Positions 1 through 64,000 of a DNA stretch of 64,000 bases are shown here, piece by piece. The position numbers and the translations under genes were made by a program. The notes under the pieces were generated by a model. That model was not told the origin of the DNA and did no database searches. It saw only the letters and a program-made list of their open reading frames with translations. How positions within the stretch are numbered: position 1 is the stretch's first letter; each line of letters opens with the position of its first letter. Where the stretch lies: NCBI RefSeq assembly GCF_022921055.1, contig NZ_CP095070.1:37381-101380 (forward strand), in the 5' to 3' direction. The stretch comes from Hymenobacter volaticus (lineage in GTDB: Bacteria > Bacteroidota > Bacteroidia > Cytophagales > Hymenobacteraceae).

Positions 1-26
1 AGACCTAGAAGGGTTCGGTATGCCAG

Positions 27-1013
27 CTACACGCCCGCCACTTGCTGCAGGGCGCGCACCAGCGTGTTCTGGGCCAGCTCCACCTTATAAGCATTGTGCT
101 CGCGGGGCTTGGCTTCTTGCAAAGCGGCCGCTGCCGCCGCTTTAAACGTGGCCTCCGTCGCCGGCTGGCCTACTAAAGCTTTTTCCGCTTGACGGCTGCG
201 CCAGGGCTGGGCGCCTACTCCTCCGAGGGCCACCCGCGCCGAGCGGATGGTGCCACCCTGTACATCGAGCCCCACCGCGGCCGAGGCCAGGGCGTAGGCG
301 TAGGAGGCCCGTTCGCGTACCTTCAGGTAGGTGGAGCGCTGAGCGTGGGCCGCGGTTGGAATCGTCACGGCGACAATCAACTCGCCGGGCTCCAGCACGT
401 TTTCCTTGTGGGGTGTGGTGCCCGGCAGCAAGTAAAACTCAGTGACCGGCACCTGGCGCTGCTTGCCCCGGGCATTTTCCAGTGTTAGCACGGCGTCGAA
501 GGCGGCTAGCGCCACGCTCAGGTCGCCGGGATAGGCGTTGGCAATGCAGGCGTCACTCACCCCTAGGATGGCTAGGTTGTGGTTGTCACCGGTAAGGGCG
601 GGGCAGCCTGAACCGGGCACGCGCTTATTGCACGGAAACGCTGGGTCGCGGAAGTAGCCGCAGCGCGTGCGTTGCAGGATATTACCCCCAATGCTGGCCA
701 TGTTGCGCAGCTGTGGCGAGGCCGCCAGTAGCAGCGACTCCGACACGGCCGGGTACTGCGACTTCACCAGCGGGTGCTCGCCCACGGCGTTCATGTTTTC
801 CAACGCCCCAATGCGCAGTCCGTCCTTGGTTTGCTCGATACCTTTGAAGGGCAACCGGGTGATGTCAACCAGCATCGAGGGCTCCGTCAGATTGGCCTTC
901 ATCAAATCCAGCAGGGTGGTGCCGCCGGCAATGTAGGCGGCTTGCGGCTGGTCTTTGAGGCGCCCGGTGGCCTCTTTGGCCGTGCCGGCCTGGGTATAGC
1001 TGAAATCGTTCAT
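27..1013 (-). CDS. paoB: FAD-binding subunit of molybdenum aldehyde/xanthine oxidoreductase (PaoB/YagS-like)
   Basis: The protein (328 aa) is the flavin subunit that carries electrons between the iron-sulfur and molybdenum subunits of a PaoABC-type periplasmic aldehyde oxidoreductase. Seen: an N-terminal FAD-binding segment with GGTTLLDLMK, a middle section with CGYFRDPAFPCNK and a further Cys in GSGCPAL, matching the extra iron-sulfur loop known in PaoB/YagS, and a C-terminal CO-dehydrogenase-flavoprotein-like domain ending in KVELAQNTLVRAL. I chose the ATG at 1013 (MNDFSY) because it lies 4 bp after the stop of the upstream paoA-like gene; an in-frame ATG at 1100 would overlap that gene. 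The molybdopterin subunit (paoC) usually follows and would lie left of position 1. Size is close to E. coli PaoB. Confidence 0.88.
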   Translation of the reverse strand: MNDFSYTQAGTAKEATGRLKDQPQAAYIAGGTTLLDLMKANLTEPSMLVDITRLPFKGIEQTKDGLRIGALENMNAVGEHPLVKSQYPAVSESLLLAASPQLRNMASIGGNILQRTRCGYFRDPAFPCNKRVPGSGCPALTGDNHNLAILGVSDACIANAYPGDLSVALAAFDAVLTLENARGKQRQVPVTEFYLLPGTTPHKENVLEPGELIVAVTIPTAAHAQRSTYLKVRERASYAYALASAAVGLDVQGGTIRSARVALGGVGAQPWRSRQAEKALVGQPATEATFKAAAAAALQEAKPREHNAYKVELAQNTLVRALQQVAGV

Positions 1014-1017
1014 GGAG

Positions 1018-1665
1018 TTAGCCTTTAGCGGGTTGGCCAGCCACTTCGCGCACAGCGGCCAGAATGTTGGGGTAGGCGCCGCAGCGGCAAATGTTGCCAC
1101 TCATCCACTCGCGGGCCTGGCCGTCGGTGGTGGCGTGGCCTTCTTTCACGCAGGCCACGCCCGACATGATTTGACCCGGCGTGCAGTAGCCGCACTGAAA
1201 GCCGTCGTGCTTGAGGAAGGCTTCCTGCATGGGGTGCAGGTCGTCGCCTTTGGCCAACCCTTCGATGGTCGTGATTTCCTTGCCTTTGGCCATCACGGCC
1301 AGGGTCATACAAGAGAGCGTACGTTGGCCGTCAACGTGCACCGTGCAGGCCCCACACTGGCCATGGTCGCAGCCTTTCTTGGTGCCGGTCAGGTCGAGGT
1401 ACTCACGTAGCGCGTCGAGCAACGTCACCCGGGGCTCCAAGGTTAGATTCTTGACCTGGCCATTGATGCGGAGCTGCAAGGGGCTGGCACCTGTTACCAC
1501 GGGGTTGTTCGGCGCCAGCTTCTCGGCCAGGGTTTCGGCCTGGCTGGCAATGGGCGAGGCCAAGGCAAAGCCCAGGATGCCCCCGGCTTGCTGCATGAAC
1601 GAGCGGCGCGAGCCATCGGCGGGCCGCGACGCCTCCGGCTGGGCGTCAGGAAATAAATCAGACAT
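1018..1665 (-). CDS. paoA: 2Fe-2S subunit of aldehyde oxidoreductase (PaoA/YagT-like), TAT-exported
   Basis: A 215-aa small subunit that holds two [2Fe-2S] clusters and takes electrons from the molybdenum site. Seen: twin-arginine signal SRRSFMQQAGG near the N-terminus, a plant-ferredoxin-like cluster CDHGQCGACTV with a later Cys (LSCMTL), and the second cluster FQCGYCTPGQ plus NICRCGAYPNI. Start taken at MSDLFPDAQ (1665), the ATG nearest the TAT signal; an ATG at 1686 adds seven residues. The next gene (paoB-like) begins 4 bp downstream, so the two are co-transcribed. TAT export of the small subunit, carrying the folded complex, is known for E. coli PaoABC. Confidence 0.9.
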   Translation of the reverse strand: MSDLFPDAQPEASRPADGSRRSFMQQAGGILGFALASPIASQAETLAEKLAPNNPVVTGASPLQLRINGQVKNLTLEPRVTLLDALREYLDLTGTKKGCDHGQCGACTVHVDGQRTLSCMTLAVMAKGKEITTIEGLAKGDDLHPMQEAFLKHDGFQCGYCTPGQIMSGVACVKEGHATTDGQAREWMSGNICRCGAYPNILAAVREVAGQPAKG

Positions 1666-1686
1666 GAGATGGTGAGTAAGTGGCAA

Positions 1687-2179
1687 ACAAAGAGCCCGTC
1701 CAAAGCGAGCCGCACTGGTTCGGCAGAAGCCGCCACCTAGCGGTTATCGCCCTGACCGTGAAAACAATAGCAGTAGCATTCAAATTGTACGGGGCTACTT
1801 TATAAAAGTACAGCCCTTTTACAGCTGATTTGTATAGTTTTCAAATGGATAAGTACACATTTCAAAGAGTGCTGCTTTATCCGTCTATCGTGCGGTACTA
1901 TTCACGCGCTTCCGCAGGTTGACGAGCCCAACAGCAGGGAATAGCAGGGGGCCGAGCCGGCTCTTTTTTCACCTTGTTTTACTGTCAACAAGCAACCGAT
2001 AAAGCGCGATAATAATGAGGTGCCAGCACGTACTTTGGCAGCCTTAATCTGATGCGAGTTTTGGCGAAGCCAACCTGCATTCAACAGGCCTTGCGGGGTG
2101 TCAAACGAAAAAATCAGCGACGAATAGCTGGCTTATCTGCGTTAGTTAGGGCAAAGCAATAGTCCAACAAGTGATTCCG
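1687..2179. other. Intergenic region upstream of paoA
   Basis: About 490 bp, noticeably A+T-rich, between the AraC gene and paoA. It holds the 21-bp element at 1852-1872 that recurs at 10707-10727, and otherwise nothing I can support; a 60-codon open frame at 1902-2084 has no coding character. Confidence 0.6.
1852..1872. promoter_or_regulatory. Candidate operator, copy 1 of a 21-bp element
   Basis: The sequence AGTACACATTTCAAAGAG followed by TGC matches 10707-10727 at 20 of 21 positions. This copy lies about 190 bp upstream of the paoA start; the other lies about 170 bp upstream of the decarboxylase gene that opens the 10.5-kb operon. Same distance class, same strand logic. Likely a binding site of a shared regulator, plausibly the AraC protein at 2180-3178; this is inference. 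Confidence 0.5.
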
Positions 2180-3178
2180 CTACAATATGGCCGAATCAGC
2201 CGCCTGAAGCTGCGAAGTCTGCGTGCGGCGGTAGGTGAGCGGCGTGGTGCCGGTGTGCTTCTTAAAGAAGTTATTGAAGTACGTGGGGTACCCAAAGCCG
2301 AGGCTATAGGCAATTTCGCCTACGCCCCAGTCGGTGTGGGCCAGCAGCAGTTGCGCTTCCGTCACCAACCGCTCGTTGATGTGGGCGGTGGTAGACTTGC
2401 CTGTTACCTCTTTGACCATGGCGTTGAGGTGGTTGACGTGGATGGCCATGCGGTCGGCGTAGTCGCTGGCCGATCGGAGTATCGGCTCGCGCAACTGCGC
2501 CGTGATGGGAAATTGCACCTCCAGCAAGTTCATAAACAGCGCGGTGATGCGCTCGGCGGCGTTAACGGGCGCGTGCTGGGGCGTGGCCGGTTCGAGCAGG
2601 GCGGCTTCGTGAATGATAATGGAGAGCTGGTTGCGCAGCAAGTCGTCCTTGTGGGCGTACCCCGACTCCAGGTCGCGGCGCATGCGGGTAAAGGCGTCGG
2701 TGAAGTAGCGGGCCTGCTCCGTGGTCAGATAGTACACCGGGTTGCCTTCCACCTTGTAGAGCACAGTATCTTTGAGGCTCACGCCCCGCATGGCCGAGTG
2801 CAGAAACGACTCGGAAAAGCAGCTCAGGAAACCCTGCTGCTCGTTAAAGCCCTCGTGCACTTCCCACGCGTAAGGAATCAGCCGGTTGGTGAACACCAGT
2901 GCGGGCCCGTTGACGACAAAGCTGCGGGTAGCATAGTGCAGCTCGTTGGTTCCTTCCAGCACCAGCACCACCTTGAACATGTCGCGGCGGTTGAAGTTGC
3001 CCATCCCGCAGCGGGCCTCGTGCATGGTGAGCACTTCCACGTCTTCGCCGATGTGGTAGAGGGAAGGCGGGGTAAGGGAGCGGGGTTCGGTCATAGGGTT
3101 GCTGAGCGCCTTGGCCAACAGGCGGCGCTCCTGGGTATCTTTAAGAGACGCAGGAAGTTGCGAATTTGTTTTAGCCAT
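2180..3178 (-). CDS. AraC-family transcriptional regulator
   Basis: A 332-aa activator-type regulator. Seen: an N-terminal cupin-like sensor region (HEARCGMGNFNRRDMFKVVL) and a C-terminal pair of helix-turn-helix motifs (YADRMAIHVNHLNAMVKEVTGK and IAYSLGFGYPTYFNNFFKKH with TGTTPLTYR), the standard AraC/XylS arrangement. Start taken at MAKTNSQ (3178); the frame is open to 3262 but the extra residues look non-coding. It lies between paoA and the carboxylesterase in the same direction, so it is the natural candidate for control of the surrounding oxidoreductase genes and for binding the element repeated at 1852 and 10707. Ligand unknown. Confidence 0.9.
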   Translation of the reverse strand: MAKTNSQLPASLKDTQERRLLAKALSNPMTEPRSLTPPSLYHIGEDVEVLTMHEARCGMGNFNRRDMFKVVLVLEGTNELHYATRSFVVNGPALVFTNRLIPYAWEVHEGFNEQQGFLSCFSESFLHSAMRGVSLKDTVLYKVEGNPVYYLTTEQARYFTDAFTRMRRDLESGYAHKDDLLRNQLSIIIHEAALLEPATPQHAPVNAAERITALFMNLLEVQFPITAQLREPILRSASDYADRMAIHVNHLNAMVKEVTGKSTTAHINERLVTEAQLLLAHTDWGVGEIAYSLGFGYPTYFNNFFKKHTGTTPLTYRRTQTSQLQAADSAIL

Positions 3179-3308
3179 GGCGGGAAGAAGTTGGAATAAG
3201 AGTAGTGACGGCGTATTGCTCGCCCAATAAGATGGACGAAAAGCCACTGAACGAGATAACACCCAGCTGCATCAGGTGGCCAAATCGTTTGCTTAGAGGC
3301 GGTTTGGT

Positions 3309-4943
3309 TTAGAAGATTTCATCCAGCAGCAGGTACCGGTCCCGGTGTTGCTCCAACTCCAACCGGGTGTTCACATCCAGGTGCATCACCGGGGCGGGAA
3401 CAACTCGATTGATGGGCGCCCAGTTCGGCAGACCGGGGCCGCTGGGGGTGCCGGTTTTAATGAAACTGGCGAAGTATTGCTGCATCACCGCCGACACCTT
3501 GTAGTCGTCGGGGGTCCAGGCATAAATTTTATTGGTGGCCAGATTGCCCAGCGCGTATTCAATCTCGGCCGAATGCACCGCCCCACGAGCCGGTGGGGCC
3601 GTGGACGCCGCCGGGTTGGTGTTCTTCACTACTCCCCCGGCTAGCCCGGCCGTGGCGCCACCCACTTCTGGCCGCATGGCGGGCCGGGAGCGGCTATAGA
3701 AGAACCGGTACACGGGCTTGCCACCCCCGGTTTGGCTGTGCAGGTCGGCCCATTTCCAGGTACAGAACCCTAGAAACCCGTCGCTGGCCAAGTCGGTGGC
3801 CACCTGCTCGACCTCTTCGTCGGTGGTGGCCGCGTAGCGCTTGAGCACCTCTGGGGCCCGCGTTCCGTAGCGCTGCTGCACCGCCTGGGTATAGGCGGCC
3901 ACGGTGGGCTTTTGGTTGCCTAGTAAGGCCTGATAGCCCATTTCCTGGGAATTCCAGCCAACCAGCAGGGGCACTTTTGACTGCTCCCCGGCCGTGAAAA
4001 TGGCTTCGGGGGAGGTTGGGAGAAAGTAGCCGTCGACCACAGTGGTCCAGCGGATGCTGGGTTTGGCCGTCGCCTGAAGCAACTGATCGGCGGGCACGGC
4101 CTGCAAAGCCGCTTGGGAAGTGGCGCCCAGGGTTTCGGCAAACGTACGGCCGTCCTGCTCGGCTTCGGCCAAGGAGATAGGGGGCGCGGAGCCCAGGCCA
4201 ATCAACGAGCCGCTTTCGCCAATGGCTTGCGCAAACAAGTTCCTGGAGAGCGGCGAGGCCATGAGCGCACTCACCGAGCACGAGCCCGCCGATTCACCCG
4301 CAATGGTCACCTTGCCAGGGTCGCCGCCAAAGGCGGCAATATGTTGCTGCACCCAGCGCAGCGCCGCGGTTTGATCCAGAAAGGCGTAGTTGCCCGAGGC
4401 GTGGTGCCCCGACGATTGGGTGAGGGCCGGGTGAGCCAGAAAGCCGAAGACGCCCAGGCGGTAATTCACCGTAACGCTCACGATGCCCTTGCGGGCCATG
4501 CTTTCGCCGTCGTAGCGGGGTTCGGAGCCGTCGCCGGCCACCCAGCCCCCGCCGTAGAAATACACGAGTACGGGCAGGCGCTCCTGCCCCAGTTTGGCCG
4601 GCGTCCACACGTTCAGGTACAGGCAGTCCTCGCTCATGCCCCGGGAGCGGGAGTTCATGTCGCCAAAGACCGGCAGCTGCATGGGCTTGGGGCCGAACTG
4701 GTGGGCTTTGCGCACGCCCGACCAGGAGGCGAGCGGTTGGGGCTCTTTCCAGCGCAATGCCCCCACCGGGGGCTGGGCGAAGGGAATGCCTTTAAACGAG
4801 CGGATGCCACTCGCTTCGCGGACGCCTTCGAGCACGCCACTCGCCGTTTTGATCTGTGGGGCCAGGATGGTCTTTGGTTGCTGAGCCAAGGCGGGTAAGC
4901 AGGCCCCAACAACTGCCAGCAGAAGCAGGAAGAATACTCTCAT
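3309..4943 (-). CDS. Secreted type-B carboxylesterase
   Basis: A 544-aa alpha/beta-hydrolase that cleaves carboxylic esters. Seen: signal peptide MRVFFLLLLAVVGACLPALAQ, oxyanion-hole motif YGGGW near residue 130, nucleophile elbow GESAGS (Ser near 218), the acid-loop region around GWNSQEMGY, and the catalytic His in VHSAEIEYALGN near 450. The early EDCLYLNVWTP segment is typical of the family. An ATG three codons upstream (4952) is equally possible. Length is normal for the family. It sits in a minus-strand run with cupin, acetyltransferase and reductases; substrate unknown, but release of a phenolic or aromatic acid would fit its neighbours. Confidence 0.93.
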   Translation of the reverse strand: MRVFFLLLLAVVGACLPALAQQPKTILAPQIKTASGVLEGVREASGIRSFKGIPFAQPPVGALRWKEPQPLASWSGVRKAHQFGPKPMQLPVFGDMNSRSRGMSEDCLYLNVWTPAKLGQERLPVLVYFYGGGWVAGDGSEPRYDGESMARKGIVSVTVNYRLGVFGFLAHPALTQSSGHHASGNYAFLDQTAALRWVQQHIAAFGGDPGKVTIAGESAGSCSVSALMASPLSRNLFAQAIGESGSLIGLGSAPPISLAEAEQDGRTFAETLGATSQAALQAVPADQLLQATAKPSIRWTTVVDGYFLPTSPEAIFTAGEQSKVPLLVGWNSQEMGYQALLGNQKPTVAAYTQAVQQRYGTRAPEVLKRYAATTDEEVEQVATDLASDGFLGFCTWKWADLHSQTGGGKPVYRFFYSRSRPAMRPEVGGATAGLAGGVVKNTNPAASTAPPARGAVHSAEIEYALGNLATNKIYAWTPDDYKVSAVMQQYFASFIKTGTPSGPGLPNWAPINRVVPAPVMHLDVNTRLELEQHRDRYLLLDEIF

Positions 4944-5126
4944 ACGAAACACAGTAAAAGACCAGGGCCATGCCAGTGACTAGCGTGGTACCCTTGGTCG
5001 AGTGATGGGTAGGGTGGTACGGTAACCCGGAGCCGTCAGCCCAACGATGCCTATGGTCCAGCGCCGTTGCGTTGGAAGCAGAACACCGGTGGTTCGGCTT
5101 GGGGCGTCTGGATTGGTGGCAGGCTC

Positions 5127-5609
5127 TTACTGGAAGCTGTTATACTCCTGGTCGGTTACGGGCCGGCCCCAGTCTACAATGCCTTTCTCGGTGTTCACAT
5201 TGAGCGAGATGTGCGTCATGCCCTGCTGAGGCGAGGCCCCGTGCCAGTGCTCCACGCCGGGCTGGGCCTGTATCACTTCGCCCTGGCGCAGCAGGCGGAT
5301 GGGTTGGCCCTTTTCCTGGTAGTAGCCCACGCCCTCGGTCACCATCAATATCTGGCCGGCCGCGTGCTTGTGCCAATGCGAGCGGGCGCCGGGCGTAAAG
5401 GTGACGTTGCTGCTCGCGCAGTTGAACGTGTCATCGTTTTTCACCAGCGTGTGAACGTATACCGCGCCGGTAAACCAAGCAGCCGGCCCCCGCTCACCTT
5501 TCGGAAAGGGGCCGCTCAACAACTTGGTGGGGGCTTTCGGCGTCGTCTGGGCGAAGCTGGTTAGGCCAGTGGCTAGGGCCAGGGCAGTGGTTAGCAGGCT
5601 ACGTTTCAT
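5127..5609 (-). CDS. Secreted cupin-domain protein
   Basis: A 160-aa small beta-barrel protein with signal peptide [21 protein letters not shown]. The two cupin motifs are present: [17 protein letters not shown] and [13 protein letters not shown], giving the usual His ligands for a metal. Proteins of this type often sit next to carboxymuconolactone decarboxylase-like genes, as here (9822-10541), and some act as hydroxynitrile lyases or hydrolases on small aromatic or hydroxy compounds. The exact reaction cannot be told from sequence. Confidence 0.85.
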
Positions 5610-5651
5610 GGCAAAGTAATAAGTAGTGGAAAAGGCGGTGGTGGGCGGCCC

Positions 5652-6224
5652 TTAGAGGTGCTTGACTACCCGCGCGGGCACACCCGCCACAATGGTATTG
5701 GCGGCCACATCTTTAGTCACGACGGCACCGGCGCCCACGATGGCGTTTTCACCGATGGTAACGCCGGGCATCACCGTCACATTGGCCCCCAGCCACGCCC
5801 CCTGTTTGAGCACGATGGGCAAGGAAACGGTGCTCCGCCGCTGCCCCGGCTCGGTGAGGTGGTTGGTGGTGATGAGGTTCACCTTGGGGCCAATCAGCAC
5901 GTTGTCTTCCAGCGTGATACCGCCCCGGTCCATAAACGTGCAGGCGTGATTGACGAACACATGCTTGCCGAAGCGGATGTTGTGCCCAAAGTCGGTGTAA
6001 AAGGGTGGAATCAGGAATAGGCTGTCGTCCACGGGGTGGTTGGTCAACTCACTCAGCACCTGATTCACCTGGGCGTTGTCGTCCACTCGCATGGCGTTCA
6101 GCTCCGACGTGATGCGGATGGCCTTGCGAATGATGGCGTAAATCTGCGGGTAGTCCGGGTCGTCGAAGGCAATGACCTCGCCGGCCAGCTCGCGCTCAAA
6201 GATGGTTCGGGAATGAGATTCCAT
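5652..6224 (-). CDS. Hexapeptide-repeat acetyltransferase (maltose/galactoside O-acetyltransferase type)
   Basis: A 190-aa left-handed beta-helix acyltransferase using acetyl-CoA. Seen: N-terminal helical segment typical of the Maa/LacA type, then FYTDFGHNIRFGKHVFVNHACTF, the catalytic His region TTNHLTEPGQRR, and hexapeptide repeats ending in PGVTIGENAIVGAGAVVTKDV and NTIVAGVPARVVK. Start at MESHSRT (6224); the open frame runs upstream but those residues read like a shadow of the reductase gene. 41 bp downstream of the aldo/keto reductase end. Acceptor sugar or alcohol unknown. Confidence 0.88.
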   Translation of the reverse strand: MESHSRTIFERELAGEVIAFDDPDYPQIYAIIRKAIRITSELNAMRVDDNAQVNQVLSELTNHPVDDSLFLIPPFYTDFGHNIRFGKHVFVNHACTFMDRGGITLEDNVLIGPKVNLITTNHLTEPGQRRSTVSLPIVLKQGAWLGANVTVMPGVTIGENAIVGAGAVVTKDVAANTIVAGVPARVVKHL

Positions 6225-6265
6225 AGGGTTGCAACCTGATGAATTGGCTTGTACTTGCCAAATGG

Positions 6266-7338
<1,073 letters not shown>

Positions 7339-7353
7339 CTACCTCCGGTTTAA

Positions 7354-8412
7354 TTAGCGGGAACGGGGTCTGCTCTCAGTCGCATTGGGCAAGGGAAGCG
7401 ACTTGCCTTCCTGGATGGTTTGCAACGTATACAAGCCCTTGGCCGCGGTGATGAACAGTGTTTTACGGTAGCTGCCGCGCCCAAAGCACAGATTAGTAAC
7501 CTTTACGGGCAGCGGCATCTCGGCGACCTGCTGGCCCTGAGGAGTATACACCACGATGCGGTTGGCCACCGCGGCGTAGACATTGCCTTTGGTGTCTACC
7601 GTTAATCCGTCCGGCCCCTCCCCGGCAAACTGCACCAGCCGCTGCCGGAAGGCTAGCTGGCCATTGGGCAGCACCGTGTAGGCCCGAATTTCCCCGGTGA
7701 GCTGGAGGGCCGGCCCCGCGTAGTCGTCGGGCAGCGCTCCGTACACCCCGGCGCCGGGCGAATCATAGCTGGCCACATAGAGAGTGCGCTGATCGGGGGA
7801 AAACACCAAGCCATTCGGCCGAGTCACATCGGCCGCCAGCAGCTCCACGGCGCCGGTGGCGTCGAGGCGGTAAACGCCCATCCACGGCTGGTCGAGGGGC
7901 TCGGTACTGTTGTAACGCGAATCAGTGAAATAGACCCGGCCCTGGGCGTCGAGCGTGAGGTCGTTGGGGCCATTCAGGGCCTTGCCGCGAAAGGCCGCCG
8001 CCAGCGTCGTGCGGGCGCCGGTGGGCAGGTCCGTCCTCGAAATGCGCTTGCCGCCCCCGTTAGGGCCTTCGGCGACCAGCAGGCGGCCGGCCGCGTCAAA
8101 AGCCAGGCCGCTGGCATTGCCGCTCGCTGCGCGAAATTCTTTTGTCTGACCGGTTTGCGGGTTGTAGGACCAGATAATACCACCGGTAGTACCGGTATTG
8201 ACGTCCGTGAACAGGAGCTGCCCATCGGGCGCCATGACCGGGCCCTCGCACACGGCGCCTACCCCGCCGGTGAAAACGGCTGCTGGCGTCGTCGCGGGAG
8301 CAAAGAAATAGGCTTGCGAGGGCTGGTGCTGTCCTTGCGCCACCACCGCCCAGGAACATAGGTAACCCAGCAGAAGACAAGTTATGGCAAGGCGATTAGG
8401 CAGCATCTTCAT
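7354..8412 (-). CDS. Secreted SMP-30/gluconolactonase-family lactonase
   Basis: A 352-aa six-bladed beta-propeller protein with a signal peptide (LAITCLLLGYLCSWAVVAQGQ). Seen: CEGPVMAPDGQLLFTDV (metal-binding Glu of the first blade), LNGPNDLTLDAQGRVYFTDSRY (Asn and Asp of the NDLT motif), RPNGLVFSPDQRTLYVASYDSPG, and GPDGLTVDTKGNVYAAVANRIVV. These are the known divalent-metal ligands of SMP-30/gluconolactonase enzymes that open sugar or aromatic lactones. Placement between two aldo/keto reductases and with a carboxymuconolactone decarboxylase suggests a lactone intermediate in one pathway. A second ATG at 8406 is possible. Confidence 0.9.
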   Translation of the reverse strand: MKMLPNRLAITCLLLGYLCSWAVVAQGQHQPSQAYFFAPATTPAAVFTGGVGAVCEGPVMAPDGQLLFTDVNTGTTGGIIWSYNPQTGQTKEFRAASGNASGLAFDAAGRLLVAEGPNGGGKRISRTDLPTGARTTLAAAFRGKALNGPNDLTLDAQGRVYFTDSRYNSTEPLDQPWMGVYRLDATGAVELLAADVTRPNGLVFSPDQRTLYVASYDSPGAGVYGALPDDYAGPALQLTGEIRAYTVLPNGQLAFRQRLVQFAGEGPDGLTVDTKGNVYAAVANRIVVYTPQGQQVAEMPLPVKVTNLCFGRGSYRKTLFITAAKGLYTLQTIQEGKSLPLPNATESRPRSR

Positions 8413-8540
8413 GGGCTAAGGGGTTGGATAGCGTTTTTTTGACCGGCAGCGGGCGCGCTAGGTCATGGGCTAACAGCCGCCTTCGGGCGCGGCAGCAGCC
8501 CAGCCGAGCAATAGCAGGCCGGCTTTCGGGCGGGCCGTCC

Positions 8541-9761
<1,221 letters not shown>

Positions 9762-9821
9762 TTAGGGAATGGGGGAAAGGGGACGGACGGATATAGCCGA
9801 GCGGCAGGCAGCCGGCAGAGG

Positions 9822-10541
9822 CTATTTTTTAGCCTCCAAGGTCTTGGCTAGCACCGCCCGCGCGGCATTAACTTCTTTTTTCCCCACCGCCGCCTCACTG
9901 AGCGTAATGAGTTGCCGCAGCTGGCCCGCCGTCAGGCCGACGTGCAGCCCCGCCCCGAGGTGGAATTCGAGCATCGGCTCGACGCCGCCTAAACTCACCA
10001 GGGCCGCATTGGTAGCCAGCTCCCGCTCCTGAAAGGTGAGCACGTCGCGCTCAAACAGGTCGGCAAACAGGTGCTCTTTCAGAAACACGTCGCTTTCCGG
10101 GCTGAAGGCGTTGGCCCCGGTTTTGGGGCCGGTTTCGGGCTTGCCGGTGAGCTGTTCCAGGTTTTGCTTGCCCCGCTCGTATTTTGGCGTGGTGCTGGTG
10201 ATGGGCGAGGCAGCCTTGCCCATTACATCCTGAATGCCCTGGGCCTTGCGCTCGTCGAGCAATTTCATTAGGGTGTTGATGCCGCTCAGACTGCGCGGAA
10301 AGCCGCAGTAGGCGTAGAGATGCACCAGCACTTCTTTCTCCTCATTCACCGTCAGCCCGGCCTTCAGGCCCTGGGCCAGCGCTTCGTGCAGGCGGACCTG
10401 GTTGCCCGTGGCCGTGTAGGCCGAAATGGTAACCAGGGCTTGCTGACGGGCGGTGAGGGCGGCAGTTGATTGGGCAGTTGTTGTCATGATGGAAGCCAGT
10501 AGCAGGGTGAAAGCCGCGGCGAGATGAAGGACACTTTTCAT
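9822..10541 (-). CDS. Secreted carboxymuconolactone decarboxylase-family protein
   Basis: A 239-aa protein with signal peptide MKSVLHLAAAFTLLLASIMTTTAQS and two copies of the CMD helical fold: LTVNEEKEVLVHLYAYCGFPRSL and LTFQERELATNAALVSLGGVEPMLEFHL. The first repeat has a Cys where AhpD-like proteins carry one; the second lacks the CxxC pair, so peroxidase activity is doubtful. It is the first gene of the minus-strand run down to about 3.3 kb, with the repeated 21-bp element about 170 bp upstream. Confidence 0.87.
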   Translation of the reverse strand: MKSVLHLAAAFTLLLASIMTTTAQSTAALTARQQALVTISAYTATGNQVRLHEALAQGLKAGLTVNEEKEVLVHLYAYCGFPRSLSGINTLMKLLDERKAQGIQDVMGKAASPITSTTPKYERGKQNLEQLTGKPETGPKTGANAFSPESDVFLKEHLFADLFERDVLTFQERELATNAALVSLGGVEPMLEFHLGAGLHVGLTAGQLRQLITLSEAAVGKKEVNAARAVLAKTLEAKK

Positions 10542-11169
10542 AAGCCAAGGGAAAGATGAAGTCGATACAGGTAGCCCGGCGGCTGGCTCAACGGGTACGT
10601 CGCCTTACAGGCACCCAGTGCGCTTCACCAGCGTTTGTGTGGCCTTTAAGACCGCACAAAGTTCCGTCCGCATCTTGCCCGGCTGGTAATGACAATCAAA
10701 GCAATCAGTACACATTTCAAAGAATGCCTCGTAAATCGAGTGCCGTAAGACTCATCTCACGGGCGGAAGGTTACACTAGAAGCCTCTTGAGGCAGGCACT
10801 GCTCTTTCTGTTGGCCCCCCCTTACCAACGCCAGGAGCGGTTTACCGGCCAAACGAGCGGCTAAAGTTTTGCCCGCTTTGCTCCTGTTGTTGCGCCGCCG
10901 GCAGCCGGCGGGATTTGTGGGCGAGCAGCACCTGCGCGAAGTCCGATTCGAGTCGGCGCCCCTCCACAATATCAGCTAGGGTTACTGTATCCAGCAAGGT
11001 GGCATTGGATCCAGTTGGTCGGGTTACTGGTCTGGATGCTGCGCTGAGTTACTGGAAGCCAGGGTTGGAGGCCGCGCTGGCTGGCCCCTCGGGTATGTTT
11101 CCGCAAGGTCTGCTCAGAATGCAAGGGCTGTTAAGAGACTGGCTGCGTCGGCTCACGCCCGCAGCAGGA
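10542..11169. other. Gene-poor region with possible coding remnants
   Basis: About 630 bp. It carries the candidate operator at 10707-10727. On the minus strand around 10840-11045 an open stretch reads LLDTVTLADIVEGRRLES with coding-like composition but has no start codon, and I cannot place it in a family. Together with the truncated AraC gene next to it, this looks like a rearranged junction. Confidence 0.4.
10707..10727. promoter_or_regulatory. Candidate operator, copy 2 of a 21-bp element
   Basis: Reads AGTACACATTTCAAAGAA then TGC, one mismatch from 1852-1872. Lies about 170 bp upstream of the decarboxylase start at 10541, as copy 1 lies about 190 bp upstream of paoA. Best read as a shared regulatory site. 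Confidence 0.5.
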
Positions 11170-11724
11170 TTACCGCTTCCCCAGTCGGCGACTCCGCCAG
11201 CTCGACTCCACGACCCTCTCTACTCCCTGCGGCCGGAAGTAATACCGAAAGTAGAATTTAGGGGCCAGCGGCTGCAGGCGCATAGCCTCGTGGAAGACGA
11301 GCTGCAGGTAGCTGCGGACCAGCTCCCATTTAAAGAGATATGTGGTCTGTTGCTCAAGCAGCATTTTCTTGAACAAGGTAGTGAGGTACGTCGCCTGCTC
11401 CTCGGGCAACAAGTAAGAACGCGTTCCTTGGTGGTCAAGCAAGGTCCGCGGCACCGCTTTGAAGTTCTGCGCATATTCGCACTCATTTACGAATGCCTTC
11501 GTAAACAGGCAGCAGTACCCGGTCTGGCCTGTGGCTAAGGCCTCGGGAGTGCCTACTCCCTGAGGAGCCCCAAAGCACAAATACGTCCTGGCTTGTACAA
11601 TTTTCTGATCAGCGCGGTGTAGCTGGCGGGGGCCGGTAAGCAGGTAGATTGAGTACAAGTCGTGGCAATTTGCCGGAACCGGACTGGTAGCGGTATCGAT
11701 GGGATAAATGTTAAACCCGTTCAT
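11170..11724 (-). pseudogene. AraC-type regulator lacking its DNA-binding domain
   Basis: The 184-aa product (start MNGFNIYPIDTAT) resembles the N-terminal sensor half of Bacteroidota AraC-type regulators: SIYLLTGPRQLHRADQ, a cupin-like stretch, then LFTKAFVNE and WELVRSYLQLVFHEAMRLQP, which in full proteins is followed by two helix-turn-helix motifs. Here the frame ends at SSWRSRRLGKR and I could not find the HTH region in any frame further down, so a one-base error does not explain it. It is a truncated remnant, or at best a sensor fragment. Confidence 0.6.
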
Positions 11725-12303
11725 AAGTAAGCTGCTGGTATTTACTCTGTAAGCGTAAGCTTCGCGCTTGCTTACACGGCCTAAAGCCACCAACGGCAGT
11801 GCTTTTTACTGTTCTAGCAGATGCAAGCGCCGCAGTTACGCTTGACGGCTAAAAGCTATGGCGTGGGCAGCAACTCACCGTTGGAAAGTCAAAGTTCCGA
11901 TGAGCAGGCTGAGAGAACTAATGGGAATCACATCATTAAGAACAATATTCAAAGAAACTGCCCAGGAAATTTGCCTCTGACTGTGTCCTGTCCGTCCGAT
12001 TATTGGAGCGTTTTCATGGATTGTATAGCACTTTATAAGACATCACCTAAATAGATTGATTATAACACAAGAAATTCCCAATAAGCCGTCCTGAAAATCT
12101 ACGTCTAGCTTACCGAAATTAGCTGAGTTAGTGAGACAAATGTTGGCTTGTTAAAGCCCGCTTCTATAAGTATTAAGCATGTTAACTATACTATAATTAT
12201 TAAACACAAATCAGAATGGTGTTAATTGAGGTGTTATATCAATGATTTATATTCCCAACCAAGATCACTTTTCACAATTCTATTTATGATGATTAGCTTA
12301 AGT

Positions 12304-13341
12304 TTAATCTTTAAAAATTTCAATACTTGATTGCACTTGCAAAGTTGGAGCTTTGCACAAAGGGGTTAAAGTATGATTATCAATAAAAGTTTGATGTGGG
12401 TTCATAGGATGCAGTTTAAATTCCTCACTAAAGTCAATATGAATAGTTCCTGCACAACAAATATTTGATTCTCTTCCTTCAGCAAATAAAGGAATTAGCT
12501 GGTTTCCATCATTACCAGGTATATTAGGGTTGCAAAACTTAGAGAGCTGAGTGCAAGCGATATGAATCAAAGGAATCTCTTTTTGAATTGCTGCTACAAC
12601 GTCTGGTTTGGGATTTTGAAATTTATCTCTACCAATTGAGAATAGCATAGCTTGGGGCTGCACTGCACGTGTGAAATCAGTTGCAAAAGTATTAGAGCCT
12701 TTACCGCGTCCAGCATTACCACCATGATGAGGGTATATGGCAACTCTAGCGTGAACATCCGCGTTTGCGGCTAGCATGTTGGAGAGTCCAACTGCATCTA
12801 TATCTCCAGGCAACAATGCTATCGGAACGTTATCGTCTATTAGCCTTATAACAGCACTTATAGAATTACTAGTTAGCTTACGGCCACTTCTATCAGTTGA
12901 GCCTGGTCCCCTAGCAGCTAAATACATAGAGGGAGCTAAAATCTCTATTGTTACTCTTCCAACTGAAATTGATTTAGATAGCCCAGTGTGAAGGGATGTA
13001 TTAAAAACGAGCTTTTTGTCGATATGGGCGTTATCAAGAGTGTATAATAAGTCGTCCCAAACTTCACTTTCTTTTGCGGAATCAGTATTCAAGTATACAG
13101 CTCCTATCGTAACTATTTCGGAAGATATTAATCCTATGAGGCCTGATATGTGATCAGCATCAGCGTGAGAAACCAATACATAATTGATGTGATCGATGCG
13201 CTCTTCTTCTATAAACTCCAAAAGCGCGGTACCCGGTCCTGTGTCAATAACAACTATTCCTTCGTTATCAAATAGAATTGAGGAGTTTCCGTGTCCTACA
13301 TCAATTATACTTAAGCTAGGTACATTGCTAATATTAACCAC
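12304..13341 (-). CDS. ComEC-like MBL-fold metallo-hydrolase (module i)
   Basis: A cytosolic metallo-beta-lactamase-fold enzyme of 345 aa, without the membrane channel of ComEC. Seen: SLSIIDVGHGNSSIL (the VGxG strand of ComEC/Rec2 proteins), IDTGPG, the metal motif SHADADHISG (second His replaced by Asp, as in ComEC), ALLPGDID and YPHHGGNAG. ComEC-type MBL domains are nucleases or phosphodiesterases. Start chosen as GTG at 13341, overlapping the stop of the receiver gene by 8 bp; an ATG at 13386 would overlap it by 53 bp. Last gene of a four-gene operon with methylase, kinase and receiver. A nucleic-acid or nucleotide substrate is inference. Confidence 0.85.
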   Translation of the reverse strand: MVNISNVPSLSIIDVGHGNSSILFDNEGIVVIDTGPGTALLEFIEEERIDHINYVLVSHADADHISGLIGLISSEIVTIGAVYLNTDSAKESEVWDDLLYTLDNAHIDKKLVFNTSLHTGLSKSISVGRVTIEILAPSMYLAARGPGSTDRSGRKLTSNSISAVIRLIDDNVPIALLPGDIDAVGLSNMLAANADVHARVAIYPHHGGNAGRGKGSNTFATDFTRAVQPQAMLFSIGRDKFQNPKPDVVAAIQKEIPLIHIACTQLSKFCNPNIPGNDGNQLIPLFAEGRESNICCAGTIHIDFSEEFKLHPMNPHQTFIDNHTLTPLCKAPTLQVQSSIEIFKD

Positions 13342-14017
13342 GAAACTGAAAATCTTTGATATAAACGTCTTCAATCTTTTCTGCACCCAAATTCACGTGG
13401 GCGAAAAACCTCACACCAGGATTAACCATGTGAAGTATGCTTTTATCAAATGATTGCATTGGTATTTTTATTCCGTTGCCACCTTTATTGCCATCCCATG
13501 CAGGAATAACTAACAATACAGTCTTAGTTGATATATCGATATCATCGATGCGTACTAAAGTCTGCCAAGGTTTACGCCTTTTTGAAAACTTACCTAAAAA
13601 AACTTCTTGCATACACTCCCTTAATACTTTCTCAAGGTGATCAACATTCTCTGTAAGCTCACGAGGCGTTAAAAGAGCTGGAATCTTATGTCTAATTGGT
13701 CTAATGTCTTCTATAATATCAGTAGTCCATCTTGTAACAAGAACAGCAGGAAAATGACGGTCGTAACAAGTGGCAACCAATTTAGCACCACTAAATCGGG
13801 CGTAATCATGGTGCGACAGATGGTGATCACATATTACTGCTTGTGAGTGAGCATAAATTGCTTCAAATGCTTCATTCTCACTAAAAAATGGACCAGTCAG
13901 TGGATATGCATCTATTCCCAGATCCTCAATTTCACCCCTAACCGTGTCTCTATTTGCGGGATTATCATCTATAACTGATAAAACATTGAGTTCGTACCCT
14001 TCTATTACAAGTGACAT
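13334..14017 (-). CDS. Receiver-domain protein with unknown C-terminal domain (module i)
   Basis: 227 aa. The N-terminal about 120 residues carry the features of a phospho-receiver: acidic pair DDNP (Asp17-Asp18), phospho-acceptor Asp64 in VICDHHLS, Thr95 in VLVTRW and Lys111 in KIPAL. The C-terminal about 80 residues are beta-rich (LVRIDDIDISTKTVLLVIPA, VRFFAHVNLGA) and match no DNA-binding output domain I know. It starts 2 bp after the kinase gene and ends inside the start of the MBL gene, so the kinase is its likely partner and the MBL its likely output. Confidence 0.8.
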   Translation of the reverse strand: MSLVIEGYELNVLSVIDDNPANRDTVRGEIEDLGIDAYPLTGPFFSENEAFEAIYAHSQAVICDHHLSHHDYARFSGAKLVATCYDRHFPAVLVTRWTTDIIEDIRPIRHKIPALLTPRELTENVDHLEKVLRECMQEVFLGKFSKRRKPWQTLVRIDDIDISTKTVLLVIPAWDGNKGGNGIKIPMQSFDKSILHMVNPGVRFFAHVNLGAEKIEDVYIKDFQFRG

Positions 14018-14019
14018 AG

Positions 14020-16083
14020 CTAAAAGCCTAAAATAGGAATAACAATCTGAAATTCAGCACCTCCTAACTCACCTTTAGGGATAGCTTCAACAGTTCCACC
14101 TAAGTCCCGAATAGTATCTCTAACTATAGTCAGACCTAACCCCGTTCCACTTCCGTAGCCAGTTTCACCCGGAAGCCATATGCTTTTAGGCTCGATATTT
14201 TCAATTCCAGGCCCATTATCAGCGAAACTAATTAATAACCCTGATTCATTTATTTCAGACTTTATACTGATGTTTCTATTGCCAATCTGCCTGTCGCCAA
14301 ATGCACGCAAGCTATTTACAATAAAATTAGCAATTACTGTTTCAAGTGAAGCCGCGCTTCCACGTAAATATGGTTTTCCTTGTGAAAACGAAGTAATAAC
14401 ATTCACATGCCTTTCTGACAAAATGCTGCTAAAATTTTCAATTGTAGCTAAAATGACCTGATGTACGTCAAGCCTTTGATTGCGCCGCTTATCGCGTTCC
14501 ACAAAACTTAAGGTCAAGCTTTGAAAGCCATTCATTAAAGCTGTTTGGGCCAATATAAGCTCGACTGGTGCCTTTAATGAACTTTCGTATTGATCACCTA
14601 ATATTGTTTTTGCTTTTTTTTGTATTCTAATTGTATTACGCTCTATCAAATCAATTGGTCGACTTGTCTCATGAGCAAAAACAGCTGACACAATGCCAAC
14701 AGTACTTAAGGTTCTATATAAAATCACTTCATTTCTAAGAGCAATTGCTTCATTTTCTCTTGCTTGCTCATACTTACGGAAAGACTTTTCTACAGCAAAT
14801 TTTTGTGCTGCCGGCAGAGTGTCAAGTGATTTAACTACTATTTCTCTTTCTTTCTTAACAGATTCTTTGGATTCAACCCGGGAGGATACTCGACGTAATT
14901 CTGCTTCTTGTAAACGTTCTCTAGCCATCCAATCTAGAGCATCTCCAGTAAATTTCTTAAGCTCGTAAAATGCCTCATTTTCAATTATTCCAGTTCTATC
15001 CGTCTTTTGAATAAAAACAGAATTTCCATTTTCAATAGCTACTCGTCCAATTGCGGTATTAGTGCTAGGTCTAAACTCAGGACTTCGAACGCGAGCTAGA
15101 TTCAAGTTCAACCAATCATCACCTGGGTTCCCGTAAGGGGCAACTCTTAGTCCATCAATATAAAGATGAACACCACCAAACTCTCGTAACCACTCACGAA
15201 CCTCAGATTGAGAAATATTTCTAGTAGAGAAAGTTTTAGCATCAATTAAGAAAACCCATAAGTCAAACTGAAGCGGTGGTAATAAATAGTGCGCTTTATC
15301 GCTTTTTGGTCTTATAGACGAATGTCCAGCTGCATATAACGTTTTGCCATTAAAATCCTTTACAATAGCAGATGCCATACCATTATTATCGACCTCAGCG
15401 TGTAGATGAAATTCACTTTCCTTAAAATATTTAAATGAAACTAGGTATTCAAGGTCAACAAAGTCTTTAGTTTTGAGTATTGGGTGGAACCCTGATGGAT
15501 TGTCCCCAAATGGATCAGCAAGTAATATAATACCACGTGCTAAACGTTTAACATCCATTCTTGTAAGGCGATCTCTGAGATTACTTATTTTTATCTCAGT
15601 GCCGTGTTGCTTATTATCACAAATTATCTTTTTTATTGTAATACTAACATCATCTACGCGTCTTACTGTGTCAAATTTGCTCCAATCAATCGCGACGTAG
15701 TACTCACTAAAAAACTCGGATGATGGTCTAGTTAATAATTCTGCATACTCTCCCATTCTAAGAGCTGCTAATCGGCCTAGCCCCTTATTACCTGCTGCAA
15801 TTCTACCAAGTTTTGTGCGCTTATTTGTTGATTTTTGTGATTCACCAAGAACTAGCCATCCATCTACAATTTCTTCCTCGGTCATTCCATAACCGTCATC
15901 GGAGACTCGTATGTAACCTCCCGGCTGGTCAATTTCTACCAGTTCAATAGTACAATTGAACGCATCTGCATCATAAGCATTCTTTACTAATTCAAGTATG
16001 CCTTGATCAAAACCTATATTCAACTCTTCTCCTAATCTGCGGAGGATGCTCGTAGCAAATCTGATATGGGCTTTTGTGCTCAT
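14020..16083 (-). CDS. Histidine kinase-like protein with two GHKL ATPase domains (module i)
   Basis: 687 aa. The N-terminal GHKL (Hsp90/MORC/MutL-like) ATPase has ELVKNAYDADA (N-box, Asn35), VSDDGYGMT (Asp62) and GNKGLGRLAA (98-107). A helical middle contains VFAHETSRPIDLIERN with His471 in H-box context, and the C-terminus has a kinase-type ATPase: NFIVNSLRAFG (N-box), ADNGPGI (622-627), GSGTGLGLTIV (644-654). Two ATPase domains in one chain is not a standard sensor kinase. No membrane segment, so it senses something internal. It starts at an ATG overlapping the methylase stop by one base (TGATG) and is followed 2 bp later by the receiver gene. A role in sensing DNA state or phage is inferred from context. 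Confidence 0.85.
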   Translation of the reverse strand: MSTKAHIRFATSILRRLGEELNIGFDQGILELVKNAYDADAFNCTIELVEIDQPGGYIRVSDDGYGMTEEEIVDGWLVLGESQKSTNKRTKLGRIAAGNKGLGRLAALRMGEYAELLTRPSSEFFSEYYVAIDWSKFDTVRRVDDVSITIKKIICDNKQHGTEIKISNLRDRLTRMDVKRLARGIILLADPFGDNPSGFHPILKTKDFVDLEYLVSFKYFKESEFHLHAEVDNNGMASAIVKDFNGKTLYAAGHSSIRPKSDKAHYLLPPLQFDLWVFLIDAKTFSTRNISQSEVREWLREFGGVHLYIDGLRVAPYGNPGDDWLNLNLARVRSPEFRPSTNTAIGRVAIENGNSVFIQKTDRTGIIENEAFYELKKFTGDALDWMARERLQEAELRRVSSRVESKESVKKEREIVVKSLDTLPAAQKFAVEKSFRKYEQARENEAIALRNEVILYRTLSTVGIVSAVFAHETSRPIDLIERNTIRIQKKAKTILGDQYESSLKAPVELILAQTALMNGFQSLTLSFVERDKRRNQRLDVHQVILATIENFSSILSERHVNVITSFSQGKPYLRGSAASLETVIANFIVNSLRAFGDRQIGNRNISIKSEINESGLLISFADNGPGIENIEPKSIWLPGETGYGSGTGLGLTIVRDTIRDLGGTVEAIPKGELGGAEFQIVIPILGF

Positions 16084-17438
16084 CAACCTATCTGAATGGG
16101 AAGCTCTCGTAATGATGCAACAGTTAAATGGCGGCAACGGATGCGTTCATTAAGCCAAGTGTCTGTAGTAGATGTATTGCATTGCGCCTGAAGTCTGAGA
16201 CAGGATTCTAACGATCCGTTAAGGGGTTGTATAACAATTAAATGATTTTCTACAGCAACATCTTCGATCTCATCAGTTGCCTCTATTATCGTTGCAACAA
16301 GTCGACGAGCATCGGAAGGACTAGATGTTCTCCTTACGACTAGAAAAGGAGGTGTATAACATGTTCCTCCATACTTACGGACTGAGGTAAAGGAATCAAT
16401 AACCATTCTTCCCCATGGCGGACATGTGAATGCATCAATATAAGGCTTTGCTGGAGCTGATGCGTTTGGAAACCCTACTAATGGATTCCTATGTGGTACA
16501 ACTGAACCTACACGAATCCTGAATGCTTCCTCTAACTTACCTAACTCCCAAGGTTCTTGATTGTGGAAGGGCCACCATGCAACAGATTTGATATCTGCTA
16601 TGTAGTTAGGGTTTATTTTAAAATACCTTGCATTAGTAAATACGACAAGGAAAACATCAACATCAGCCCAAGAGTCAAATCTGCCAATTGACTCGATATG
16701 TTGAATTGGAGCACATGATTCTACTAAACCTCTCCATCGAGAATATCTCACTCCTGTTCTGAGGACGTCAGGTAGAATACACGCGATAACCTTAATTCCT
16801 TCTTTAATAGCGCGTTCAATGAAAAGGCTAGCGAGAGAAACTTTTCCAGTTGACCATGTACAATCTAATGATGCATCGTATGGTCCAAAGGGAGGATTTA
16901 TTATGAGGCAATCTGTGTGATGCCACGGAACATTGTCTAAAGCATCCCTTTGATAGATATTAGTGAATAACAATAAAGCATATTCAGGAATAATATCAGG
17001 TTGCGCACCTCTTTCCAGAGCCAGTATAGCTAAACGGCACTTTGTCGCTTCTACAAACTCTTTATGAACATCATAGGCAAATAATCTGCTATTCCAGTGC
17101 TTAATAGTTTCCGAAAGCAGTGGTAAAACAGGCATACAACGAGCACACGCAATTAACAGATTTCCTGCTCCACAAGCTGGGTCTAAAACAGATTCGCCTT
17201 TTTCAATATTATCTTTTAAAAAACCAGCTAATCTTTCTGATAATTCTGAACCCGTAAAAAAAGCACTAGCCTCTTTACGTTCCTCAAGAGTCACATGCTT
17301 ACGAAGTTCTCGTCCTGCTTCTCCATCTAGTAGAAGTTTAACTTCGTTTTCTAATTCACTTGATGTGATTCTATCTTTTATATAAAAAGATTTAAGCACC
17401 TCTTTCAGCCTTATTAGAAATGGTGTGTAATCTTTCAT
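16083..17438 (-). CDS. N6-adenine DNA methyltransferase-like protein (module i)
   Basis: 451 aa, class I SAM-dependent methyltransferase. Seen: an N-terminal helical region as in HsdM-type proteins, ASAFFTGSELSERLAGFL (residues 58-74, SAM-adjacent motif), SAM loop DPACGAGNLL (86-95), and catalytic motif IV NPPFGPYD (181-188) that marks N6-adenine or related amino-methylases. First gene of the four-gene module. No restriction endonuclease or specificity subunit is adjacent. The C-terminal half could recognise DNA. Either it marks host DNA for self/non-self discrimination or it is itself the effector. Confidence 0.88.
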   Translation of the reverse strand: MKDYTPFLIRLKEVLKSFYIKDRITSSELENEVKLLLDGEAGRELRKHVTLEERKEASAFFTGSELSERLAGFLKDNIEKGESVLDPACGAGNLLIACARCMPVLPLLSETIKHWNSRLFAYDVHKEFVEATKCRLAILALERGAQPDIIPEYALLLFTNIYQRDALDNVPWHHTDCLIINPPFGPYDASLDCTWSTGKVSLASLFIERAIKEGIKVIACILPDVLRTGVRYSRWRGLVESCAPIQHIESIGRFDSWADVDVFLVVFTNARYFKINPNYIADIKSVAWWPFHNQEPWELGKLEEAFRIRVGSVVPHRNPLVGFPNASAPAKPYIDAFTCPPWGRMVIDSFTSVRKYGGTCYTPPFLVVRRTSSPSDARRLVATIIEATDEIEDVAVENHLIVIQPLNGSLESCLRLQAQCNTSTTDTWLNERIRCRHLTVASLRELPIQIG

Positions 17439-17822
17439 TAATTATCTTAACAAGTGTCTCGAAGCTTTATTTACGCAAAATACAAGCAAATTATACATTA
17501 CAGCTACCAGTGCTTTAATATAGAGAAGGTATGAATACCTATAGTGACGTTTATCGCCACTATTGTCGCTGAATCATAGTTGCTAGATTAGATCTTTCCA
17601 ATTGGGCACTCACAGTTACTAACTCATGGGTGAGCGCTTAACTATAACATAGCTGCTCCAGATAGCACTTTACGAAGTATCTGAAGCTAACTGTTGACTA
17701 CTGTATATATCACCCCGGTGGGGGCAGGTCCACATTGTCTATGAAACTGTTATATCAAGCCGCATACTGTCGTTGACTGGGGAAGTTATACTTGACATGG
17801 TGTAGTTGTAGTTACTTCCTTC
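17439..17822. other. Intergenic region between modules i and ii
   Basis: About 380 bp without a supportable gene. It would hold the promoter of the methylase operon on the minus strand; the 17439-17560 part is A+T-rich. I see no clear repeat. Confidence 0.5.
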
Positions 17823-19127
17823 TTATAGAACTACAGGCCAATATAATTTGACTTGCGCTTCGGTTAAATTTTCAGCGTGGCGGTTAAGCAATGAAAGCTG
17901 AATAGATGATAGGGGAGTAAGGTTAGTACCGATACCGCAGACTATCTGCCACTCTTTAGTTGTAAGGTCACGGGCTTCCAGTGCTAGGTAATCAAGCTGT
18001 TGCTCTAGATATGTTGTGATTGCATTTCGATGTTCTCTAGGATTGGTGACCCATTCAGGACGTAACTGTCTGGCCTCTATTACTGCCGGTGGAATATTGC
18101 CTTGAGCCAAGTTATTGATGAAGCCAGGAATGCTATTTTTTAATTCCCAGCCCAATGACAAATAGGCAACACACTTACTATTGTCTGTTGCCCGTTGAAA
18201 CAGATGTGCCATCATCTGCGAATTTTTGATGCGGTTCATAAACAAATCTACTGTGCGAAGCAGCAGAGCTATCGTATTGAAGTAAGGGCGATTACCCAAT
18301 GGGCTTAAGCCAGCTCCGGCATCTGATACAACAATAGTGTTGCACTCGTAGCGGCTGTTTAACTGTGTGAGTTTCTGCATGCCCTGGTTATCATACACCC
18401 CACCGTCAATAAGCTGAGGCTGGGCATAGACGGTGTCAGCAGGCTCCCGAAAATATTTAAGGTCAATGCTGATAGGCGTAAAAGCAAATGGTACGCAAGA
18501 GGAAGCTGTCACTGCCCGCGCTATTGGGAAATGGGTACCGTCAAAATACACTGGGTGCTGGGCATAAGTATAAGTAGAGTCAGCCATAGAATCTCGCGAA
18601 AACGTAAACGGCCGACCTGTTTGCAGGTTCGAACTGCCAATCGCTAAAACAGGCTTGTCAGGCAACTGCTGCAGCGTTCGTCCTTGGTAGAAAAAAGCAT
18701 CATAGGCCTTTTCTATTTCTTGGCTAATAGGAAGCAGCTTAAACTGAAATCGGAGAACAATGTAAAATAAGCCAACCAGCAGAAGTAGGGCTAACGGCGC
18801 CCAGCGGGTAAACAGTAGGAAACCGCATATAACGAGAAGAGCTAGTACAAGTAGCAGAAAACGTATAAACACCCAAGAGCGCAACGCATAGCTAATAATG
18901 CTATAGCGGCGTAACTTCTCTGTCATCCCGGCATGAAACTCTTCGAAGTTTCCCTCATGCAAGCAGTAAGCCGCCCCGGTGATGGAACCACCGGAAATAG
19001 TTGAGATAACTTCGATGCTCGAAAGCAGCCCTAATTCATGCAATTTTTTCAGTGTGCCTAAGTGAAAAGCAGCAGCTCGATAACCACCACCGGATAGAGC
19101 CAAGCCAAAACGGCGAACGAATGTCAT
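17823..19127 (-). CDS. Membrane-anchored patatin-like phospholipase (module ii)
   Basis: 434 aa, predicted to release fatty acids from membrane lipids. Seen: oxyanion motif LSGGGYRAAAFHLGTL (12-27), nucleophile strand ISTISGGSITGAAY with the catalytic Ser, and the catalytic Asp in LIDGGVYDNQG. Between them, about residues 93-145, is a hydrophobic hairpin (WVFIRFLLLVLALLVICGFL and WAPLALLLLVGLFYIVL) giving two membrane helices, inserted in the patatin fold. Patatin-type enzymes are known abortive-infection effectors, for example CapV in CBASS. It follows an MBL gene by 58 bp in the same direction, so the pair forms one unit. Confidence 0.9.
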   Translation of the reverse strand: MTFVRRFGLALSGGGYRAAAFHLGTLKKLHELGLLSSIEVISTISGGSITGAAYCLHEGNFEEFHAGMTEKLRRYSIISYALRSWVFIRFLLLVLALLVICGFLLFTRWAPLALLLLVGLFYIVLRFQFKLLPISQEIEKAYDAFFYQGRTLQQLPDKPVLAIGSSNLQTGRPFTFSRDSMADSTYTYAQHPVYFDGTHFPIARAVTASSCVPFAFTPISIDLKYFREPADTVYAQPQLIDGGVYDNQGMQKLTQLNSRYECNTIVVSDAGAGLSPLGNRPYFNTIALLLRTVDLFMNRIKNSQMMAHLFQRATDNSKCVAYLSLGWELKNSIPGFINNLAQGNIPPAVIEARQLRPEWVTNPREHRNAITTYLEQQLDYLALEARDLTTKEWQIVCGIGTNLTPLSSIQLSLLNRHAENLTEAQVKLYWPVVL

Positions 19128-19185
19128 CCTTATTTTATGCTGAATATGTTAGTGAATAAGCGACTACTTATTCCTTTTGAGTTGT

Positions 19186-20241
19186 CTAGCTCAGCACTAC
19201 CTGCTGGGCGCTCGTGCATGGAAGAAAGGTCAAGCTGTCTGTAACAAACCTTTGGCAGGAGCCACGCGGTAAGTCACCAGTAGAGTAGATGACGCAGCCT
19301 GGAACCGTCTGCTTAAGGCACTCTAGCAAGTCCGACCCGGGATGCATGCCATCATTGGAGGCCGCTACCCAGAATCTATTAGCTTCAAACTTTTGCATTC
19401 GCGCGGCATTCAGATTGTAGCGGCTGCCGTGATGAGGCAGTTGTACTAATTGGTAGAGGCTGAGTTGATGACCTCCGTGTTCTATTGACTCAAAAGATGG
19501 CTCACTGGCATCGGCTGTGAATAGGCATTTATTACCCTGCTCTGTTAACAGTTCCAGTACTACACTGGCTTTGTTATCATGCGAAGGATCTTTGTATTTA
19601 GCAATTGCGCGGCAGGGGTCAGCTCCGGCCTCCGTTTCAGCGAGTAATATTTTCAAGAGGGGCCCCCGAGCTATATCACGTCCAGCTGCTTCCATCATTT
19701 GTTTGTAGAATGTTGGGGTCGGACCCAAAATGCGTAGGTAGACTTGATAAGGCTTCGGTAGTAGCGTAGTACCAGCAAAAGCGTTTCGGTGCGCAATACC
19801 GAGTTGTTGCAACTGCTTGTCAAGGCTGCTGGCCTGCTTTAGTGACTCGGCCAGAAACTGTGCCCTTTCCCAAAGCTGGGAATTCTTGAATATATACCGG
19901 GTCTTATCTCGTACTTTTTCCAAAAGTACGCGACTACCACAAGGACCAATTGGGTTGTTGAAATAAACTGCCTCCACTTGATTGCCCTGCTGGTGAAGCT
20001 GCGTTACCAAATGTTCCATTCCACCCAAATGGTCACTATGCATGTGCGTATTGACAGCAATGATATAAGGTAATGGCTGTAGCGCTCCCTTTATGCAAGC
20101 GTTAAAATGGTCAAGAATCAACTTGGCATCACCCTTCTTTCCGGCGTCTAAAAAGACTACGTAGTCCCGTGTATGGTCGCGGGCCCAAATGATACTGGCA
20201 TCGGCCTTATCAAGGCTTAGAACATCAATGGCAAAGTGCAT
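19186..20241 (-). CDS. ComEC-like MBL-fold metallo-hydrolase (module ii)
   Basis: 351 aa. Seen: metal motif NTHMHSDHLGGME (HxHxDH), LFTADAS, and QLPHHGSRYN as in ComEC/Rec2-family MBL domains. Start at MHFAIDVLSLDKADAS (20241); the upstream residues of the open frame look non-coding. Operon-like with the downstream patatin. Its divergent neighbour (20486) is another MBL gene, sharing a 244-bp intergenic region, which places modules ii and iii back to back. Could produce or remove a signal that gates the phospholipase; not shown by sequence. Confidence 0.87.
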   Translation of the reverse strand: MHFAIDVLSLDKADASIIWARDHTRDYVVFLDAGKKGDAKLILDHFNACIKGALQPLPYIIAVNTHMHSDHLGGMEHLVTQLHQQGNQVEAVYFNNPIGPCGSRVLLEKVRDKTRYIFKNSQLWERAQFLAESLKQASSLDKQLQQLGIAHRNAFAGTTLLPKPYQVYLRILGPTPTFYKQMMEAAGRDIARGPLLKILLAETEAGADPCRAIAKYKDPSHDNKASVVLELLTEQGNKCLFTADASEPSFESIEHGGHQLSLYQLVQLPHHGSRYNLNAARMQKFEANRFWVAASNDGMHPGSDLLECLKQTVPGCVIYSTGDLPRGSCQRFVTDSLTFLPCTSAQQVVLS

Positions 20242-20485
20242 AAGAGCGGGGGCTAATGAATCGAAAATTAGCAAGCCAAGAGCTGCCAAGCAATTCACAT
20301 ACCCGCACTATGTACTGGCTAGCGAAGCTAGGCTATATAAAGCGCAACGCTACCACCATATAATATATGCCTCACACCTAGCTGCCATATCTTTTAGCAA
20401 AAAAGCTAAAATTCATGGCAAAGCTATTGTCTTTGGGCAACTGAAATATTACTTTGCCTAGCTCTTTATATTATTCACTCCGCTT

Positions 20486-21580
20486 ATGTCTTCTAAAGCC
20501 AAAGAGGTTATTGTACCGCCAGTAGGCGTGTTCCGGGTAGTTTTTCTCTATGTAGGACAGGGCGACGCAACCATTCTGGTCGTGCCGTACGGCTCGACAT
20601 TTCGTTACGTGCTACTAGACAATAATATTGACCGTAGCGCCGGGGGCATCAACACGGAAGAGCTGCTCAAAGACCTGCTCGACGACGGACTCGACGTGTT
20701 TATAAATACGCACCCTCACCGCGACCACACCGAAGGTATTGAGGCCATCCACGAAACTACTCCAATCAAGGAAATCTGGCACTCAGGGCATAAACCTGGC
20801 AAGGACAGCGATAGTGCCTATCAGGAAATGCGCCGGGTAATAAAGGATATCGGCCCGGCCAACGAGTTTAAGCTTTTTGGCAGTAATTCGACTAACAAGA
20901 TTCGTAAGGCTGATGGCAGTACGACAGTGACAAAATTATTGGGTGACATTACTTATCAAGTATTGTCGCCCGCCGAATATTTATGCGATGATATTGCTGA
21001 AGGTGAGGATAAGGAACGAGACCGTAGAATTCATGAGCACTGCGCCGTTATTCGGTTTTCCTATGGCAACCCCACGCGGCATATTCTGATGACAGGCGAT
21101 GCTGACCGCGTGGCTTGGGAAGAACACATTATGCCCTACCATCAGACAATGGTCAAGGCTGACGTACTAAGCGCGGTACATCACGGCTCGCGCACGTTCT
21201 TCAAGTACCACGGCGACGACGAGGATGTGTATGAAACTCACATTGAAACCATCGCACCGGAGTACGTGATAGTTAGCGCCCCTAAGCAGGACGAGAGCCG
21301 TCATAAGCACCCACATGATGATGCAATGGACTTGTACGAAGAGCATGTCAGCGACCCGGCCAACGTGTTACACTCCGGCAAAAACAGGGAATCATTTATC
21401 GTAGACATTCACCCTGATGGCAACTGGACGGTAACTCCTGACCAGGAACTATTAGATGCCTACGGGTACGACAATGACGGAGGGGATGGCAGCAAAACCA
21501 GCGGCCGAAGCGCGTCGGTTAGTTCCTCGCGTCCGGGCACCCGTTTGGATAAACAACCTATGGGAACTGAGCATGAGTAA
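20486..21580 (+). CDS. ComEC-like MBL-fold metallo-hydrolase (module iii)
   Basis: 364 aa. Seen: VVFLYVGQGDATILVV (the VGQGDA strand of ComEC MBL domains), metal motif FINTHPHRDHTEGIE, LMTGDADRVAWEEHI, and SAVHHGSRTFF. The C-terminal tail is low-complexity and charged, ending in GTEHE. Its stop codon overlaps the ATG of the E2-E1-JAB gene by 8 bp (ATGAGTAA), so the two are translationally coupled. The tail might be a target of the conjugation enzyme, by analogy with Cap2 acting on a neighbouring protein; that is a guess. Confidence 0.88.
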   Translation: MSSKAKEVIVPPVGVFRVVFLYVGQGDATILVVPYGSTFRYVLLDNNIDRSAGGINTEELLKDLLDDGLDVFINTHPHRDHTEGIEAIHETTPIKEIWHSGHKPGKDSDSAYQEMRRVIKDIGPANEFKLFGSNSTNKIRKADGSTTVTKLLGDITYQVLSPAEYLCDDIAEGEDKERDRRIHEHCAVIRFSYGNPTRHILMTGDADRVAWEEHIMPYHQTMVKADVLSAVHHGSRTFFKYHGDDEDVYETHIETIAPEYVIVSAPKQDESRHKHPHDDAMDLYEEHVSDPANVLHSGKNRESFIVDIHPDGNWTVTPDQELLDAYGYDNDGGDGSKTSGRSASVSSSRPGTRLDKQPMGTEHE

Positions 21581-23922
21581 GTGGTTTGAGCGCCATCCGG
21601 ACATCCTGTATGCAGAAGCCGACCAATTGGCCTCCACTAGTAACTACGAGCAGCTGCAGCACGAGCTGAGCAATCTCTTTCTCTCAGTTGGTAATATCCT
21701 CGTTCGAGCTAATGGCTGCCTCACGCGATTTCCCGTGGCTATTGTGTATGCTGAAGCTACTCCCTATGCTTTGCCCGCAGTATTTCTACTCGACAAGCCG
21801 TTGGTGGAAACGGAAGTAAAAACCTTGGCTACACTGACCTGTGATGCCGCCGCTCAAGTACTTCAACAGAGAGCCAAGTTTTATTTCAAGCGCCACCAGA
21901 ACCCAGACGGCAGTCTCTGCTTACTAGAGCAGGATAACCTTGATCGTCATGGGGCCGAGTTTTATGATGCCCGCAGCATTATTCGCCGGGTGCAACAGTG
22001 GCTGACGGCACACCTGCTAGGCCAGTCCATGCCGGAAAGCCAAGAGGTAGAACTGCATGCGCATTACCCTCACCGACTACCCGTGCACGTGTTGCTAACT
22101 GCGGCATTCTATGGAGTTGGGGTTGGTCGGGGCCGGTTTTACCTGCTACCGATAGACCTGTATGCTACGCAACAAGAACACCAACTATATATTGGTGCAG
22201 GCCTTATGTCCGACCCCGCACCGACTGATGGCACAATAATCTGGCCGCACATGCCGCAGGGCCTGCGTACTCCGCAACAGCTAGCTCGTCAGCCCGGCAA
22301 GCTCAAACAGGCAATCAAAGACAATAAGTTGCTAGAAGGCTACTGGTGGTCGCTGTCTAGCGAGCCACCCGTATTTGCCGATGGGTTGGTCCTGTTACAA
22401 TATCTAACTGACAATGCTTCTACCGAGGGGAGCAGTCCGCCGATTTGTTGTGGAAACCCCTCAAAGATCGGCGCGATTACATTTTCATTGGTTTGTGTTT
22501 TCCCAACCGACACGCACAGCCGGAATGGCTGCTGTTGACCTTAGAAAAAACGGGCAACTTGTTCAGAGCTGACTACGCACGGCGCAACGTGGCTGAGTTG
22601 CTTCAGAACTACCGAGTGGCTTCATGTCACAGCGAGGCATTTCGCGACAAAGATTATCATCTGCGTAACAGTGGCCGGGTATCTTATGAATTGGTGCGCG
22701 AGCAGGCTATGACCGTTATAGGTTGCGGGGCACTCGGCAGTGAGATTGCTGACTCACTAGGGAAGGCTGGGGTAGGACGCCTGAAGCTTCTCGATAATCA
22801 AACGCAGTATCCGCACAACAGCGTCAGGCACCTTGCAGGCCTGCACTTAGCTACCCTACCCAAAGCGGTGGCCGTAGCACAGGTAGTAGCCGATCATAAT
22901 CCCTTTGTCAAGCTCGAGATAGTAGTGGAAGATATACTTCGTGGGGAGTTTGCCCAATACATGTTACCAGTTGGCATCGGCATCTGCTCTATAGCTGATG
23001 ACAACACAGAAGCCTACCTAAACGAACAGGCAGTGTCGCACAAGCGAACAATTTTCTACGCCCGGGCACTTCGTGGTGGCAAAGCTGCCCGTATTTTCCG
23101 GGTTGTCCCAGGCATAGATGCGTGTTTCCACTGTCTGACGCTATATCGCCACGAACACCACCTGGACTTTATAGATGTACCCGAAGACACTGCTTTACCC
23201 ACCTTGCGTAATGAGTGCAACAACCCTATCCGACCGGCTAGCGCAGCCGACCTCAAGCTGATTGCAGCCATGACCAGCCGCTTACTCCTCGATCATTTGC
23301 AAAATCCTGCCCCCGCTGCTCCTAACCATTGGGTATGGACTACCGAGACTCTTCCTGACCTGCCAGAAAATATAGGTGTGCCATTCAGCCTGAATATGCG
23401 TAGCCTGCCACCACACCCAAATTGCCCTTATTGCCAAGCGTTACATAAGTTGGGAGTGCGCATAGAACATAGCGCATTGGACTTTATGCGGCAATTGACC
23501 TTGGCCACCCCGGGGATTGAAACCGGCGGGATCCTGATTGGAAAGGTTAGTGCCGGCCTCGTGCATATCCAGTACGCTTCGCCCCCGGACCTAAAGCCGT
23601 GCGAACAGCTACACGCTTCGAGCGTGATGTAGAGTTTTGTCAGCAGTTTCTTAATGTTTATGCGGCTCAAGGGCTGCTGTACCTAGGGGAATGGCATAGT
23701 CATCCGGATGAAAATAATATGCCCAGCACCACGGATTTGACTAGCTTAGCCCGAATTGCGAAACAGCCGCAGTACCTAACCACAATGCCTATTATGCTCA
23801 TTTTTGCCCGCTCTGGCGAAGTAGCCTGCACGGTGCATCCCGTTAGCGCAGCTTACTATCCATGTGTGTTAGACACGGTCGATCCCACTGTGGAAACTAT
23901 CGAGGAGTCGCCTGCGCATTAG
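21573..23922 (+). CDS. E2-E1-JAB ubiquitin-like conjugation/deconjugation protein (two frame breaks)
   Basis: About 783 aa when two single-base losses are repaired (G run 22427-22430; C run 23582-23586). In order: an E2-like domain with HQNPDGSLCLLE, catalytic Cys near 116, and a following WL helix; a middle domain of about 180 residues; an E1/ThiF domain with VIGCGALGSEIADSLG (near 380), zinc-type Cys in CFHCL and NCPYCQ, and a candidate catalytic Cys in NECNNPI (near 547); and a C-terminal JAB metalloprotease with IETGGILIG and EWHSHPDENNMPSTTDL (JAMM residues, near 706). Cap2 of CBASS is an E2-E1 fusion with a separate JAB (Cap3); here all three are one chain. Partner: the MBL gene it overlaps. 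Confidence 0.85.
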
Positions 23923-24277
23923 TTGTCAGCACACATGAATCGTGTGAATTAAGCTATCTGGTTCAAAGCTGAATTAGTGCAGAATGCATTAGTAGCTTCC
24001 ATCATGCATTTTTGGAGGCAGTGTCTTGCACGCAGGCGGTGCGGCTGCCAGTAATTTTTTTGATTGCTGTAGCAGAGATATACATTTTGCTTTCTTTACT
24101 GATCTTATGGCGCATCAGCTCCCTTAAGATGAGGTTACTATCTGAAAATCGGATAATAATCTGAACTTATGTATAACAAGTATTAAGTGAAGAGCTTATT
24201 TCATAAATATATGTACTTCACTGCCTTGACGATTCCATCTACCTTAATTATTCTCAGCATCCACATCCCTCTATTTC
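23923..24277. other. Intergenic region after the conjugation gene
   Basis: About 355 bp, A+T-rich towards its right end, presumably with the promoter of the small AT-hook protein at 24278. No gene or repeat seen. Confidence 0.5.
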
Positions 24278-24499
24278 ATGGCCAACCTCGACCTTTCCAA
24301 GCTGCAAGAATTACTTCAGAATGCGGAAGCTAACGAAACCCTGCTGCAGCGAGTGCGCAAAAACATGAATCAAGTGGAGGTGCTGTTAGGCGAGATCAGC
24401 CAGATGCTGGAGCCCGGCTACACGCCTGCAAAAAAGGAGCGCCAGCCCAAGAGCACGGGTACCGGCAAAGGCCCCGGACGACCCAAGAAGAACGCGTAA
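24278..24499 (+). CDS. Small basic AT-hook-like protein
   Basis: 73 aa. The first two thirds are helical and acidic to neutral (LSKLQELLQNAEANETLLQR), suitable for a coiled coil; the tail is basic with GKGPGRPKK, which has the GRPK core of an AT-hook. Suggests a small minor-groove DNA-binding, nucleoid-type protein that oligomerises through its N-terminus. Not assigned to a named family. Confidence 0.7.
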   Translation: MANLDLSKLQELLQNAEANETLLQRVRKNMNQVEVLLGEISQMLEPGYTPAKKERQPKSTGTGKGPGRPKKNA

Positions 24500-24549
24500 G
24501 GCCCCAGATAACTATGCCTCCCTTTCAAGCTTTCGGGTCGGGCTGCCGT

Positions 24550-24732
24550 ATGTTCTTGGTTAGCTTCGTCTTGGCAACCCTCTTGTTGGGCTGAAGCTAT
24601 GAATCGTGGCGCGGCAAGCATGGAAGCGGGTACAAAATGAGCATTGCTGCTGGGCCAGCTGTCTTGACTATGACAACCATCGGGGTGGGGCTACTGAGCT
24701 ATTGGCTGTGGCATGCCAAGAAGAAGCGATAA
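24550..24732 (+). pseudogene. Small lipoprotein frame with an in-frame TGA at the lipobox position
   Basis: From ATG 24550 the frame reads MFLVSFVLATLLLG, then TGA at 24592-24594, then SYESWRGKHGSGYKMSIAAG, a hydrophobic stretch and WHAKKKR before TAA at 24732. If the TGA were TGC or TGT the product would be a 60-aa lipoprotein with LLLGC as lipobox. So a nonsense change at the key Cys, a sequence error, or only the internal 31-aa membrane peptide from ATG 24637 is made. Selenocysteine is unlikely. Confidence 0.4.
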
Positions 24733-24838
24733 CCCCCTTCTCTAAATCCGGTCAACAGCTTATCTAATAGAGCGTGGCTCCTACCAACTAAGCCGATACC
24801 TCTGTATTAGGTTGGTTTTATTTCGTTTCTGTATAAAA

Positions 24839-24874
24839 GTTACATGCTAAGAACGGTGCTCCCTAGCATGTAAC
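24839..24874. repeat. 36-bp hairpin element, copy A
   Basis: Two 12-bp arms, 11 of 12 complementary (GTTACATGCTAA and CTAGCATGTAAC), around a 12-nt centre GAACGGTGCTCC. Shares the core CTAAnnACGnTGCTCC with the element at 40819 and the same 12-12-12 size as that and the one at 47091. No T run follows, so not an ordinary terminator. Confidence 0.55.
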
Positions 24875-24977
24875 CTCGTCTTTCTTGCCAAGAACCAGGT
24901 TTGTCTCTGGGCTTCGGAAAGCATTTTTCCGGCGCCTATCTTGTCGGAACGCTCTCGCTTCTTCGCTCCCCACCCCG

Positions 24978-25706
24978 ATGAAAGGCTTCCCTACAGCCCT
25001 CGTTCTCTTCCTGCTCTCTCTGCTTGGCTGTCGCTCGCACTCGGCCCAGCCCGCGCGGGTAGAACAACGCACTACTGCCACGGGTCAGCAGTATACTCTC
25101 TTTCATCCCGACCACCTGGCCCTGCAAGTGGTTACGCGCCTCCCCAGCCTAGACCAGCGCGAGTGCCAGCTCAGTGTCGCCGCGGCCTATACCGACTTGC
25201 AAACTAATCAGCCCCTGGATCTGCTCGTGGATCAGGGACAACTGCGGCAAGCACAAGCCACGGTGGGCTGGCTCGATGGCGTCTTAACGATTGTCGATAC
25301 CACGCTGACCCTCACGCGAATTGCGCCGGGTCAGACTCCACCCAGCGCAGAACTCGAGCAAGTCCGTCGCCAGAAAGGAACCGTACTGTTGCAAGAGTTG
25401 CTCGTTTACCAAGGGCAAAACCTAAAACCGGCGGGCGGCAGCTTGTTTCAGCGCCGAGCCCTGGTCGAGTTTAGGGATCATCGGTTTGCCGTGATCGAGA
25501 GTGTGTCGGATTCGCTCACCATGCATCAGTTTGGCGAGGATCTGCGGGCGTTAGGGGCCCGCAATGCGTTGTATCTGGACATGGGCGATTGGGATGAGGG
25601 CTGGTACCGTAAGGGCAAGAGCGTCGTCAAGCTCGGCTATCGCCGAACGCAAACGGCCCGTCAGTCCAATTGGCTGGTCTTTGTCGAGCCCGAGTCCGCG
25701 CGGTAG
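24978..25706 (+). CDS. Predicted lipoprotein of unknown function
   Basis: 242 aa. Signal sequence MKGFPTALVLFLLSLLGC with lipobox LLGC, then a beta-rich soluble domain with no motif I recognise. Start set at 24978 because the open frame upstream (to 24885) is arginine-rich and not signal-like. Followed at 57 bp by a small membrane protein gene in the same direction. Confidence 0.7.
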   Translation: MKGFPTALVLFLLSLLGCRSHSAQPARVEQRTTATGQQYTLFHPDHLALQVVTRLPSLDQRECQLSVAAAYTDLQTNQPLDLLVDQGQLRQAQATVGWLDGVLTIVDTTLTLTRIAPGQTPPSAELEQVRRQKGTVLLQELLVYQGQNLKPAGGSLFQRRALVEFRDHRFAVIESVSDSLTMHQFGEDLRALGARNALYLDMGDWDEGWYRKGKSVVKLGYRRTQTARQSNWLVFVEPESAR

Positions 25707-25762
25707 CCGCGATAGGCAGAACGAGGCCTGCTGCTAAACAGACCACTTAAGAAACAAGCCGA

Positions 25763-25948
25763 ATGGCACACCTCAAATATTACTGGATCGCCCTAACTGT
25801 TTTATCCTGTATCGTCTTGTACGCCCTTGATCGAAATGATCATAGCATTGTCTCGGCCATATTAGGCTTGCTGTTCTTGTCCTTCTTCCTGTATTATGTA
25901 GTCAAGCTGAGCGTATTTATATACCGTAAGCAGCGGCGACCCAAGTAA
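25763..25948 (+). CDS. Small two-helix membrane protein
   Basis: 61 aa with two hydrophobic stretches, YYWIALTVLSCIVLYAL and ILGLLFLSFFLYYVVKLSVF, and a basic tail YRKQRRPK, giving both ends in the cytoplasm by the positive-inside rule. Function unknown. Confidence 0.6.
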   Translation: MAHLKYYWIALTVLSCIVLYALDRNDHSIVSAILGLLFLSFFLYYVVKLSVFIYRKQRRPK

Positions 25949-26194
25949 AGAATTGGGTAGTTGTTAAGGAAGGATCTATTAGCTAGTTCAACTTAGGTTT
26001 CTAGAAATCGACGAGGACTTATACCGCTCACTCGAAAGTGGAAATAGCTTTTGACCACTTGGCTAGGGCGAGGTCTAAAAGCTTATCAAAGTAGGTATTT
26101 GACTTTATCCTAGTGCTGTTAAGACAAAACTTATACAGTTGTACATTATTATTTTTAATTGACCTTTTCCGTAATTAGGTCGGATAACCCTTAC

Positions 26195-26641
26195 TTAGCG
26201 TTTAGTTCGCACAAACACGCCCTTTAAGGCCAATACGCGCCCTTCCAAGGCCTGTGGCTCCATGTCCAACCGGTTGGGAGCCTTTTCCAGATTGCCTAAC
26301 TGCAACAAGCGCAAATAGTCCCCTACTTTTTGGTGCTGCGTGGTCAGGTAGACATGATACACTTGGCGGGATTGCTGACTATAGGTGACCACGAGTTGGA
26401 GGGTATCTTGACGGAACGAGCGTTCGCGCATGGTGTGGCCGTTGTTGAGGACCACGGTGGGCAGCAGGAGCTCTTCCTGGCGGGCCGTTGGTAAGAGAGC
26501 CGCCACTTGCTCGATGTTTTTGGTCAGCAGCAGCGGCACATTAAAGACGGGCTTTAAGGGCTGACCGGCCTGTTGGTTGAACGCGGGCATCCGCTGGCAA
26601 GAAATGAACGGAAGTAGTAGCAATAGCAAAGCGAGGCGCAT
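26195..26641 (-). CDS. Predicted lipoprotein of unknown function
   Basis: 148 aa. MRLALLLLLLPFISCQR has a lipobox (FISC). The rest is a compact domain with QQSRQVYHVYLTTQHQKVGD and no known motif. Start at 26641 because it opens the signal peptide; the longer frame upstream to 26686 lacks signal character. Confidence 0.65.
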   Translation of the reverse strand: MRLALLLLLLPFISCQRMPAFNQQAGQPLKPVFNVPLLLTKNIEQVAALLPTARQEELLLPTVVLNNGHTMRERSFRQDTLQLVVTYSQQSRQVYHVYLTTQHQKVGDYLRLLQLGNLEKAPNRLDMEPQALEGRVLALKGVFVRTKR

Positions 26642-26964
26642 GTGGTCAACTGAATAAGGGTAGAATAGCGAAATAGGTCGGAACAATATCCGTCGTCAGA
26701 GGCAAGCAAAGCGGTTGATCGAGTCGAAGATATCGTTTTATCAGGCCGGTTACCTAACCGTGCGGTAGACAGAGTACTAGGAAGTAGTACATGCACTTTT
26801 CTGCATTAAGTAAGTGATCTAACGGGCAAGAACCCGAAACAGGTGCTGGAATAATAGGTTATGGAGCAGCCGCTCTTAGCTAAAAGGGCGGTGTGGGTCA
26901 GCGCGAACCAACCGGCTGAATGAATTAGCTGCCAGTGTCAAAAGCGGCTTTCCAGTCTTTCTAG

Positions 26965-28682
26965 CTACTTGGTAGAAGTTATTATTTGGATGGCTTTATC
27001 GCGTAACTCATCCTGCCCGGCTCGCAGTCCTTCGGCCGTCGGATGGACTTCAACATCGGGCACGATGCCGACGCGTTGGGTTTCGCGCCCATCCGGGTAG
27101 TACACGCCCGTCCCCGAAATGCGGGTAACCAGGTTGCCCGGCAACACGATGCGGGAAATATCGCCATCCGCGCCCCCGGTCTGACTACCTACGATGGTAG
27201 CGCGGGGGCCAGCACGTAGGGCCATCGCGGTATACTCGCCTTGGCTGAGCGTGATCTCGTTCACCAACACAACCACTCGCCCCGCATACGGCGTGGAACC
27301 GGCCGGCTCAATGGGTTTGGGCTGGTATTCGACAAAGCGGCCGGGATACCGCGCATCAAAGGCGGCAAACTTGGCAAAGGCCGTGGGTTTGCTGATGAAG
27401 TACGACAGGAGCTGGTTGGTGACAAACTCGCCGGGATAGTTGCGCAGGTCGAATACGATACCATCCGTTTGCTGAAAGGCTTGCATGATCGTCGGTAGCT
27501 TGGCGCGAGTGATAGTGGCCAGGTTTACATACCCGATTTTCGGCGTTAAAAACCGGTAGGTGCTATCCCCCACGGCCGGCTTAACCGGCGGCACCGTCCC
27601 GAGCTTGAAGCGCGGGGCAGTAAGCGAGAGTGACTTGCCGGCGCGCAGCACTTTCACTTGCATTTCCGGGGTGTTGCCCCGTAGCAAGTTCACGGCCAGC
27701 GAACGCAGTTGCGCCGCTTTGTTGGAGCCCGGTGTTAGAGGCAACCGTTGCTTCACCCATTCGTCCACACTCACCCCATCGACCTCCGTTATCCTATCGC
27801 CGGGTTCCAAGGGTGGTTGTACCACCTGGCCATCGTGGCGCACGCGGATCACCATTGCTTGGTCATTGACGAACTGCACCGCGGCGGCCACGATATAGTC
27901 TCCTTCCAGCGGGCTCAGGACCGGGTCCTGCGTGACCGTGGCGTGGCTGTCGTGCAGGTCGGTGAACAACGCCAGTGCCGTTTGGCGGTATTCGAGCGCA
28001 TTTCCGGCCCCGAGGAAGCGTGGAATGTACGTCGACAGCATCTGTTGCCAGTCGGTGCCCACGGCGTACTTGTAGGGGAAGAAATAGGCCACGATGTTCC
28101 AGTACCGGTACAGGGCCAGCAGGCGCAGGCCGGTGTTGGGGTAGAGCTGCGCCGCATACGCTTCCTCATGAGGAAAGGCGGGAGAGGCGGCATTGCCCTG
28201 GCCTACGTAGTAGGGTTCCCCTGGTAGCGGTTGGCTGCTACGTGCGTCAGGAGCTGCGATAACGCCGGACTCAGGTTCTTTTTATCAGCGAGCCAGCGCA
28301 AGTCCGGGGCCACCCGAACCGGTTGACTTGGCTTGTCGGCACATTTCGCGCAGGTGGGCACCGGCCCAAGCGCGGTGATCCAGGTACTGAGCGCGGCGCT
28401 GCGTTCCGTGGCATTCTTGCTGGCTAGCACCGTGGGCAGGACCTTGAATAGCTCGGCATCCCAATCCCGCTGCCCAGCCGCTACGGCCGGATGATAATAT
28501 TTGAGAAAGCCCCAGACTTGCCCGAGCACAGTTAAGTTTTCTACTTGTTGCGCGGTTGGCTTGGTAAGATTTAATTCTGAGGCAGCAGGAGCGGCTGTAG
28601 CCGTTGCCGTCGCTATTTGCGCTTTAGAATGATAAACAGACCCACTCAGTAGCAGGAGTAGCAAGTAGAGACGGATTATCAT
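26965..28682 (-). CDS. Secreted S41-family peptidase (frame break near 28220)
   Basis: About 572 aa after adding one G to the run at 28218-28221. The N-terminal part has a signal peptide (MIIRLYLLLLLLSGSVYH) and the GQVWGFLKYYHPAVAAGQRDW segment typical of Bacteroidota S41 proteins. After the break: PYYVGQGNA, LYRYWNIVAYFFPYKY, a PDZ-like part around LEPGDRITEVDGVSVDEWV, FDLRNYPG, and the protease region LVNEITLSQGEYTAMAL (nucleophile Ser) and IVGSQTGGADGDIS. C-terminal-processing-type serine proteases act in the periplasm. Without the correction the gene reads as two pieces. Confidence 0.83.
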
Positions 28683-28856
28683 AGATAGTAATTAACTCGA
28701 GATACGACTTAGGGGAAGCCTCGTCTTTAAAGGCGGCATCGTACGTACGCCTTTTGTCTGGCGACGGCCCGTTCTTTTTTGCGGTCATGATACAAGATAA
28801 TTACGTCCTACTCCTGTCCTTCTCAATTTGATCATCTCCAGTCAACTGCTTGCTCT

Positions 28857-29093
28857 TTATAGCAAGTTATCTGGCTCAGGAAAGTCGAGTAAGTCCCGTA
28901 ATGGTATTTTCAATCCCCGCGCAATACTGGCCAGCACGTCCAAGGTAGCACATAGGTGTGCTGTCTCGACGCGCTGAATTGTAGGTCTGCTCAAATCGGC
29001 CTCATTGGCTAGCGCTTGTTGGCTCATACCACGCTCGATGCGCAGGTTCCGCAAATGCGTGCCAAAAGCCTGTATAGTTGCCGGATTTTTCAC
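28857..29093 (-). CDS. XRE-family helix-turn-helix regulator
   Basis: 78 aa, one Cro/C1-type HTH filling the protein: FGTHLRNLRIERGMSQQALA, NEADLSRPTIQRVETA, and DVLASIARGLKIPLRDLLDF. The size fits small stand-alone regulators of mobile or toxin-antitoxin loci. The frame upstream (29002-29262) overlaps it in another phase and reads like a shadow, so no partner gene is supported. Confidence 0.8.
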   Translation of the reverse strand: MKNPATIQAFGTHLRNLRIERGMSQQALANEADLSRPTIQRVETAHLCATLDVLASIARGLKIPLRDLLDFPEPDNLL

Positions 29094-29315
29094 TGCCCCG
29101 AAGGACAGTGGTCAATAAATCAGTATTCGTATCGTATACGATACATTTTACGGTCGAACTTTTTATGTTTGCTACATCATCAGGGTCTGGTAGACGCTGA
29201 TGGCATTCTTCCATCCTTTCTAAAACAGCTGACTTAATTACTTCCCCATTGCCATGTAACATCTGGGCTCCTCATCTTTTATTCCTTCATCTGCTCTTCT
29301 CTATTGACTTTCGCT

Positions 29316-29869
29316 ATGATTCGCTATTTACTGCCTTTTGTGCTACTAAGCGCGTGCGCTTCTCCCTCTGAGCCAGCTACGTCAACTACCCCCCGGCCGG
29401 TTCACCACCTGCAGCGCAGCAAACTGCTCCTATTGATGCGAAAAACGGCTTTCGCGACCACCACTTCGGCGATGACTTGCGCTCCTTCGCCGGGTTGGAG
29501 CTGAATCCGCACCAATCATCCCCAGTGAAAAAGGTTTACGAGAAGCGCGATGAGCAAAAAATGATTGGTACGACACCGGTCCTGATTCTGCGCTATAATT
29601 TCTACCAAGACAAGTTCTGTGGTGTTGATATTGAAACCACGCTGGACGTGCTACCGGCGCTGGTGAGCTTGTATGGTCCCGCCACCCAGGCTGATTCTGG
29701 GCGGCAGCAGTACTGGTGGATCGGACAAACTGCTACAGCCACCCTGCAAAAGACGCCAGGAGCGGCTCCGTGGCTAAGCATCTGGAACAATGAGTTGCGC
29801 GCCCAGCTGGAGGCAGCTGAAAAGGCGGCGACTCGGCAGCAAGGCAAAGCCGCGAGCGCCGATTTATAA
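29316..29869 (+). CDS. Predicted lipoprotein (frame break near 29391)
   Basis: About 184 aa if one C is added to the run at 29389-29394. Lipoprotein signal MIRYLLPFVLLSACAS, then a Pro-rich linker STTPPAGSPPAAQQTAP, then NGFRDHHFGDDLRSFAGLEL and a C-terminal domain with YNFYQDKFCGVDIETTLDVL. Family not recognised; the GFRDxxFG start and ATLQK pattern suggest a periplasmic domain found in other Hymenobacter-like lipoproteins. Confidence 0.65.
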
Positions 29870-30021
29870 GCTAAAGAAAGAATGCTGTGCACAGTGAATA
29901 AAGCTGGCGCACCGTTCTTGCTGAATCGGGGCTTGCTCTACATTCGGATTGCTGCGCACTTGCTGCTCATTTACTTGACTTTGGATTTTACTATTTGACT
30001 CTTCCCTTCTTCCCTACCCGT

Positions 30022-30446
30022 ATGAGTGACGTACAAACAATAAAAGTGGTCATTGAAGTGGAACTGCGTGAGCGTGCACCAAGCACCCTTTACTTCCCGA
30101 ATCGGATCCGGATGCGCAAGGGCAGGAATACGAGCAAGCTTTATTCGCCGCGCTCCGAGCGGATCCCGAGTGCTATGCCGAGTTTGTCAGAACACTCATT
30201 CTTATGAGTGTGGAAGCACATGGGATCCATAGGATGCTCCCGGGGCTAGCTCAGATTCACGATACCTATACGGCTAGTCTAGACGTATTAGTAAGCTTGC
30301 TGCCACGCTTTCCCGAGCCCGCTCAAGCGTATTTACAAGAAGGCATCATTAAAGGCTGGATTATGGATGGGGAGGATAGTCTCTTCAATACGATCGAAGC
30401 TACCCCGGTTCGGTTGACGGTGGAATATCCGCCCAAGCTGACGTGA
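30022..30446 (+). CDS. Small hypothetical protein (frame break near 30087)
   Basis: About 141 aa after adding one C at 30086-30088: MSDVQTIKVVIEVELRERAP continues as STPLLPESDPDAQGQEYEQA, then AALRADPECYAEFVRTLILM and AHGIHRMLPGLAQIHD. An alpha-helical acidic protein with no known motif. A strong terminator follows at 30501. Confidence 0.55.
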
Positions 30447-30500
30447 TTTTATAAAGAGCATTGCGCTCATGGTATTATGGTATTGTTAGTTTCATGTAAG

Positions 30501-30526
30501 GCCCAAGCGTAAGCTTGGGCTTTTTT
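30501..30526 (+). terminator. Rho-independent terminator
   Basis: Perfect 8-bp stem GCCCAAGC/GCTTGGGC with GTAA loop and six T, 55 bp after the stop of the gene ending at 30446. Confidence 0.85.
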
Positions 30527-31220
30527 GTGGGGTAGCTACGCAAGTATCGAGTTTCTCTAATAAAATGGCCTAGCTGAATTAAAGGAAATTATCTTCTCAG
30601 AGGGAGCACACGGTATATTACTATAAGTGAATAATGGTGGCTCTAATATAGCCTCTAACTAGACCCTACTTCAAACCAAGTTGCTCGATGGGCGCCATCC
30701 TATGCATCCTACTCGGGAGTTACATTGCTATTAGCCTGTATCACCCGGCTTCCGGCTCATCTGAGTTTAAGAGATTACCCTAAGATTGACCTAGGGATGC
30801 GTTGTGCCGTATTCAGCAGTTAATGCTTAATCTGACAAGTTTTCTTGTGTTATAATGAAATTTCAAAAGGGGAAAATTAGGGTCTTCAACATACGAGATA
30901 CTGTGTTAAAAATTTCATTTTTGTATTGATAATGAGAGCGTTACATAATCGCGTTGTTGCGATTATATAACGTATCCTCACGAAACTGTACTGCTTGAAA
31001 TGAAGAGCTTCTAGTTAAGGAATCGCTCATTAAGCTCTTTCGCAAATAGGCACACCTATCAATCCACTGGCAGGGGCAAGGTGACCTTACACCACAGTAG
31101 TAGGTTTCCGCGACTTAAAGGAGAATTAAATACCCGTAGGTAACAATCAGTGCAAAGAGTCTACCGAGCGTACTATTACTCAATTGGAGAAGTGTTAAAA
31201 ATACATGCAATGTATTCCTC
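30527..31220. other. A+T-rich stretch without a gene, left of the IS110 transposase
   Basis: About 690 bp with no coding-like frame. The left end of the IS110 element should lie here; the family has no reliable terminal inverted repeats, so I cannot fix it. Confidence 0.5.
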
Positions 31221-32279
31221 TTAAGGAATAGTTAGAATTGTAGTGCTTTGAACCTGTTTATAAGCTGGGTCAAACGCTTGATTTTTTTTCCAGAGCGCAT
31301 AACATAATAGAAGTAGTTTGCGCATAACAGCAATCAATGGAGCTTTGGCATTGGATTTACGCACTTTTAATCCTTCGAAAAAGGCCTTAAGTCGTGGATT
31401 GCAGCGTTTGCTACTCATCGCGGCCATGTACAGAGCCGTGCGTAATCGCGTATTACCTCGCCGGGAGATACTGCTCGGCTTGGAAGTCAGTCCGCTTTGT
31501 TTTTGCACAACATCCAACCCCGCATAAGAAGCAAGCTGACGTTCATTTTCCGTTAAAGAGAATCCACTCGTCTCACTAACCACAGCAATAGCCGTTGCTA
31601 GACCAACCCCCGGTACGCTTGTTAACAGAGCGATTTTGGACTGTAATTCAGAATCTTTTGCCACCAATTGGGCCAACTCCTGATTCACCTCTTCTATATG
31701 TCGGGCAAGCATTTGCTGCCGCTCCACCAGCCGGGCTATAGTGCGGGCGTTTGGCTGGTAAGTGTGCTCGTAAGCGTGCAACTTGTTTTTGAGCCGTGTG
31801 CTATCATGCTTAAGCGCGTCGAGTTCGCGGTAAAGGCCTCGCATAATACGCATTGTGGAAGTTGCAGCTGTCCAGATAGGCAAATCATGTCGTTCTAAGC
31901 CTAAACGGCACAGCATGCGAGCATCCTGCTTATCAGTTTTGCCTTTCTGCTTTGTGCTATGAGCAAAGTGCTTGACCTTGAAGGGTAGTAACACGCTTAC
32001 TGATTGCTGGTGGTCAGCTAGAAAGTAAGCTAATTCCTCATAGTAAACGCCTGTCGCCTCGACCACAAATATAAGTGGGACTCTGGCTAGCCGTAGTTTC
32101 TTTACCCAAGTTAACAGATCGGCAAATCCGGCTTGCGTGTTAGCAAATGTTTTATCGTCGGGCTTATCAAGTTGAAGTTGCAGATTAGTATCCAGTGAAC
32201 CAAAACGAGCAACAAAGCTATCCTTGGCAATGTCGATACCGACAGCATATTTGAGAAATTTAGAACGGGAGATTGGCAT
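31221..32279 (-). CDS. IS110-family transposase
   Basis: 352 aa DEDD transposase. Seen: KYAVGIDIAKDSF (first Asp), FVVEATGVYYEELAYFL (Glu), GKTDKQDARMLCRLGL (two Asp), and the C-terminal transposase_20 region LLTSVPGVGLATAIAVVSE, QLASYAGLDVVQKQSG and SRRGNTRLRTALYMAAMS with its conserved Ser. Start at MPISRSKFLKYAVGID (32279). Intact length for the family. IS110 members use a structured RNA from their non-coding ends to guide insertion, so the flanks matter. Confidence 0.93.
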   Translation of the reverse strand: MPISRSKFLKYAVGIDIAKDSFVARFGSLDTNLQLQLDKPDDKTFANTQAGFADLLTWVKKLRLARVPLIFVVEATGVYYEELAYFLADHQQSVSVLLPFKVKHFAHSTKQKGKTDKQDARMLCRLGLERHDLPIWTAATSTMRIMRGLYRELDALKHDSTRLKNKLHAYEHTYQPNARTIARLVERQQMLARHIEEVNQELAQLVAKDSELQSKIALLTSVPGVGLATAIAVVSETSGFSLTENERQLASYAGLDVVQKQSGLTSKPSSISRRGNTRLRTALYMAAMSSKRCNPRLKAFFEGLKVRKSNAKAPLIAVMRKLLLLCYALWKKNQAFDPAYKQVQSTTILTIP

Positions 32280-33171
32280 AAGCAGAAGATGGGAAATAGT
32301 GGAGTTAGCACAGCCAAACTTGTTTTTGCCACAACTATCCTCGTAGATGCGAGATGCTTTAATTCCCAAAGGAGCTCTCTAGATACTGTTCAGCCTCAAG
32401 GCAAAAACGGAAATAGAGCACCATTTCTTACAATCAAGATCACTTCGTGTCTTTGCTTTAGTTTGGTGTCTCTATTTCCTGGTTTAAGCTGTTGTAAAGC
32501 TATACGATCAATCATGAATTAGGTCTATAATTTAGGACTTTGCCACTAAAATTAATTGCGTTGATTTAAGCCAAAATCCTTCTAAATTCTACTTTAGAAG
32601 CTATATTTTAGAATAAATCAGTCTGACATAAAATTGTGTTCCACTAGTAAACTGAGTACATCAATATATTTTTCTTAAAGGAAGTCATTAAGTAGAATTT
32701 CCATCTAACCAATCATTAGTTTAGACATAGCTGCAAACTATGAGCAGTAAGAATGAACGGACAGGCACTCCAACTTCGAAGGCTATAAGAAAACGCCAAC
32801 ATAGTTTTTAATTTTTGCTGCCCACCTATCGAAGTTCTTCCAGTTGAAAGTTGTGTTTAGCGATACTGATGTGGCTGCCTCTCGCTTAGCTTAGTGTTAT
32901 GCATACTTCCGAACCGTCCCTATGGGCAGTATGGCCAACCTGACATGCAACTTATTTAAACTGCTTGATTTACTTTGAGAAGTCACCCTACTCACACAGG
33001 TAGGCATTGAACTAGATCCTTCCTAGCATATTGTGTAGTACTAAATAATATATGATTGGATTTACATATCAACCCGTTGATTAAATCAGAACTTATACAA
33101 AGCCATATTGTGAAGATAAATTGTCTCTTGATAACCTAGTGGCCCCGCAGAATCTGTGTTATTATTTTCAT
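32280..33171. other. A+T-rich stretch without a gene
   Basis: About 890 bp between the IS110 transposase and the recombinase gene. The right non-coding end of the IS is expected near its start, upstream of the transposase. No coding frame with protein character. Confidence 0.5.
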
Positions 33172-33833
33172 TTACGCACGCCATAGTAAGCGTAGCACGG
33201 ACATCTTCAGGAACGTTTGTCCGCGACGGGTGCGAAAGCCCGCCTCATTCAATTCGGTGGCAATCTGCAGCAGCGAAAGCCCCTGCTTATGTAGCGACAT
33301 GGCGAGGCGTTTGGCTTGGCGGTTCTGCGGATTCTCAGCCGCATTAACTTTGCGTATTTGCAAGCTCTTGGCAATGGCCGCCATGGTCAGGTTCTGTGGG
33401 TTGCCCAACACCTCCCCCTCGCCTTCTTAGCGGCGAGGGCATCCTTGGTGCGCTTGCTAATTGTCTCCCGCTCGTGTTGGGCAATGATAGCAAAGATTCC
33501 CACCGTAAGGGTATTGGCGTCGGGCATGTCGCAGCAAACGAAGTCCACGCCTGAATCCCGCAAGGCTAGGATAAAGCCCGCATTGCGCGAAAGCCGGTCG
33601 AGCTTGGCAATGAGCAGCGTGGCCCGGGCTTCTCGCGCGGCGGCGATAGCCGCCAGCAACTGCGGGCGCTGGTTTTTCTTGCCGCTCTCTACCTCGACGA
33701 ATTCGGCCAGCAGCTGTCCCGGTTGTGGCGCGAAGGCATGCACGGCCGCGCGTTGCGCTTCGAGGCCCAGGCCGGACTGGCCTTGCCGAACGGTGGAGAC
33801 GCGGTAGTAGGGAACGTAGCGACGGGGGAGCAT
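33172..33833 (-). CDS. Serine recombinase/resolvase (frame break near 33416)
   Basis: About 220 aa when one G is added to the run at 33414-33418. N-terminal resolvase domain with YYRVSTVRQGQSGLGLEAQR (catalytic Ser), ARATLLIAKLDRLSRN and GIFAIIAQHERETISKRTKD, then after the break GEVLGNPQNLTMAAIAKSLQ and a C-terminal HTH (KQGLSLLQIATELNEAGFRT). A 46-bp near-perfect palindrome lies 37 bp upstream of the start, a good candidate for its target site. Likely maintains the plasmid by dimer resolution or moves a cassette. Confidence 0.82.
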
Positions 33834-33870
33834 GCGAGGGAAAAACGGGTGGAAAGAGCCCGCAAGTTAG

Positions 33871-33916
33871 GGATCGTAACGTTTATTGAACGCACGTTCA
33901 ATAAACGTTACGATCC
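33871..33916. repeat. 46-bp palindrome upstream of the recombinase
   Basis: Two perfect 22-bp arms (33871-33892 and 33895-33916) separated by CA; the centre reads TTATTGAACGCACGTTCAATAA across 33883-33904. The spacing puts it 37 bp before the recombinase start. Fits a crossover or operator site. Confidence 0.75.
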
Positions 33917-34920
33917 TTTCCTTTTCCAGAACTGGCCTCCTATTTCTAGTCTAAAAGCTATTGGTAATAATTGCCCCGCTTAGTATAAAATTCATTGGCG
34001 CCCTTTTTTAGACTAGGCCCGGTTACGAGAAGATAGTGAAGTAACTGTACTTGGCCCTACCCCCACCCCTACAGATATCTTAGCTACTCGTTCTTGCGGC
34101 GTACTTTGTTGTTGAAGTATAGAGAACAGTTTGCTGCTGCCATTATTTGAAGCCTGCCCGAATTCCACTTCCCACAGCCGGGCTTCCCTGTGCAAAGCTC
34201 ATCGGGACTACCAAGATTCTCGGCTCGAAAACTAGCTGTTTAAGTACGCCAATCGCACTGGTATTTCCTGCCTCCACCAGTAGCTACTCTGCCTTAGATA
34301 TTACTTCTTGGTTTTGCTGCCCACCAAAGAAAATAAATATCACTTTACACAGCTTGTCGACCTTGACTGGAATGGTCACTTTTATGCATAACGCTCCAGC
34401 TGTTCGTATCGAGTTGAGCGCTGTGAGATGCAAAACTCAAGTTCCTGTTTTGTTTGGCTCTGCTTAGCGGTGGTAAACGCTTAGGCGTTTAACTGCCAAA
34501 TGCCGCACCTTGTAAACCGTGTTAAACCAGTCCTCGGGCAGAGGTTGCACAGTACGAAGTCGCTGCCACTTACTCGTTCAATCAACGTAGCAGTTAACAG
34601 GAAGCATTGCTAGTTTCCACTTCGACACCGACGTCTGCACGAGTTGATCTTTGCCCTCCCCCTCGAAAACTCGGCACTATCGGTTATTAAGGGGCTGCAG
34701 TCAGTACCCCAGCCATAAAAAAAGATTTGATTAGCGGAACTACCGGCCAAACCGGCTGCTTCACTTACGGGGCTTTCTCGCGTGCAAGACCAGAACGCAG
34801 CAACTTGTTATGATTTCGAGCACAGGAACTCCCTCCCATTACATGCGGAAACGCTTCTGATTCTCAAAGGTATAGACAAAGCGCCTTACGACTATATAAC
34901 AGTAACATATCCAATACACT
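33917..34920. other. Stretch without a supportable gene, left of the partition locus
   Basis: About 1 kb. A plus-strand frame at 34147-34467 and a minus-strand frame at 34013-34195 lack protein character. Nothing else seen. Confidence 0.5.
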
Positions 34921-34923
34921 TTA

Positions 34924-35080
34924 CATACTCAGTTAGTCTAGCATTTTTGGCATACTCAGAAAATGCAAAAAGTTTAGCAAGTTAAACAAGCCATGTATTT
35001 TCAGTATACTGAGTATGTTCAAAATACAAGATGTACTCAATATGGTGCGTATACTCAACAAATCGAATGTATTCAGTATG
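34924..35080. promoter_or_regulatory. Repeat cluster upstream of parA, candidate centromere/operator
   Basis: At least six copies of a TACTCA-type 9-mer in both directions: CATACTCAG at 34924 and 34951, CTGAGTATG at 35009-35017, TGTACTCAA at 35032, TATACTCAA at 35050 and TTCAGTATG at 35072. The part 35002-35017 forms CAGTATACTGAGTATG, nearly palindromic. Such arrays directly before parA are typical partition sites that also repress the operon. Confidence 0.6.
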
Positions 35081-35108
35081 TTTAACTGAACCAAGACTAC
35101 TACCCATC

Positions 35109-35867
35109 ATGCGCATTCTCACCTTTGCCAACCACAAGGGGGGCGTCGGCAAAACTACCAGCACGCTCAATGTCGGTCAACAACTGGCCGAACGCGGCCA
35201 CCGGGTTCTCTTCGTGGACTGTGATCCGCAGCACAACCTGACCATGAGTTTTGCTACCCCCGTACCGTATCATTTAGGCCATGTAATTCGAGGCGACCGC
35301 ACCCTCGCGCAGGTGGTCACCCCGGTCAGCAGCCAGCTGGCAGTGGTAGGGGCAGCATTGGAATTAACTCAGATGGAGAAGATTCTCGGCCAGCAGCCTG
35401 CCTACCAGTTTTTTCTGCGCGATGCCTTGCAGGAAGTGGCAGGCCAATTCGATTTCGTGCTTATTGATACCCCCCCAGCGCTCACTAGCTTAACTTACGC
35501 AGCTTTGGTTGCCTCGGAAGCGGTGTTCATTCCCGTTCAGCCCGAGTATTACGGCTATGAGGGTCTCAATACCCTGCTCGAAGCATGCAAAGTGATGAGC
35601 AAGAATTTCAATGCCAAGCTGAAAGTAGGGGGCTTGTTTTTAACCAAGTACTCCTCGGCCTACCGGTTAACCCTCCACCACGACGTAGTGGCTACCATGC
35701 GCGAGAACCCGGTACTCGGGCAATTAATGATGGAAACCAGTATCCGCCAAAACGGGAAACTTTCGGAAGCGCAGATCGAAAAGCAAAACCTTTACGAGTA
35801 CGCCCCCACCAGCAACGGGGCCGTTGACTACGACCACCTTACCACTGAAATTCTTTCCCGGCTATGA
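35109..35867 (+). CDS. parA: ParA-family plasmid partition ATPase
   Basis: 252 aa. Deviant Walker A FANHKGGVGKTTSTLNVGQQ at residues 7-26, Walker A' DCDPQHNLT, Walker B FVLIDTPPAL, and a C-terminal GAVDYDHLTTEIL segment. The short N-terminus makes it a type Ib-like ParA without an HTH domain, so autorepression would fall to the partner. Start at MRILTFANHKGG (35109); the open frame upstream covers the repeat cluster. The downstream gene overlaps by ATGA. Confidence 0.93.
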   Translation: MRILTFANHKGGVGKTTSTLNVGQQLAERGHRVLFVDCDPQHNLTMSFATPVPYHLGHVIRGDRTLAQVVTPVSSQLAVVGAALELTQMEKILGQQPAYQFFLRDALQEVAGQFDFVLIDTPPALTSLTYAALVASEAVFIPVQPEYYGYEGLNTLLEACKVMSKNFNAKLKVGGLFLTKYSSAYRLTLHHDVVATMRENPVLGQLMMETSIRQNGKLSEAQIEKQNLYEYAPTSNGAVDYDHLTTEILSRL

Positions 35868-36221
35868 GTCGTCCCCCTAAAAAACGTTTCGGTGCTAATC
35901 TTTCGCAGCCGAGCAGCCCCACCCCGGATCAATTGATGTTTCCGGCCCTGAATGCGCCAGCTTCCGCCGCGCCCCTGAACCGGCCGCAGTCGACGTGGGG
36001 AAGAAGAAGACCGGTGGGTGCCTTTTGGCAGCTACACGCGCCTGAGCACCTATCTCCAGCTCAAACAAGCGGAATTCTGGGAGCCGGGCTTCGAGATCCG
36101 CGAGTTTGTCGAGCAAGCCCTGCACGCAGCCTTGACTCAACTGCCCGCCGCCCAACGGGAGCTGCCCCCGCATGTACTCGAGAAGTTACGCAAAACCAAC
36201 CGCAAGCTGAACTCCAAGTAG
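35864..36221 (+). CDS. Small ParB-like partner of ParA (two frame breaks)
   Basis: About 119 aa after adding one C at 35972-35975 and one G at 36016-36018. Reads MSRPPKKRFGANLSQPSSPT, then PEPAAVDVGKKKTGGVPFGS, then YTRLSTYLQLKQAEFWEPGF and EFVEQALHAALTQLP. Basic Pro-rich start and helical C-terminus match small centromere-binding partners encoded after parA. Overlaps the parA stop (ATGA), so translation is coupled. It probably binds the repeats upstream of parA; family not certain. Confidence 0.65.
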
Positions 36222-36229
36222 TATATTTT

Positions 36230-36263
36230 AGCACAACCCGCAATTTCGGTTTTGTGCTTTTTT
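36230..36263 (+). terminator. Terminator of the partition operon
   Basis: AGCACAACCCG pairs with CGGTTTTGTGCT with one or two bulges, followed by six T, 9 bp after the stop at 36221. Confidence 0.7.
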
Positions 36264-36399
36264 ATATCATTTCGTTTCTGGCTTGGTTTGGCTTTTAAAG
36301 CCTTCCAAAAAATAAACTACTAGCTAGTTTTATTTGATTAGTAAACTTATAGTATTACTGATGTTGTATCTGCTTGATAATCAAAAAGATACAAGCATA

Positions 36400-36593
36400 G
36401 GTTGCTACAAGATTGACGTGAGGCTGCTACATTTATGACGTCAAGGTGCTACAAGAATGACGTCAGGGTGTAACAAGATTGACGTCACCTTTTCCAGGTT
36501 GCTACAAGAATGACGTCAGGTTGCTACAGAATTGACGTCAGGTTGCTACAAAAATGACGTGAGTAAAGACAGGTTGCTACAAAAATGACGTCA
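36400..36593 (+). other. Iteron replication origin, eight direct repeats
   Basis: Eight 22-bp direct repeats of consensus GGTTGCTACAARAATGACGTCA start at 36400, 36422, 36444, 36466, 36497, 36519, 36541 and 36572. Steps are 22, 22, 22, 31, 22, 22, 31 bp, so two 9-bp gaps keep helical phase at two or three turns. Most contain the palindrome TGACGTCA. The array ends 2 bp before the Rep start, so Rep binding controls both replication and its own expression. An A+T-rich stretch at about 36290-36390 may be the melting region. Confidence 0.92.
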
Positions 36594-36595
36594 CG

Positions 36596-37855
36596 ATGAA
36601 CAAGCCCGAGAAAGCCGATAAGATTGTCACGCAGCACAATGCGCTCATCAACGCCCGCTTCAGCTTCGTGCCCCTGCAGATGCGGCTGTTTCTGGCCCTC
36701 TTGGCACGCATAGAATTTGAGGACACTGATTTTCGGGAACACTTCGTTCCGTTCTCCGAGATCGGGTTCACCGATCGGGGCGGATCATCGTACCAGTTGC
36801 TGGAAGAAGTTTGCGAAAAGCTAACTTCCTTCACCCTCTACATCGAGGAATTGGAGCCCGGTACGCGGCGCCGGCGCAAGCGTCCTAACTACAAGTTTAT
36901 CTCCCTGATGGATACGGTCGAGTACCAGGGAGACCGGGGTGGGGTACTAGCATCATTTAACCCGAGTATCATGCCTTACTTGTTGCAGTTGCGGGAGAGT
37001 GGCAACTTCACCACGGCAGCTCTGGCAGAACTGCGGAAATTGAAGAGTCCCTACGCGCTACGCATCTATTGGCTGCTGAAAGAATACGCGGATTTCGGTC
37101 AGCGCACCCTCAGCTTAGAGCAACTCCGGTTTATGCTCGATATTGCCGAGAATGAATATCCCCGGTTCTCTAATTTCAAAGCCCGGGTGCTAGATAAGGC
37201 GCAAAGCGAATTAGCCGCCACCGACATGCCCTTTACGTTTGAGTTAGAGCGGCAGAACCAGATCGTGCAGAAGATTCGGTTTTTGATTGAACTCTCCGGC
37301 AAACCCCAGGATCGCGAAATTACCGATGATACGGAATTAATTGAGAGTTCGGAAGCTTTAGAAAATGTTCAGCATACCGAGAAAGTTGAACATGTCGAGT
37401 ATGCTGGTGTCCCGGCTTGGCATCAGGAACTTTTAAAAGCGGGCGTAAGCAAACGCAGCGTGCAGCAAATTAGCAAGCAATTACAAGCGGGCGAGTATCC
37501 TCTCGGGTATGTGGATTTCGTGTTGGCTCGCATCACCAAACTGCTGCGCTTAGGCAAAGTGAAGAAGCCGGCCGGCGCCATTTACAAAGCGTTAGTCGAC
37601 AAGTATTTGCTGGCAGAGTACTTAGAAAGCCAAACCAAGGTAGCAACTCGTCCCGTGGTTGTGCCGGCAATAGAAACCCTGGAAGAAGTTGCCATGCCCT
37701 TGTCAGAAGTCGAGCAGATGTATCAGAACCCGGGTCCTTTTCTGAAAAAGATGATAGGGGAGGAAACGTTCGAGCAACATCTCCAGCGATTGTATCTAAA
37801 CGAAGGCTTCGTTATCGAACAACGAGCCGGGGTCGAGTGGCTGGTTAAACACTGA
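36596..37855 (+). CDS. repA: Rep_3-family plasmid replication initiator
   Basis: 419 aa. Tandem winged-helix initiator: VTQHNALINARFSFVPLQMR, RLFLALLARIE, FLYIEELEPGTRR-type first domain and LASFNPSIMPYLLQL, YALRIYWLLKEYADFGQRTL, EYPRFSNFKARVLDKAQSEL in the second, all typical of RepB/Rep_3 proteins. A C-terminal extension (residues about 260-419) is specific to this group. ATG lies 2 bp after the last iteron. Defines the replicon as iteron-controlled. Confidence 0.93.
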   Translation: MNKPEKADKIVTQHNALINARFSFVPLQMRLFLALLARIEFEDTDFREHFVPFSEIGFTDRGGSSYQLLEEVCEKLTSFTLYIEELEPGTRRRRKRPNYKFISLMDTVEYQGDRGGVLASFNPSIMPYLLQLRESGNFTTAALAELRKLKSPYALRIYWLLKEYADFGQRTLSLEQLRFMLDIAENEYPRFSNFKARVLDKAQSELAATDMPFTFELERQNQIVQKIRFLIELSGKPQDREITDDTELIESSEALENVQHTEKVEHVEYAGVPAWHQELLKAGVSKRSVQQISKQLQAGEYPLGYVDFVLARITKLLRLGKVKKPAGAIYKALVDKYLLAEYLESQTKVATRPVVVPAIETLEEVAMPLSEVEQMYQNPGPFLKKMIGEETFEQHLQRLYLNEGFVIEQRAGVEWLVKH

Positions 37856-38288
37856 AGGCAGCGGTCTTGGCTCAGCAATGGTAACAGCGGCGACCTGCTG
37901 TCGGTGGGCGCGACTACCGGAAAGTATCACTCTATTTTTTGTTCCTCTTGTCCCGGGCTTCCGCGGCAAGGGAGTGGAAATATACTTCATAATCTCGAGG
38001 GCGAATTCAGCGTCGCGCACCCCGCTCGTGTCCTCGAGGTCCTTTAGGGCCAAGATCACGTGAAAATCATCCCCTCGATCGTGGCCACCTGAGCCCGAAA
38101 GGCCAGCGTGTAAAAGGCGGCCGTATCGTAGTCGGTTTCGGCCAGCACTTGCTTTTCTTCCCCAGCAGAAAGTAGCGGTCGGTGACAATGTTGGTGTGCA
38201 GGTACACGTAGCTCGCGGGCTGTTCGCCACGCAAACGGCCGACCAGGGCGGCAAAAGCGGCGCCGGTAACCACAGGATTCGTTTCCAT
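37796..38288 (-). CDS. Hypothetical protein (two frame breaks), convergent with Rep
   Basis: About 164 aa when one G is added at each of 38160-38163 and 38071-38074. Reads METNPVVTGAAFAALVGRLR, ASYVYLHTNIVTDRYFLLGE, EKQVLAETDYDTAAFYTLAF, then DDFHVILALKDLEDTSGVRD and AEFALEIMKYIST. Coherent across both repairs, so a real gene, but no family recognised. The end overlaps the last 60 bp of the Rep gene on the other strand; the true end may differ if another error exists. Confidence 0.55.
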
Positions 38289-38746
38289 CACAACTCAAAT
38301 TTAGCGGTTTCTGGGCTGTCTAGCGAGAAAACCTGCTTTTTTCCGCTGCTAAGAGCGGGAAGGCCGCCTCGCCAGGGTGAGGGGAGTTAAGTTACGGAGT
38401 GGGGCGGGGCGGCCCCCAACAAAGTTACCAGGTAGTTGAAGGAGCAGCTGTGGGCTGCCGACCCGTACGAGCAAAGAGCGCGCTCTGGAGTCAGTCGTTC
38501 CTTGTCAGCTTAGAAAAAGCCTCCGCAACGAGAAGAGTTTCCAGCGGGGATAGCTCGCTTTCCTGTGCGCTGGAGTGCATCGTTAAGCCCGTGCTGCCCA
38601 GCGACCGAGGGTGAACGCCCCCCCCATTTACAGTATATTTACTATACTTTATATTTACAGTGGTAACGCTCTTCGCGCGGCTCGTCTGGTCGGCTGCGCA
38701 GGTGAGCGGCGTGCTGGTTCCTTTCCTTTCGCAGTTCTTGCCCCGC

Positions 38747-39205
38747 ATGAAATTTCTGGTACTACTTCTGACAGCTTACGGCCTGGTCTTCCCAAGCCTG
38801 GGCCAAACCCGGCAGGATCGGCAAGCGGTCGAGCAGGTGGTGCGCTGGTTCGAGCAGGATTTCAACGACGGGCGCTTCGTACAGGCGGCCGCCTATACCA
38901 CCCCGAGTGGGAACATATCAACCCCGGGGCGGCATCACCCGGGGCCGCGCGGCCGTGCTGGCCGAGGTGCGCGCCGTGCATCAGGGCTTTCTGCGCGGGG
39001 TGAGTATGCGCCTGGACTCGCTGCGGGTGCGCTTTCTGTCCCCGCCGTCGCCGTGGCCGACGCCGTCCACAGGCTAAGTCCCTACACCGCGCCCGACGGG
39101 CGGCGGCATACCGACGAGCAGCAGCGCAAAACGTATGTGCTAGTCAAAGAGGGCGGTAAATGGCGCTTAACCCACGATCAGAACACGATCATCGCCAGGC
39201 CCTAG
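38747..39205 (+). CDS. Secreted SnoaL/NTF2-like protein (three frame breaks)
   Basis: About 153 aa once one base is added to each of three runs: C at 38901-38904, G at 38926-38929, C at 39040-39043; the three losses bring the end back into the starting frame. Signal peptide MKFLVLLLTAYGLVFPSLGQ, then VVRWFEQDFNDGRFVQAAAY, PEWEHINPGGGITRGRAAVL and a C-terminal TYVLVKEGGKWRLTHDQNTI, the usual ending of DUF4440/SnoaL-like proteins. Upstream, 38630-38660 is rich in TATACT-type repeats that may be its promoter or operator. Confidence 0.7.
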   Translation: MKFLVLLLTAYGLVFPSLGQTRQDRQAVEQVVRWFEQDFNDGRFVQAAAYTTPSGNISTPGRHHPGPRGRAGRGARRASGLSARGEYAPGLAAGALSVPAVAVADAVHRLSPYTAPDGRRHTDEQQRKTYVLVKEGGKWRLTHDQNTIIARP

Positions 39206-39329
39206 CCAGCGAGCGAGAATCGTACGCTGCGACCATCAATGTGGGCGAGTTGACGCAATAGGTACAGTATAAGGCGTCGATATTTATCAATATTTACATA
39301 AATTACAAACTATATTGCATATAAGCGCG

Positions 39330-39353
39330 TATACTTGCCGTAAATCAAGTATA
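39330..39353. promoter_or_regulatory. Inverted repeat upstream of umuC, candidate operator
   Basis: TATACTTG, 8 nt, CAAGTATA: perfect 8-bp arms, 82 bp before the umuC start, in an A+T-rich stretch. Could be the binding site of a LexA-type or other repressor; not a known consensus. Confidence 0.45.
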
Positions 39354-39435
39354 TAATTGCCGTGTATTACATCATAATATGTAAAAAGCTGTTGCTATGC
39401 TCGGTGCAGGGTTTTCTTCCTAACCTGGTGAGGCC

Positions 39436-40731
39436 ATGTTCGCGCTAGTGGATTGCAACAACTTCTACGTGAGTTGTGAGCGCGCCTTCAACCCCTCGCT
39501 GCGGCAGGTACCCGTCGTCGTGCTCAGCAACAACGATGGGTGTTTGATTTCGCGCTCGGCCGAAGCCAAGGCCCTGGGTTTGCAGATGGGCGAGCCCTAC
39601 TTCCAGGTCAAGCCCCTGCTCGAGCAGCACCAGGTGCGGGTGTTCTCCTCTAACTACGCCCTCTACGGGGACATGTCGCGCCGGGTCATGCACTACCTGG
39701 CCTCGGTCGCGCCGGCCCTCGAGATCTACAGCATCGATGAGTGTTTTCTGGACTTGCACGGCCTGGACCGTTACCTGCACCCCGACCTGGCGACCCTAGG
39801 GGCGGAGATCCGGACCCAAGTGCACCGCCGTACCAAGATACCCACCTGCGTGGGCATCGCCCCCACCAAGACGCTGGCCAAGCTGGCCAACCGCTTAGCC
39901 AAGAAGTACCCCAAACTAAACGGGGTCTGTTATCTGGACACCGAGCAGAAACGACACAAGGCCTTGGCCCTCACCCCGGTCGAGGACGTGTGGGGCATTG
40001 GGCGCCAATACGCCGACAAGCTCCATGCGCAAGGCATCCGTACCGCCGCGCAACTCGCCGAGCAGCGGGAGAATTGGGCCCGCAAGTTCCTGGGCGGCGT
40101 GGTGGGCGTGCGGCTGCTGCGCGAGCTACAAGGCAAAGTATGCCAGCACTTGCAGCCCTCGGAGGACGGGACGCTCTCGCGCCAGTCGATTACCTACAGC
40201 CGCACCTTTGGCACGCCCCTAACGGCCTTTCCCGATGTGGTAGGTGCCGTGAGTGCCTTCACCGCCCGCGCCGCCGAGAAGCTGCGCCGCCAAGGGTCGG
40301 CCGTCAACACGCTCTCGATCTTCCTGAGCAAGGACCGCTTCAGTGTGGAGCCCCCACCGTATTCGTTCTCGACCGTGGTCACCTTGCCCGTCGCCACCAG
40401 CGACACCAGCGAGCTGCTGCGCCACGTGCGCTCGGCCCTCAAACGGCTCTGGCAGCCCGACACGGTCTACAAGAAAGCCGGGGTCGTGTTCGACGGGCTG
40501 GAAACAGCCGGTCAACAACAGCTCAACCTGTTTGCCTCCCCCAATAAGGGCGAAGTCCGTGACCGGTTAATGCAAGACCTTGATCGGCTCAATGAACGCT
40601 TCGGCGCCGGGGCCGTTCACTTTGCCGCCGCGTTCGTGCGCAAAGGCGAGCGCGCGGCCTGGGATAGTCGTGCCGCCTACCAAAGTCCGGCCTATACCAC
40701 GGACTGGGCGCAATTATGGACGATCGGGTAG
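39436..40731 (+). CDS. umuC: Y-family DNA polymerase V catalytic subunit, UmuC
   Basis: 431 aa translesion polymerase. Seen: [20 protein letters not shown] (catalytic Asp), [45 protein letters not shown] (two acidic residues of the active site), [20 protein letters not shown] and [17 protein letters not shown] (HhH), plus the UmuC C-terminal domain. Full length and intact. No umuD gene lies upstream, where it normally sits, so it is an orphan that would need UmuD' from elsewhere. Common on plasmids. Confidence 0.95.
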
Positions 40732-40818
40732 GGAAGGAGTGGCCCGCCGACCGCTTAGCAGGGCAACCCAAGCGGTAAGTAGCGGCCACGGCCCGGGCCG
40801 TGGTGCGGAAGAAGACTT

Positions 40819-40854
40819 GTTTCATTCTAAACACGTTGCTCCTTAGAATGAAAC
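40819..40854. repeat. 36-bp hairpin element, copy B
   Basis: Perfect 12-bp arms (GTTTCATTCTAA and TTAGAATGAAAC) around a 12-nt centre ACACGTTGCTCC, 88 bp after the umuC stop. Shares core CTAAnnACGnTGCTCC with 24839-24874. Also usable as a transcription stop, but lacks a T run. Confidence 0.6.
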
Positions 40855-41137
40855 ACGTAAGGGGAGAGGGGGGAGCGGACGGACACAAAAGGGTAGAAAG
40901 AGGGGGAGCAGACCAGGAGCCCCTGGGTGTCGGCCTTTGTAGCAGGAAGGGGATAAAATTACGCTAAGCATTCGGGTGCTTGAAATTCCTCATCCCTATT
41001 CTCATAGCTGGATGAGTCGTTGGCCCTACTTTTTGGCCGGTCGTGGACTGTGCACCGCCACTCATGCAACCGCTTGCTTCTTTTGCTGCTCTTTCCGTTA
41101 GCCTCAGGGCGACTGCAACCCTTGGTGTATTCCGGGC

Positions 41138-43778
41138 ATGAAGCTTTTCCCGCTCCTCTTCCTGCTGCTGACCTTCCGCCTAGCGGAGGCGCAATCTCTC
41201 CTTTCCTTGACGGGTAAAGTTACCGACAAGGTCACCGGAGCCGCTTTGCCTTATGCGTCGATTCAGTTAGTGGGGAGCAGCAGGGGCACCACCACGAACC
41301 AAGCCGGCGAGTTTGTGTTTCGGATTCCGGCGCCCGCTGCCAGCCAATCGCTGGTCTTTTCCTACCTGGGATATCAGTCGGTTACCGTGGCGTGGTCCCC
41401 CAGCGGACCGCCACAAGTCACCATTGCCCTCGAGCCGGAAGCCATCCGCTTGCCGCAGGTCGTCGTCCAGCCCGTAACGGCCCTGGACCTGGTGGCCCGC
41501 TGCTTGGAAAAAGTGCCGCAGAACTACGCCGCGGTGCCTTACCAGGCGGAGGGCTTTCAACGGGAAGTCGTCCGGGCCAACCAAAACGTGATTCAACTCT
41601 GGGAGGCCGCATTTCGCACCACCGGCCGCCCACAGGCCCAAACCACTGCCGTGCTCGAAGGCCGCTACCTGGAGGACAAGCGCGCCAAAGCGCCGCTATG
41701 GAATCCCGCGCGCGGGGCTTTTACACCTTCGGGTGGACGGCCGTTTCCGGCATCGATGCCCCCGACCCGCACCGGTTTTTGGGCGTGAAGCTGAAAAAGG
41801 CCCGGGACCTGGCCCGGTATTATACCTTCAACTGGCGGCAGACGATGACGCTGGATGGCAAGCTAGTGCACGTCATTGATTTCGACCAAAAGCCTCAGAT
41901 CCACCAGCCCCTGCTCCAGGGCACGCTCTATATCGATGCGGCCTCCGACGCCTTGGTGAAGGCCACGCACCGCGTGAGTCCGCACGGGGTGCGCTTTTTG
42001 CAGGCGCACCAGACCTGGGGCGGGCAACCGATTAGCAAATCGCCGAAGCAAGTGCGGGTGCAGCAGGACCAGTGGACCACCACCTACCAGCAACTGGGCC
42101 CCAAATGGTACCTGCGTAGCGTGGTCATCGACACCCACTTTTCCGCCGCTCTGCTGTTACTGGGGCAATCACTAGGCCGGCTGGACTCCCTGCGCCTGCA
42201 TTCGGAGCGGGTCGTGACGCACATTGACACGACCCAAACGGCGCCGGCGGTGGGCGGCATTGACATCGCCGAGGTGGGCCGCTTTCCGACCCTGCAGAAC
42301 TTCATCCGCAAAGAATACGAAAGCCGGGACGCCACCTGGGCAACGTTTACCTATCTCCCCTTGGACCCGGCGTTGGCTGGCCTGGCTCAGCAGCTGCGGC
42401 GCAAAAACGAACAATGGGCCGCGGAGCTTGGGGGCGCCAGCAGCAAACGTACACCGCCCGCCAGTTGAGCGAAGACGCAACCTATGCCCAGGAAAGCCTG
42501 CAGAAACTGCACCCGGCGCCGTATTGGCACACCGACCCGGCAAGCCTGGACCGCGCGTTCGCCGACGTGAAAAAGCACCTGACCAAGCCCGCCTCGGAGG
42601 CGGAGTTGCTGCAACTGCTCAGCCCCGTGATTGAACAGATTCATTGCGGGCACACCGAGCTTTACCCGTCCGAAGCCGCCGAGCAGCACCAAGCCCGCGT
42701 GGCCAAGCCCTTTCCCTTGGAGCTTGGGCTAAACGGGGAGCAGGCAGTGGTGCGCCAGGCCTATGCAAGCATCCCGAAAGGCGCCACCGTAGTCGCCATC
42801 AACGGGCACGAACTCGGCGACGTGTTGCCCCGGCTGCGGGCCGTCATTCCGGCGGACGGGCACAACCAGACCTATAAGCAATTCCGCATGCAGCACGATT
42901 TTGCCGCCCTCTTCGCCCGCCACGTGCAGGCGACCGACTCGTTTACCATCGCTTTTCGGGAGCCGGGTCAGCCGCCTCTGCGCACGATGCGCGTGGCCGG
43001 TCAGGAGCAGGCTGCCCCCGCGAGCAAGTACGCGACGGCCCGAACCGACGAGGACTTGCGCACCTTGGTGCTGACGGTTCCCTCCTTTGCGACCGACCAG
43101 GAGTTTCCCGCTTTTCTCGAGCAGACGTTTCGCACCCTGGCCACCCAGCGGCTGACGAGCCTCGTAATCGACCTGCGCGGCAACGCAGGCGGCCGGGACG
43201 AGTACGCGGCGCTGCTCTATTCTTACCTGGCCACCGAGCCTTTTCGAGTCTACCAGCGGATTACGGTCCCCACCGCGGACCGCGACTTGCTGAACCGCTT
43301 ATCCGTGGCGGGTGTCCCCTTGCTCACAGCCATTCCGGGCTACCTGACCGGCCTTCAACCCACGAAAACGGGCCTGGCGTACGTCAACCACCCCGGCCTG
43401 CACCTGCAACCGCCCCAGCCCAACGCGTTTCGGGGCCCCGTGTACGTGCTCGTCAACGGCGGCACGTTTTCGGCGGCGGCCGATTTTGCCGCCCTCGTCC
43501 GCAGCCACCAGCGGGGGGTATTTATCGGCGAAGAAGTCGGTGGGGGGTATTATGGCAACGCCAGCTTAGGTACGGCCCAACTGACGCTGCCCCACTCCAA
43601 ACTTCGTTTGCTGCTGCCGCTGGCTCGGTTTGAGTCGGCCGTTTCCGCCCAGGGCGCGGTGGCCGGGCACGGCGTCGTCCCGGAGCACCCCGTGCGCTAC
43701 GAGCTAGCCGACCTCTTAGCCAGCCGGGATAAAGAATTGCAAGTTTGTTATGAGCTGCTCCGAAAAGCGAAACAATAA
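41138..43778 (+). CDS. Secreted fusion: carboxypeptidase-regulatory domain plus S41 peptidase (two frame breaks)
   Basis: About 880 aa after adding one G at 41714-41717 and one G at 42430-42434. Signal peptide MKLFPLLFLLLTFRLAEAQS, then a CarboxypepD_reg-like beta-sandwich (LTGKVTDKVTGAALPYASIQ to FSYLGYQSVTV), then a long middle part with DALVKATHRVS typical of TonB-linked outer-membrane-associated proteins, then an S41 domain from about residue 450: IDLRGNAGGRDEYAALLYSY, VLVNGGTFSAAADFAALVRS (nucleophile Ser) and IGEEVGGGYYGNAS. Each join reads smoothly (ARGGFYTFGW; AELGGRQQQTY). Alternatively two genes with independent starts, but there is no stop-start arrangement to support that. Confidence 0.75.
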
Positions 43779-43881
43779 GTTTGTGGTAACTAGCTTATCA
43801 ATACTTAGTTACCCACAGGAGGAAGGTAAGCAGTGGTACAACTTGGCGGCTGCTCTAGCTCTTCGGGGTGCGCCTAGTGTT

Positions 43882-44445
43882 CTACGCGACCGCCATCCAG
43901 TACTGGCGGTCGCGCGTGACGCTGGAGAGACTGCTATCGGTCAGTTTCACCGTTTCAGCCACAGACAGTCCTTGCTGCAGCGCTTTTTTCACTTTCCCAG
44001 ATGTTCCGCATCGAGCCCTTTGGGCCGGCCGGTGTGCTTGCCTTGAGCGGCAGTCAATTGCTGGCTGGCTTTGGTTTTCTTGAGGATGCTCTCGCGGGCG
44101 TACTCGGCCAGTGAGGCGAAGACGGAGCGCATGAACTTGCCCGCCGGCGTCGGGGTGTCAAGGCCCAGGTCCAGGGCCTTGAAGTGAATACTGCGCTGGT
44201 GGAAGGAATTAACTAGGTGAATGGCGTGGTCGCGGCTGCGACCCAGGTGGAAGAAGCGGGCCACCAGCACGGTATCCCCTCGCGCCACAACCCCACCACT
44301 CATCGAGCGCGGGCCCTTGCAGGCTCATGCCCGTGATTTTGTCTTGGAAGATGTGGTCGCATTCGGCCTTGGTCAGAATGTCGAGTTGCGTGTCCAGGGT
44401 CTAGTCAACGGTGGAGACGCGGGCGTAGCCGAAGGTTTTGTTCAT
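43882..44445 (-). pseudogene. Decayed Tn3-type resolvase
   Basis: From ATG 44445: MNKTFGYARVSTVD then TAG where all relatives have Gln (YARVSTVDQ), then TLDTQLDILTKAECDHIFQD, DKITGMSLQGPALDE, a break near 44325, then RGDTVLVARFFHLGRSRDHA and FASLAEYARESILKKTKASQ, then KGLDAEHL with a further break at 43996-43998, and an HTH KKALQQGLSVAETVKLTDSS. The nonsense codon and the internal deletion are real decay; only the last break fits the homopolymer pattern. Confidence 0.8.
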
Positions 44446-44625
44446 ACGGGTCAGAAAGCCAGGGTTACAAAGAGAAGCCGTCGTTTATTTTTGGCCCGAC
44501 TTTCTGGCCCTACCTTTTGTGCGGTTCGCTAGGTTGGGGGCTAGCCTCGGTGGTAGGCCCGAAAGCTATGATATTCTGAACCTTCACTTAATGCTCAAAC
44601 TGCCCGTTTTTACTAGATCACCTCC

Positions 44626-44969
44626 CTACTTCTTCTTCCGGAGCCGGGTCGGCTTGTAGGTGCGGACCTTGGTGGGCAGATAGCCCCGGCGCTTCACGGA
44701 TTTCTGCGAGTTGGGCGCCGAATTGCGGACCGGGGGATAGTAGTTGCGGGGGGCCGGGGCAGGGAGTCGGTTGAGATAGTGGTCGTGTGCCCGTTGGCAT
44801 CGGTGACGGGCAGCGGAGACTTCTCGGGCTTGGCGATCGCCGCCGCCGGCACGCTGTATGCCGTGCGTCTCGTGGCCGGGGAGGCGATAACCGTCTCCGT
44901 CTGCGTGACGCACGCAGTAGCGGAGACCAGCAAACTGATCGACAAGGCGGAGATAAGCGCTGTTTTCAT
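44626..44969 (-). CDS. Small lipoprotein (frame break near 44755)
   Basis: About 114 aa if one C is added (minus strand) in the runs at 44748-44759. Signal MKTALISALSISLLVSATAC with lipobox, then TRRTAYSVPAAAIAKPEKSP, then PRNYYPPVRNSAPNSQKSVK and a very basic tail TKVRTYKPTRLRKKK. Family unknown; a basic tail may interact with peptidoglycan or membrane. Confidence 0.55.
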
Positions 44970-45667
44970 AGACAAAGCGTAAGGGTTCCCTTCAAATATA
45001 CCCCCTAGTAATCGCCTATAATACAGCTTCAGTCCTACTCCCCAATAGAGCTAATTTATTGTTGAATAAATGATGCGGGCCAGCCTCCGGGCGACGGAGT
45101 CGGGGGTGAAGTGGCAGCCGGGTTGAAGAATGGTGTCGACGATAACGACCCACGTGACGCGTCGTTGGGCAATGCTCGGGAAGGCAACGAGAAGGCGAAG
45201 GCCGACGAAGAAAACAAGTGGCATTCGTACGAAGTCAGCCCTAGCTTGTTGAATCAGATAAGTTAATCCTACCCCAGCTGGCGCGCACTCCGACTCTGTT
45301 AGCCTTCCAAGTAAGTCAACGACCAAGCAGATCGTGAGACATTGATTTAGGAGACGGCCAAATCGGACAGGTGAATCCGTTCTAACTTGTTAGGGACAGG
45401 GTACTTATAGGCGATACGTTCATCCACGAAAACGCTCGATTTACGAAGCACCTAGCCCGAGTACCTTGTCCTGAAATAGATTACTCACTCGCAAAGACCC
45501 ATGTGGTCCAAAAACCTACCTGTTCTCGTTGGTTGTAAAACAGCACTAGCTGCCATAACGACACCTCGATAGGCTTTGAGGGACAAGCCCTACTCTACAG
45601 GTAGCACAGGGACGAGCGGGGCCATTGGGGCTTGCGAGTACGTATTGTTTGGCTTTCGGCTAAAAAG
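44970..45667. other. Stretch without a supportable gene
   Basis: About 700 bp. A 91-codon minus-strand frame at 45051-45326 has a hydrophobic middle but no motif or start context that convinces me. No repeat seen. Confidence 0.45.
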
Positions 45668-45710
45668 GGCTGGGGAGCGTCGTCCGCCATGACGACGACG
45701 CTCCCCAGCC
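45668..45710 (-). terminator. Strong terminator of the 45.8-46.9 kb operon
   Basis: 17-bp perfect stem (arms 45668-45684 and 45694-45710, GGCTGGGGAGCGTCGTC and its complement) with 9-nt loop; on the minus strand it is followed by TTTTT. Lies 60 bp past the stop at 45771. Confidence 0.85.
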
Positions 45711-45770
45711 GTTGTCACTTGAAAAGCAGGTCGCTCGAAGCTATTTTCGCTAGCCCAGCAGCGAGCAGAA

Positions 45771-46247
45771 TCAATAACTCGTTTCTTGTGCCATTAGACC
45801 GCGCAGATAGCCCGTGTCAGCGGCACCTTGGGTACTCGGACGGGTGAGCAGCAGCAGGCGCCAGTCAGCCAAAGCCGCCGGGCGAATAGGCGCTACCTGG
45901 CTAGTGTAAAAGTCGCTTTCCACCCAGCGGCGAAAAACGCCTAGATTCCGGTATTCAACCACTGCGACGGCGTCCCACTGTTCGCCGGGTAATCCGGCCA
46001 GTTGCGCCTGGGCGGAGCCCTGCAAGACGAGGGTGAACTCGGCCGGGTCGTTGAACTGTAGAAAGGCGTCAATATACGCCTGATACACTTGCTGGCCGGT
46101 ACGGGGCGGCTGGGTGGTGGGGTCGTCGTAGGCGGCTTGGTCGCGGTAACGCAGCAGATTGAGCATCACGACGGGCTGCTCGGCGGGCAAGGCAGCCGCG
46201 GCAGTCAATAGGGCGTCGAGGCGCAGGTCGGGAGGGGTGTTCAGCAT
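45771..46247 (-). CDS. DUF1330-like small enzyme or ligand-binding protein
   Basis: 158 aa. Contains VVMLNLLRYRDQAAYDD and WDAVAVVEYRNLGVFRRWVE, the two halves of a dimeric alpha-beta barrel like DUF1330/NIPSNAP-type proteins. Start at MLNTPPDLRL (46247); an ATG at 46295 would add a hydrophobic stretch that could be a signal peptide, so location is uncertain. Follows a Crp/Fnr regulator by 80 bp and ends before a strong terminator. Confidence 0.7.
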   Translation of the reverse strand: MLNTPPDLRLDALLTAAAALPAEQPVVMLNLLRYRDQAAYDDPTTQPPRTGQQVYQAYIDAFLQFNDPAEFTLVLQGSAQAQLAGLPGEQWDAVAVVEYRNLGVFRRWVESDFYTSQVAPIRPAALADWRLLLLTRPSTQGAADTGYLRGLMAQETSY

Positions 46248-46327
46248 GGCAGGAAGCAGGTTGAAGAGGGCCAGTAAAAGGAGGTAGCAAAGCACGTCTC
46301 CCGCCCTCTCAACCTACTTAAACTACT

Positions 46328-46915
46328 TTAAGAACGCGCCGGCGGCGTGTGCTTGCGGCGCAACATGCTCAAAAACTCGGGCGTGATGCCGAGGTACGCG
46401 GCAATATGCTTTTGCGCCACGCGGTTGAGCAGGCGGGGGTATTGCCGATAGAAGCGGATAAAGCGCGCCTCGGCCGTCAGGCGCAGCATCGCCACCAGAC
46501 GGCGCTCGAGCAATTGGTAGCCCTTTTGGGAAAGCAGCCGAAAGAAGCGCTCAAACTTGGGCACCTGGGTGCACAGATTCTCTAAGTCGGGCAGGCTAAG
46601 CGAGAGCAGGCTGGTCGTTTCTAAGGCTTGCAGGGCCAGCGTGGCCCGGCCGCCTTCGAAAAAGCTGGCCGAGTCGGTGCACCACCACCCTTCGGTGGAG
46701 AAGGCCAGGTTGTGTTCTCGCCCCTGAGCATCGGTAGCATAGGTACGGACACAGCCGCTCACCACGAACCAGAGGCAGGTAGCGCGCTCGCCTGCAACCA
46801 GTACGTGCTCACCGCTCGCTACCTGTTGCGGGCCCAGCAGGTGGGTGAAGCGGGCGGCCTCCTCGGGCGTTAGGATGACATGGCGGGCAACATTAGCTAG
46901 TATTTGCGAATACAT
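46328..46915 (-). CDS. Crp/Fnr-family transcriptional regulator
   Basis: 195 aa. Cyclic-nucleotide-binding-like beta-roll: QQVASGEHVLVAGERATCLW, FVVSGCVRTYATDAQGREHN, then a helix and a C-terminal HTH (HIAAYLGITPEFLSMLRRKH). Lacks the FNR cysteines. The arrangement is common in Bacteroidota regulators that sit next to the genes they control; here the next gene is the DUF1330-like protein. Confidence 0.9.
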   Translation of the reverse strand: MYSQILANVARHVILTPEEAARFTHLLGPQQVASGEHVLVAGERATCLWFVVSGCVRTYATDAQGREHNLAFSTEGWWCTDSASFFEGGRATLALQALETTSLLSLSLPDLENLCTQVPKFERFFRLLSQKGYQLLERRLVAMLRLTAEARFIRFYRQYPRLLNRVAQKHIAAYLGITPEFLSMLRRKHTPPARS

Positions 46916-47090
46916 AGGGGCATGACGTGTAAGATGGCTTTACGAACGAGTTTCATCGGTGAACAACTGGCACGCTAGCACTATAGGTATCACTGCCGAC
47001 TACTGAGTAAGCCAACTCGCTTTTTACCTTGGTATCGATAAGGACCATTTATCATAAAATAATAGGATGCCGAAAACTAAACAGGTACTT

Positions 47091-47126
47091 GTTTTCTCCC
47101 TAGAATTTTCCTCCTTAGAAGAAAAC
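47091..47126. repeat. 36-bp hairpin element, copy C (divergent)
   Basis: GTTTTCTCCCTA, centre GAATTTTCCTCC, TTAGAAGAAAAC: 9 of 12 arm positions pair, and pairing extends three bases outward. Same 12-12-12 layout and the CTCC-YTAG junction of copies A and B, but the rest of the centre differs. Confidence 0.4.
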
Positions 47127-47190
47127 AAGAAGGTAGGAGGGAGTCTAAGTCGAAGCGAGACAAGCCAACACGAAAGGCTGGTATGAACTA

Positions 47191-47261
47191 AGGGTGTTGT
47201 TAAACAAATAAGGGAAAACCTCCAAGGCGGAAGTCTTCCCTTATTTGTTTAACAACACCCT
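47191..47261. repeat. 71-bp long inverted repeat, IS-end or MITE-like
   Basis: Perfect 26-bp arms (47191-47216 and 47236-47261), starting AGGGTGTTGTTAAACAAATA, around a 19-nt centre AACCTCCAAGGCGGAAGTC. The arm and the next few bases closely match 49029-49060 in reverse. Reads like two insertion-sequence ends brought together. Also downstream of the SDR gene, so could stop its transcription. Confidence 0.7.
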
Positions 47262-47296
47262 GATAGGTTCTTGCTGGTCTTTCTTTTACTGGATGT

Positions 47297-48037
47297 TTAT
47301 ACGAGCACTGCCCCGCCATCAACCACCACGGTTTGCCCTGTATTGAAGGGCTGACGCAGCAGATAGAGGTAGGTTTGGGCCACAGCCCCTGCCTCGGCAA
47401 CCTTGCCCACCGGCAGAGTTTGCGCGAGGCCGGCGTACATGGCCTCCCGATCGGCCACAGGTAAGCTGGCCCAGATGTCGGTTTTCACCACACCCGGCAC
47501 GACCGCATTGACCCGAATGGGGGCCAGTTCCACCGCCAGCGCGCGGGTCAGCGCTTCTATGGCCCCGCAGATGCTGGCGGCGACGGCCCAGCCCTTACCG
47601 GGGCGTAGGCTGGCAATGCCGCTGGTGAGCACAATGGAGCCGCCCGACCGCAGATGTGGGGTTGCATATTTCACTGCCGCCAGGGTACCGAAATAGCGTA
47701 ATTCAAATGTCTGCCGCATGGCTTGCAAGGTCGTATTGGCCACTTCACTCAGTTGCAAGGCTTCGCCAGCCGAAAAGACCAGATGGTCAAACGCGCCGAG
47801 TTGAGCGAAAAACTGCTCTACCTGCGTTTCGTCCGTGAGGTTGACAGCGTGGCCTTCGCTACCGGCAGGCAGTTCGGCAAGGGCTCGGTTGATTCGCTCC
47901 TGGTTGCTGGAAACGATAACGACGTGGGCGCCGTCCGCCGCCGCCGCTTGGGCGGTGGCCAGGCCCAGGCCGCCGCTGCCGCCTAGCACTACGACACGCG
48001 TTCCAGCCAAGACAGAAGAGATAAGGGGAGTGATCAT
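47297..48037 (-). CDS. Short-chain dehydrogenase/reductase family protein without YxxxK
   Basis: 246 aa Rossmann-fold protein. Seen: VVVLGGSGGLGLATAQAAAA (cofactor loop), HLVFSAGEAL (NAG-like), GSIVLTSGIASLRPGKG (Ser). The catalytic Tyr-x-x-x-Lys position reads W-A-V-A-A, then SICGAIEALTRALAVELAPI and RVNAVVPGVVKTD. Loss of Tyr and Lys argues against ordinary alcohol dehydrogenase chemistry, though a subgroup of SDR proteins naturally lacks them. A Crp/Fnr gene starts its coding 75 bp further up on the same strand, so the two may be co-regulated. Confidence 0.85.
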   Translation of the reverse strand: MITPLISSVLAGTRVVVLGGSGGLGLATAQAAAADGAHVVIVSSNQERINRALAELPAGSEGHAVNLTDETQVEQFFAQLGAFDHLVFSAGEALQLSEVANTTLQAMRQTFELRYFGTLAAVKYATPHLRSGGSIVLTSGIASLRPGKGWAVAASICGAIEALTRALAVELAPIRVNAVVPGVVKTDIWASLPVADREAMYAGLAQTLPVGKVAEAGAVAQTYLYLLRQPFNTGQTVVVDGGAVLV

Positions 48038-48112
48038 GGTGTGCTTTATTGGTACGCCACAAAGGTCCTCCTTAGAAAGCGAGGCTAATTTACCAATTGG
48101 TAAAAAGCGCGC

Positions 48113-48685
48113 CTAGTTGCTCGCCCGACGAATGCGACTGAGCGACTGCTGTGTAATTCCCAGATAGGAGGCCACGTCCGAGAGGGAAACCCGCCGTGCG
48201 ACTTCGGGCTGACAGCGTAAAAACTGGTGATAGCGCGCCGCTGAATCTTGCCCTAAGTAGGAGTTCCGGAGCCTAATCTTATCCAGCAAGCCCTGTTGGA
48301 TACTCTCCATAATCAGGTTTCGCAAATAGGGCAGCTGGTGGTATAGGGCCTCCAAATTCGTTCTGCTAATGGCCAGCACCTGCGTCACGCAGGCTGCCTG
48401 AATGCTCTCAGCCGCCGGTATTTGGTGGGTAAAACTGTGCAAAATGGTACAAAAGCGGTTTTCAGCCATAAAGAAGTGAGTCACTTCCTTGCCACTTGCT
48501 TGCTGCACCTGGATACGTAATACGCCCTCTTGCACAAAATATAATTCGTGGCACACGGCACCGGCCGTTAGTAACGTCTCCCCCTCTTTTAAGGAGCGCA
48601 CTTGCCACGCAGCGGCAATTACCGCCCGGTCAACCTCCGGAATGAAGCCCACGCGGTCTAAGTAGGGCAGTAGCAAGGCAGGCAT
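48113..48685 (-). CDS. Crp/Fnr-family transcriptional regulator
   Basis: 190 aa. Beta-roll with SLKEGETLLTAGAVCHELYF and VQEGVLRIQVQQASGKEVTH, dimer helix, and C-terminal HTH (SLSDVASYLGITQQSLSRIR). Start at MPALLLPYLDRV (48685): the frame extends to a TTG at 48730, but that overlaps TACTTTTG (48728-48735, minus strand), which matches the -7 promoter consensus of Bacteroidota. Upstream of the SDR gene in the same direction. Confidence 0.88.
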   Translation of the reverse strand: MPALLLPYLDRVGFIPEVDRAVIAAAWQVRSLKEGETLLTAGAVCHELYFVQEGVLRIQVQQASGKEVTHFFMAENRFCTILHSFTHQIPAAESIQAACVTQVLAISRTNLEALYHQLPYLRNLIMESIQQGLLDKIRLRNSYLGQDSAARYHQFLRCQPEVARRVSLSDVASYLGITQQSLSRIRRASN

Positions 48686-48727
48686 TACCAGGAAAGGCGT
48701 TGGTTTAACAAAAAAAACGGCGTTTGT

Positions 48728-48735
48728 CAAAAGTA
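48728..48735 (-). promoter_or_regulatory. Candidate -7 promoter element of the Crp/Fnr gene
   Basis: TACTTTTG on the minus strand, exact match to TAnnTTTG. I found no clear -33 TTG at the usual distance, so support is partial. Confidence 0.35.
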
Positions 48736-49298
48736 AAACAAACGTTTAATAGTGCTCAGCTTGTATAAGCCGCTATGTTGTACAATAACGTGCCTGGAGC
48801 CCTCTTGGTAATTGCAATGTCTTTGCCGCAACGGGTGAACCCTGGGCTCGGTTTAGGTTGAGAGTTTTCATTGATGCTCCTGCGCCCTTCGCTGTGCTCT
48901 CTTACCGCCACCTGAACCTGCATGACGAATACAGCTTCTCCAACCAGGCCCTACCAGCCGAAGCAGCATTTACCTTGGACTTGTTCACCGCCTAGCAGCC
49001 GCTGGCCAAACCTAGCCAGGGCTGAGTCGGAGGTTTTCCCCTAGTTGTTTAACAACATCCTTCATGTCATTCTTCTACTGGGGGAGCACTAGAGAAACGG
49101 AAACTAGCGCTACGGAATTTAAGGTTAGCGTGTCCTAGCACACCCTTTCCACTTTCCGGTGACAGCTTGTACGAGGAGAGGTACCTATTCGCTGGCAGGC
49201 AGTTTAAAGCGGCCGCTGCTTCCCCACCCAAGTATCTTCCGTTTCCGTTTGGCACTGACTACTAGGGGCCAGCGCAGGTGCGGTTCGCGCTGGACTGG
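48736..49298. other. Gene-poor region with coding remnant and IS-end-like sequence
   Basis: About 560 bp. On the plus strand, 48796-48996 reads VFAATGEPWARFRLRVFIDA, then SYRHLNLHDEYSFSNQALPA and ends at TAG; coding-like but without a start, so a possible tail of a lost gene. 49029-49060 resembles the arm of the 47191 inverted repeat. Confidence 0.4.
49029..49060. repeat. IS-end-like sequence related to the 47191 repeat
   Basis: GGAGGTTTTCCCCTAGTTGT then TTAACAACATCC. In reverse it matches the right-hand arm and inner bases of 47191-47224 with about four differences, so SDR and Crp/Fnr genes are flanked by related ends in opposite direction. Confidence 0.5.
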
Positions 49299-52200
49299 TT
49301 ATTTCCGCAGCAGCTTGACGTGGGCCTGCCCCTTGGCCCCGTGCAGGTGCAGGTAGTAGAGGCCTTCGGCCGCGAGCTGCGGTGAAAAGTCGAAGGTTAA
49401 CGACTGCCCTGCGGTTGAAACCGTGCGCCGGCCTTGACTCAGGGTCGTGCCCAGCGCCGAGACCAGCGTGTAGCTGACCTCGCCTTGAAAGGCAGCCGGC
49501 AGCTCGACCGTGACGCGGCCATCAGTAGACGGATTGGGGTAGAGCTTGACCTGGGCGCTGTAGACGGGCAGCTTAGCTGGGGCAACGGTTGCCAAGGGAC
49601 TAGCGGCGGGGCGCGCGGCGGCGACCGGTGAAACGGCGCTCTCGCTCAGCACCTCGATGGCCGACACTTTCGGTTGATCCACCCCACCCGCGCCGGGGGC
49701 AAAGGCGAGCGAGAGCACGCCGTCGGTGACGGTTACCAAAAAGGACTCGGTGGTGGCCGTCAGCGGGCCCACCTTCTGCACGATATCATACGCCTGGAGC
49801 ACGGGGGTGCCTTCCGCTGTCACATCGAACACGCGCTGCCCTGGCGCGTTCCAGTAGAGCTCAGCAAAGTGCAGCTTTACCGTGTAGGTTCCGTTGGGCA
49901 CCGGCAAGTTATAGCGGAAGGTGCCGTAACGCTCACTCTGGTACAAGGCATCGTCCTCGGTACCGGCAATGGGTGCCGTGGTGGCGAAAGGTACTCCGCC
50001 GGCCATGTACTGATCGGCGGCGAAGCGGCCCAGCGAGGTGCTGAGTGTGTCGGCCCCGGCATTGAGACGAAGCACGGCCGTCGGTACCACCTCCAGCACT
50101 TCGATCGCCGACACCTTGGGCAAATCTGTGCCGGCGGCGCCGGGGACAAAGGCGAGCGTGAGCTGGCCGTCCCTGACAGTGACGGAGAAAGTCTCCGTAG
50201 TCGCCGTCAACGGTCCGACCTTCTGCACGATGTCATAGGCTTGCAGTACGGTCGTGCCCTCCGCCGCCACGTCGAACACGCGCTGACCCGGGGCGCGCCA
50301 GTAGATTTCGGCGAAGTGCAACCTGACCATGTACTGCCCGTTGGGCACGGGCAGGTGGTAGGTGAAGCGGCCGTAGCGCTCGGTTTGGTAGAGCGCATCC
50401 TCGTCGGTGCCCGCAATGGGCTGGTCGGTCGAGAAGACTGCTCCGTCCGCCGCGTACTGGTCGGCGGCGAAGAGACCCTGCGAGGTGTTAACCGGGCCAC
50501 CGCCGGCATGCAGGCGGTAGCGGGCCACCCCACTGGTCGGCGCAGCCGGCAGTATCGTAACCACCGCCTCGGCACTAGCCGCGTTACCGGAGTCGTCCGT
50601 CACGGTTAAGGTGACCCGGTTAGGGCCCAGGTCGGCGGCCGTGAACTCGGTCCGGCTCAGCGTCATTTCGCTAAAGCCGCAGGGATCCCTGCTGCCGTTA
50701 TCGACCTGCTCGACCGTGACCGTCGCCCTGCCATTCACCAACCTGACGCTGATATCTTGGGTGCGCACAATGGGAATCGTTTGGTCACGCACGTGCACCA
50801 GTTGCGGGGCACTGACCGTATAGTTGCCGGCTTCGTCGGTGGCCGTCCAGATAATGGTGGTTGTGCCAATTGGAAAGGAAGATGATACGGACCAGGAATC
50901 ACTGCGTACGCCCGTCACGCTGACCGGCCCGCACCGGTCCGTCGCCGCCGGTGGTGGCAGAAAAGGCGAGGCGTAGCAGCTCCCAGCATCCGTGGAGAGA
51001 GTTATGTCCGTGGGGGCGGCCAGGGTCGGCGGCTCGGTATCCACTACCGTGACGGTGAAGGCCTGGGTCTGGGTGCCCGTGCTGCTGGTGGCCGTGACTG
51101 TAACTGTACTGACTCCCACCGGAAAGAGGTGGGGCGAGGTGATCGGCCCGCTGGGCAGGGCATAAGTGAGGGTAGGCGCCGGCGTGCCGGTGGCCGTTGC
51201 CGCAAACGCCACCGAGGCCCCACACTCCCCCTCAGCTGCCAGGGCCCGGATGGGGTTGGGTACTACGAAAATCGGCGGGGTATCGCTAGATTGGGCGTAC
51301 TGGAGGGCGAAATACGTGCCTCCCCCGAGGGTGGTCGTGCCCGCCACGTACACGTGACCCGCCGCATCCAGGGCCACGCCGACTGCTCCAGGAGCGGTGG
51401 GGGACAAGCCGGCGTAGCGGGTTTCCCAGAGTTGCTGGCCATCGGCGGCCGCGTATTTCACGGTGGCCACCTCCGCGCTGCTGCTGCTCGTATCAACCGC
51501 TCGCCCCGTCACATACACGTTGCCGGCCGGGTCGAGGGTTAAGCTGCTGGCTTGTGCCGGGCCGGGTCCGGGGTAACGCGCTTGCCAGAGTTGCTGGCCG
51601 CTGGAACCCGCGTACTTGAGCGTGGCGTACGCCGCGTTCGAGGTGCCCGTCACCAGCACGTTGCCCGCCCCGTCGAGGGCCAGCGCCGTCGCCTGATCGA
51701 GGGCCTGGTTTGGGCCGTCGTAGTGGGCTTGCCAGAGTTCCTGACCGCTCCCCCCGCGTATTTGACCGTGGTGTAGTCGGCCGAGCCATCGGCCCCCGCC
51801 CGCGGCCCGTCACGTAGGCATCGCCTGCCGCATCGACGGCCAGGGCGGCCGGAAAGGGACCCCCTGTGCGGCGCTGCCAGAGTTGCCGGCCGCTGGCCCC
51901 GGCATACTTGTACGTCAAAGACCCCACGTTAGAGCGGTCGAGGCCGCTCACCAACACCTCCCCGGCCCCATCCAGGGCCAGGGCCACGGCCTGGTGGAAG
52001 TTGTTACTAAAGGTCGGGAAGGAAGTGGTCCAGAGTCGCTGCCCGGTGGGCGAATACTTCACCGTCACCATGTCGCCGTAGTCGCTCGGCGCGATGCTGC
52101 CCGAATCGGTGGTGCCCGTGACGTAGACGTTGCCGGCGGCATCCACCGCGATGTCGGCCGCGTAATCGCGGCGGCGCCTGTCTCCTCCCCCGTCGAAGCG

Positions 52201-52731
52201 GGTGGTCCATAACAGGGTGCCGCTGGCCGAATATTTAAAAGTGACAAAGTCCTCCCGGTTACTGCCATTGCCGCGGCCGGTGCCCGTGCCGCTCACGTAC
52301 ACATTGCCCCGGGCATCCACCACCACCTTCGCCGCCCGAGTAAGGGCGGCCCCCTCGAAGCGGACCGCCCAGAGTTGCTGGCCACTGGCTGCATACTTCA
52401 CGGTGAGGTAGGCATAGTCGTCGAGGCTAGTGCTGTACGAAATGCCCGTCACGATCACGTTGCCGGCCGCATCCACGGCCATATCCGTTGCCGTGCCCGT
52501 GCCCGCGTAGCGCGCATCCCATACCTGGCGAACGGCTTCCGCTCGGCTAGATGAGCTAGGCGTTCCCGCCAGCGCGGGCGGGGCGGGGCGGCGCTGCTGG
52601 AGAAGAGAGTGGTCGGTCGTTGGGCGAACTGCCCCCGTCGCCGGGGGCGCGGGGTGATCGGCTGGTGCCTGAGTTGTCAGCATAGGTAGCAGCAAGCTTA
52701 CTGCGAGCAGCAACTGGGTAGAATACACCAT
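49299..52731 (-). CDS. Large secreted SBBP/HYR/malectin protein with type IX sorting domain (two frame breaks)
   Basis: About 1144 aa after adding one G (minus strand) at 51793-51797 and one at 51750-51755. N-terminal signal (MVYSTQLLLAVSLLLPMLTT), then at least seven beta-propeller SBBP repeats of the form VDAAGNVYVTGxT and VKYxxxGxxLWxxR, a HYR-type domain (ATDRCGPVSVTGVRSD, IIWTATDEAGNYTV), an Ig-like part, two malectin-like domains of about 140 aa nearly alike (YGRFTYHLPVPNGQYMVRLH and YGTFRYNLPVPNGTYTVKLH), and a C-terminal sorting domain PNPSTDGRVTVELP to HVKLLRK. Exported by the type IX system; carbohydrate binding is inferred from malectin. Confidence 0.85.
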
Positions 52732-52966
52732 AGCTGGGGGTGGGATAAGAGGGGAAAAGAAAGCAGATTGGCAGCCGCTTCCCAGCCGAAAAGAAACGAC
52801 AGCACTCCTCTACTCTCTGGCGTCTAGCTCTCGGTCAGGCGCCGCCCGTCGAACCGCCGGCAGCAAATCATCACGTACTAAGATCCACGAAAGAGGAGAA
52901 ATAAAACAGCGAATAGGTATAAATATATTCCACTGCTGGCGTGCGTAGTTAAAGCCTATTTCATCC

Positions 52967-53227
52967 GTGAAACCAGATAGCTCGCTGCACCACGTGAACG
53001 GGCAGGTGCAGATAGAGGTGGCCGATAATGGGACCGGCATGAGCCCGGCGGTACAAGCTAAGGTGTTCCAGCCCTTTTGTACGACCAAGCCGACCGGGGA
53101 GGGCACCGGCCTAGGCCTCTGGCTTAGCCACGATAGCATCGCTCAAGGCCATGGGGGCACGCTCCATGTGGAAAGCCAGGAAGGCCACAGCACCACGTTC
53201 CGCATTGGACTGCCCCTGACAACCTAG
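52967..53227 (+). pseudogene. Histidine-kinase C-terminal fragment
   Basis: 86 aa, only the last part of a HATPase domain: VQIEVADNGTGMSPAVQAKV (G1), KPTGEGTGLGLWLSHDSIAQ (G2) and HSTTFRIGLPL. The N-box, phospho-acceptor and sensor are missing and not found upstream in any frame, so a remnant. Confidence 0.7.
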
Positions 53228-53531
53228 AAGAGCGAGGAGCAGGCCCCTTACTGGGAGCCAGTTCGTACGGCGTTGAACAAAGTTACTGGTCGGACGAAAA
53301 ACCCTCTCTTATTACCCTCGATAAGGGGCCCTTATCCCGGCTATCAGCGTTGAGTTGGACACCTTCAAGTCGGCCGATTAGATACGGGCTAGGTTCTTAG
53401 TTGAAGAGCCGGAAAACTACGTCTTACGCAGGTACACAAGTCCTCGACAGCATGAGAGGAGTTTCCTCGAACTAGAAAGCACTCTTTTTGCTGTAAGTTG
53501 CTCATCCCCCACACTCCTCGCCTCGCACCAG

Positions 53532-53807
53532 ATGCCGCTGCCTCCTGTTACGTCTTGCCACGAAGTACTGCCGGTCAATGCGGCCCTGCTCGTTCTCGTG
53601 GGCGCGCTTTATGCAAGCGGCTGGCTGTTGCAGAGTATGACGCTTCTGTTCCTCTTCGTTCTGGTAGCCCTGCTCTGGAGCGTGCTAAACTTCGTGCTAT
53701 TGGTACGCGCCCTGGTCACGGGCCAGTTGCGGGTAGCCCTCGTGTACGCCCTTTTGACCGGGAGTCTGGCGAGCTTGGATTGGTGGCTCCTGCAGGAAGT
53801 GCAATAA
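53532..53807 (+). CDS. Small membrane protein
   Basis: 91 aa with three hydrophobic stretches (NAALLVLVGALYASGWLL, TLLFLFVLVALLWSVLNFVL, LVYALLTGSLASLDWWLL). No motif recognised. Start at MPLPPVTSC. Confidence 0.55.
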   Translation: MPLPPVTSCHEVLPVNAALLVLVGALYASGWLLQSMTLLFLFVLVALLWSVLNFVLLVRALVTGQLRVALVYALLTGSLASLDWWLLQEVQ

Positions 53808-54101
53808 GACTAGGTCCGCCGTTCCAAAAAGATCCGTGGCTGTTGCAGAACTTCTGCCCCGCGCATACTCGAGGCAGCTGGCAGATGCTTCGTCATCGCT
53901 AAAGCGATGTAAAGCGCCTTGAGGGCCGCTGGCAGATGGACTACAGAAGTCAGCTGTGTCAAGAGCAGACTTCTGCCACAGCCACGGCCCTCGATTAGAC
54001 GTTACTACTAGTGTTACATCAAGCAACTTCTCCCGAAGATCAGAGGCAAAGAAAGACTATCGCTTCTCGAACCCACGGTCTTATTTACCGAAGCCTAGCA
54101 A

Positions 54102-54635
54102 ATGGAGCTTTTCACGTCTCGTCTTCACCTACGGGAGTTGACGGCCACTGACCTGCAGGCGGTGCACCACTTACATTCGTTGCCGCAGGTCGATGAATTC
54201 AACACGCTAGGGCTGCCCGAAAGCTTAGCGACAACTAAATTGCTGCTCGCCGAGTGGGCCGTGCAACAGCAGGCCACGCCGCGCACGGCCTACATTTTCT
54301 ATGTGCAACATCGAGCAAGTGACGAGTTTGTGGGCTTGCTCGCTCTGACGTTGGGAAAGGCATCTTTTCGGAATGGGGAAGTGTGGTACAAGCTCTTGCC
54401 GGCTCACTGGGGCCAAGGGCTGGCCACCGAAGCGCTGACCGAGCTCTTACGCTTTGGGTTTGACGAGCTGCACCTGCACCGAATCGAAGCCGGGTGCGCC
54501 GTCGACAATGGCGCCTCGATCCGGGTACTGGAAAAAGTGGGCATGCGGCGAGAAGGGCGCAAGCGGCAGAATCTACCTATTCGGGGCCAATGGGTCGATA
54601 ACTACTTCTTCGCCATCCTGGAAACGGATCGCTAG
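54102..54635 (+). CDS. GNAT-family N-acetyltransferase (RimJ/RimL type)
   Basis: 177 aa. MELFTSRLHLRELTATDLQA is the usual RimJ/L beginning; acetyl-CoA loop HWGQGLATEALTELLRFGFD; then HLHRIEAGCAVDNGASIRVL and EKVGMRREGRKRQN, and NYFFAILETDR at the end. Transfers acetyl to an amino group of a protein N-terminus, drug or metabolite; substrate unknown. Confidence 0.92.
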   Translation: MELFTSRLHLRELTATDLQAVHHLHSLPQVDEFNTLGLPESLATTKLLLAEWAVQQQATPRTAYIFYVQHRASDEFVGLLALTLGKASFRNGEVWYKLLPAHWGQGLATEALTELLRFGFDELHLHRIEAGCAVDNGASIRVLEKVGMRREGRKRQNLPIRGQWVDNYFFAILETDR

Positions 54636-54731
54636 CAACCCATTATCATTTTACGAAGGTGCCTTTCACAGCTGTCCAGGCTGACAGTAAAGCTGGTTTA
54701 CCTCGCTCAGAAGCGCCCCGCTACTGGTTTC

Positions 54732-55187
54732 TTAGGGCTGAAAACATAGCCCCCTGACATTCTTAGCGTAGTATAGATCACTTATCGAATCGCCTTCCAG
54801 CGAAATGATCAAGCCTTGCCCATCGTAGTCAAGTCCACCCATATGATGCGTGTCGAACGGGACTAAGCCGGGTAGTGAGGCCGCCTTTTCCTGCGGGGTT
54901 AGATCCGTAAACAAGAGCGAACGCAACTGGAAAGCATACGTAGCACCTGGTGTGATCTTCGTACACGGCTCCACCAGCTGCTTATCAGACACGATTTTGA
55001 AGAGCGAATCATGGCGGCGAGCGTAAATCAAATACACCGTCCGAAGTGAATCGATACGCGTGACCTGGTAGCGCAGCAAAGGTGCCTGCGCTGCTGGCGG
55101 AATGAGTACCGGGGCGGTGGCAGCCCGTGTGAGCGGGGCTAAAAGACCGGCCAGACACAGGACTACCGGGAGCAAGTAAGGGCGCAT
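54732..55187 (-). CDS. Secreted hypothetical protein
   Basis: 151 aa with signal peptide MRPYLLPVVLCLAGLLAPLTRA. Contains RYQVTRIDSLRTVYLIYARR and a C-terminal YAKNVRGLCFQP; no known family. A 60-bp element shared with the region before the PAS kinase lies about 120-180 bp upstream. Confidence 0.6.
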   Translation of the reverse strand: MRPYLLPVVLCLAGLLAPLTRAATAPVLIPPAAQAPLLRYQVTRIDSLRTVYLIYARRHDSLFKIVSDKQLVEPCTKITPGATYAFQLRSLLFTDLTPQEKAASLPGLVPFDTHHMGGLDYDGQGLIISLEGDSISDLYYAKNVRGLCFQP

Positions 55188-55303
55188 GACTGGAAGCAGA
55201 GTCTGGTTGGGAGAGACCTTATAGAGGGGACTTGTTGCAGGAAAACACGAGACAAGTTACCGTCTAAGTAAAAAGTAAAATTTGTCTGTAGTGCCAGGCG
55301 TGT

Positions 55304-55368
55304 CCGAGAAGCAACATTATGTAAAGCAACTTTTCCCAGAAACAAGAAGGGAAAGAAGTCGCCGCCAA
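55304..55368. repeat. Repeat shared with 59043-59097
   Basis: Contains TTCCCAGAAACAAGAAGGGA followed by AAGAAGTCGCCGCC; aligns over about 60 bp with 59043-59097 with small gaps. Both copies lie upstream of minus-strand genes, here the one starting at 55187. Includes a TTCCC/GGGAA hairpin. Confidence 0.5.
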
Positions 55369-55457
55369 CTTTGCCTAAAATTCTATTTTACTACGACCAA
55401 GCATGAGTTGGGCTGACTACTGCCTACTAGTCAGCACCTAGCCACCGGAAGCAGTTT

Positions 55458-55865
55458 CTAAGCAAAGTACTGCGCTAAAATGGCCGTCACCTTCTCCTTG
55501 GTGAGCGGCTTATTCAGAAAGCCGGCAATGGGCAACTGCTCGGCCCGCGCCTGGTCGAGGGGGTGCAGCGAGGTGGTGAGCATGACGATGACAATGGCCC
55601 GCTGCTGGGCCAGCGGCATTTGGACGTAGGCTTCCAGAAAGCCCAGGCCGTTGAGCACGGGCATGTTCATGTCCAGGAACAGGAGCTGGGGACACGCGGC
55701 GCTATCGGGACCGGTACAGGTCTGGCCCAGCGTACGCAAGGCCTGCTCCCCATTTTCGGCCACCAGCACCTGCTCCACTACGCCCATGCGGGTCAGCAGC
55801 GCCTTGTTGAGGAAATTGGTCGTGCTATCATCATCGATGAGCAGCACACTGGTTAAGAGAGGCAT
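55458..55865 (-). CDS. Single-domain response regulator
   Basis: 135 aa CheY-like receiver without output domain: VLLIDDDSTTNFLNKAL (acidic pocket), LLFLDMNMPVLNGLGFL (phospho-Asp), VIVMLTTSLHP (Thr) and GFLNKPLTKEK (Lys). 13 bp downstream of the PAS kinase gene, so its likely substrate. Acts as a diffusible phospho-shuttle or regulator by binding. Confidence 0.93.
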   Translation of the reverse strand: MPLLTSVLLIDDDSTTNFLNKALLTRMGVVEQVLVAENGEQALRTLGQTCTGPDSAACPQLLFLDMNMPVLNGLGFLEAYVQMPLAQQRAIVIVMLTTSLHPLDQARAEQLPIAGFLNKPLTKEKVTAILAQYFA

Positions 55866-55878
55866 AGCGAAAAGGCCC

Positions 55879-58875
55879 TTAGCTGGGGAAGGTGAGGGTA
55901 AAGGTGGTACCCACGTCTACCTGGCTTTCAACGGCAATCGTGCCGCCGCCGTTCTCGACCAGGCGCTTGGTGATGTAGAGGCCCACGCCGGTCCCCTCGA
56001 CGTGGGTATGCAGGCGCTGAAACAGCCCGAACAGGCGGCTCTGCTGGTGGGCGTTCAGCCCCAGCCCGTTGTCCTGCACTTCCAGCACCACCCGCGGCCC
56101 CGTCGAATAGGCGCGCACCTGCACCTGGGCGGGCCGGTCCAGGGCGCGGTATTTGACCGCATTACTGAGCAGGTTGTAGATCGCGGAGCGCAGGTTGGCG
56201 GGGGAGAAGGAGACCAGCAGGTCCGGCGCGACCTCGACCGTGAGCTGCACGTTCGCTCCCGCCATCACTGGGGCTAGGTCCAGGCGCACCGCTTCGATGA
56301 CAGCGGCCATGGGGACCGGCTCGGCGGGGCTGGCGTGGGCCAGTTGCAGCTTGGACAAGTCCGTCAGCTGACCAATCGTGAGCTGAAAGCGCGTGGTGGT
56401 ATGCTCCAGCAGGTGGAGCAGGTGCGCGGTCATCTCGTCCTGCTGCACGGCAGCCGGCAGCGTGTCGCGTAGGGCCAGGGTAATACTCTCGATGTTGGTA
56501 ATGGGGGCTTTGAGGTCATGCGAGGCGGTGTAGACGAACGTGTCCAGGTCCACGTTGGTGCGCGTAAGCTGGGTGTTGCTCTCGTGGAGTTCCTCGTTGG
56601 TGGCGGTCAGCTCTTCGTTGATGGCGGCGAGTTCCTCGTTGAGGTCCTGCACCTGCTGGCGGGCGCGCACCTGCTCAGTGACTTCCACGGCTATACAGAT
56701 AACGGCTACGACCTGGCCGGCAGCGTCACGCAGGGGCTGGTAATTGTAGGTGAAATAGCCGGCTTGGCCGGGCGCATGGCGCGCGAGGCGAATTTCCTGC
56801 TCCTGAGCGATGAAGGGCGTGCCGGTCCGCCGCACTTCGGCCAGCAACTGAGGCAGGCCCTGGTCATTCAGCTCGGGCATGGCCTCGAAGAAGGGCCGGC
56901 CAACGAGTTGAACCACGGGAAGGCCCAGCATCTGACTCATCGGCGGGTTTACGATATCGAGCACGTAGTCGGGCCCGCGAAAAACGCAGATGGCCACGGG
57001 CGCCTGCTCGAAGACCTGCTGCAAGTGCCGCTGCTGCTGCTCGCGCTCCTGGCGAGCCAGGACCTGTTCCGTCACGTCGAAGGCGATAAGGGAGATACCG
57101 GCTATTTCCCCGTTTTCTCGATAGGCCTGATAGGTGAACTCGAAGTAATTGGTTCGAGGCGGCTGCCCGGGCGCGGGCACTGGGGTAAACGGCACTTCCC
57201 GACCGATGTAGGCTTCACCGGTCTGATAGACGCGGTCGAGCAGGGCGATAAACCCCTGCGCAGCGAGTTCGGGAGCTGCCTCCACCGCGTCCCGGCCGAC
57301 GAGCGGGCCGGAGAAGTAGGACTGGTAGGCCGGATTAACGTACTCGTAGCGGTGGCCGGGGGCCCGTAGTAAGGCTACGAGCACCGGACTTTGCTCAAAC
57401 ACCTGGTAGAAGGCGAGGCGCTCGGCGGCCTGGTGCTGGGCAGCAGCGAGCAGTTGAGCTTGCAGCACCTCCGCTTGCTGCCGGGCTCGGACTTTGTCCG
57501 TCACATCCACGATGAAAGCCAGTATTCCGGTGGTCTGGTTTTGCTCGTCTAAGAGGGGCTGGTAGGTGAAATCCACGAAACGCGGCTCCGGCTGGCCAGT
57601 GGCCGCGTCGAAGAGTTGGGCCGGCGTCTCGGTGCCGCTGAATGGCTGGCCGGTGGTATACACTTGGTTGAGCAAGCCAATAAAGCCTTGTTCCACTACC
57701 TCGGGGAACACTTCGGCCACGGTTAGGCCGGGGCGGGTACGGTCTCCGGACAGGGCCTGATACGCTTCGTTAAAGAACGTGTAGCGATGGTCGGGACCGC
57801 GCAGAGTGGCGATGGCAGCAGGTACCTGCGCCAGAATCTGCGTCAACAGGCCTTGCTGGTAGCTTAGTTGCGCGGTGCGCTCCTGCACCCGTTTCTCTAA
57901 GTCTTGATTGAGGTGCTGGAGCTGCTGCTGCGCTTCATTCAGGGCGAGGTTGGTCTGCTGGTACTCCTCGTTGCTGGTGTGTAGCTCTTCGTTGAGGGCC
58001 GCTAACTCCTCATTGACAAGCTGCACCTGCTGGCGAGCCAGCACGGAGGTGGTGACATTGTAGGAGAAGTTCAGCACCCCGCTGATGTGGCCCTGCGCGT
58101 CACGCAAGGGCAAGAAAAAGAAGTCGTAGTACGCCTGCTCTAGCAGGCCGGTGCGCGTGAAGTCCACCTGCACTGGCATCTCGGTGGCGGTGAAGGGCTC
58201 GCCGGTCTGGTACACCTGGCCGAGGTCATCCAGGATGCCGTGGTCCACCAGTTCGGGCCAGACTTGCCGGATGGGTTTCCCCAGCAAGTGGAGTCCGGGG
58301 GCTTGGCGTTGGTAGCCGGGGTTCACAAGAGTAAAGACCTGGTCAGGACCTTCGTTCACGGCCACGTTGGCCGGCAGCTGCATGAGCAGGTCGTAGAAGC
58401 GCTGGCGCTGCACTTCGGCCTCGGCGCGGGCCACTTGCTCGGCCACTACACTTTCGTGCAGTTGCCGTTCGGCCTGTCGGCTGGCGGTAATGTCTTGCAC
58501 GGATTGGATGATGAACTGCACCTGCCCCTGCGCATCAAGCACGGGCGTATGGCGCGGCTGCCAGTGGCGCTCGACGAACCGGCCGGGCCGGGTGCGGTCG
58601 GGCACGTCGTAGTGCTGCGGGGCCATCTCGTGCACCTGTTTGGTGGCCAGCACCGTTTCCAGCGAGGCGCGCACGTTGGCCACGGCGTTGGCCTCGGGCG
58701 TGTCGGGGTTGTCGGGAAAGGCGTCGAAGATATGCTGCCCCACGATGGTGTCCCGCTGGGTTAGGGTCGCGGCCAGGTAGTCGTCGCTGGCGCCCAGGAT
58801 CACCCAGTCCGGGGACAGCAAGAGGGTCGCACCGGGCTGGGCGTTAAAGACGGGTAGCAAGTCGAGTGGGGACAT
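55879..58875 (-). CDS. Five-PAS cytosolic histidine kinase
   Basis: 998 aa. Five PAS domains in series (starts about residues 5, 155, 370, 510, 640; for example FEQSPVLVALLRAPGHRYEY and FEQAPVAICVFRGPDYVLDI), coiled-coil linkers with LNEELAALNEEL, then HisKA H-box YTASHDLKAPITNIESITLA, and HATPase with LSNAVKYRALDR (N-box), EVQDNGLGLN (G1) and VEGTGVGLYITKRLV (G2). No membrane segment. Start at MSPLDLLPVFNAQPG (58875), the usual opening of this family; the upstream frame to 59889 is a shadow. Confidence 0.9.
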   Translation of the reverse strand: MSPLDLLPVFNAQPGATLLLSPDWVILGASDDYLAATLTQRDTIVGQHIFDAFPDNPDTPEANAVANVRASLETVLATKQVHEMAPQHYDVPDRTRPGRFVERHWQPRHTPVLDAQGQVQFIIQSVQDITASRQAERQLHESVVAEQVARAEAEVQRQRFYDLLMQLPANVAVNEGPDQVFTLVNPGYQRQAPGLHLLGKPIRQVWPELVDHGILDDLGQVYQTGEPFTATEMPVQVDFTRTGLLEQAYYDFFFLPLRDAQGHISGVLNFSYNVTTSVLARQQVQLVNEELAALNEELHTSNEEYQQTNLALNEAQQQLQHLNQDLEKRVQERTAQLSYQQGLLTQILAQVPAAIATLRGPDHRYTFFNEAYQALSGDRTRPGLTVAEVFPEVVEQGFIGLLNQVYTTGQPFSGTETPAQLFDAATGQPEPRFVDFTYQPLLDEQNQTTGILAFIVDVTDKVRARQQAEVLQAQLLAAAQHQAAERLAFYQVFEQSPVLVALLRAPGHRYEYVNPAYQSYFSGPLVGRDAVEAAPELAAQGFIALLDRVYQTGEAYIGREVPFTPVPAPGQPPRTNYFEFTYQAYRENGEIAGISLIAFDVTEQVLARQEREQQQRHLQQVFEQAPVAICVFRGPDYVLDIVNPPMSQMLGLPVVQLVGRPFFEAMPELNDQGLPQLLAEVRRTGTPFIAQEQEIRLARHAPGQAGYFTYNYQPLRDAAGQVVAVICIAVEVTEQVRARQQVQDLNEELAAINEELTATNEELHESNTQLTRTNVDLDTFVYTASHDLKAPITNIESITLALRDTLPAAVQQDEMTAHLLHLLEHTTTRFQLTIGQLTDLSKLQLAHASPAEPVPMAAVIEAVRLDLAPVMAGANVQLTVEVAPDLLVSFSPANLRSAIYNLLSNAVKYRALDRPAQVQVRAYSTGPRVVLEVQDNGLGLNAHQQSRLFGLFQRLHTHVEGTGVGLYITKRLVENGGGTIAVESQVDVGTTFTLTFPS

Positions 58876-59042
58876 CAGTACAGCAGTAGAAGCCGGGTAA
58901 AGGTCGGAGTTACCTAGCGAAGACCCCGTCAAAAAGAGCGGCAGACGCTGCGAAAGCCAATCTAAGAAGGAATACGTTAGGGCTCCAAAAGGTGCGCCAG
59001 CAGGCAAGAGGATTATCAGCGTGTTCAGCTGTTGTTCGGGAA

Positions 59043-59097
59043 GCAGCATGTTAAGCTGCTCTTCCCAGAAACAAGAGGGAAAACAGCCGCCTGCGAC
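59043..59097. repeat. Repeat shared with 55304-55368
   Basis: TTCCCAGAAACAAGAGGGAA followed by AACAGCCGCC. Located about 170-220 bp upstream of the PAS kinase start. Candidate shared leader or regulator site. Confidence 0.5.
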
Positions 59098-59436
59098 TAC
59101 CCCCAAACTCCTGTTTGGGCAGCTCTCAGAAAACGGAAAATATAGCACGCTAAGGCGCGGACGCGTCTTTCGTGACCGTGATTTACCTATTGTGAACGGT
59201 CGTCGTAACAATAGGTAAAAAAAGTGGTAGCTGTTTAAATCACTGTTTTCCTGAACGGCAGCAGGCGATTCAAGGCTTTTGGGTCTTGATTGAATCCCAC
59301 ACCCCCTGGCCATATACCCGCCTGCATCAGGTGTTGCGCAATGGATTCGCCCTTTTATTTTTCTCATTAGAAAAAAAACCTGGGGTTCTCTAAGGATTCC
59401 GCGCTTTCCCCGACTAATGGGGAAACATCGAGCCTC

Positions 59437-59916
59437 TTGAACGAGCAGTTCCTTCTCCTCATCGAAACCCAGCAGGGCCTTCTCCACAAGGTCTGCCACC
59501 TGTACTGCCACTCCCCGCAGGACCGGGAAGACCTCTTTCAAGACATCGTGCTGCAGCTCTGGCGTGCCTACCCCACGTTCCGGGGAGGTGCCAAGGTCAC
59601 CACGTGGATGTACCGCATCGCCCTCAACACGGCCATCACCCGGCTGCGGAAGGAAACCAAGGCCGCGCCATTCGCCGAGCTGGGCCCCGAGGCGTTCCAG
59701 GTGCCGGCCGTAGAAGATGGTTCCCGCGAGGAACTGGCGGCCATGTACCGGGCCATTCGGCGGCTTTCCCAAGTGGACCAGGCCCTGACCCTGCTCTACC
59801 TGGAGGATTGCAGCTACCGGGAGATGGCCGAGGTGCTGGGGATCTCGGAGGCCAACGTGGGCTTCAAACTCCACCGCATCAAGGCCCAACTACGAACACT
59901 CATCAGCATAGCCTAG
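59437..59916 (+). CDS. ECF-type RNA polymerase sigma factor
   Basis: 159 aa. Sigma region 2: HLYCHSPQDREDLFQDIVLQ, LQLWRAYPTFRGGAKVTTWM, YRIALNTAITRLRK; region 4: LTLLYLEDCSYREMAEVLGI, SEANVGFKLHRIKAQLRTLI. The listed start is TTG. An ATG at 59417 comes into frame if one G is added to the run at 59419-59422, giving MGETSSLLNEQF; I think that is the true start. Next gene begins 2 bp after the stop. Confidence 0.9.
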   Translation: MNEQFLLLIETQQGLLHKVCHLYCHSPQDREDLFQDIVLQLWRAYPTFRGGAKVTTWMYRIALNTAITRLRKETKAAPFAELGPEAFQVPAVEDGSREELAAMYRAIRRLSQVDQALTLLYLEDCSYREMAEVLGISEANVGFKLHRIKAQLRTLISIA

Positions 59917-59917
59917 C

Positions 59918-60567
59918 ATGGAACTGGACGACTTCAAAAAAAACTGGGGCACCGCCCGCCGGCAAGGTCCCGAACCCGGGGGGCATACCCGAGAGGCCGT
60001 AAACCGGCTCCTCGAGCGCAACACCCGCTCCCTGGGGGAGCTGCGGGAGAAGAGTGCCTTCTGGAACTGGTTCGGCCGGTGGAACGCCGCCCTGCTGGTG
60101 CTGCTGCCTCTCGGCTACCTGGTGTGGCAATACCACCGGGGCCTGGGGGAGGGGCGCTGGCCGGGAAGCTTGCCCTGGTGGCGGTCCTGGTGGGGTTTGC
60201 CCTGTTCTCCGGCTGGACCTACCGCCGACAGGCGGAAATCTTCTCGGAGCACACCAACGCCCCGACGCGGGAAGCGCTCCGCCAGACCCTGGGGGCGTTT
60301 AAAACCTATTACCGGTTCACCAATGCCGTCTTCCTGGTGGTCTCCCCCGTGGCTTTCTACGCGGTGTTCGAGGTCCCTGGCTCTGGCCTCTCGTTTGCCA
60401 CCATCGGCCTGGCTTCCGCCGCCCTGACCGGGTTTTCCTTCCTGCTGCGGTACTGGTACTACCGGGCGGTTTTTTTCAGTCGGATAAAGGCCATGGAAGC
60501 CAACCTGCGCGAGCTGGAAGAGGCCCCGACTTTGAGGCCTCGCTGGGGAATGGCGGTTGACGCGTAG
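59918..60567 (+). CDS. Membrane protein downstream of the sigma factor, possible anti-sigma (frame break near 60152)
   Basis: About 216 aa after adding one G at 60151-60154. MELDDFKKNWGTARRQGPEP opens a cytosolic part, then RWNAALLVLLPLGYLVWQYH, LALVAVLVGFALFSGWTYRR, TNAVFLVVSPVAFYAVFEVP and LASAALTGFSFLLRYWYY, four membrane helices, and a basic end. Position 1 bp after the sigma factor and the start fit a membrane anti-sigma factor, but no zinc motif is present. Confidence 0.7.
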
Positions 60568-60696
60568 TCTGTTTTCAGCCAGCAGGCATAATGGGCGTAA
60601 TCGTGAGCCCAGGCCGCAATACTCCGCCCAAAACACACCTGCTTTTCAGCATACTCCTTTTAACCCAATCTTTTTTAGCCCCTTTACCTTTTTAAG

Positions 60697-61325
60697 ATGA
60701 AACAGCTCCTATGCACCCTTGCCCTGGCACTCAGCTGCCTGGTCGCCCATGCCCAGAACTTCGAGGGCAAAATCGTTTACCACAACACCTACCAGAGCAA
60801 CAACCCGGACCTCTCCAACGAAAAACTTACCGCCACGGTGGGAGATGCGCAGGAGTGGTACATCAAAGAAGGGGATTACCGATCCGAGCTCAACGGCACC
60901 CAGATGAGTTTGCAGTTGTACCGAAACAGCGAAAACAAGCTGTACAGTAAGTTCGCCGGTTATAACAAGCTGCTCTGGAATGACGGTGCCACGAACGCCG
61001 ACAGCGTGCTGAGCACGACGCTTCGCAAAGGCGTTACCAAGATCATGGGGTATAAATGCGACGAATTGACCCTGGTTTGCCGAAGCGGGGTGCAGAAATA
61101 CTACTTCAGCCCGAAACTATCAGTGAACCGGGACTTGTACAAAGCGCATCGGTACGCCAACTGGTACGCCTACCTGTCGAAAGCCGGGGCGGTCCCCTGA
61201 AAATAGAGATCGAGAACGCTCAGTACAGCTTGCAGAGCGTGGCGACCGGGGTGTACCCCATGAAACTCAGCAGCACGTTGTTCGCGCTCCCCGCAGATGC
61301 GCAGACCATGAAGAGCCCGTACTGA
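60697..61325 (+). CDS. Secreted protein of the DUF4412/GLPGLI-like type (frame break near 61196)
   Basis: About 209 aa after adding one C at 61194-61197. Signal peptide MKQLLCTLALALSCLVAHAQ, then NFEGKIVYHNTYQSNNPDLS, GDYRSELNGTQMSLQLYRNS, KIMGYKCDELTLVCRSGVQK, and after the break LKIEIENAQYSLQSVATGVY and ALPADAQTMKSPY. Beta-rich periplasmic protein typical of Bacteroidota; likely in one unit with the sigma gene pair, 129 bp upstream. Confidence 0.7.
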
Positions 61326-61421
61326 GACCACAGGGACCCTAAACGCGCGCTATTCCGTGAAGAAGCATTTCACGAGACAGTAAAAACAATGGTGGCCTTG
61401 GTTAAAAGTTTGGTCCAAAAG

Positions 61422-62033
61422 TTAATCGGTGGCCTTGGCCGCTGCCGGCTTGCGGTGGGCATGGATGACCACCTTTCGATGGCGTAAATACTTATAAAGG
61501 GTGACCTTGGAGATGTTCAGACGCTGGGCAATCTCGTTGACGCCGAGTTGCTGCTCGCGGTAAAGCGTTTCGGCGATGATGGCCGTGCGTTCGGCTTGCT
61601 CCGAGAGGCCCCGCTGGCGGCCGCCCACCCGGCCCCGGGCGCGGGCCGCGGCCAGCCCGGCGTGGGTGCGCTCGCGTATCAGCTCCCGCTCAAACTCGGC
61701 CAGCGAGGCAAACAGGTTAAACACGAGCCGCCCCTGCGCGGAAGTCGTGTTGATGGCATCGGTGAGCGAAACCAGGCCCACCCCCAGCTGCTGGAAGTCG
61801 CCCACCACCTGTAGCAGGTGTTTGAGCGAGCGCCCCAAGCGGTCGAGCTTGTAGATGTAGACCGTGTCGCCGATGCGCAGCTGCGTCAGCAGCCGCTCGA
61901 GTTCCGGGCGGCTGGTGCTGGCCCCCGATACCTTTTCCTGGTAGATGACTTCGCAGCCGGCTTTATTCAACGCATCGAGTTGCAGTTCCAGGTTTTGGTC
62001 GCGGGTCGAGACGCGGGCGTAGCCGATTTTCAT
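61422..62033 (-). CDS. tnpR: Tn3-type resolvase (serine recombinase)
   Basis: 203 aa and intact. MKIGYARVSTRDQNLELQLD (catalytic Ser in YARVSTRDQ), YIYKLDRLGRSLKHLLQVV, LFASLAEFERELIRERTHAG, RGRVGGRQRGL, and a C-terminal HTH QLGVNEIAQRLNISKVTLYK. Divergent from the transposase gene, with the expected res site between them. Resolves transposon cointegrates. Confidence 0.94.
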   Translation of the reverse strand: MKIGYARVSTRDQNLELQLDALNKAGCEVIYQEKVSGASTSRPELERLLTQLRIGDTVYIYKLDRLGRSLKHLLQVVGDFQQLGVGLVSLTDAINTTSAQGRLVFNLFASLAEFERELIRERTHAGLAAARARGRVGGRQRGLSEQAERTAIIAETLYREQQLGVNEIAQRLNISKVTLYKYLRHRKVVIHAHRKPAAAKATD

Positions 62034-62069
62034 GGGGCAAAGTACAGGTTATCCGTTGCGAAGGTAGCC

Positions 62070-62106
62070 TTTTCTGTACTTTGATTACTGAACAAGTTTT
62101 CTGTAC
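62070..62106. promoter_or_regulatory. Candidate res subsites
   Basis: TTTTCTGTAC is repeated directly at 62070-62079 and 62097-62106, with the inverse GTACAG at 62043-62048. Located between resolvase (starts 62033) and transposase, where res and the divergent promoters of Tn3 elements lie. Confidence 0.55.
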
Positions 62107-62220
62107 CAAATCGGCTGCTTTGGGAGCCTGTTACCTGGTGGGCAGGTAATCAGCTTAGTTGTTCACTAAAACGTTCGTTTTGATGAACATGCAGACACCG
62201 TCTTTACGTTGATTTGTGCT

Positions 62221-62252
62221 GGCATAGAAGAGGGGGCGCCCTCTTCTATGCC
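62221..62252. repeat. Hairpin before the transposase gene
   Basis: Perfect 14-bp arms (GGCATAGAAGAGGG and complement) with GGCG loop, 28 bp before ATG 62281. An in-frame upstream ATG (62248) lies within the right arm, so folding of the transcript could hide it and limit transposase synthesis. Confidence 0.55.
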
Positions 62253-62280
62253 TACCGGTCTCCCCCTACGCCCGTTGCCT

Positions 62281-64000
62281 ATGCCTCGTCGTTCTACGCT
62301 CTCCGCCGCCGAGCGGGAGCACCTGCTCGCCCTGCCCGAAACGTCCGAGGAGTTCATCCGGCACTACACGCTCAGTGAAGCCGACCGCTCGTTAATTTAC
62401 CAGCACCGCGGCGCGGCCAACCGACTGGGTTTCGCCGTGCAACTCTGTTACCTGCGCTTTCCGGGCGTGGTGTTGGGCTTGGACCAGGTACCGGCCCCCT
62501 CCCTGCTCGCCTTTGTGGCCGCGCAGCTGAAGCTCCCAGCCCTCGAGTGGGCCGTTTATGGCCGGCGGGAGCAAACCCGGCGCGAGCACCTGGTGGAACT
62601 GCAAGCGGCTTTCGGGTTCCAGACGTTTGCCCTGCCGCATTACCGGGCCGCCATGTCCTGGCTCACCGAAATCGCGCTGCTAACAGACAAAGGCATGCTA
62701 CTCGTCCAGGCTCTAATCGGGCACTTGCGCCGCCACAGCATTCTATTGCCCGCGGTGACCGTTCTCGAACGGCTCAGCGCGGAGGCCCTGACGCGGGCCA
62801 ATCGGCAACTCTACGCCACGTTGACGGAGGACCTTACTCCGGAAACCCGGCAGGGACTGGAAGACCTGCTCACCCGCCGCGAAGGTAGCAGCCTGACCCG
62901 GCTGGCCTGGCTCCGCCAAGCGCCCGCAGCCCCGACGTCGCGCCAGGTGGTGGAACACCTGGCCCGCCTCGCGGCGTGGCAGCGCCTGGACTTGCCGGCC
63001 GACCTGGCGCGGCGGGTACACCAGAACCGGCTGCTCAAAATGGCCCGCGAGGGGGCGCAGATGACCCCGGCCGACCTGGCTCGGTTTGAGCCCGCTCGTC
63101 GCCTGGCCACGCTGGTGGCCCTGGCGCTGGAAGGCACGGCCACGGTGCTGGACGAATTACTCGGCCTGCACGACCGCATCATCGGCAAGGTATTCAACGC
63201 AGCGAAGAACAAGCACCAGCAGCAATTCCAGGCCGCGGGCAAGGCCATCAACCAGCAGCTTCGCCTGTTTGGGCAAATTGGCCAGGCCCTGCTCACGGCC
63301 CGCACGACGGGAGCGGACCCGTTCGCGGCCATCGAATCGGTCCTGCCGTGGGAAGACTTCACCGCCAGCGTCGGCGAAGCGCAGCACTTGGCCCAACCCG
63401 CCGACTTTGATTTTCTGCACCGGGTGAGCGAGCACTACGCCACCGTGCGCCGTTATGCCCCCGCGTTTCTGGCGGCCCTGCCACTGCGGGCAGCCCCGGC
63501 GGTCAGAAGCCTCTTGGCGGCGATTGACGTGCTGCGCAGGCTGAACGCGACCGGGGCCCGCAAGCTGCCCGCCGATGCGCCGACGGCCTTTATCAGCAAG
63601 CGCTGGCAGAAGCTGATGCGGACGGCGGACGGCCTGGACCGCCGGCACTACGAGCTATGCGCCCTGGCCGAACTCAAAAACGCGTTGCGCTCGGGCGATA
63701 TGTGGGTGGTCGGCTCGCGCCAGTTCAAGGACTTCGAGGAATACCTGGTGCCGGCCCAGCCTTTTGCCGCCCTGCTGGCGGCCGGCGTGCTGCCCCTGGC
63801 GGTGGAAGCCAACGGCGAACACTACCTCCGGCAGCGCCTCGCCCACCTGACCCAGCAGCTGGAAACGATTAACCGGTTGGCCGCCGCCGGCGAATTGCCG
63901 GACGCGAGCCTGACGGCGGCGGTGCTAAAAATTACGCCCTTGGATGCCGCCGTGCCGGAGACGGCCCAGGCCCTGATTGACCAGGTGGCGCGCCTGCTGC
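62281..64000 (+). CDS. tnpA: Tn3-family transposase, N-terminal part (runs off the window)
   Basis: 573 codons visible, open to the edge. Starts MPRRSTLSAAEREHLLALPE, then FIRHYTLSEADRSLIYQHRG, ANRLGFAVQLCYLRFPGVVL: the DUF4158 N-terminal domain of Tn3 transposases that binds terminal repeats. Later EGAQMTPADLARFEPARRLA and DRIIGKVFNAAKNKH are usual for the family's middle region, and KRWQKLMRTADGLDRRHYEL before the catalytic domain, which lies outside. An ATG at 62248 would add 11 residues. Confidence 0.93.
   Translation, partial: MPRRSTLSAAEREHLLALPETSEEFIRHYTLSEADRSLIYQHRGAANRLGFAVQLCYLRFPGVVLGLDQVPAPSLLAFVAAQLKLPALEWAVYGRREQTRREHLVELQAAFGFQTFALPHYRAAMSWLTEIALLTDKGMLLVQALIGHLRRHSILLPAVTVLERLSAEALTRANRQLYATLTEDLTPETRQGLEDLLTRREGSSLTRLAWLRQAPAAPTSRQVVEHLARLAAWQRLDLPADLARRVHQNRLLKMAREGAQMTPADLARFEPARRLATLVALALEGTATVLDELLGLHDRIIGKVFNAAKNKHQQQFQAAGKAINQQLRLFGQIGQALLTARTTGADPFAAIESVLPWEDFTASVGEAQHLAQPADFDFLHRVSEHYATVRRYAPAFLAALPLRAAPAVRSLLAAIDVLRRLNATGARKLPADAPTAFISKRWQKLMRTADGLDRRHYELCALAELKNALRSGDMWVVGSRQFKDFEEYLVPAQPFAALLAAGVLPLAVEANGEHYLRQRLAHLTQQLETINRLAAAGELPDASLTAAVLKITPLDAAVPETAQALIDQVARLL

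Follow-up and report, generated by a model that had tools for sequence, protein, structure and literature searches.

Three ComEC-like MBL genes with different partners lie side by side in Hymenobacter volaticus, one of them in a widespread kinase-receiver operon

The window analysed here, a stretch of 64,000 nucleotides from H. volaticus, carries three ComEC-like MBL genes within 11.6 kb, each adjoining a different partner set. In module 1 the partners of the MBL are a DNA methyltransferase (MTase), a double-GHKL kinase and a receiver protein; this module is widespread and, so far as our searches reach, unnamed, and it is best read as a DNase that a phosphorelay switches and that is coupled to a DNA methylase. 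We lean towards the view that each of the three MBLs would be a metal-dependent effector DNase that stays inactive until the partner detects infection, and that module 1 would act as a phosphorelay running from a DNA-sensing kinase to the receiver to MBL1. The three unrelated gene sets are probably directed against viruses.

Results

An earlier note on this DNA had placed MBL genes at 12304-13341, 19186-20241 and 20486-21580, each with its own partners. Open reading frames were confirmed at all three places, and domain searches, with a structure model for the receiver, confirmed the partners: MTase, kinase and receiver for MBL1, a patatin for MBL2 and the pieces of an E2-E1-JAB gene for MBL3. 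All three proteins bear the ComEC-type motifs it had described (HxDxDH or HxHxDH, and HHG), namely HADADH and PHHGG in MBL1, HMHSDH and PHHGS in MBL2, and HPHRDH and VHHGS in MBL3. They also lack membrane helices as it had stated, none being convincing by Kyte-Doolittle analysis (MBL1 has two borderline windows, the other two have none), and Pfam found the Competence domain in none of them (345-364 aa), unlike in housekeeping ComEC. The MBL is indeed a recurrent part set on varied partners, without the membrane portion of the housekeeping protein.

GC content by module is 0.38-0.40, 0.46-0.49 and 0.51-0.53, with flanks at 0.57-0.61, and the three MBLs show scant mutual similarity (BLASTP E 0.06 or worse). 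Because the modules differ in GC and their MBLs are hardly alike, the triple layout is not one system: the modules were separately acquired and lie side by side. A tandem duplication giving the MBLs a recent common origin is ruled out by the BLASTP values (E at least 0.06). Plasmid genes are present on the contig, which is probably a plasmid. The CD-NTase expected of CBASS was not found by Pfam or PADLOC among the ten island proteins tested.

Module 1 lies on the minus strand. It comprises an N6-type MTase recognized by its domain and motifs (16083..17438, 451 aa; DPACGAG, NPPF), the kinase (14020..16083, 687 aa), whose start is overlapped by the MTase stop, the receiver protein (13334..14017, 227 aa) and MBL1 (12304..13341, 345 aa). 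The kinase joins a MORC/MutL-like N-terminal ATPase (HATPase_c_3) to a histidine kinase (HATPase_c); its N-terminus matches MORC3/MutL and its C-terminus ZraS, and H471 and E472 are invariant across 18 sequences. The receiver protein has no Pfam match, and its AF2 model (pLDDT 95) displays a receiver fold with a C-terminal beta-rich domain, no HTH or other DNA-binding domain being seen in it. D17, D18 and D64 are kept in 38 of 38 aligned receivers, and the usual receiver lysine is absent from the conserved residues.

MBL1 is a predicted effector DNase on the strength of its motifs, profile and fold. H59, D61, D63, H64, D180 and H205, together with four cysteines, are kept in 37/37 aligned sequences. 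ComEC, which is regarded as a nuclease, is the nearest solved structure by profile search (4e-19), and its MBL domain is nearest by fold search (9ic4, 2e-15). CbpE comes second by fold (1e-12; profile 6e-9), and Apyc1 matches by profile at 6.5e-5. The MBL1 model has a pLDDT of 87, falling below 50 at its two ends only; blocks near 201-220 and 271-280 reach 70-76, and the core contains no disordered loop.

The earlier note knew of no named system with this layout, which stands for module 1: PADLOC, NCBIfam and Pfam yielded no named defence system for it. PADLOC matches were weak (kinase, REase_II 30 bits; MTase, MTase_II 58 and mad2 39; MBL1, RTasMBL 30), the kinase scored 65 of 550 bits against NCBIfam BbrUII, and its other best NCBIfam matches were ordinary histidine kinases, below their cut-offs. 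A search of journal literature, mostly non-subscription, found no papers on kinase-receiver-MBL operons.

Across ten phyla the operon keeps one fixed order: MTase, double-GHKL kinase, receiver, MBL. Among assessable loci picked by the kinase alone, the receiver is present in 37 of 37, the MBL lies beside it in 35 of 36, and the MTase precedes the kinase in 23 of 36, the two ORFs overlapping in 20/22 by longest-ORF starts; at a single locus (L039) the kinase and receiver occur without an MBL. The same layout recurs beyond the kinase-picked set in two further Bacteroidota genomes (a third match was the same locus as L025 and was counted once), on a Burkholderia plasmid and at locus L011, where the MTase and a BsuBI/PstI restriction domain form one fusion protein. 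Distances between kinases correlate with those between MBL1 proteins at 0.94 (36 loci), and those between receivers and MBL1 at 0.92 (35 loci); none of 2000 permutations reached either value. Occurrence is patchy, with 3 of 394 other Bacteroidota genomes and 5 of 146 Cyanobacteria, the query's own included. Three partial matches to the kinase are phage-borne, none covering >80% of it. An apparent receiver-MBL fusion in Brevundimonas (L041, a 525-aa ORF) was rejected: the receiver has its own ORF, which overlaps in a different frame, and the extra N-terminus comes from out-of-frame translation.

We also scanned 101 flanking proteins from 21 non-cyanobacterial loci with PADLOC at 1e-15, without a control set. 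Matches fell to 32 families, each of the 25 families listed being matched by one protein. Known defence genes nearby are few and the defence-island signal around module 1 is weak.

In Cyanobacteria, scans with phmmer, Pfam and motifs found no MTase upstream of any of the 11 assessable module 1 loci, and the module 1 MTase family was absent at 1e-20 from 10 of 10 such genomes (positive controls 10/10). The MTase at L049 was missed by phmmer, but in the genes upstream of the cyanobacterial kinases none came to light with Pfam or motifs either. Several cyanobacterial triads adjoin housekeeping genes and their kinases form a single clade, from which a domesticated role could be suggested. Among 42 operons of a sister kinase family, 15 have an HNH nuclease at the position of the MBL; its Cys, His and Asn are retained in all 15, and 7 of these 15 operons carry an MTase of the module 1 family.

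Module 2, also on the minus strand, consists of a membrane patatin, identified by its domain as a patatin-like phospholipase (17823..19127, 434 aa), with a strong hydrophobic stretch by Kyte-Doolittle hydropathy, and upstream of it MBL2 (19186..20241, 351 aa), of Lamassu/PDC-M48B type by PADLOC. MBL2 scores 131 bits against PDC-M48B, 79 against LmuA and 61 against RTasMBL, aligns nearly end to end with the PDC-M48B and Lamassu MBL models, and has ComEC as its closest solved structure. Its pairing with the patatin is the least conserved of the three. No MBL2 relative was found in the genome contig collection and a search of plasmids gave two distant matches; for the H. segetis MBL2 (P0004), no patatin could be assigned to its contig among the 120 of 1025 patatin matches listed. 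Of the 10 patatin relatives that could be assessed, 6 have a PLD-like gene upstream.

Module 3 lies on the plus strand and represents a divergent offshoot of the 6a type, which is already known. MBL3 (20486..21580, 364 aa), divergent 6A-MBL-type, is followed by an E2-E1-JAB gene that the earlier note had taken as a partner; its pieces are present, but not as one open frame. The E2 part (21456..22538) is below the Pfam cut-off and scores 28 bits against PADLOC E1-E2; E1 with the N-terminal half of JAB (22445..23632; ThiF, Prok-JAB) is in a different frame, and the C-terminal half of JAB (23599..23922; EWHSHP...S..D, Prok-JAB) in a third. In 3/3 MBL3 relatives the MBL is followed by E2-E1-JAB, there a single ORF of 779-815 aa. 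NCBIfam scores stay below both cut-offs for MBL3 (46.6 of 220 bits) and the E1 piece (94.6 of 320); intact E2-E1-JAB relatives reach 142 and 139 of 320, and the MBL of L016 47 of 220.

Partner conservation, the check proposed for these MBLs, bore out MBL1 (35/36 loci) and MBL3 (3/3); for MBL2 the patatin partner is inferred in only one further contig. The association of MBL1 and MBL3 with their partners is not chance, since their orthologues retain them across genomes.

Discussion

Module 1 resembles several described systems in part. In the paraMORC two-component-like restriction-modification (R-M) systems (HEF_HK PF19191, Response_reg_2 PF19192), as presented in the part of PMC8011034 used here, an HATPase_c_3 kinase adjoins receiver-like and R-M genes, including HNH, as in module 1, whose GHKL kinase stands by a receiver (37/37) and near a DNA MTase (23/36). 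Unlike theirs, the module 1 proteins match neither Pfam family (E 0.01), the MTase is of N6 type where that text stresses C5, and an MBL serves as effector; the words 'lactamase', 'ComEC' and 'MBL' do not occur in the main text of PMC8011034. The MORC/paraMORC R-M operons, in the portion of PMC2292703 concerned, likewise combine a GHKL ATPase with nucleases in mobile, R-M-like operons; in module 1, by contrast, the GHKL domain shares one protein with an entire histidine kinase and is associated with an MBL, and the main text of PMC2292703 contains neither 'receiver' nor 'lactamase'.

The gated MBL nuclease-protease pairs (Hachiman, Avs1, Lamassu, DRT, Canu) are described, in the relevant part of PMC12799240, as repeated acquisitions of a ComEC-like MBL acting as DNase effector, and share with our modules an MBL plugged onto unrelated defence systems. 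MBL2 is related to defence MBL models, matching those of PDC-M48B and Lamassu; its partner, however, is a patatin, with no protease or SMC gene alongside among the proteins tested, the JAB of module 3 apart. Neither module 1 nor module 2 has a protease gene beside its MBL (ten proteins tested), the MBL1 model is without the disordered insertions that block the active site in gated pairs, and the partners of MBL1 are a kinase and a receiver; the main text of PMC12799240 does not contain 'kinase', 'patatin' or 'JAB'. The JAB of module 3 is a candidate protease for MBL gating. Module 3 itself has the triple E2-E1-JAB protein next to an MBL that defines the 6a operons, described in 2006 in the part of PMC1779556 cited here, so that a named type exists for it ('6A-MBL' in NCBIfam); it and its nearest relatives nonetheless fall below the curated 6A-MBL cut-offs, and the window gene is frame-broken.

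Gene order, co-inheritance, conserved active sites, folds and the exchange of MBL for HNH suggest how module 1 may work, its phosphotransfer, DNase activity, trigger and part in phage defence all being putative. The MORC/MutL-like GHKL clamp of the kinase would sense the state of DNA or an infection intermediate; the histidine-kinase half would autophosphorylate and hand the phosphate to D64 of the receiver, which, having no visible DNA-binding domain, would release or activate MBL1, and MBL1 would then cut DNA. The MTase may mark host DNA or set the threshold in most lineages, yet appears dispensable. The low GC of module 1, the plasmid genes on the contig and the patchy occurrence favour this reading; counting against it are the weak defence-island signal, the cyanobacterial triads beside housekeeping genes, the phosphodiesterase matches of MBL1, the locus L039 and the lysine missing from the conserved receiver residues.

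That module 1 is instead a regulatory two-component system, with an MBL that generates or clears a signalling nucleotide or phospho-ester, we judge unlikely. The MBL fold does include phosphodiesterases, and CbpE and Apyc1 match MBL1; ComEC, however, is far closer by both profile and fold, an HNH nuclease takes the MBL slot in sister operons, the receiver model has no DNA-binding domain, and the ten proteins tested included neither a cyclase nor a CD-NTase. The earlier proposal of the MBL as a shared producer or remover of signals finds no support: ComEC is nearest, HNH replaces the MBL, and related defence MBLs have been shown to be DNases (PMC12799240, in the part concerned). For MBL1, the role of effector nuclease is likelier than that of signal enzyme. 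It is quite unlikely, too, that module 1 works as ordinary R-M, with the MBL as a constitutive restriction enzyme and the MTase shielding the host. An MTase upstream in 23/36 loci and overlapping the kinase ORF in 20/22, the HNH genes of the sister operons and the BsuBI/PstI fusion at L011 would suit it, but a constitutive nuclease would hardly tolerate the absence of the MTase seen at 11/11 assessable cyanobacterial loci and in 10/10 genomes (for the module 1 family, to which the genome test is limited), and the active sites of kinase and receiver are conserved. Classical R-M systems always have their cognate MTase; upstream of the assessable cyanobacterial loci it is absent, and therefore module 1 is no simple R-M system. 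As the MTase is dispensable, the nuclease must be off by default.

For module 2, an unlikely alternative is that the patatin and MBL2 attack lipids as a pair, with MBL2 a phospholipase, presumably akin to NAPE-PLD, and not a nuclease. PLD-family genes replace MBL2 upstream of the same patatin in 6/10 assessable relatives, and an MBL2-like MBL elsewhere shares its island with a Tle1-like phospholipase; MBL2 is nevertheless closest to the ComEC structure and to Lamassu, RT-associated and PDC-M48B MBLs, and PLD-like domains also occur as nucleases. It is very improbable that the three modules work together as a single defence system: they are adjacent within 11.6 kb, and at L012 and L111 a 6A-MBL pair is directly followed by an MBL2-like MBL or a patatin, but they differ in GC and strand, their MBLs are hardly alike, module 3 is frame-broken, and no locus listed in our neighbourhood surveys has all three.

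To return to the phosphorelay-switched DNase, it is quite possible, though we propose it tentatively, that MTase, double-GHKL kinase, receiver and MBL or HNH constitute a class of bacterial immunity in which a MORC-like DNA clamp, carrying its own histidine kinase, directs a phosphorelay at a nuclease and not at transcription. Such a phospho-switched restriction system would span ten phyla, its nucleases being exchangeable and its cyanobacterial branch lacking the methylase. Two-component phosphotransfer is known mainly as a transcription switch. If module 1 acts as proposed, it would directly control a DNA-cutting effector in many phyla, the MORC-type ATPase fold would be placed at the sensing step, and the theme of the swappable MBL nuclease would extend from gating by proteases to gating by phosphorylation.

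Three MBL genes with separate partner sets

The open reading frames and partner genes reported in the earlier note are present at their positions: module 1 (an N6-type DNA methyltransferase (MTase), a double-GHKL kinase, a receiver and MBL1; 12304-17438, reverse strand), module 2 (a patatin, 17823-19127, and MBL2, 19186-20241, both reverse) and module 3 (MBL3, 20486-21580, and an E2-E1-JAB gene, 21456-23922, both forward). The metal-site motifs and HHG are found in all three ComEC-like metallo-beta-lactamase-fold (MBL) proteins, none of which shows a convincing membrane helix. In the patatin, one segment is strongly hydrophobic. The observation of three MBLs, each with its own partner set, was therefore correct. 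The three proteins match each other by BLASTP at E 0.06 or worse. GC content differs among the modules (0.38-0.40 for module 1, 0.46-0.49 for the patatin with MBL2, and 0.51-0.53 for module 3) and from the flanks (left 0.61, right 0.57), which points to three separate acquisitions. The contig is probably a plasmid, judging from its genes for ParA (35031-35867) and a Rep3 initiator (36596-37855); these lie in a region (31221-40731) that also holds an IS110 transposase and an ImpB/UmuC-type polymerase with DUF4113.

Modules 2 and 3

Relatives of MBL2 are few: a protein search (1541 candidates) gave eight besides itself, and the family sample had relatives in 2/199 other genomes, one of them weak. 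MBL2 matches the models PDC-M48B (131 bits), LmuA (79) and RTasMBL (61), and may carry gate insertions, since its metal motif lies 203 residues from HHG, whereas MBL1 has 145 residues there and MBL3 155. The patatin was detected at 1e-40 in 10/119 other genomes of the genus. In the 10 assessable loci (L120 is cut), the upstream gene is PLD-like in six (label from PF13091, run on L116 alone) and a 6A-MBL pair, that is E2-E1-JAB beside an MBL, in one (Fibrella, L111). In two others the patatin adjoins genes for an M48-like protease and a protein with MBL motifs, convergent in L118 and on the same strand in L119; the M48 label of such genes comes from an HExxH motif in their sequences, with no Pfam match. 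In the last, L117, the patatin occupies two open reading frames downstream of an unassigned 1418-aa protein. MBL2 seems to change partners, because it stands with a patatin on one further contig (8548 bases, a recurrence deduced from P0002 (79%) and P0131 (85%), listed from the same source), while its relative in L012 comes directly after an E2-E1-JAB gene and its weak relative in L013 has no partner of these kinds in view. Within 9 kb, L012 (4245-13331) holds three different MBLs, E2-E1-JAB, an M48-like protease and a Tle1-like phospholipase.

Relatives of MBL3 (genomes G148, G141 and G142) are followed in 3/3 cases by one long E2-E1-JAB reading frame and a membrane protein of 193 aa; for two of the latter, a search gave no match in the window at E 0.01. 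PMC1779556 describes a type 6a, in which E2-E1-JAB almost always adjoins a metallo-beta-lactamase. Module 3 shares this arrangement with the type as described there, but its branch falls below the NCBIfam 6A-MBL cut-offs, which L012 and L111 do reach. The window's E2-E1-JAB gene runs through three frames, two of which share out the JAB domain; the frame changes lie within 22406-22460 and near 23581-23587, beside a CCCCC run, and reflect either decay or sequencing error.

Conservation of module 1

MBL1 occurs in 1/199 other genomes of the family sample, at a locus (L011) where kinase, receiver and MBL keep the window's order. The kinase there is preceded by an MTase that carries a fused BsuBI/PstI restriction domain (1995-4556). 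The kinase gave 2346 matches including the query at E 1e-3 among 7997 scored; among the matches listed, the 119 others show 48-64% identity and come in part from named cyanobacteria, acidobacteria and actinobacteria. We scanned an 18-sequence kinase alignment against genome contigs and took the best 80 of 565 loci. The first 38 of these 80 (L017-L054) encode close relatives, 38-50% identical, and the match spans nearly the whole kinase except in L048 (residues 3-434). In this part of the best 80 of 565, 37/37 loci have the receiver (L048 not assessable; in L041 recognised by eye in another frame), an MBL1-family gene lies past it in 35/36 (exception L039; L048 and L051 stop short of this position), and an MTase lies directly upstream in 23/36 (L029 and L051 not assessable), 22 being found by phmmer and that of L049 by Pfam. 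The 13 loci of the same best-80 selection that lack it are 11 cyanobacterial ones (10 genomes), Thiomargarita L039 and Marinomonas L042; in these, neither Pfam on one upstream gene per locus nor a motif scan of reading frames up to 2.6 kb upstream, which does mark L049, revealed an MTase. Outside the kinase-chosen set, 3/394 other Bacteroidota genomes carry the kinase, all three with the four genes (one is the same locus as L025), as does a Burkholderia aenigmatica plasmid. The annotation of a gene about 6.5 kb upstream of the latter operon is HerA, an anti-phage-associated helicase. At L125 (1-2753), a second double-GHKL kinase and a receiver-like gene lie about 3 kb from an MTase-kinase-receiver-MBL operon.

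Distances between the proteins are correlated: 0.94 for kinase-MBL (36 loci), 0.92 for receiver-MBL (35) and kinase-receiver (36), 0.76 for MBL-MTase (21), 0.68 for kinase-MTase (21) and 0.65 for receiver-MTase (20), with 0/2000 permutations as high for any of the six pairs (window and L011 included where the gene is present; L048, L050 and L051 excluded). The kinase tree covers ten labelled phyla, the cyanobacteria forming one supported group.

In MBL1, H59, D61, D63, H64, D180 and H205 are conserved in 37/37 aligned proteins, as are four cysteines (263, 270, 296 and 329) that lie on the C-terminal side of the metal site and perhaps form a zinc cluster peculiar to this family. ComEC ranks first in its profile search (4e-19), and the ComEC MBL domain 9ic4 is the best fold match of its model. 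Disordered gates as in protease-activated MBLs are not apparent in this model (pLDDT 87), because only its two ends fall below 50, with 70-76 near 201-220 and 271-280. The receiver keeps D17, D18 and D64 in 38/38 aligned proteins; its model combines a receiver fold with a beta-rich C-terminal domain, and no helix-turn-helix was seen in it. The C-terminal half of the kinase resembles ZraS (1e-22), the N-terminal half MORC3 and MutL (about 3e-4). All 18 aligned kinases have H471 and E472, which are present in 38 and 37 of a wider 40, truncated and split proteins included. A K360-T-D-R motif of the N-terminal half, also invariant in the 18, may represent the S5-domain lysine of MutL/MORC.

Role of the MBL in module 1

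The other 42 of the best 80 of 565 loci (L055-L096) encode more distant sister kinases, 24-31% identical. In this selection a receiver-like gene is followed by an HNH nuclease in 15/42 and by the U237 family in 11/42; among the genes shown around these kinases, no MBL1-profile match lies directly downstream, a 15-bit match at L055 being on the opposite strand. U237 is a conserved family in the effector slot (L080, 10295-11008, and 10 other loci). Cysteines, a histidine and asparagines are conserved in 15/15 HNH proteins (assigned by Pfam on L069 alone). Seven of the 15 HNH loci have an MTase of the MBL-operon family, encoded in L073 on the opposite strand; the match in an eighth locus, L055, is weaker. 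An MBL and a recognised nuclease fold thus alternate on the same scaffold, which favours a nuclease role for the MBL. Related MBLs are treated in PMC12799240: HamM of Hachiman cuts DNA once cleaved by a protease, and Avs1a is cleaved and required for defence.

A nuclease beside an MTase could be a simple restriction-modification system. Against this, the profile of this MTase family had no match at 1e-20 in 10/10 triad-carrying cyanobacterial genomes, with matches in 10/10 positive controls. Since a constitutive nuclease would hardly be tolerated in such genomes, we infer that the nuclease is inactive in its default state and that the kinase switches it. A defence role is disfavoured by the few known defence genes flanking the non-cyanobacterial loci and by several cyanobacterial triads adjoining housekeeping genes (dapB, an EF-G-like gene, transketolase); other cyanobacterial triads adjoin integrase or Uma2 genes. 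In L030 and L044, a Uma2 putative endonuclease gene lies upstream of the triad. The MTase-less cyanobacterial clade (loci within L027-L052) might be a domesticated form, against which counts its presence in only 5/146 sampled genomes, the query's own included.

The proposal that a common MBL is plugged onto varied partners thus holds in outline, but the evidence favours a DNase effector over a signal enzyme, and three independent modules over one system. Module 1, an operon that spans phyla and joins kinase, receiver and MBL genes to that of a DNA methylase, is the part most deserving attention; no name for it was found in three profile libraries or in the literature searched.
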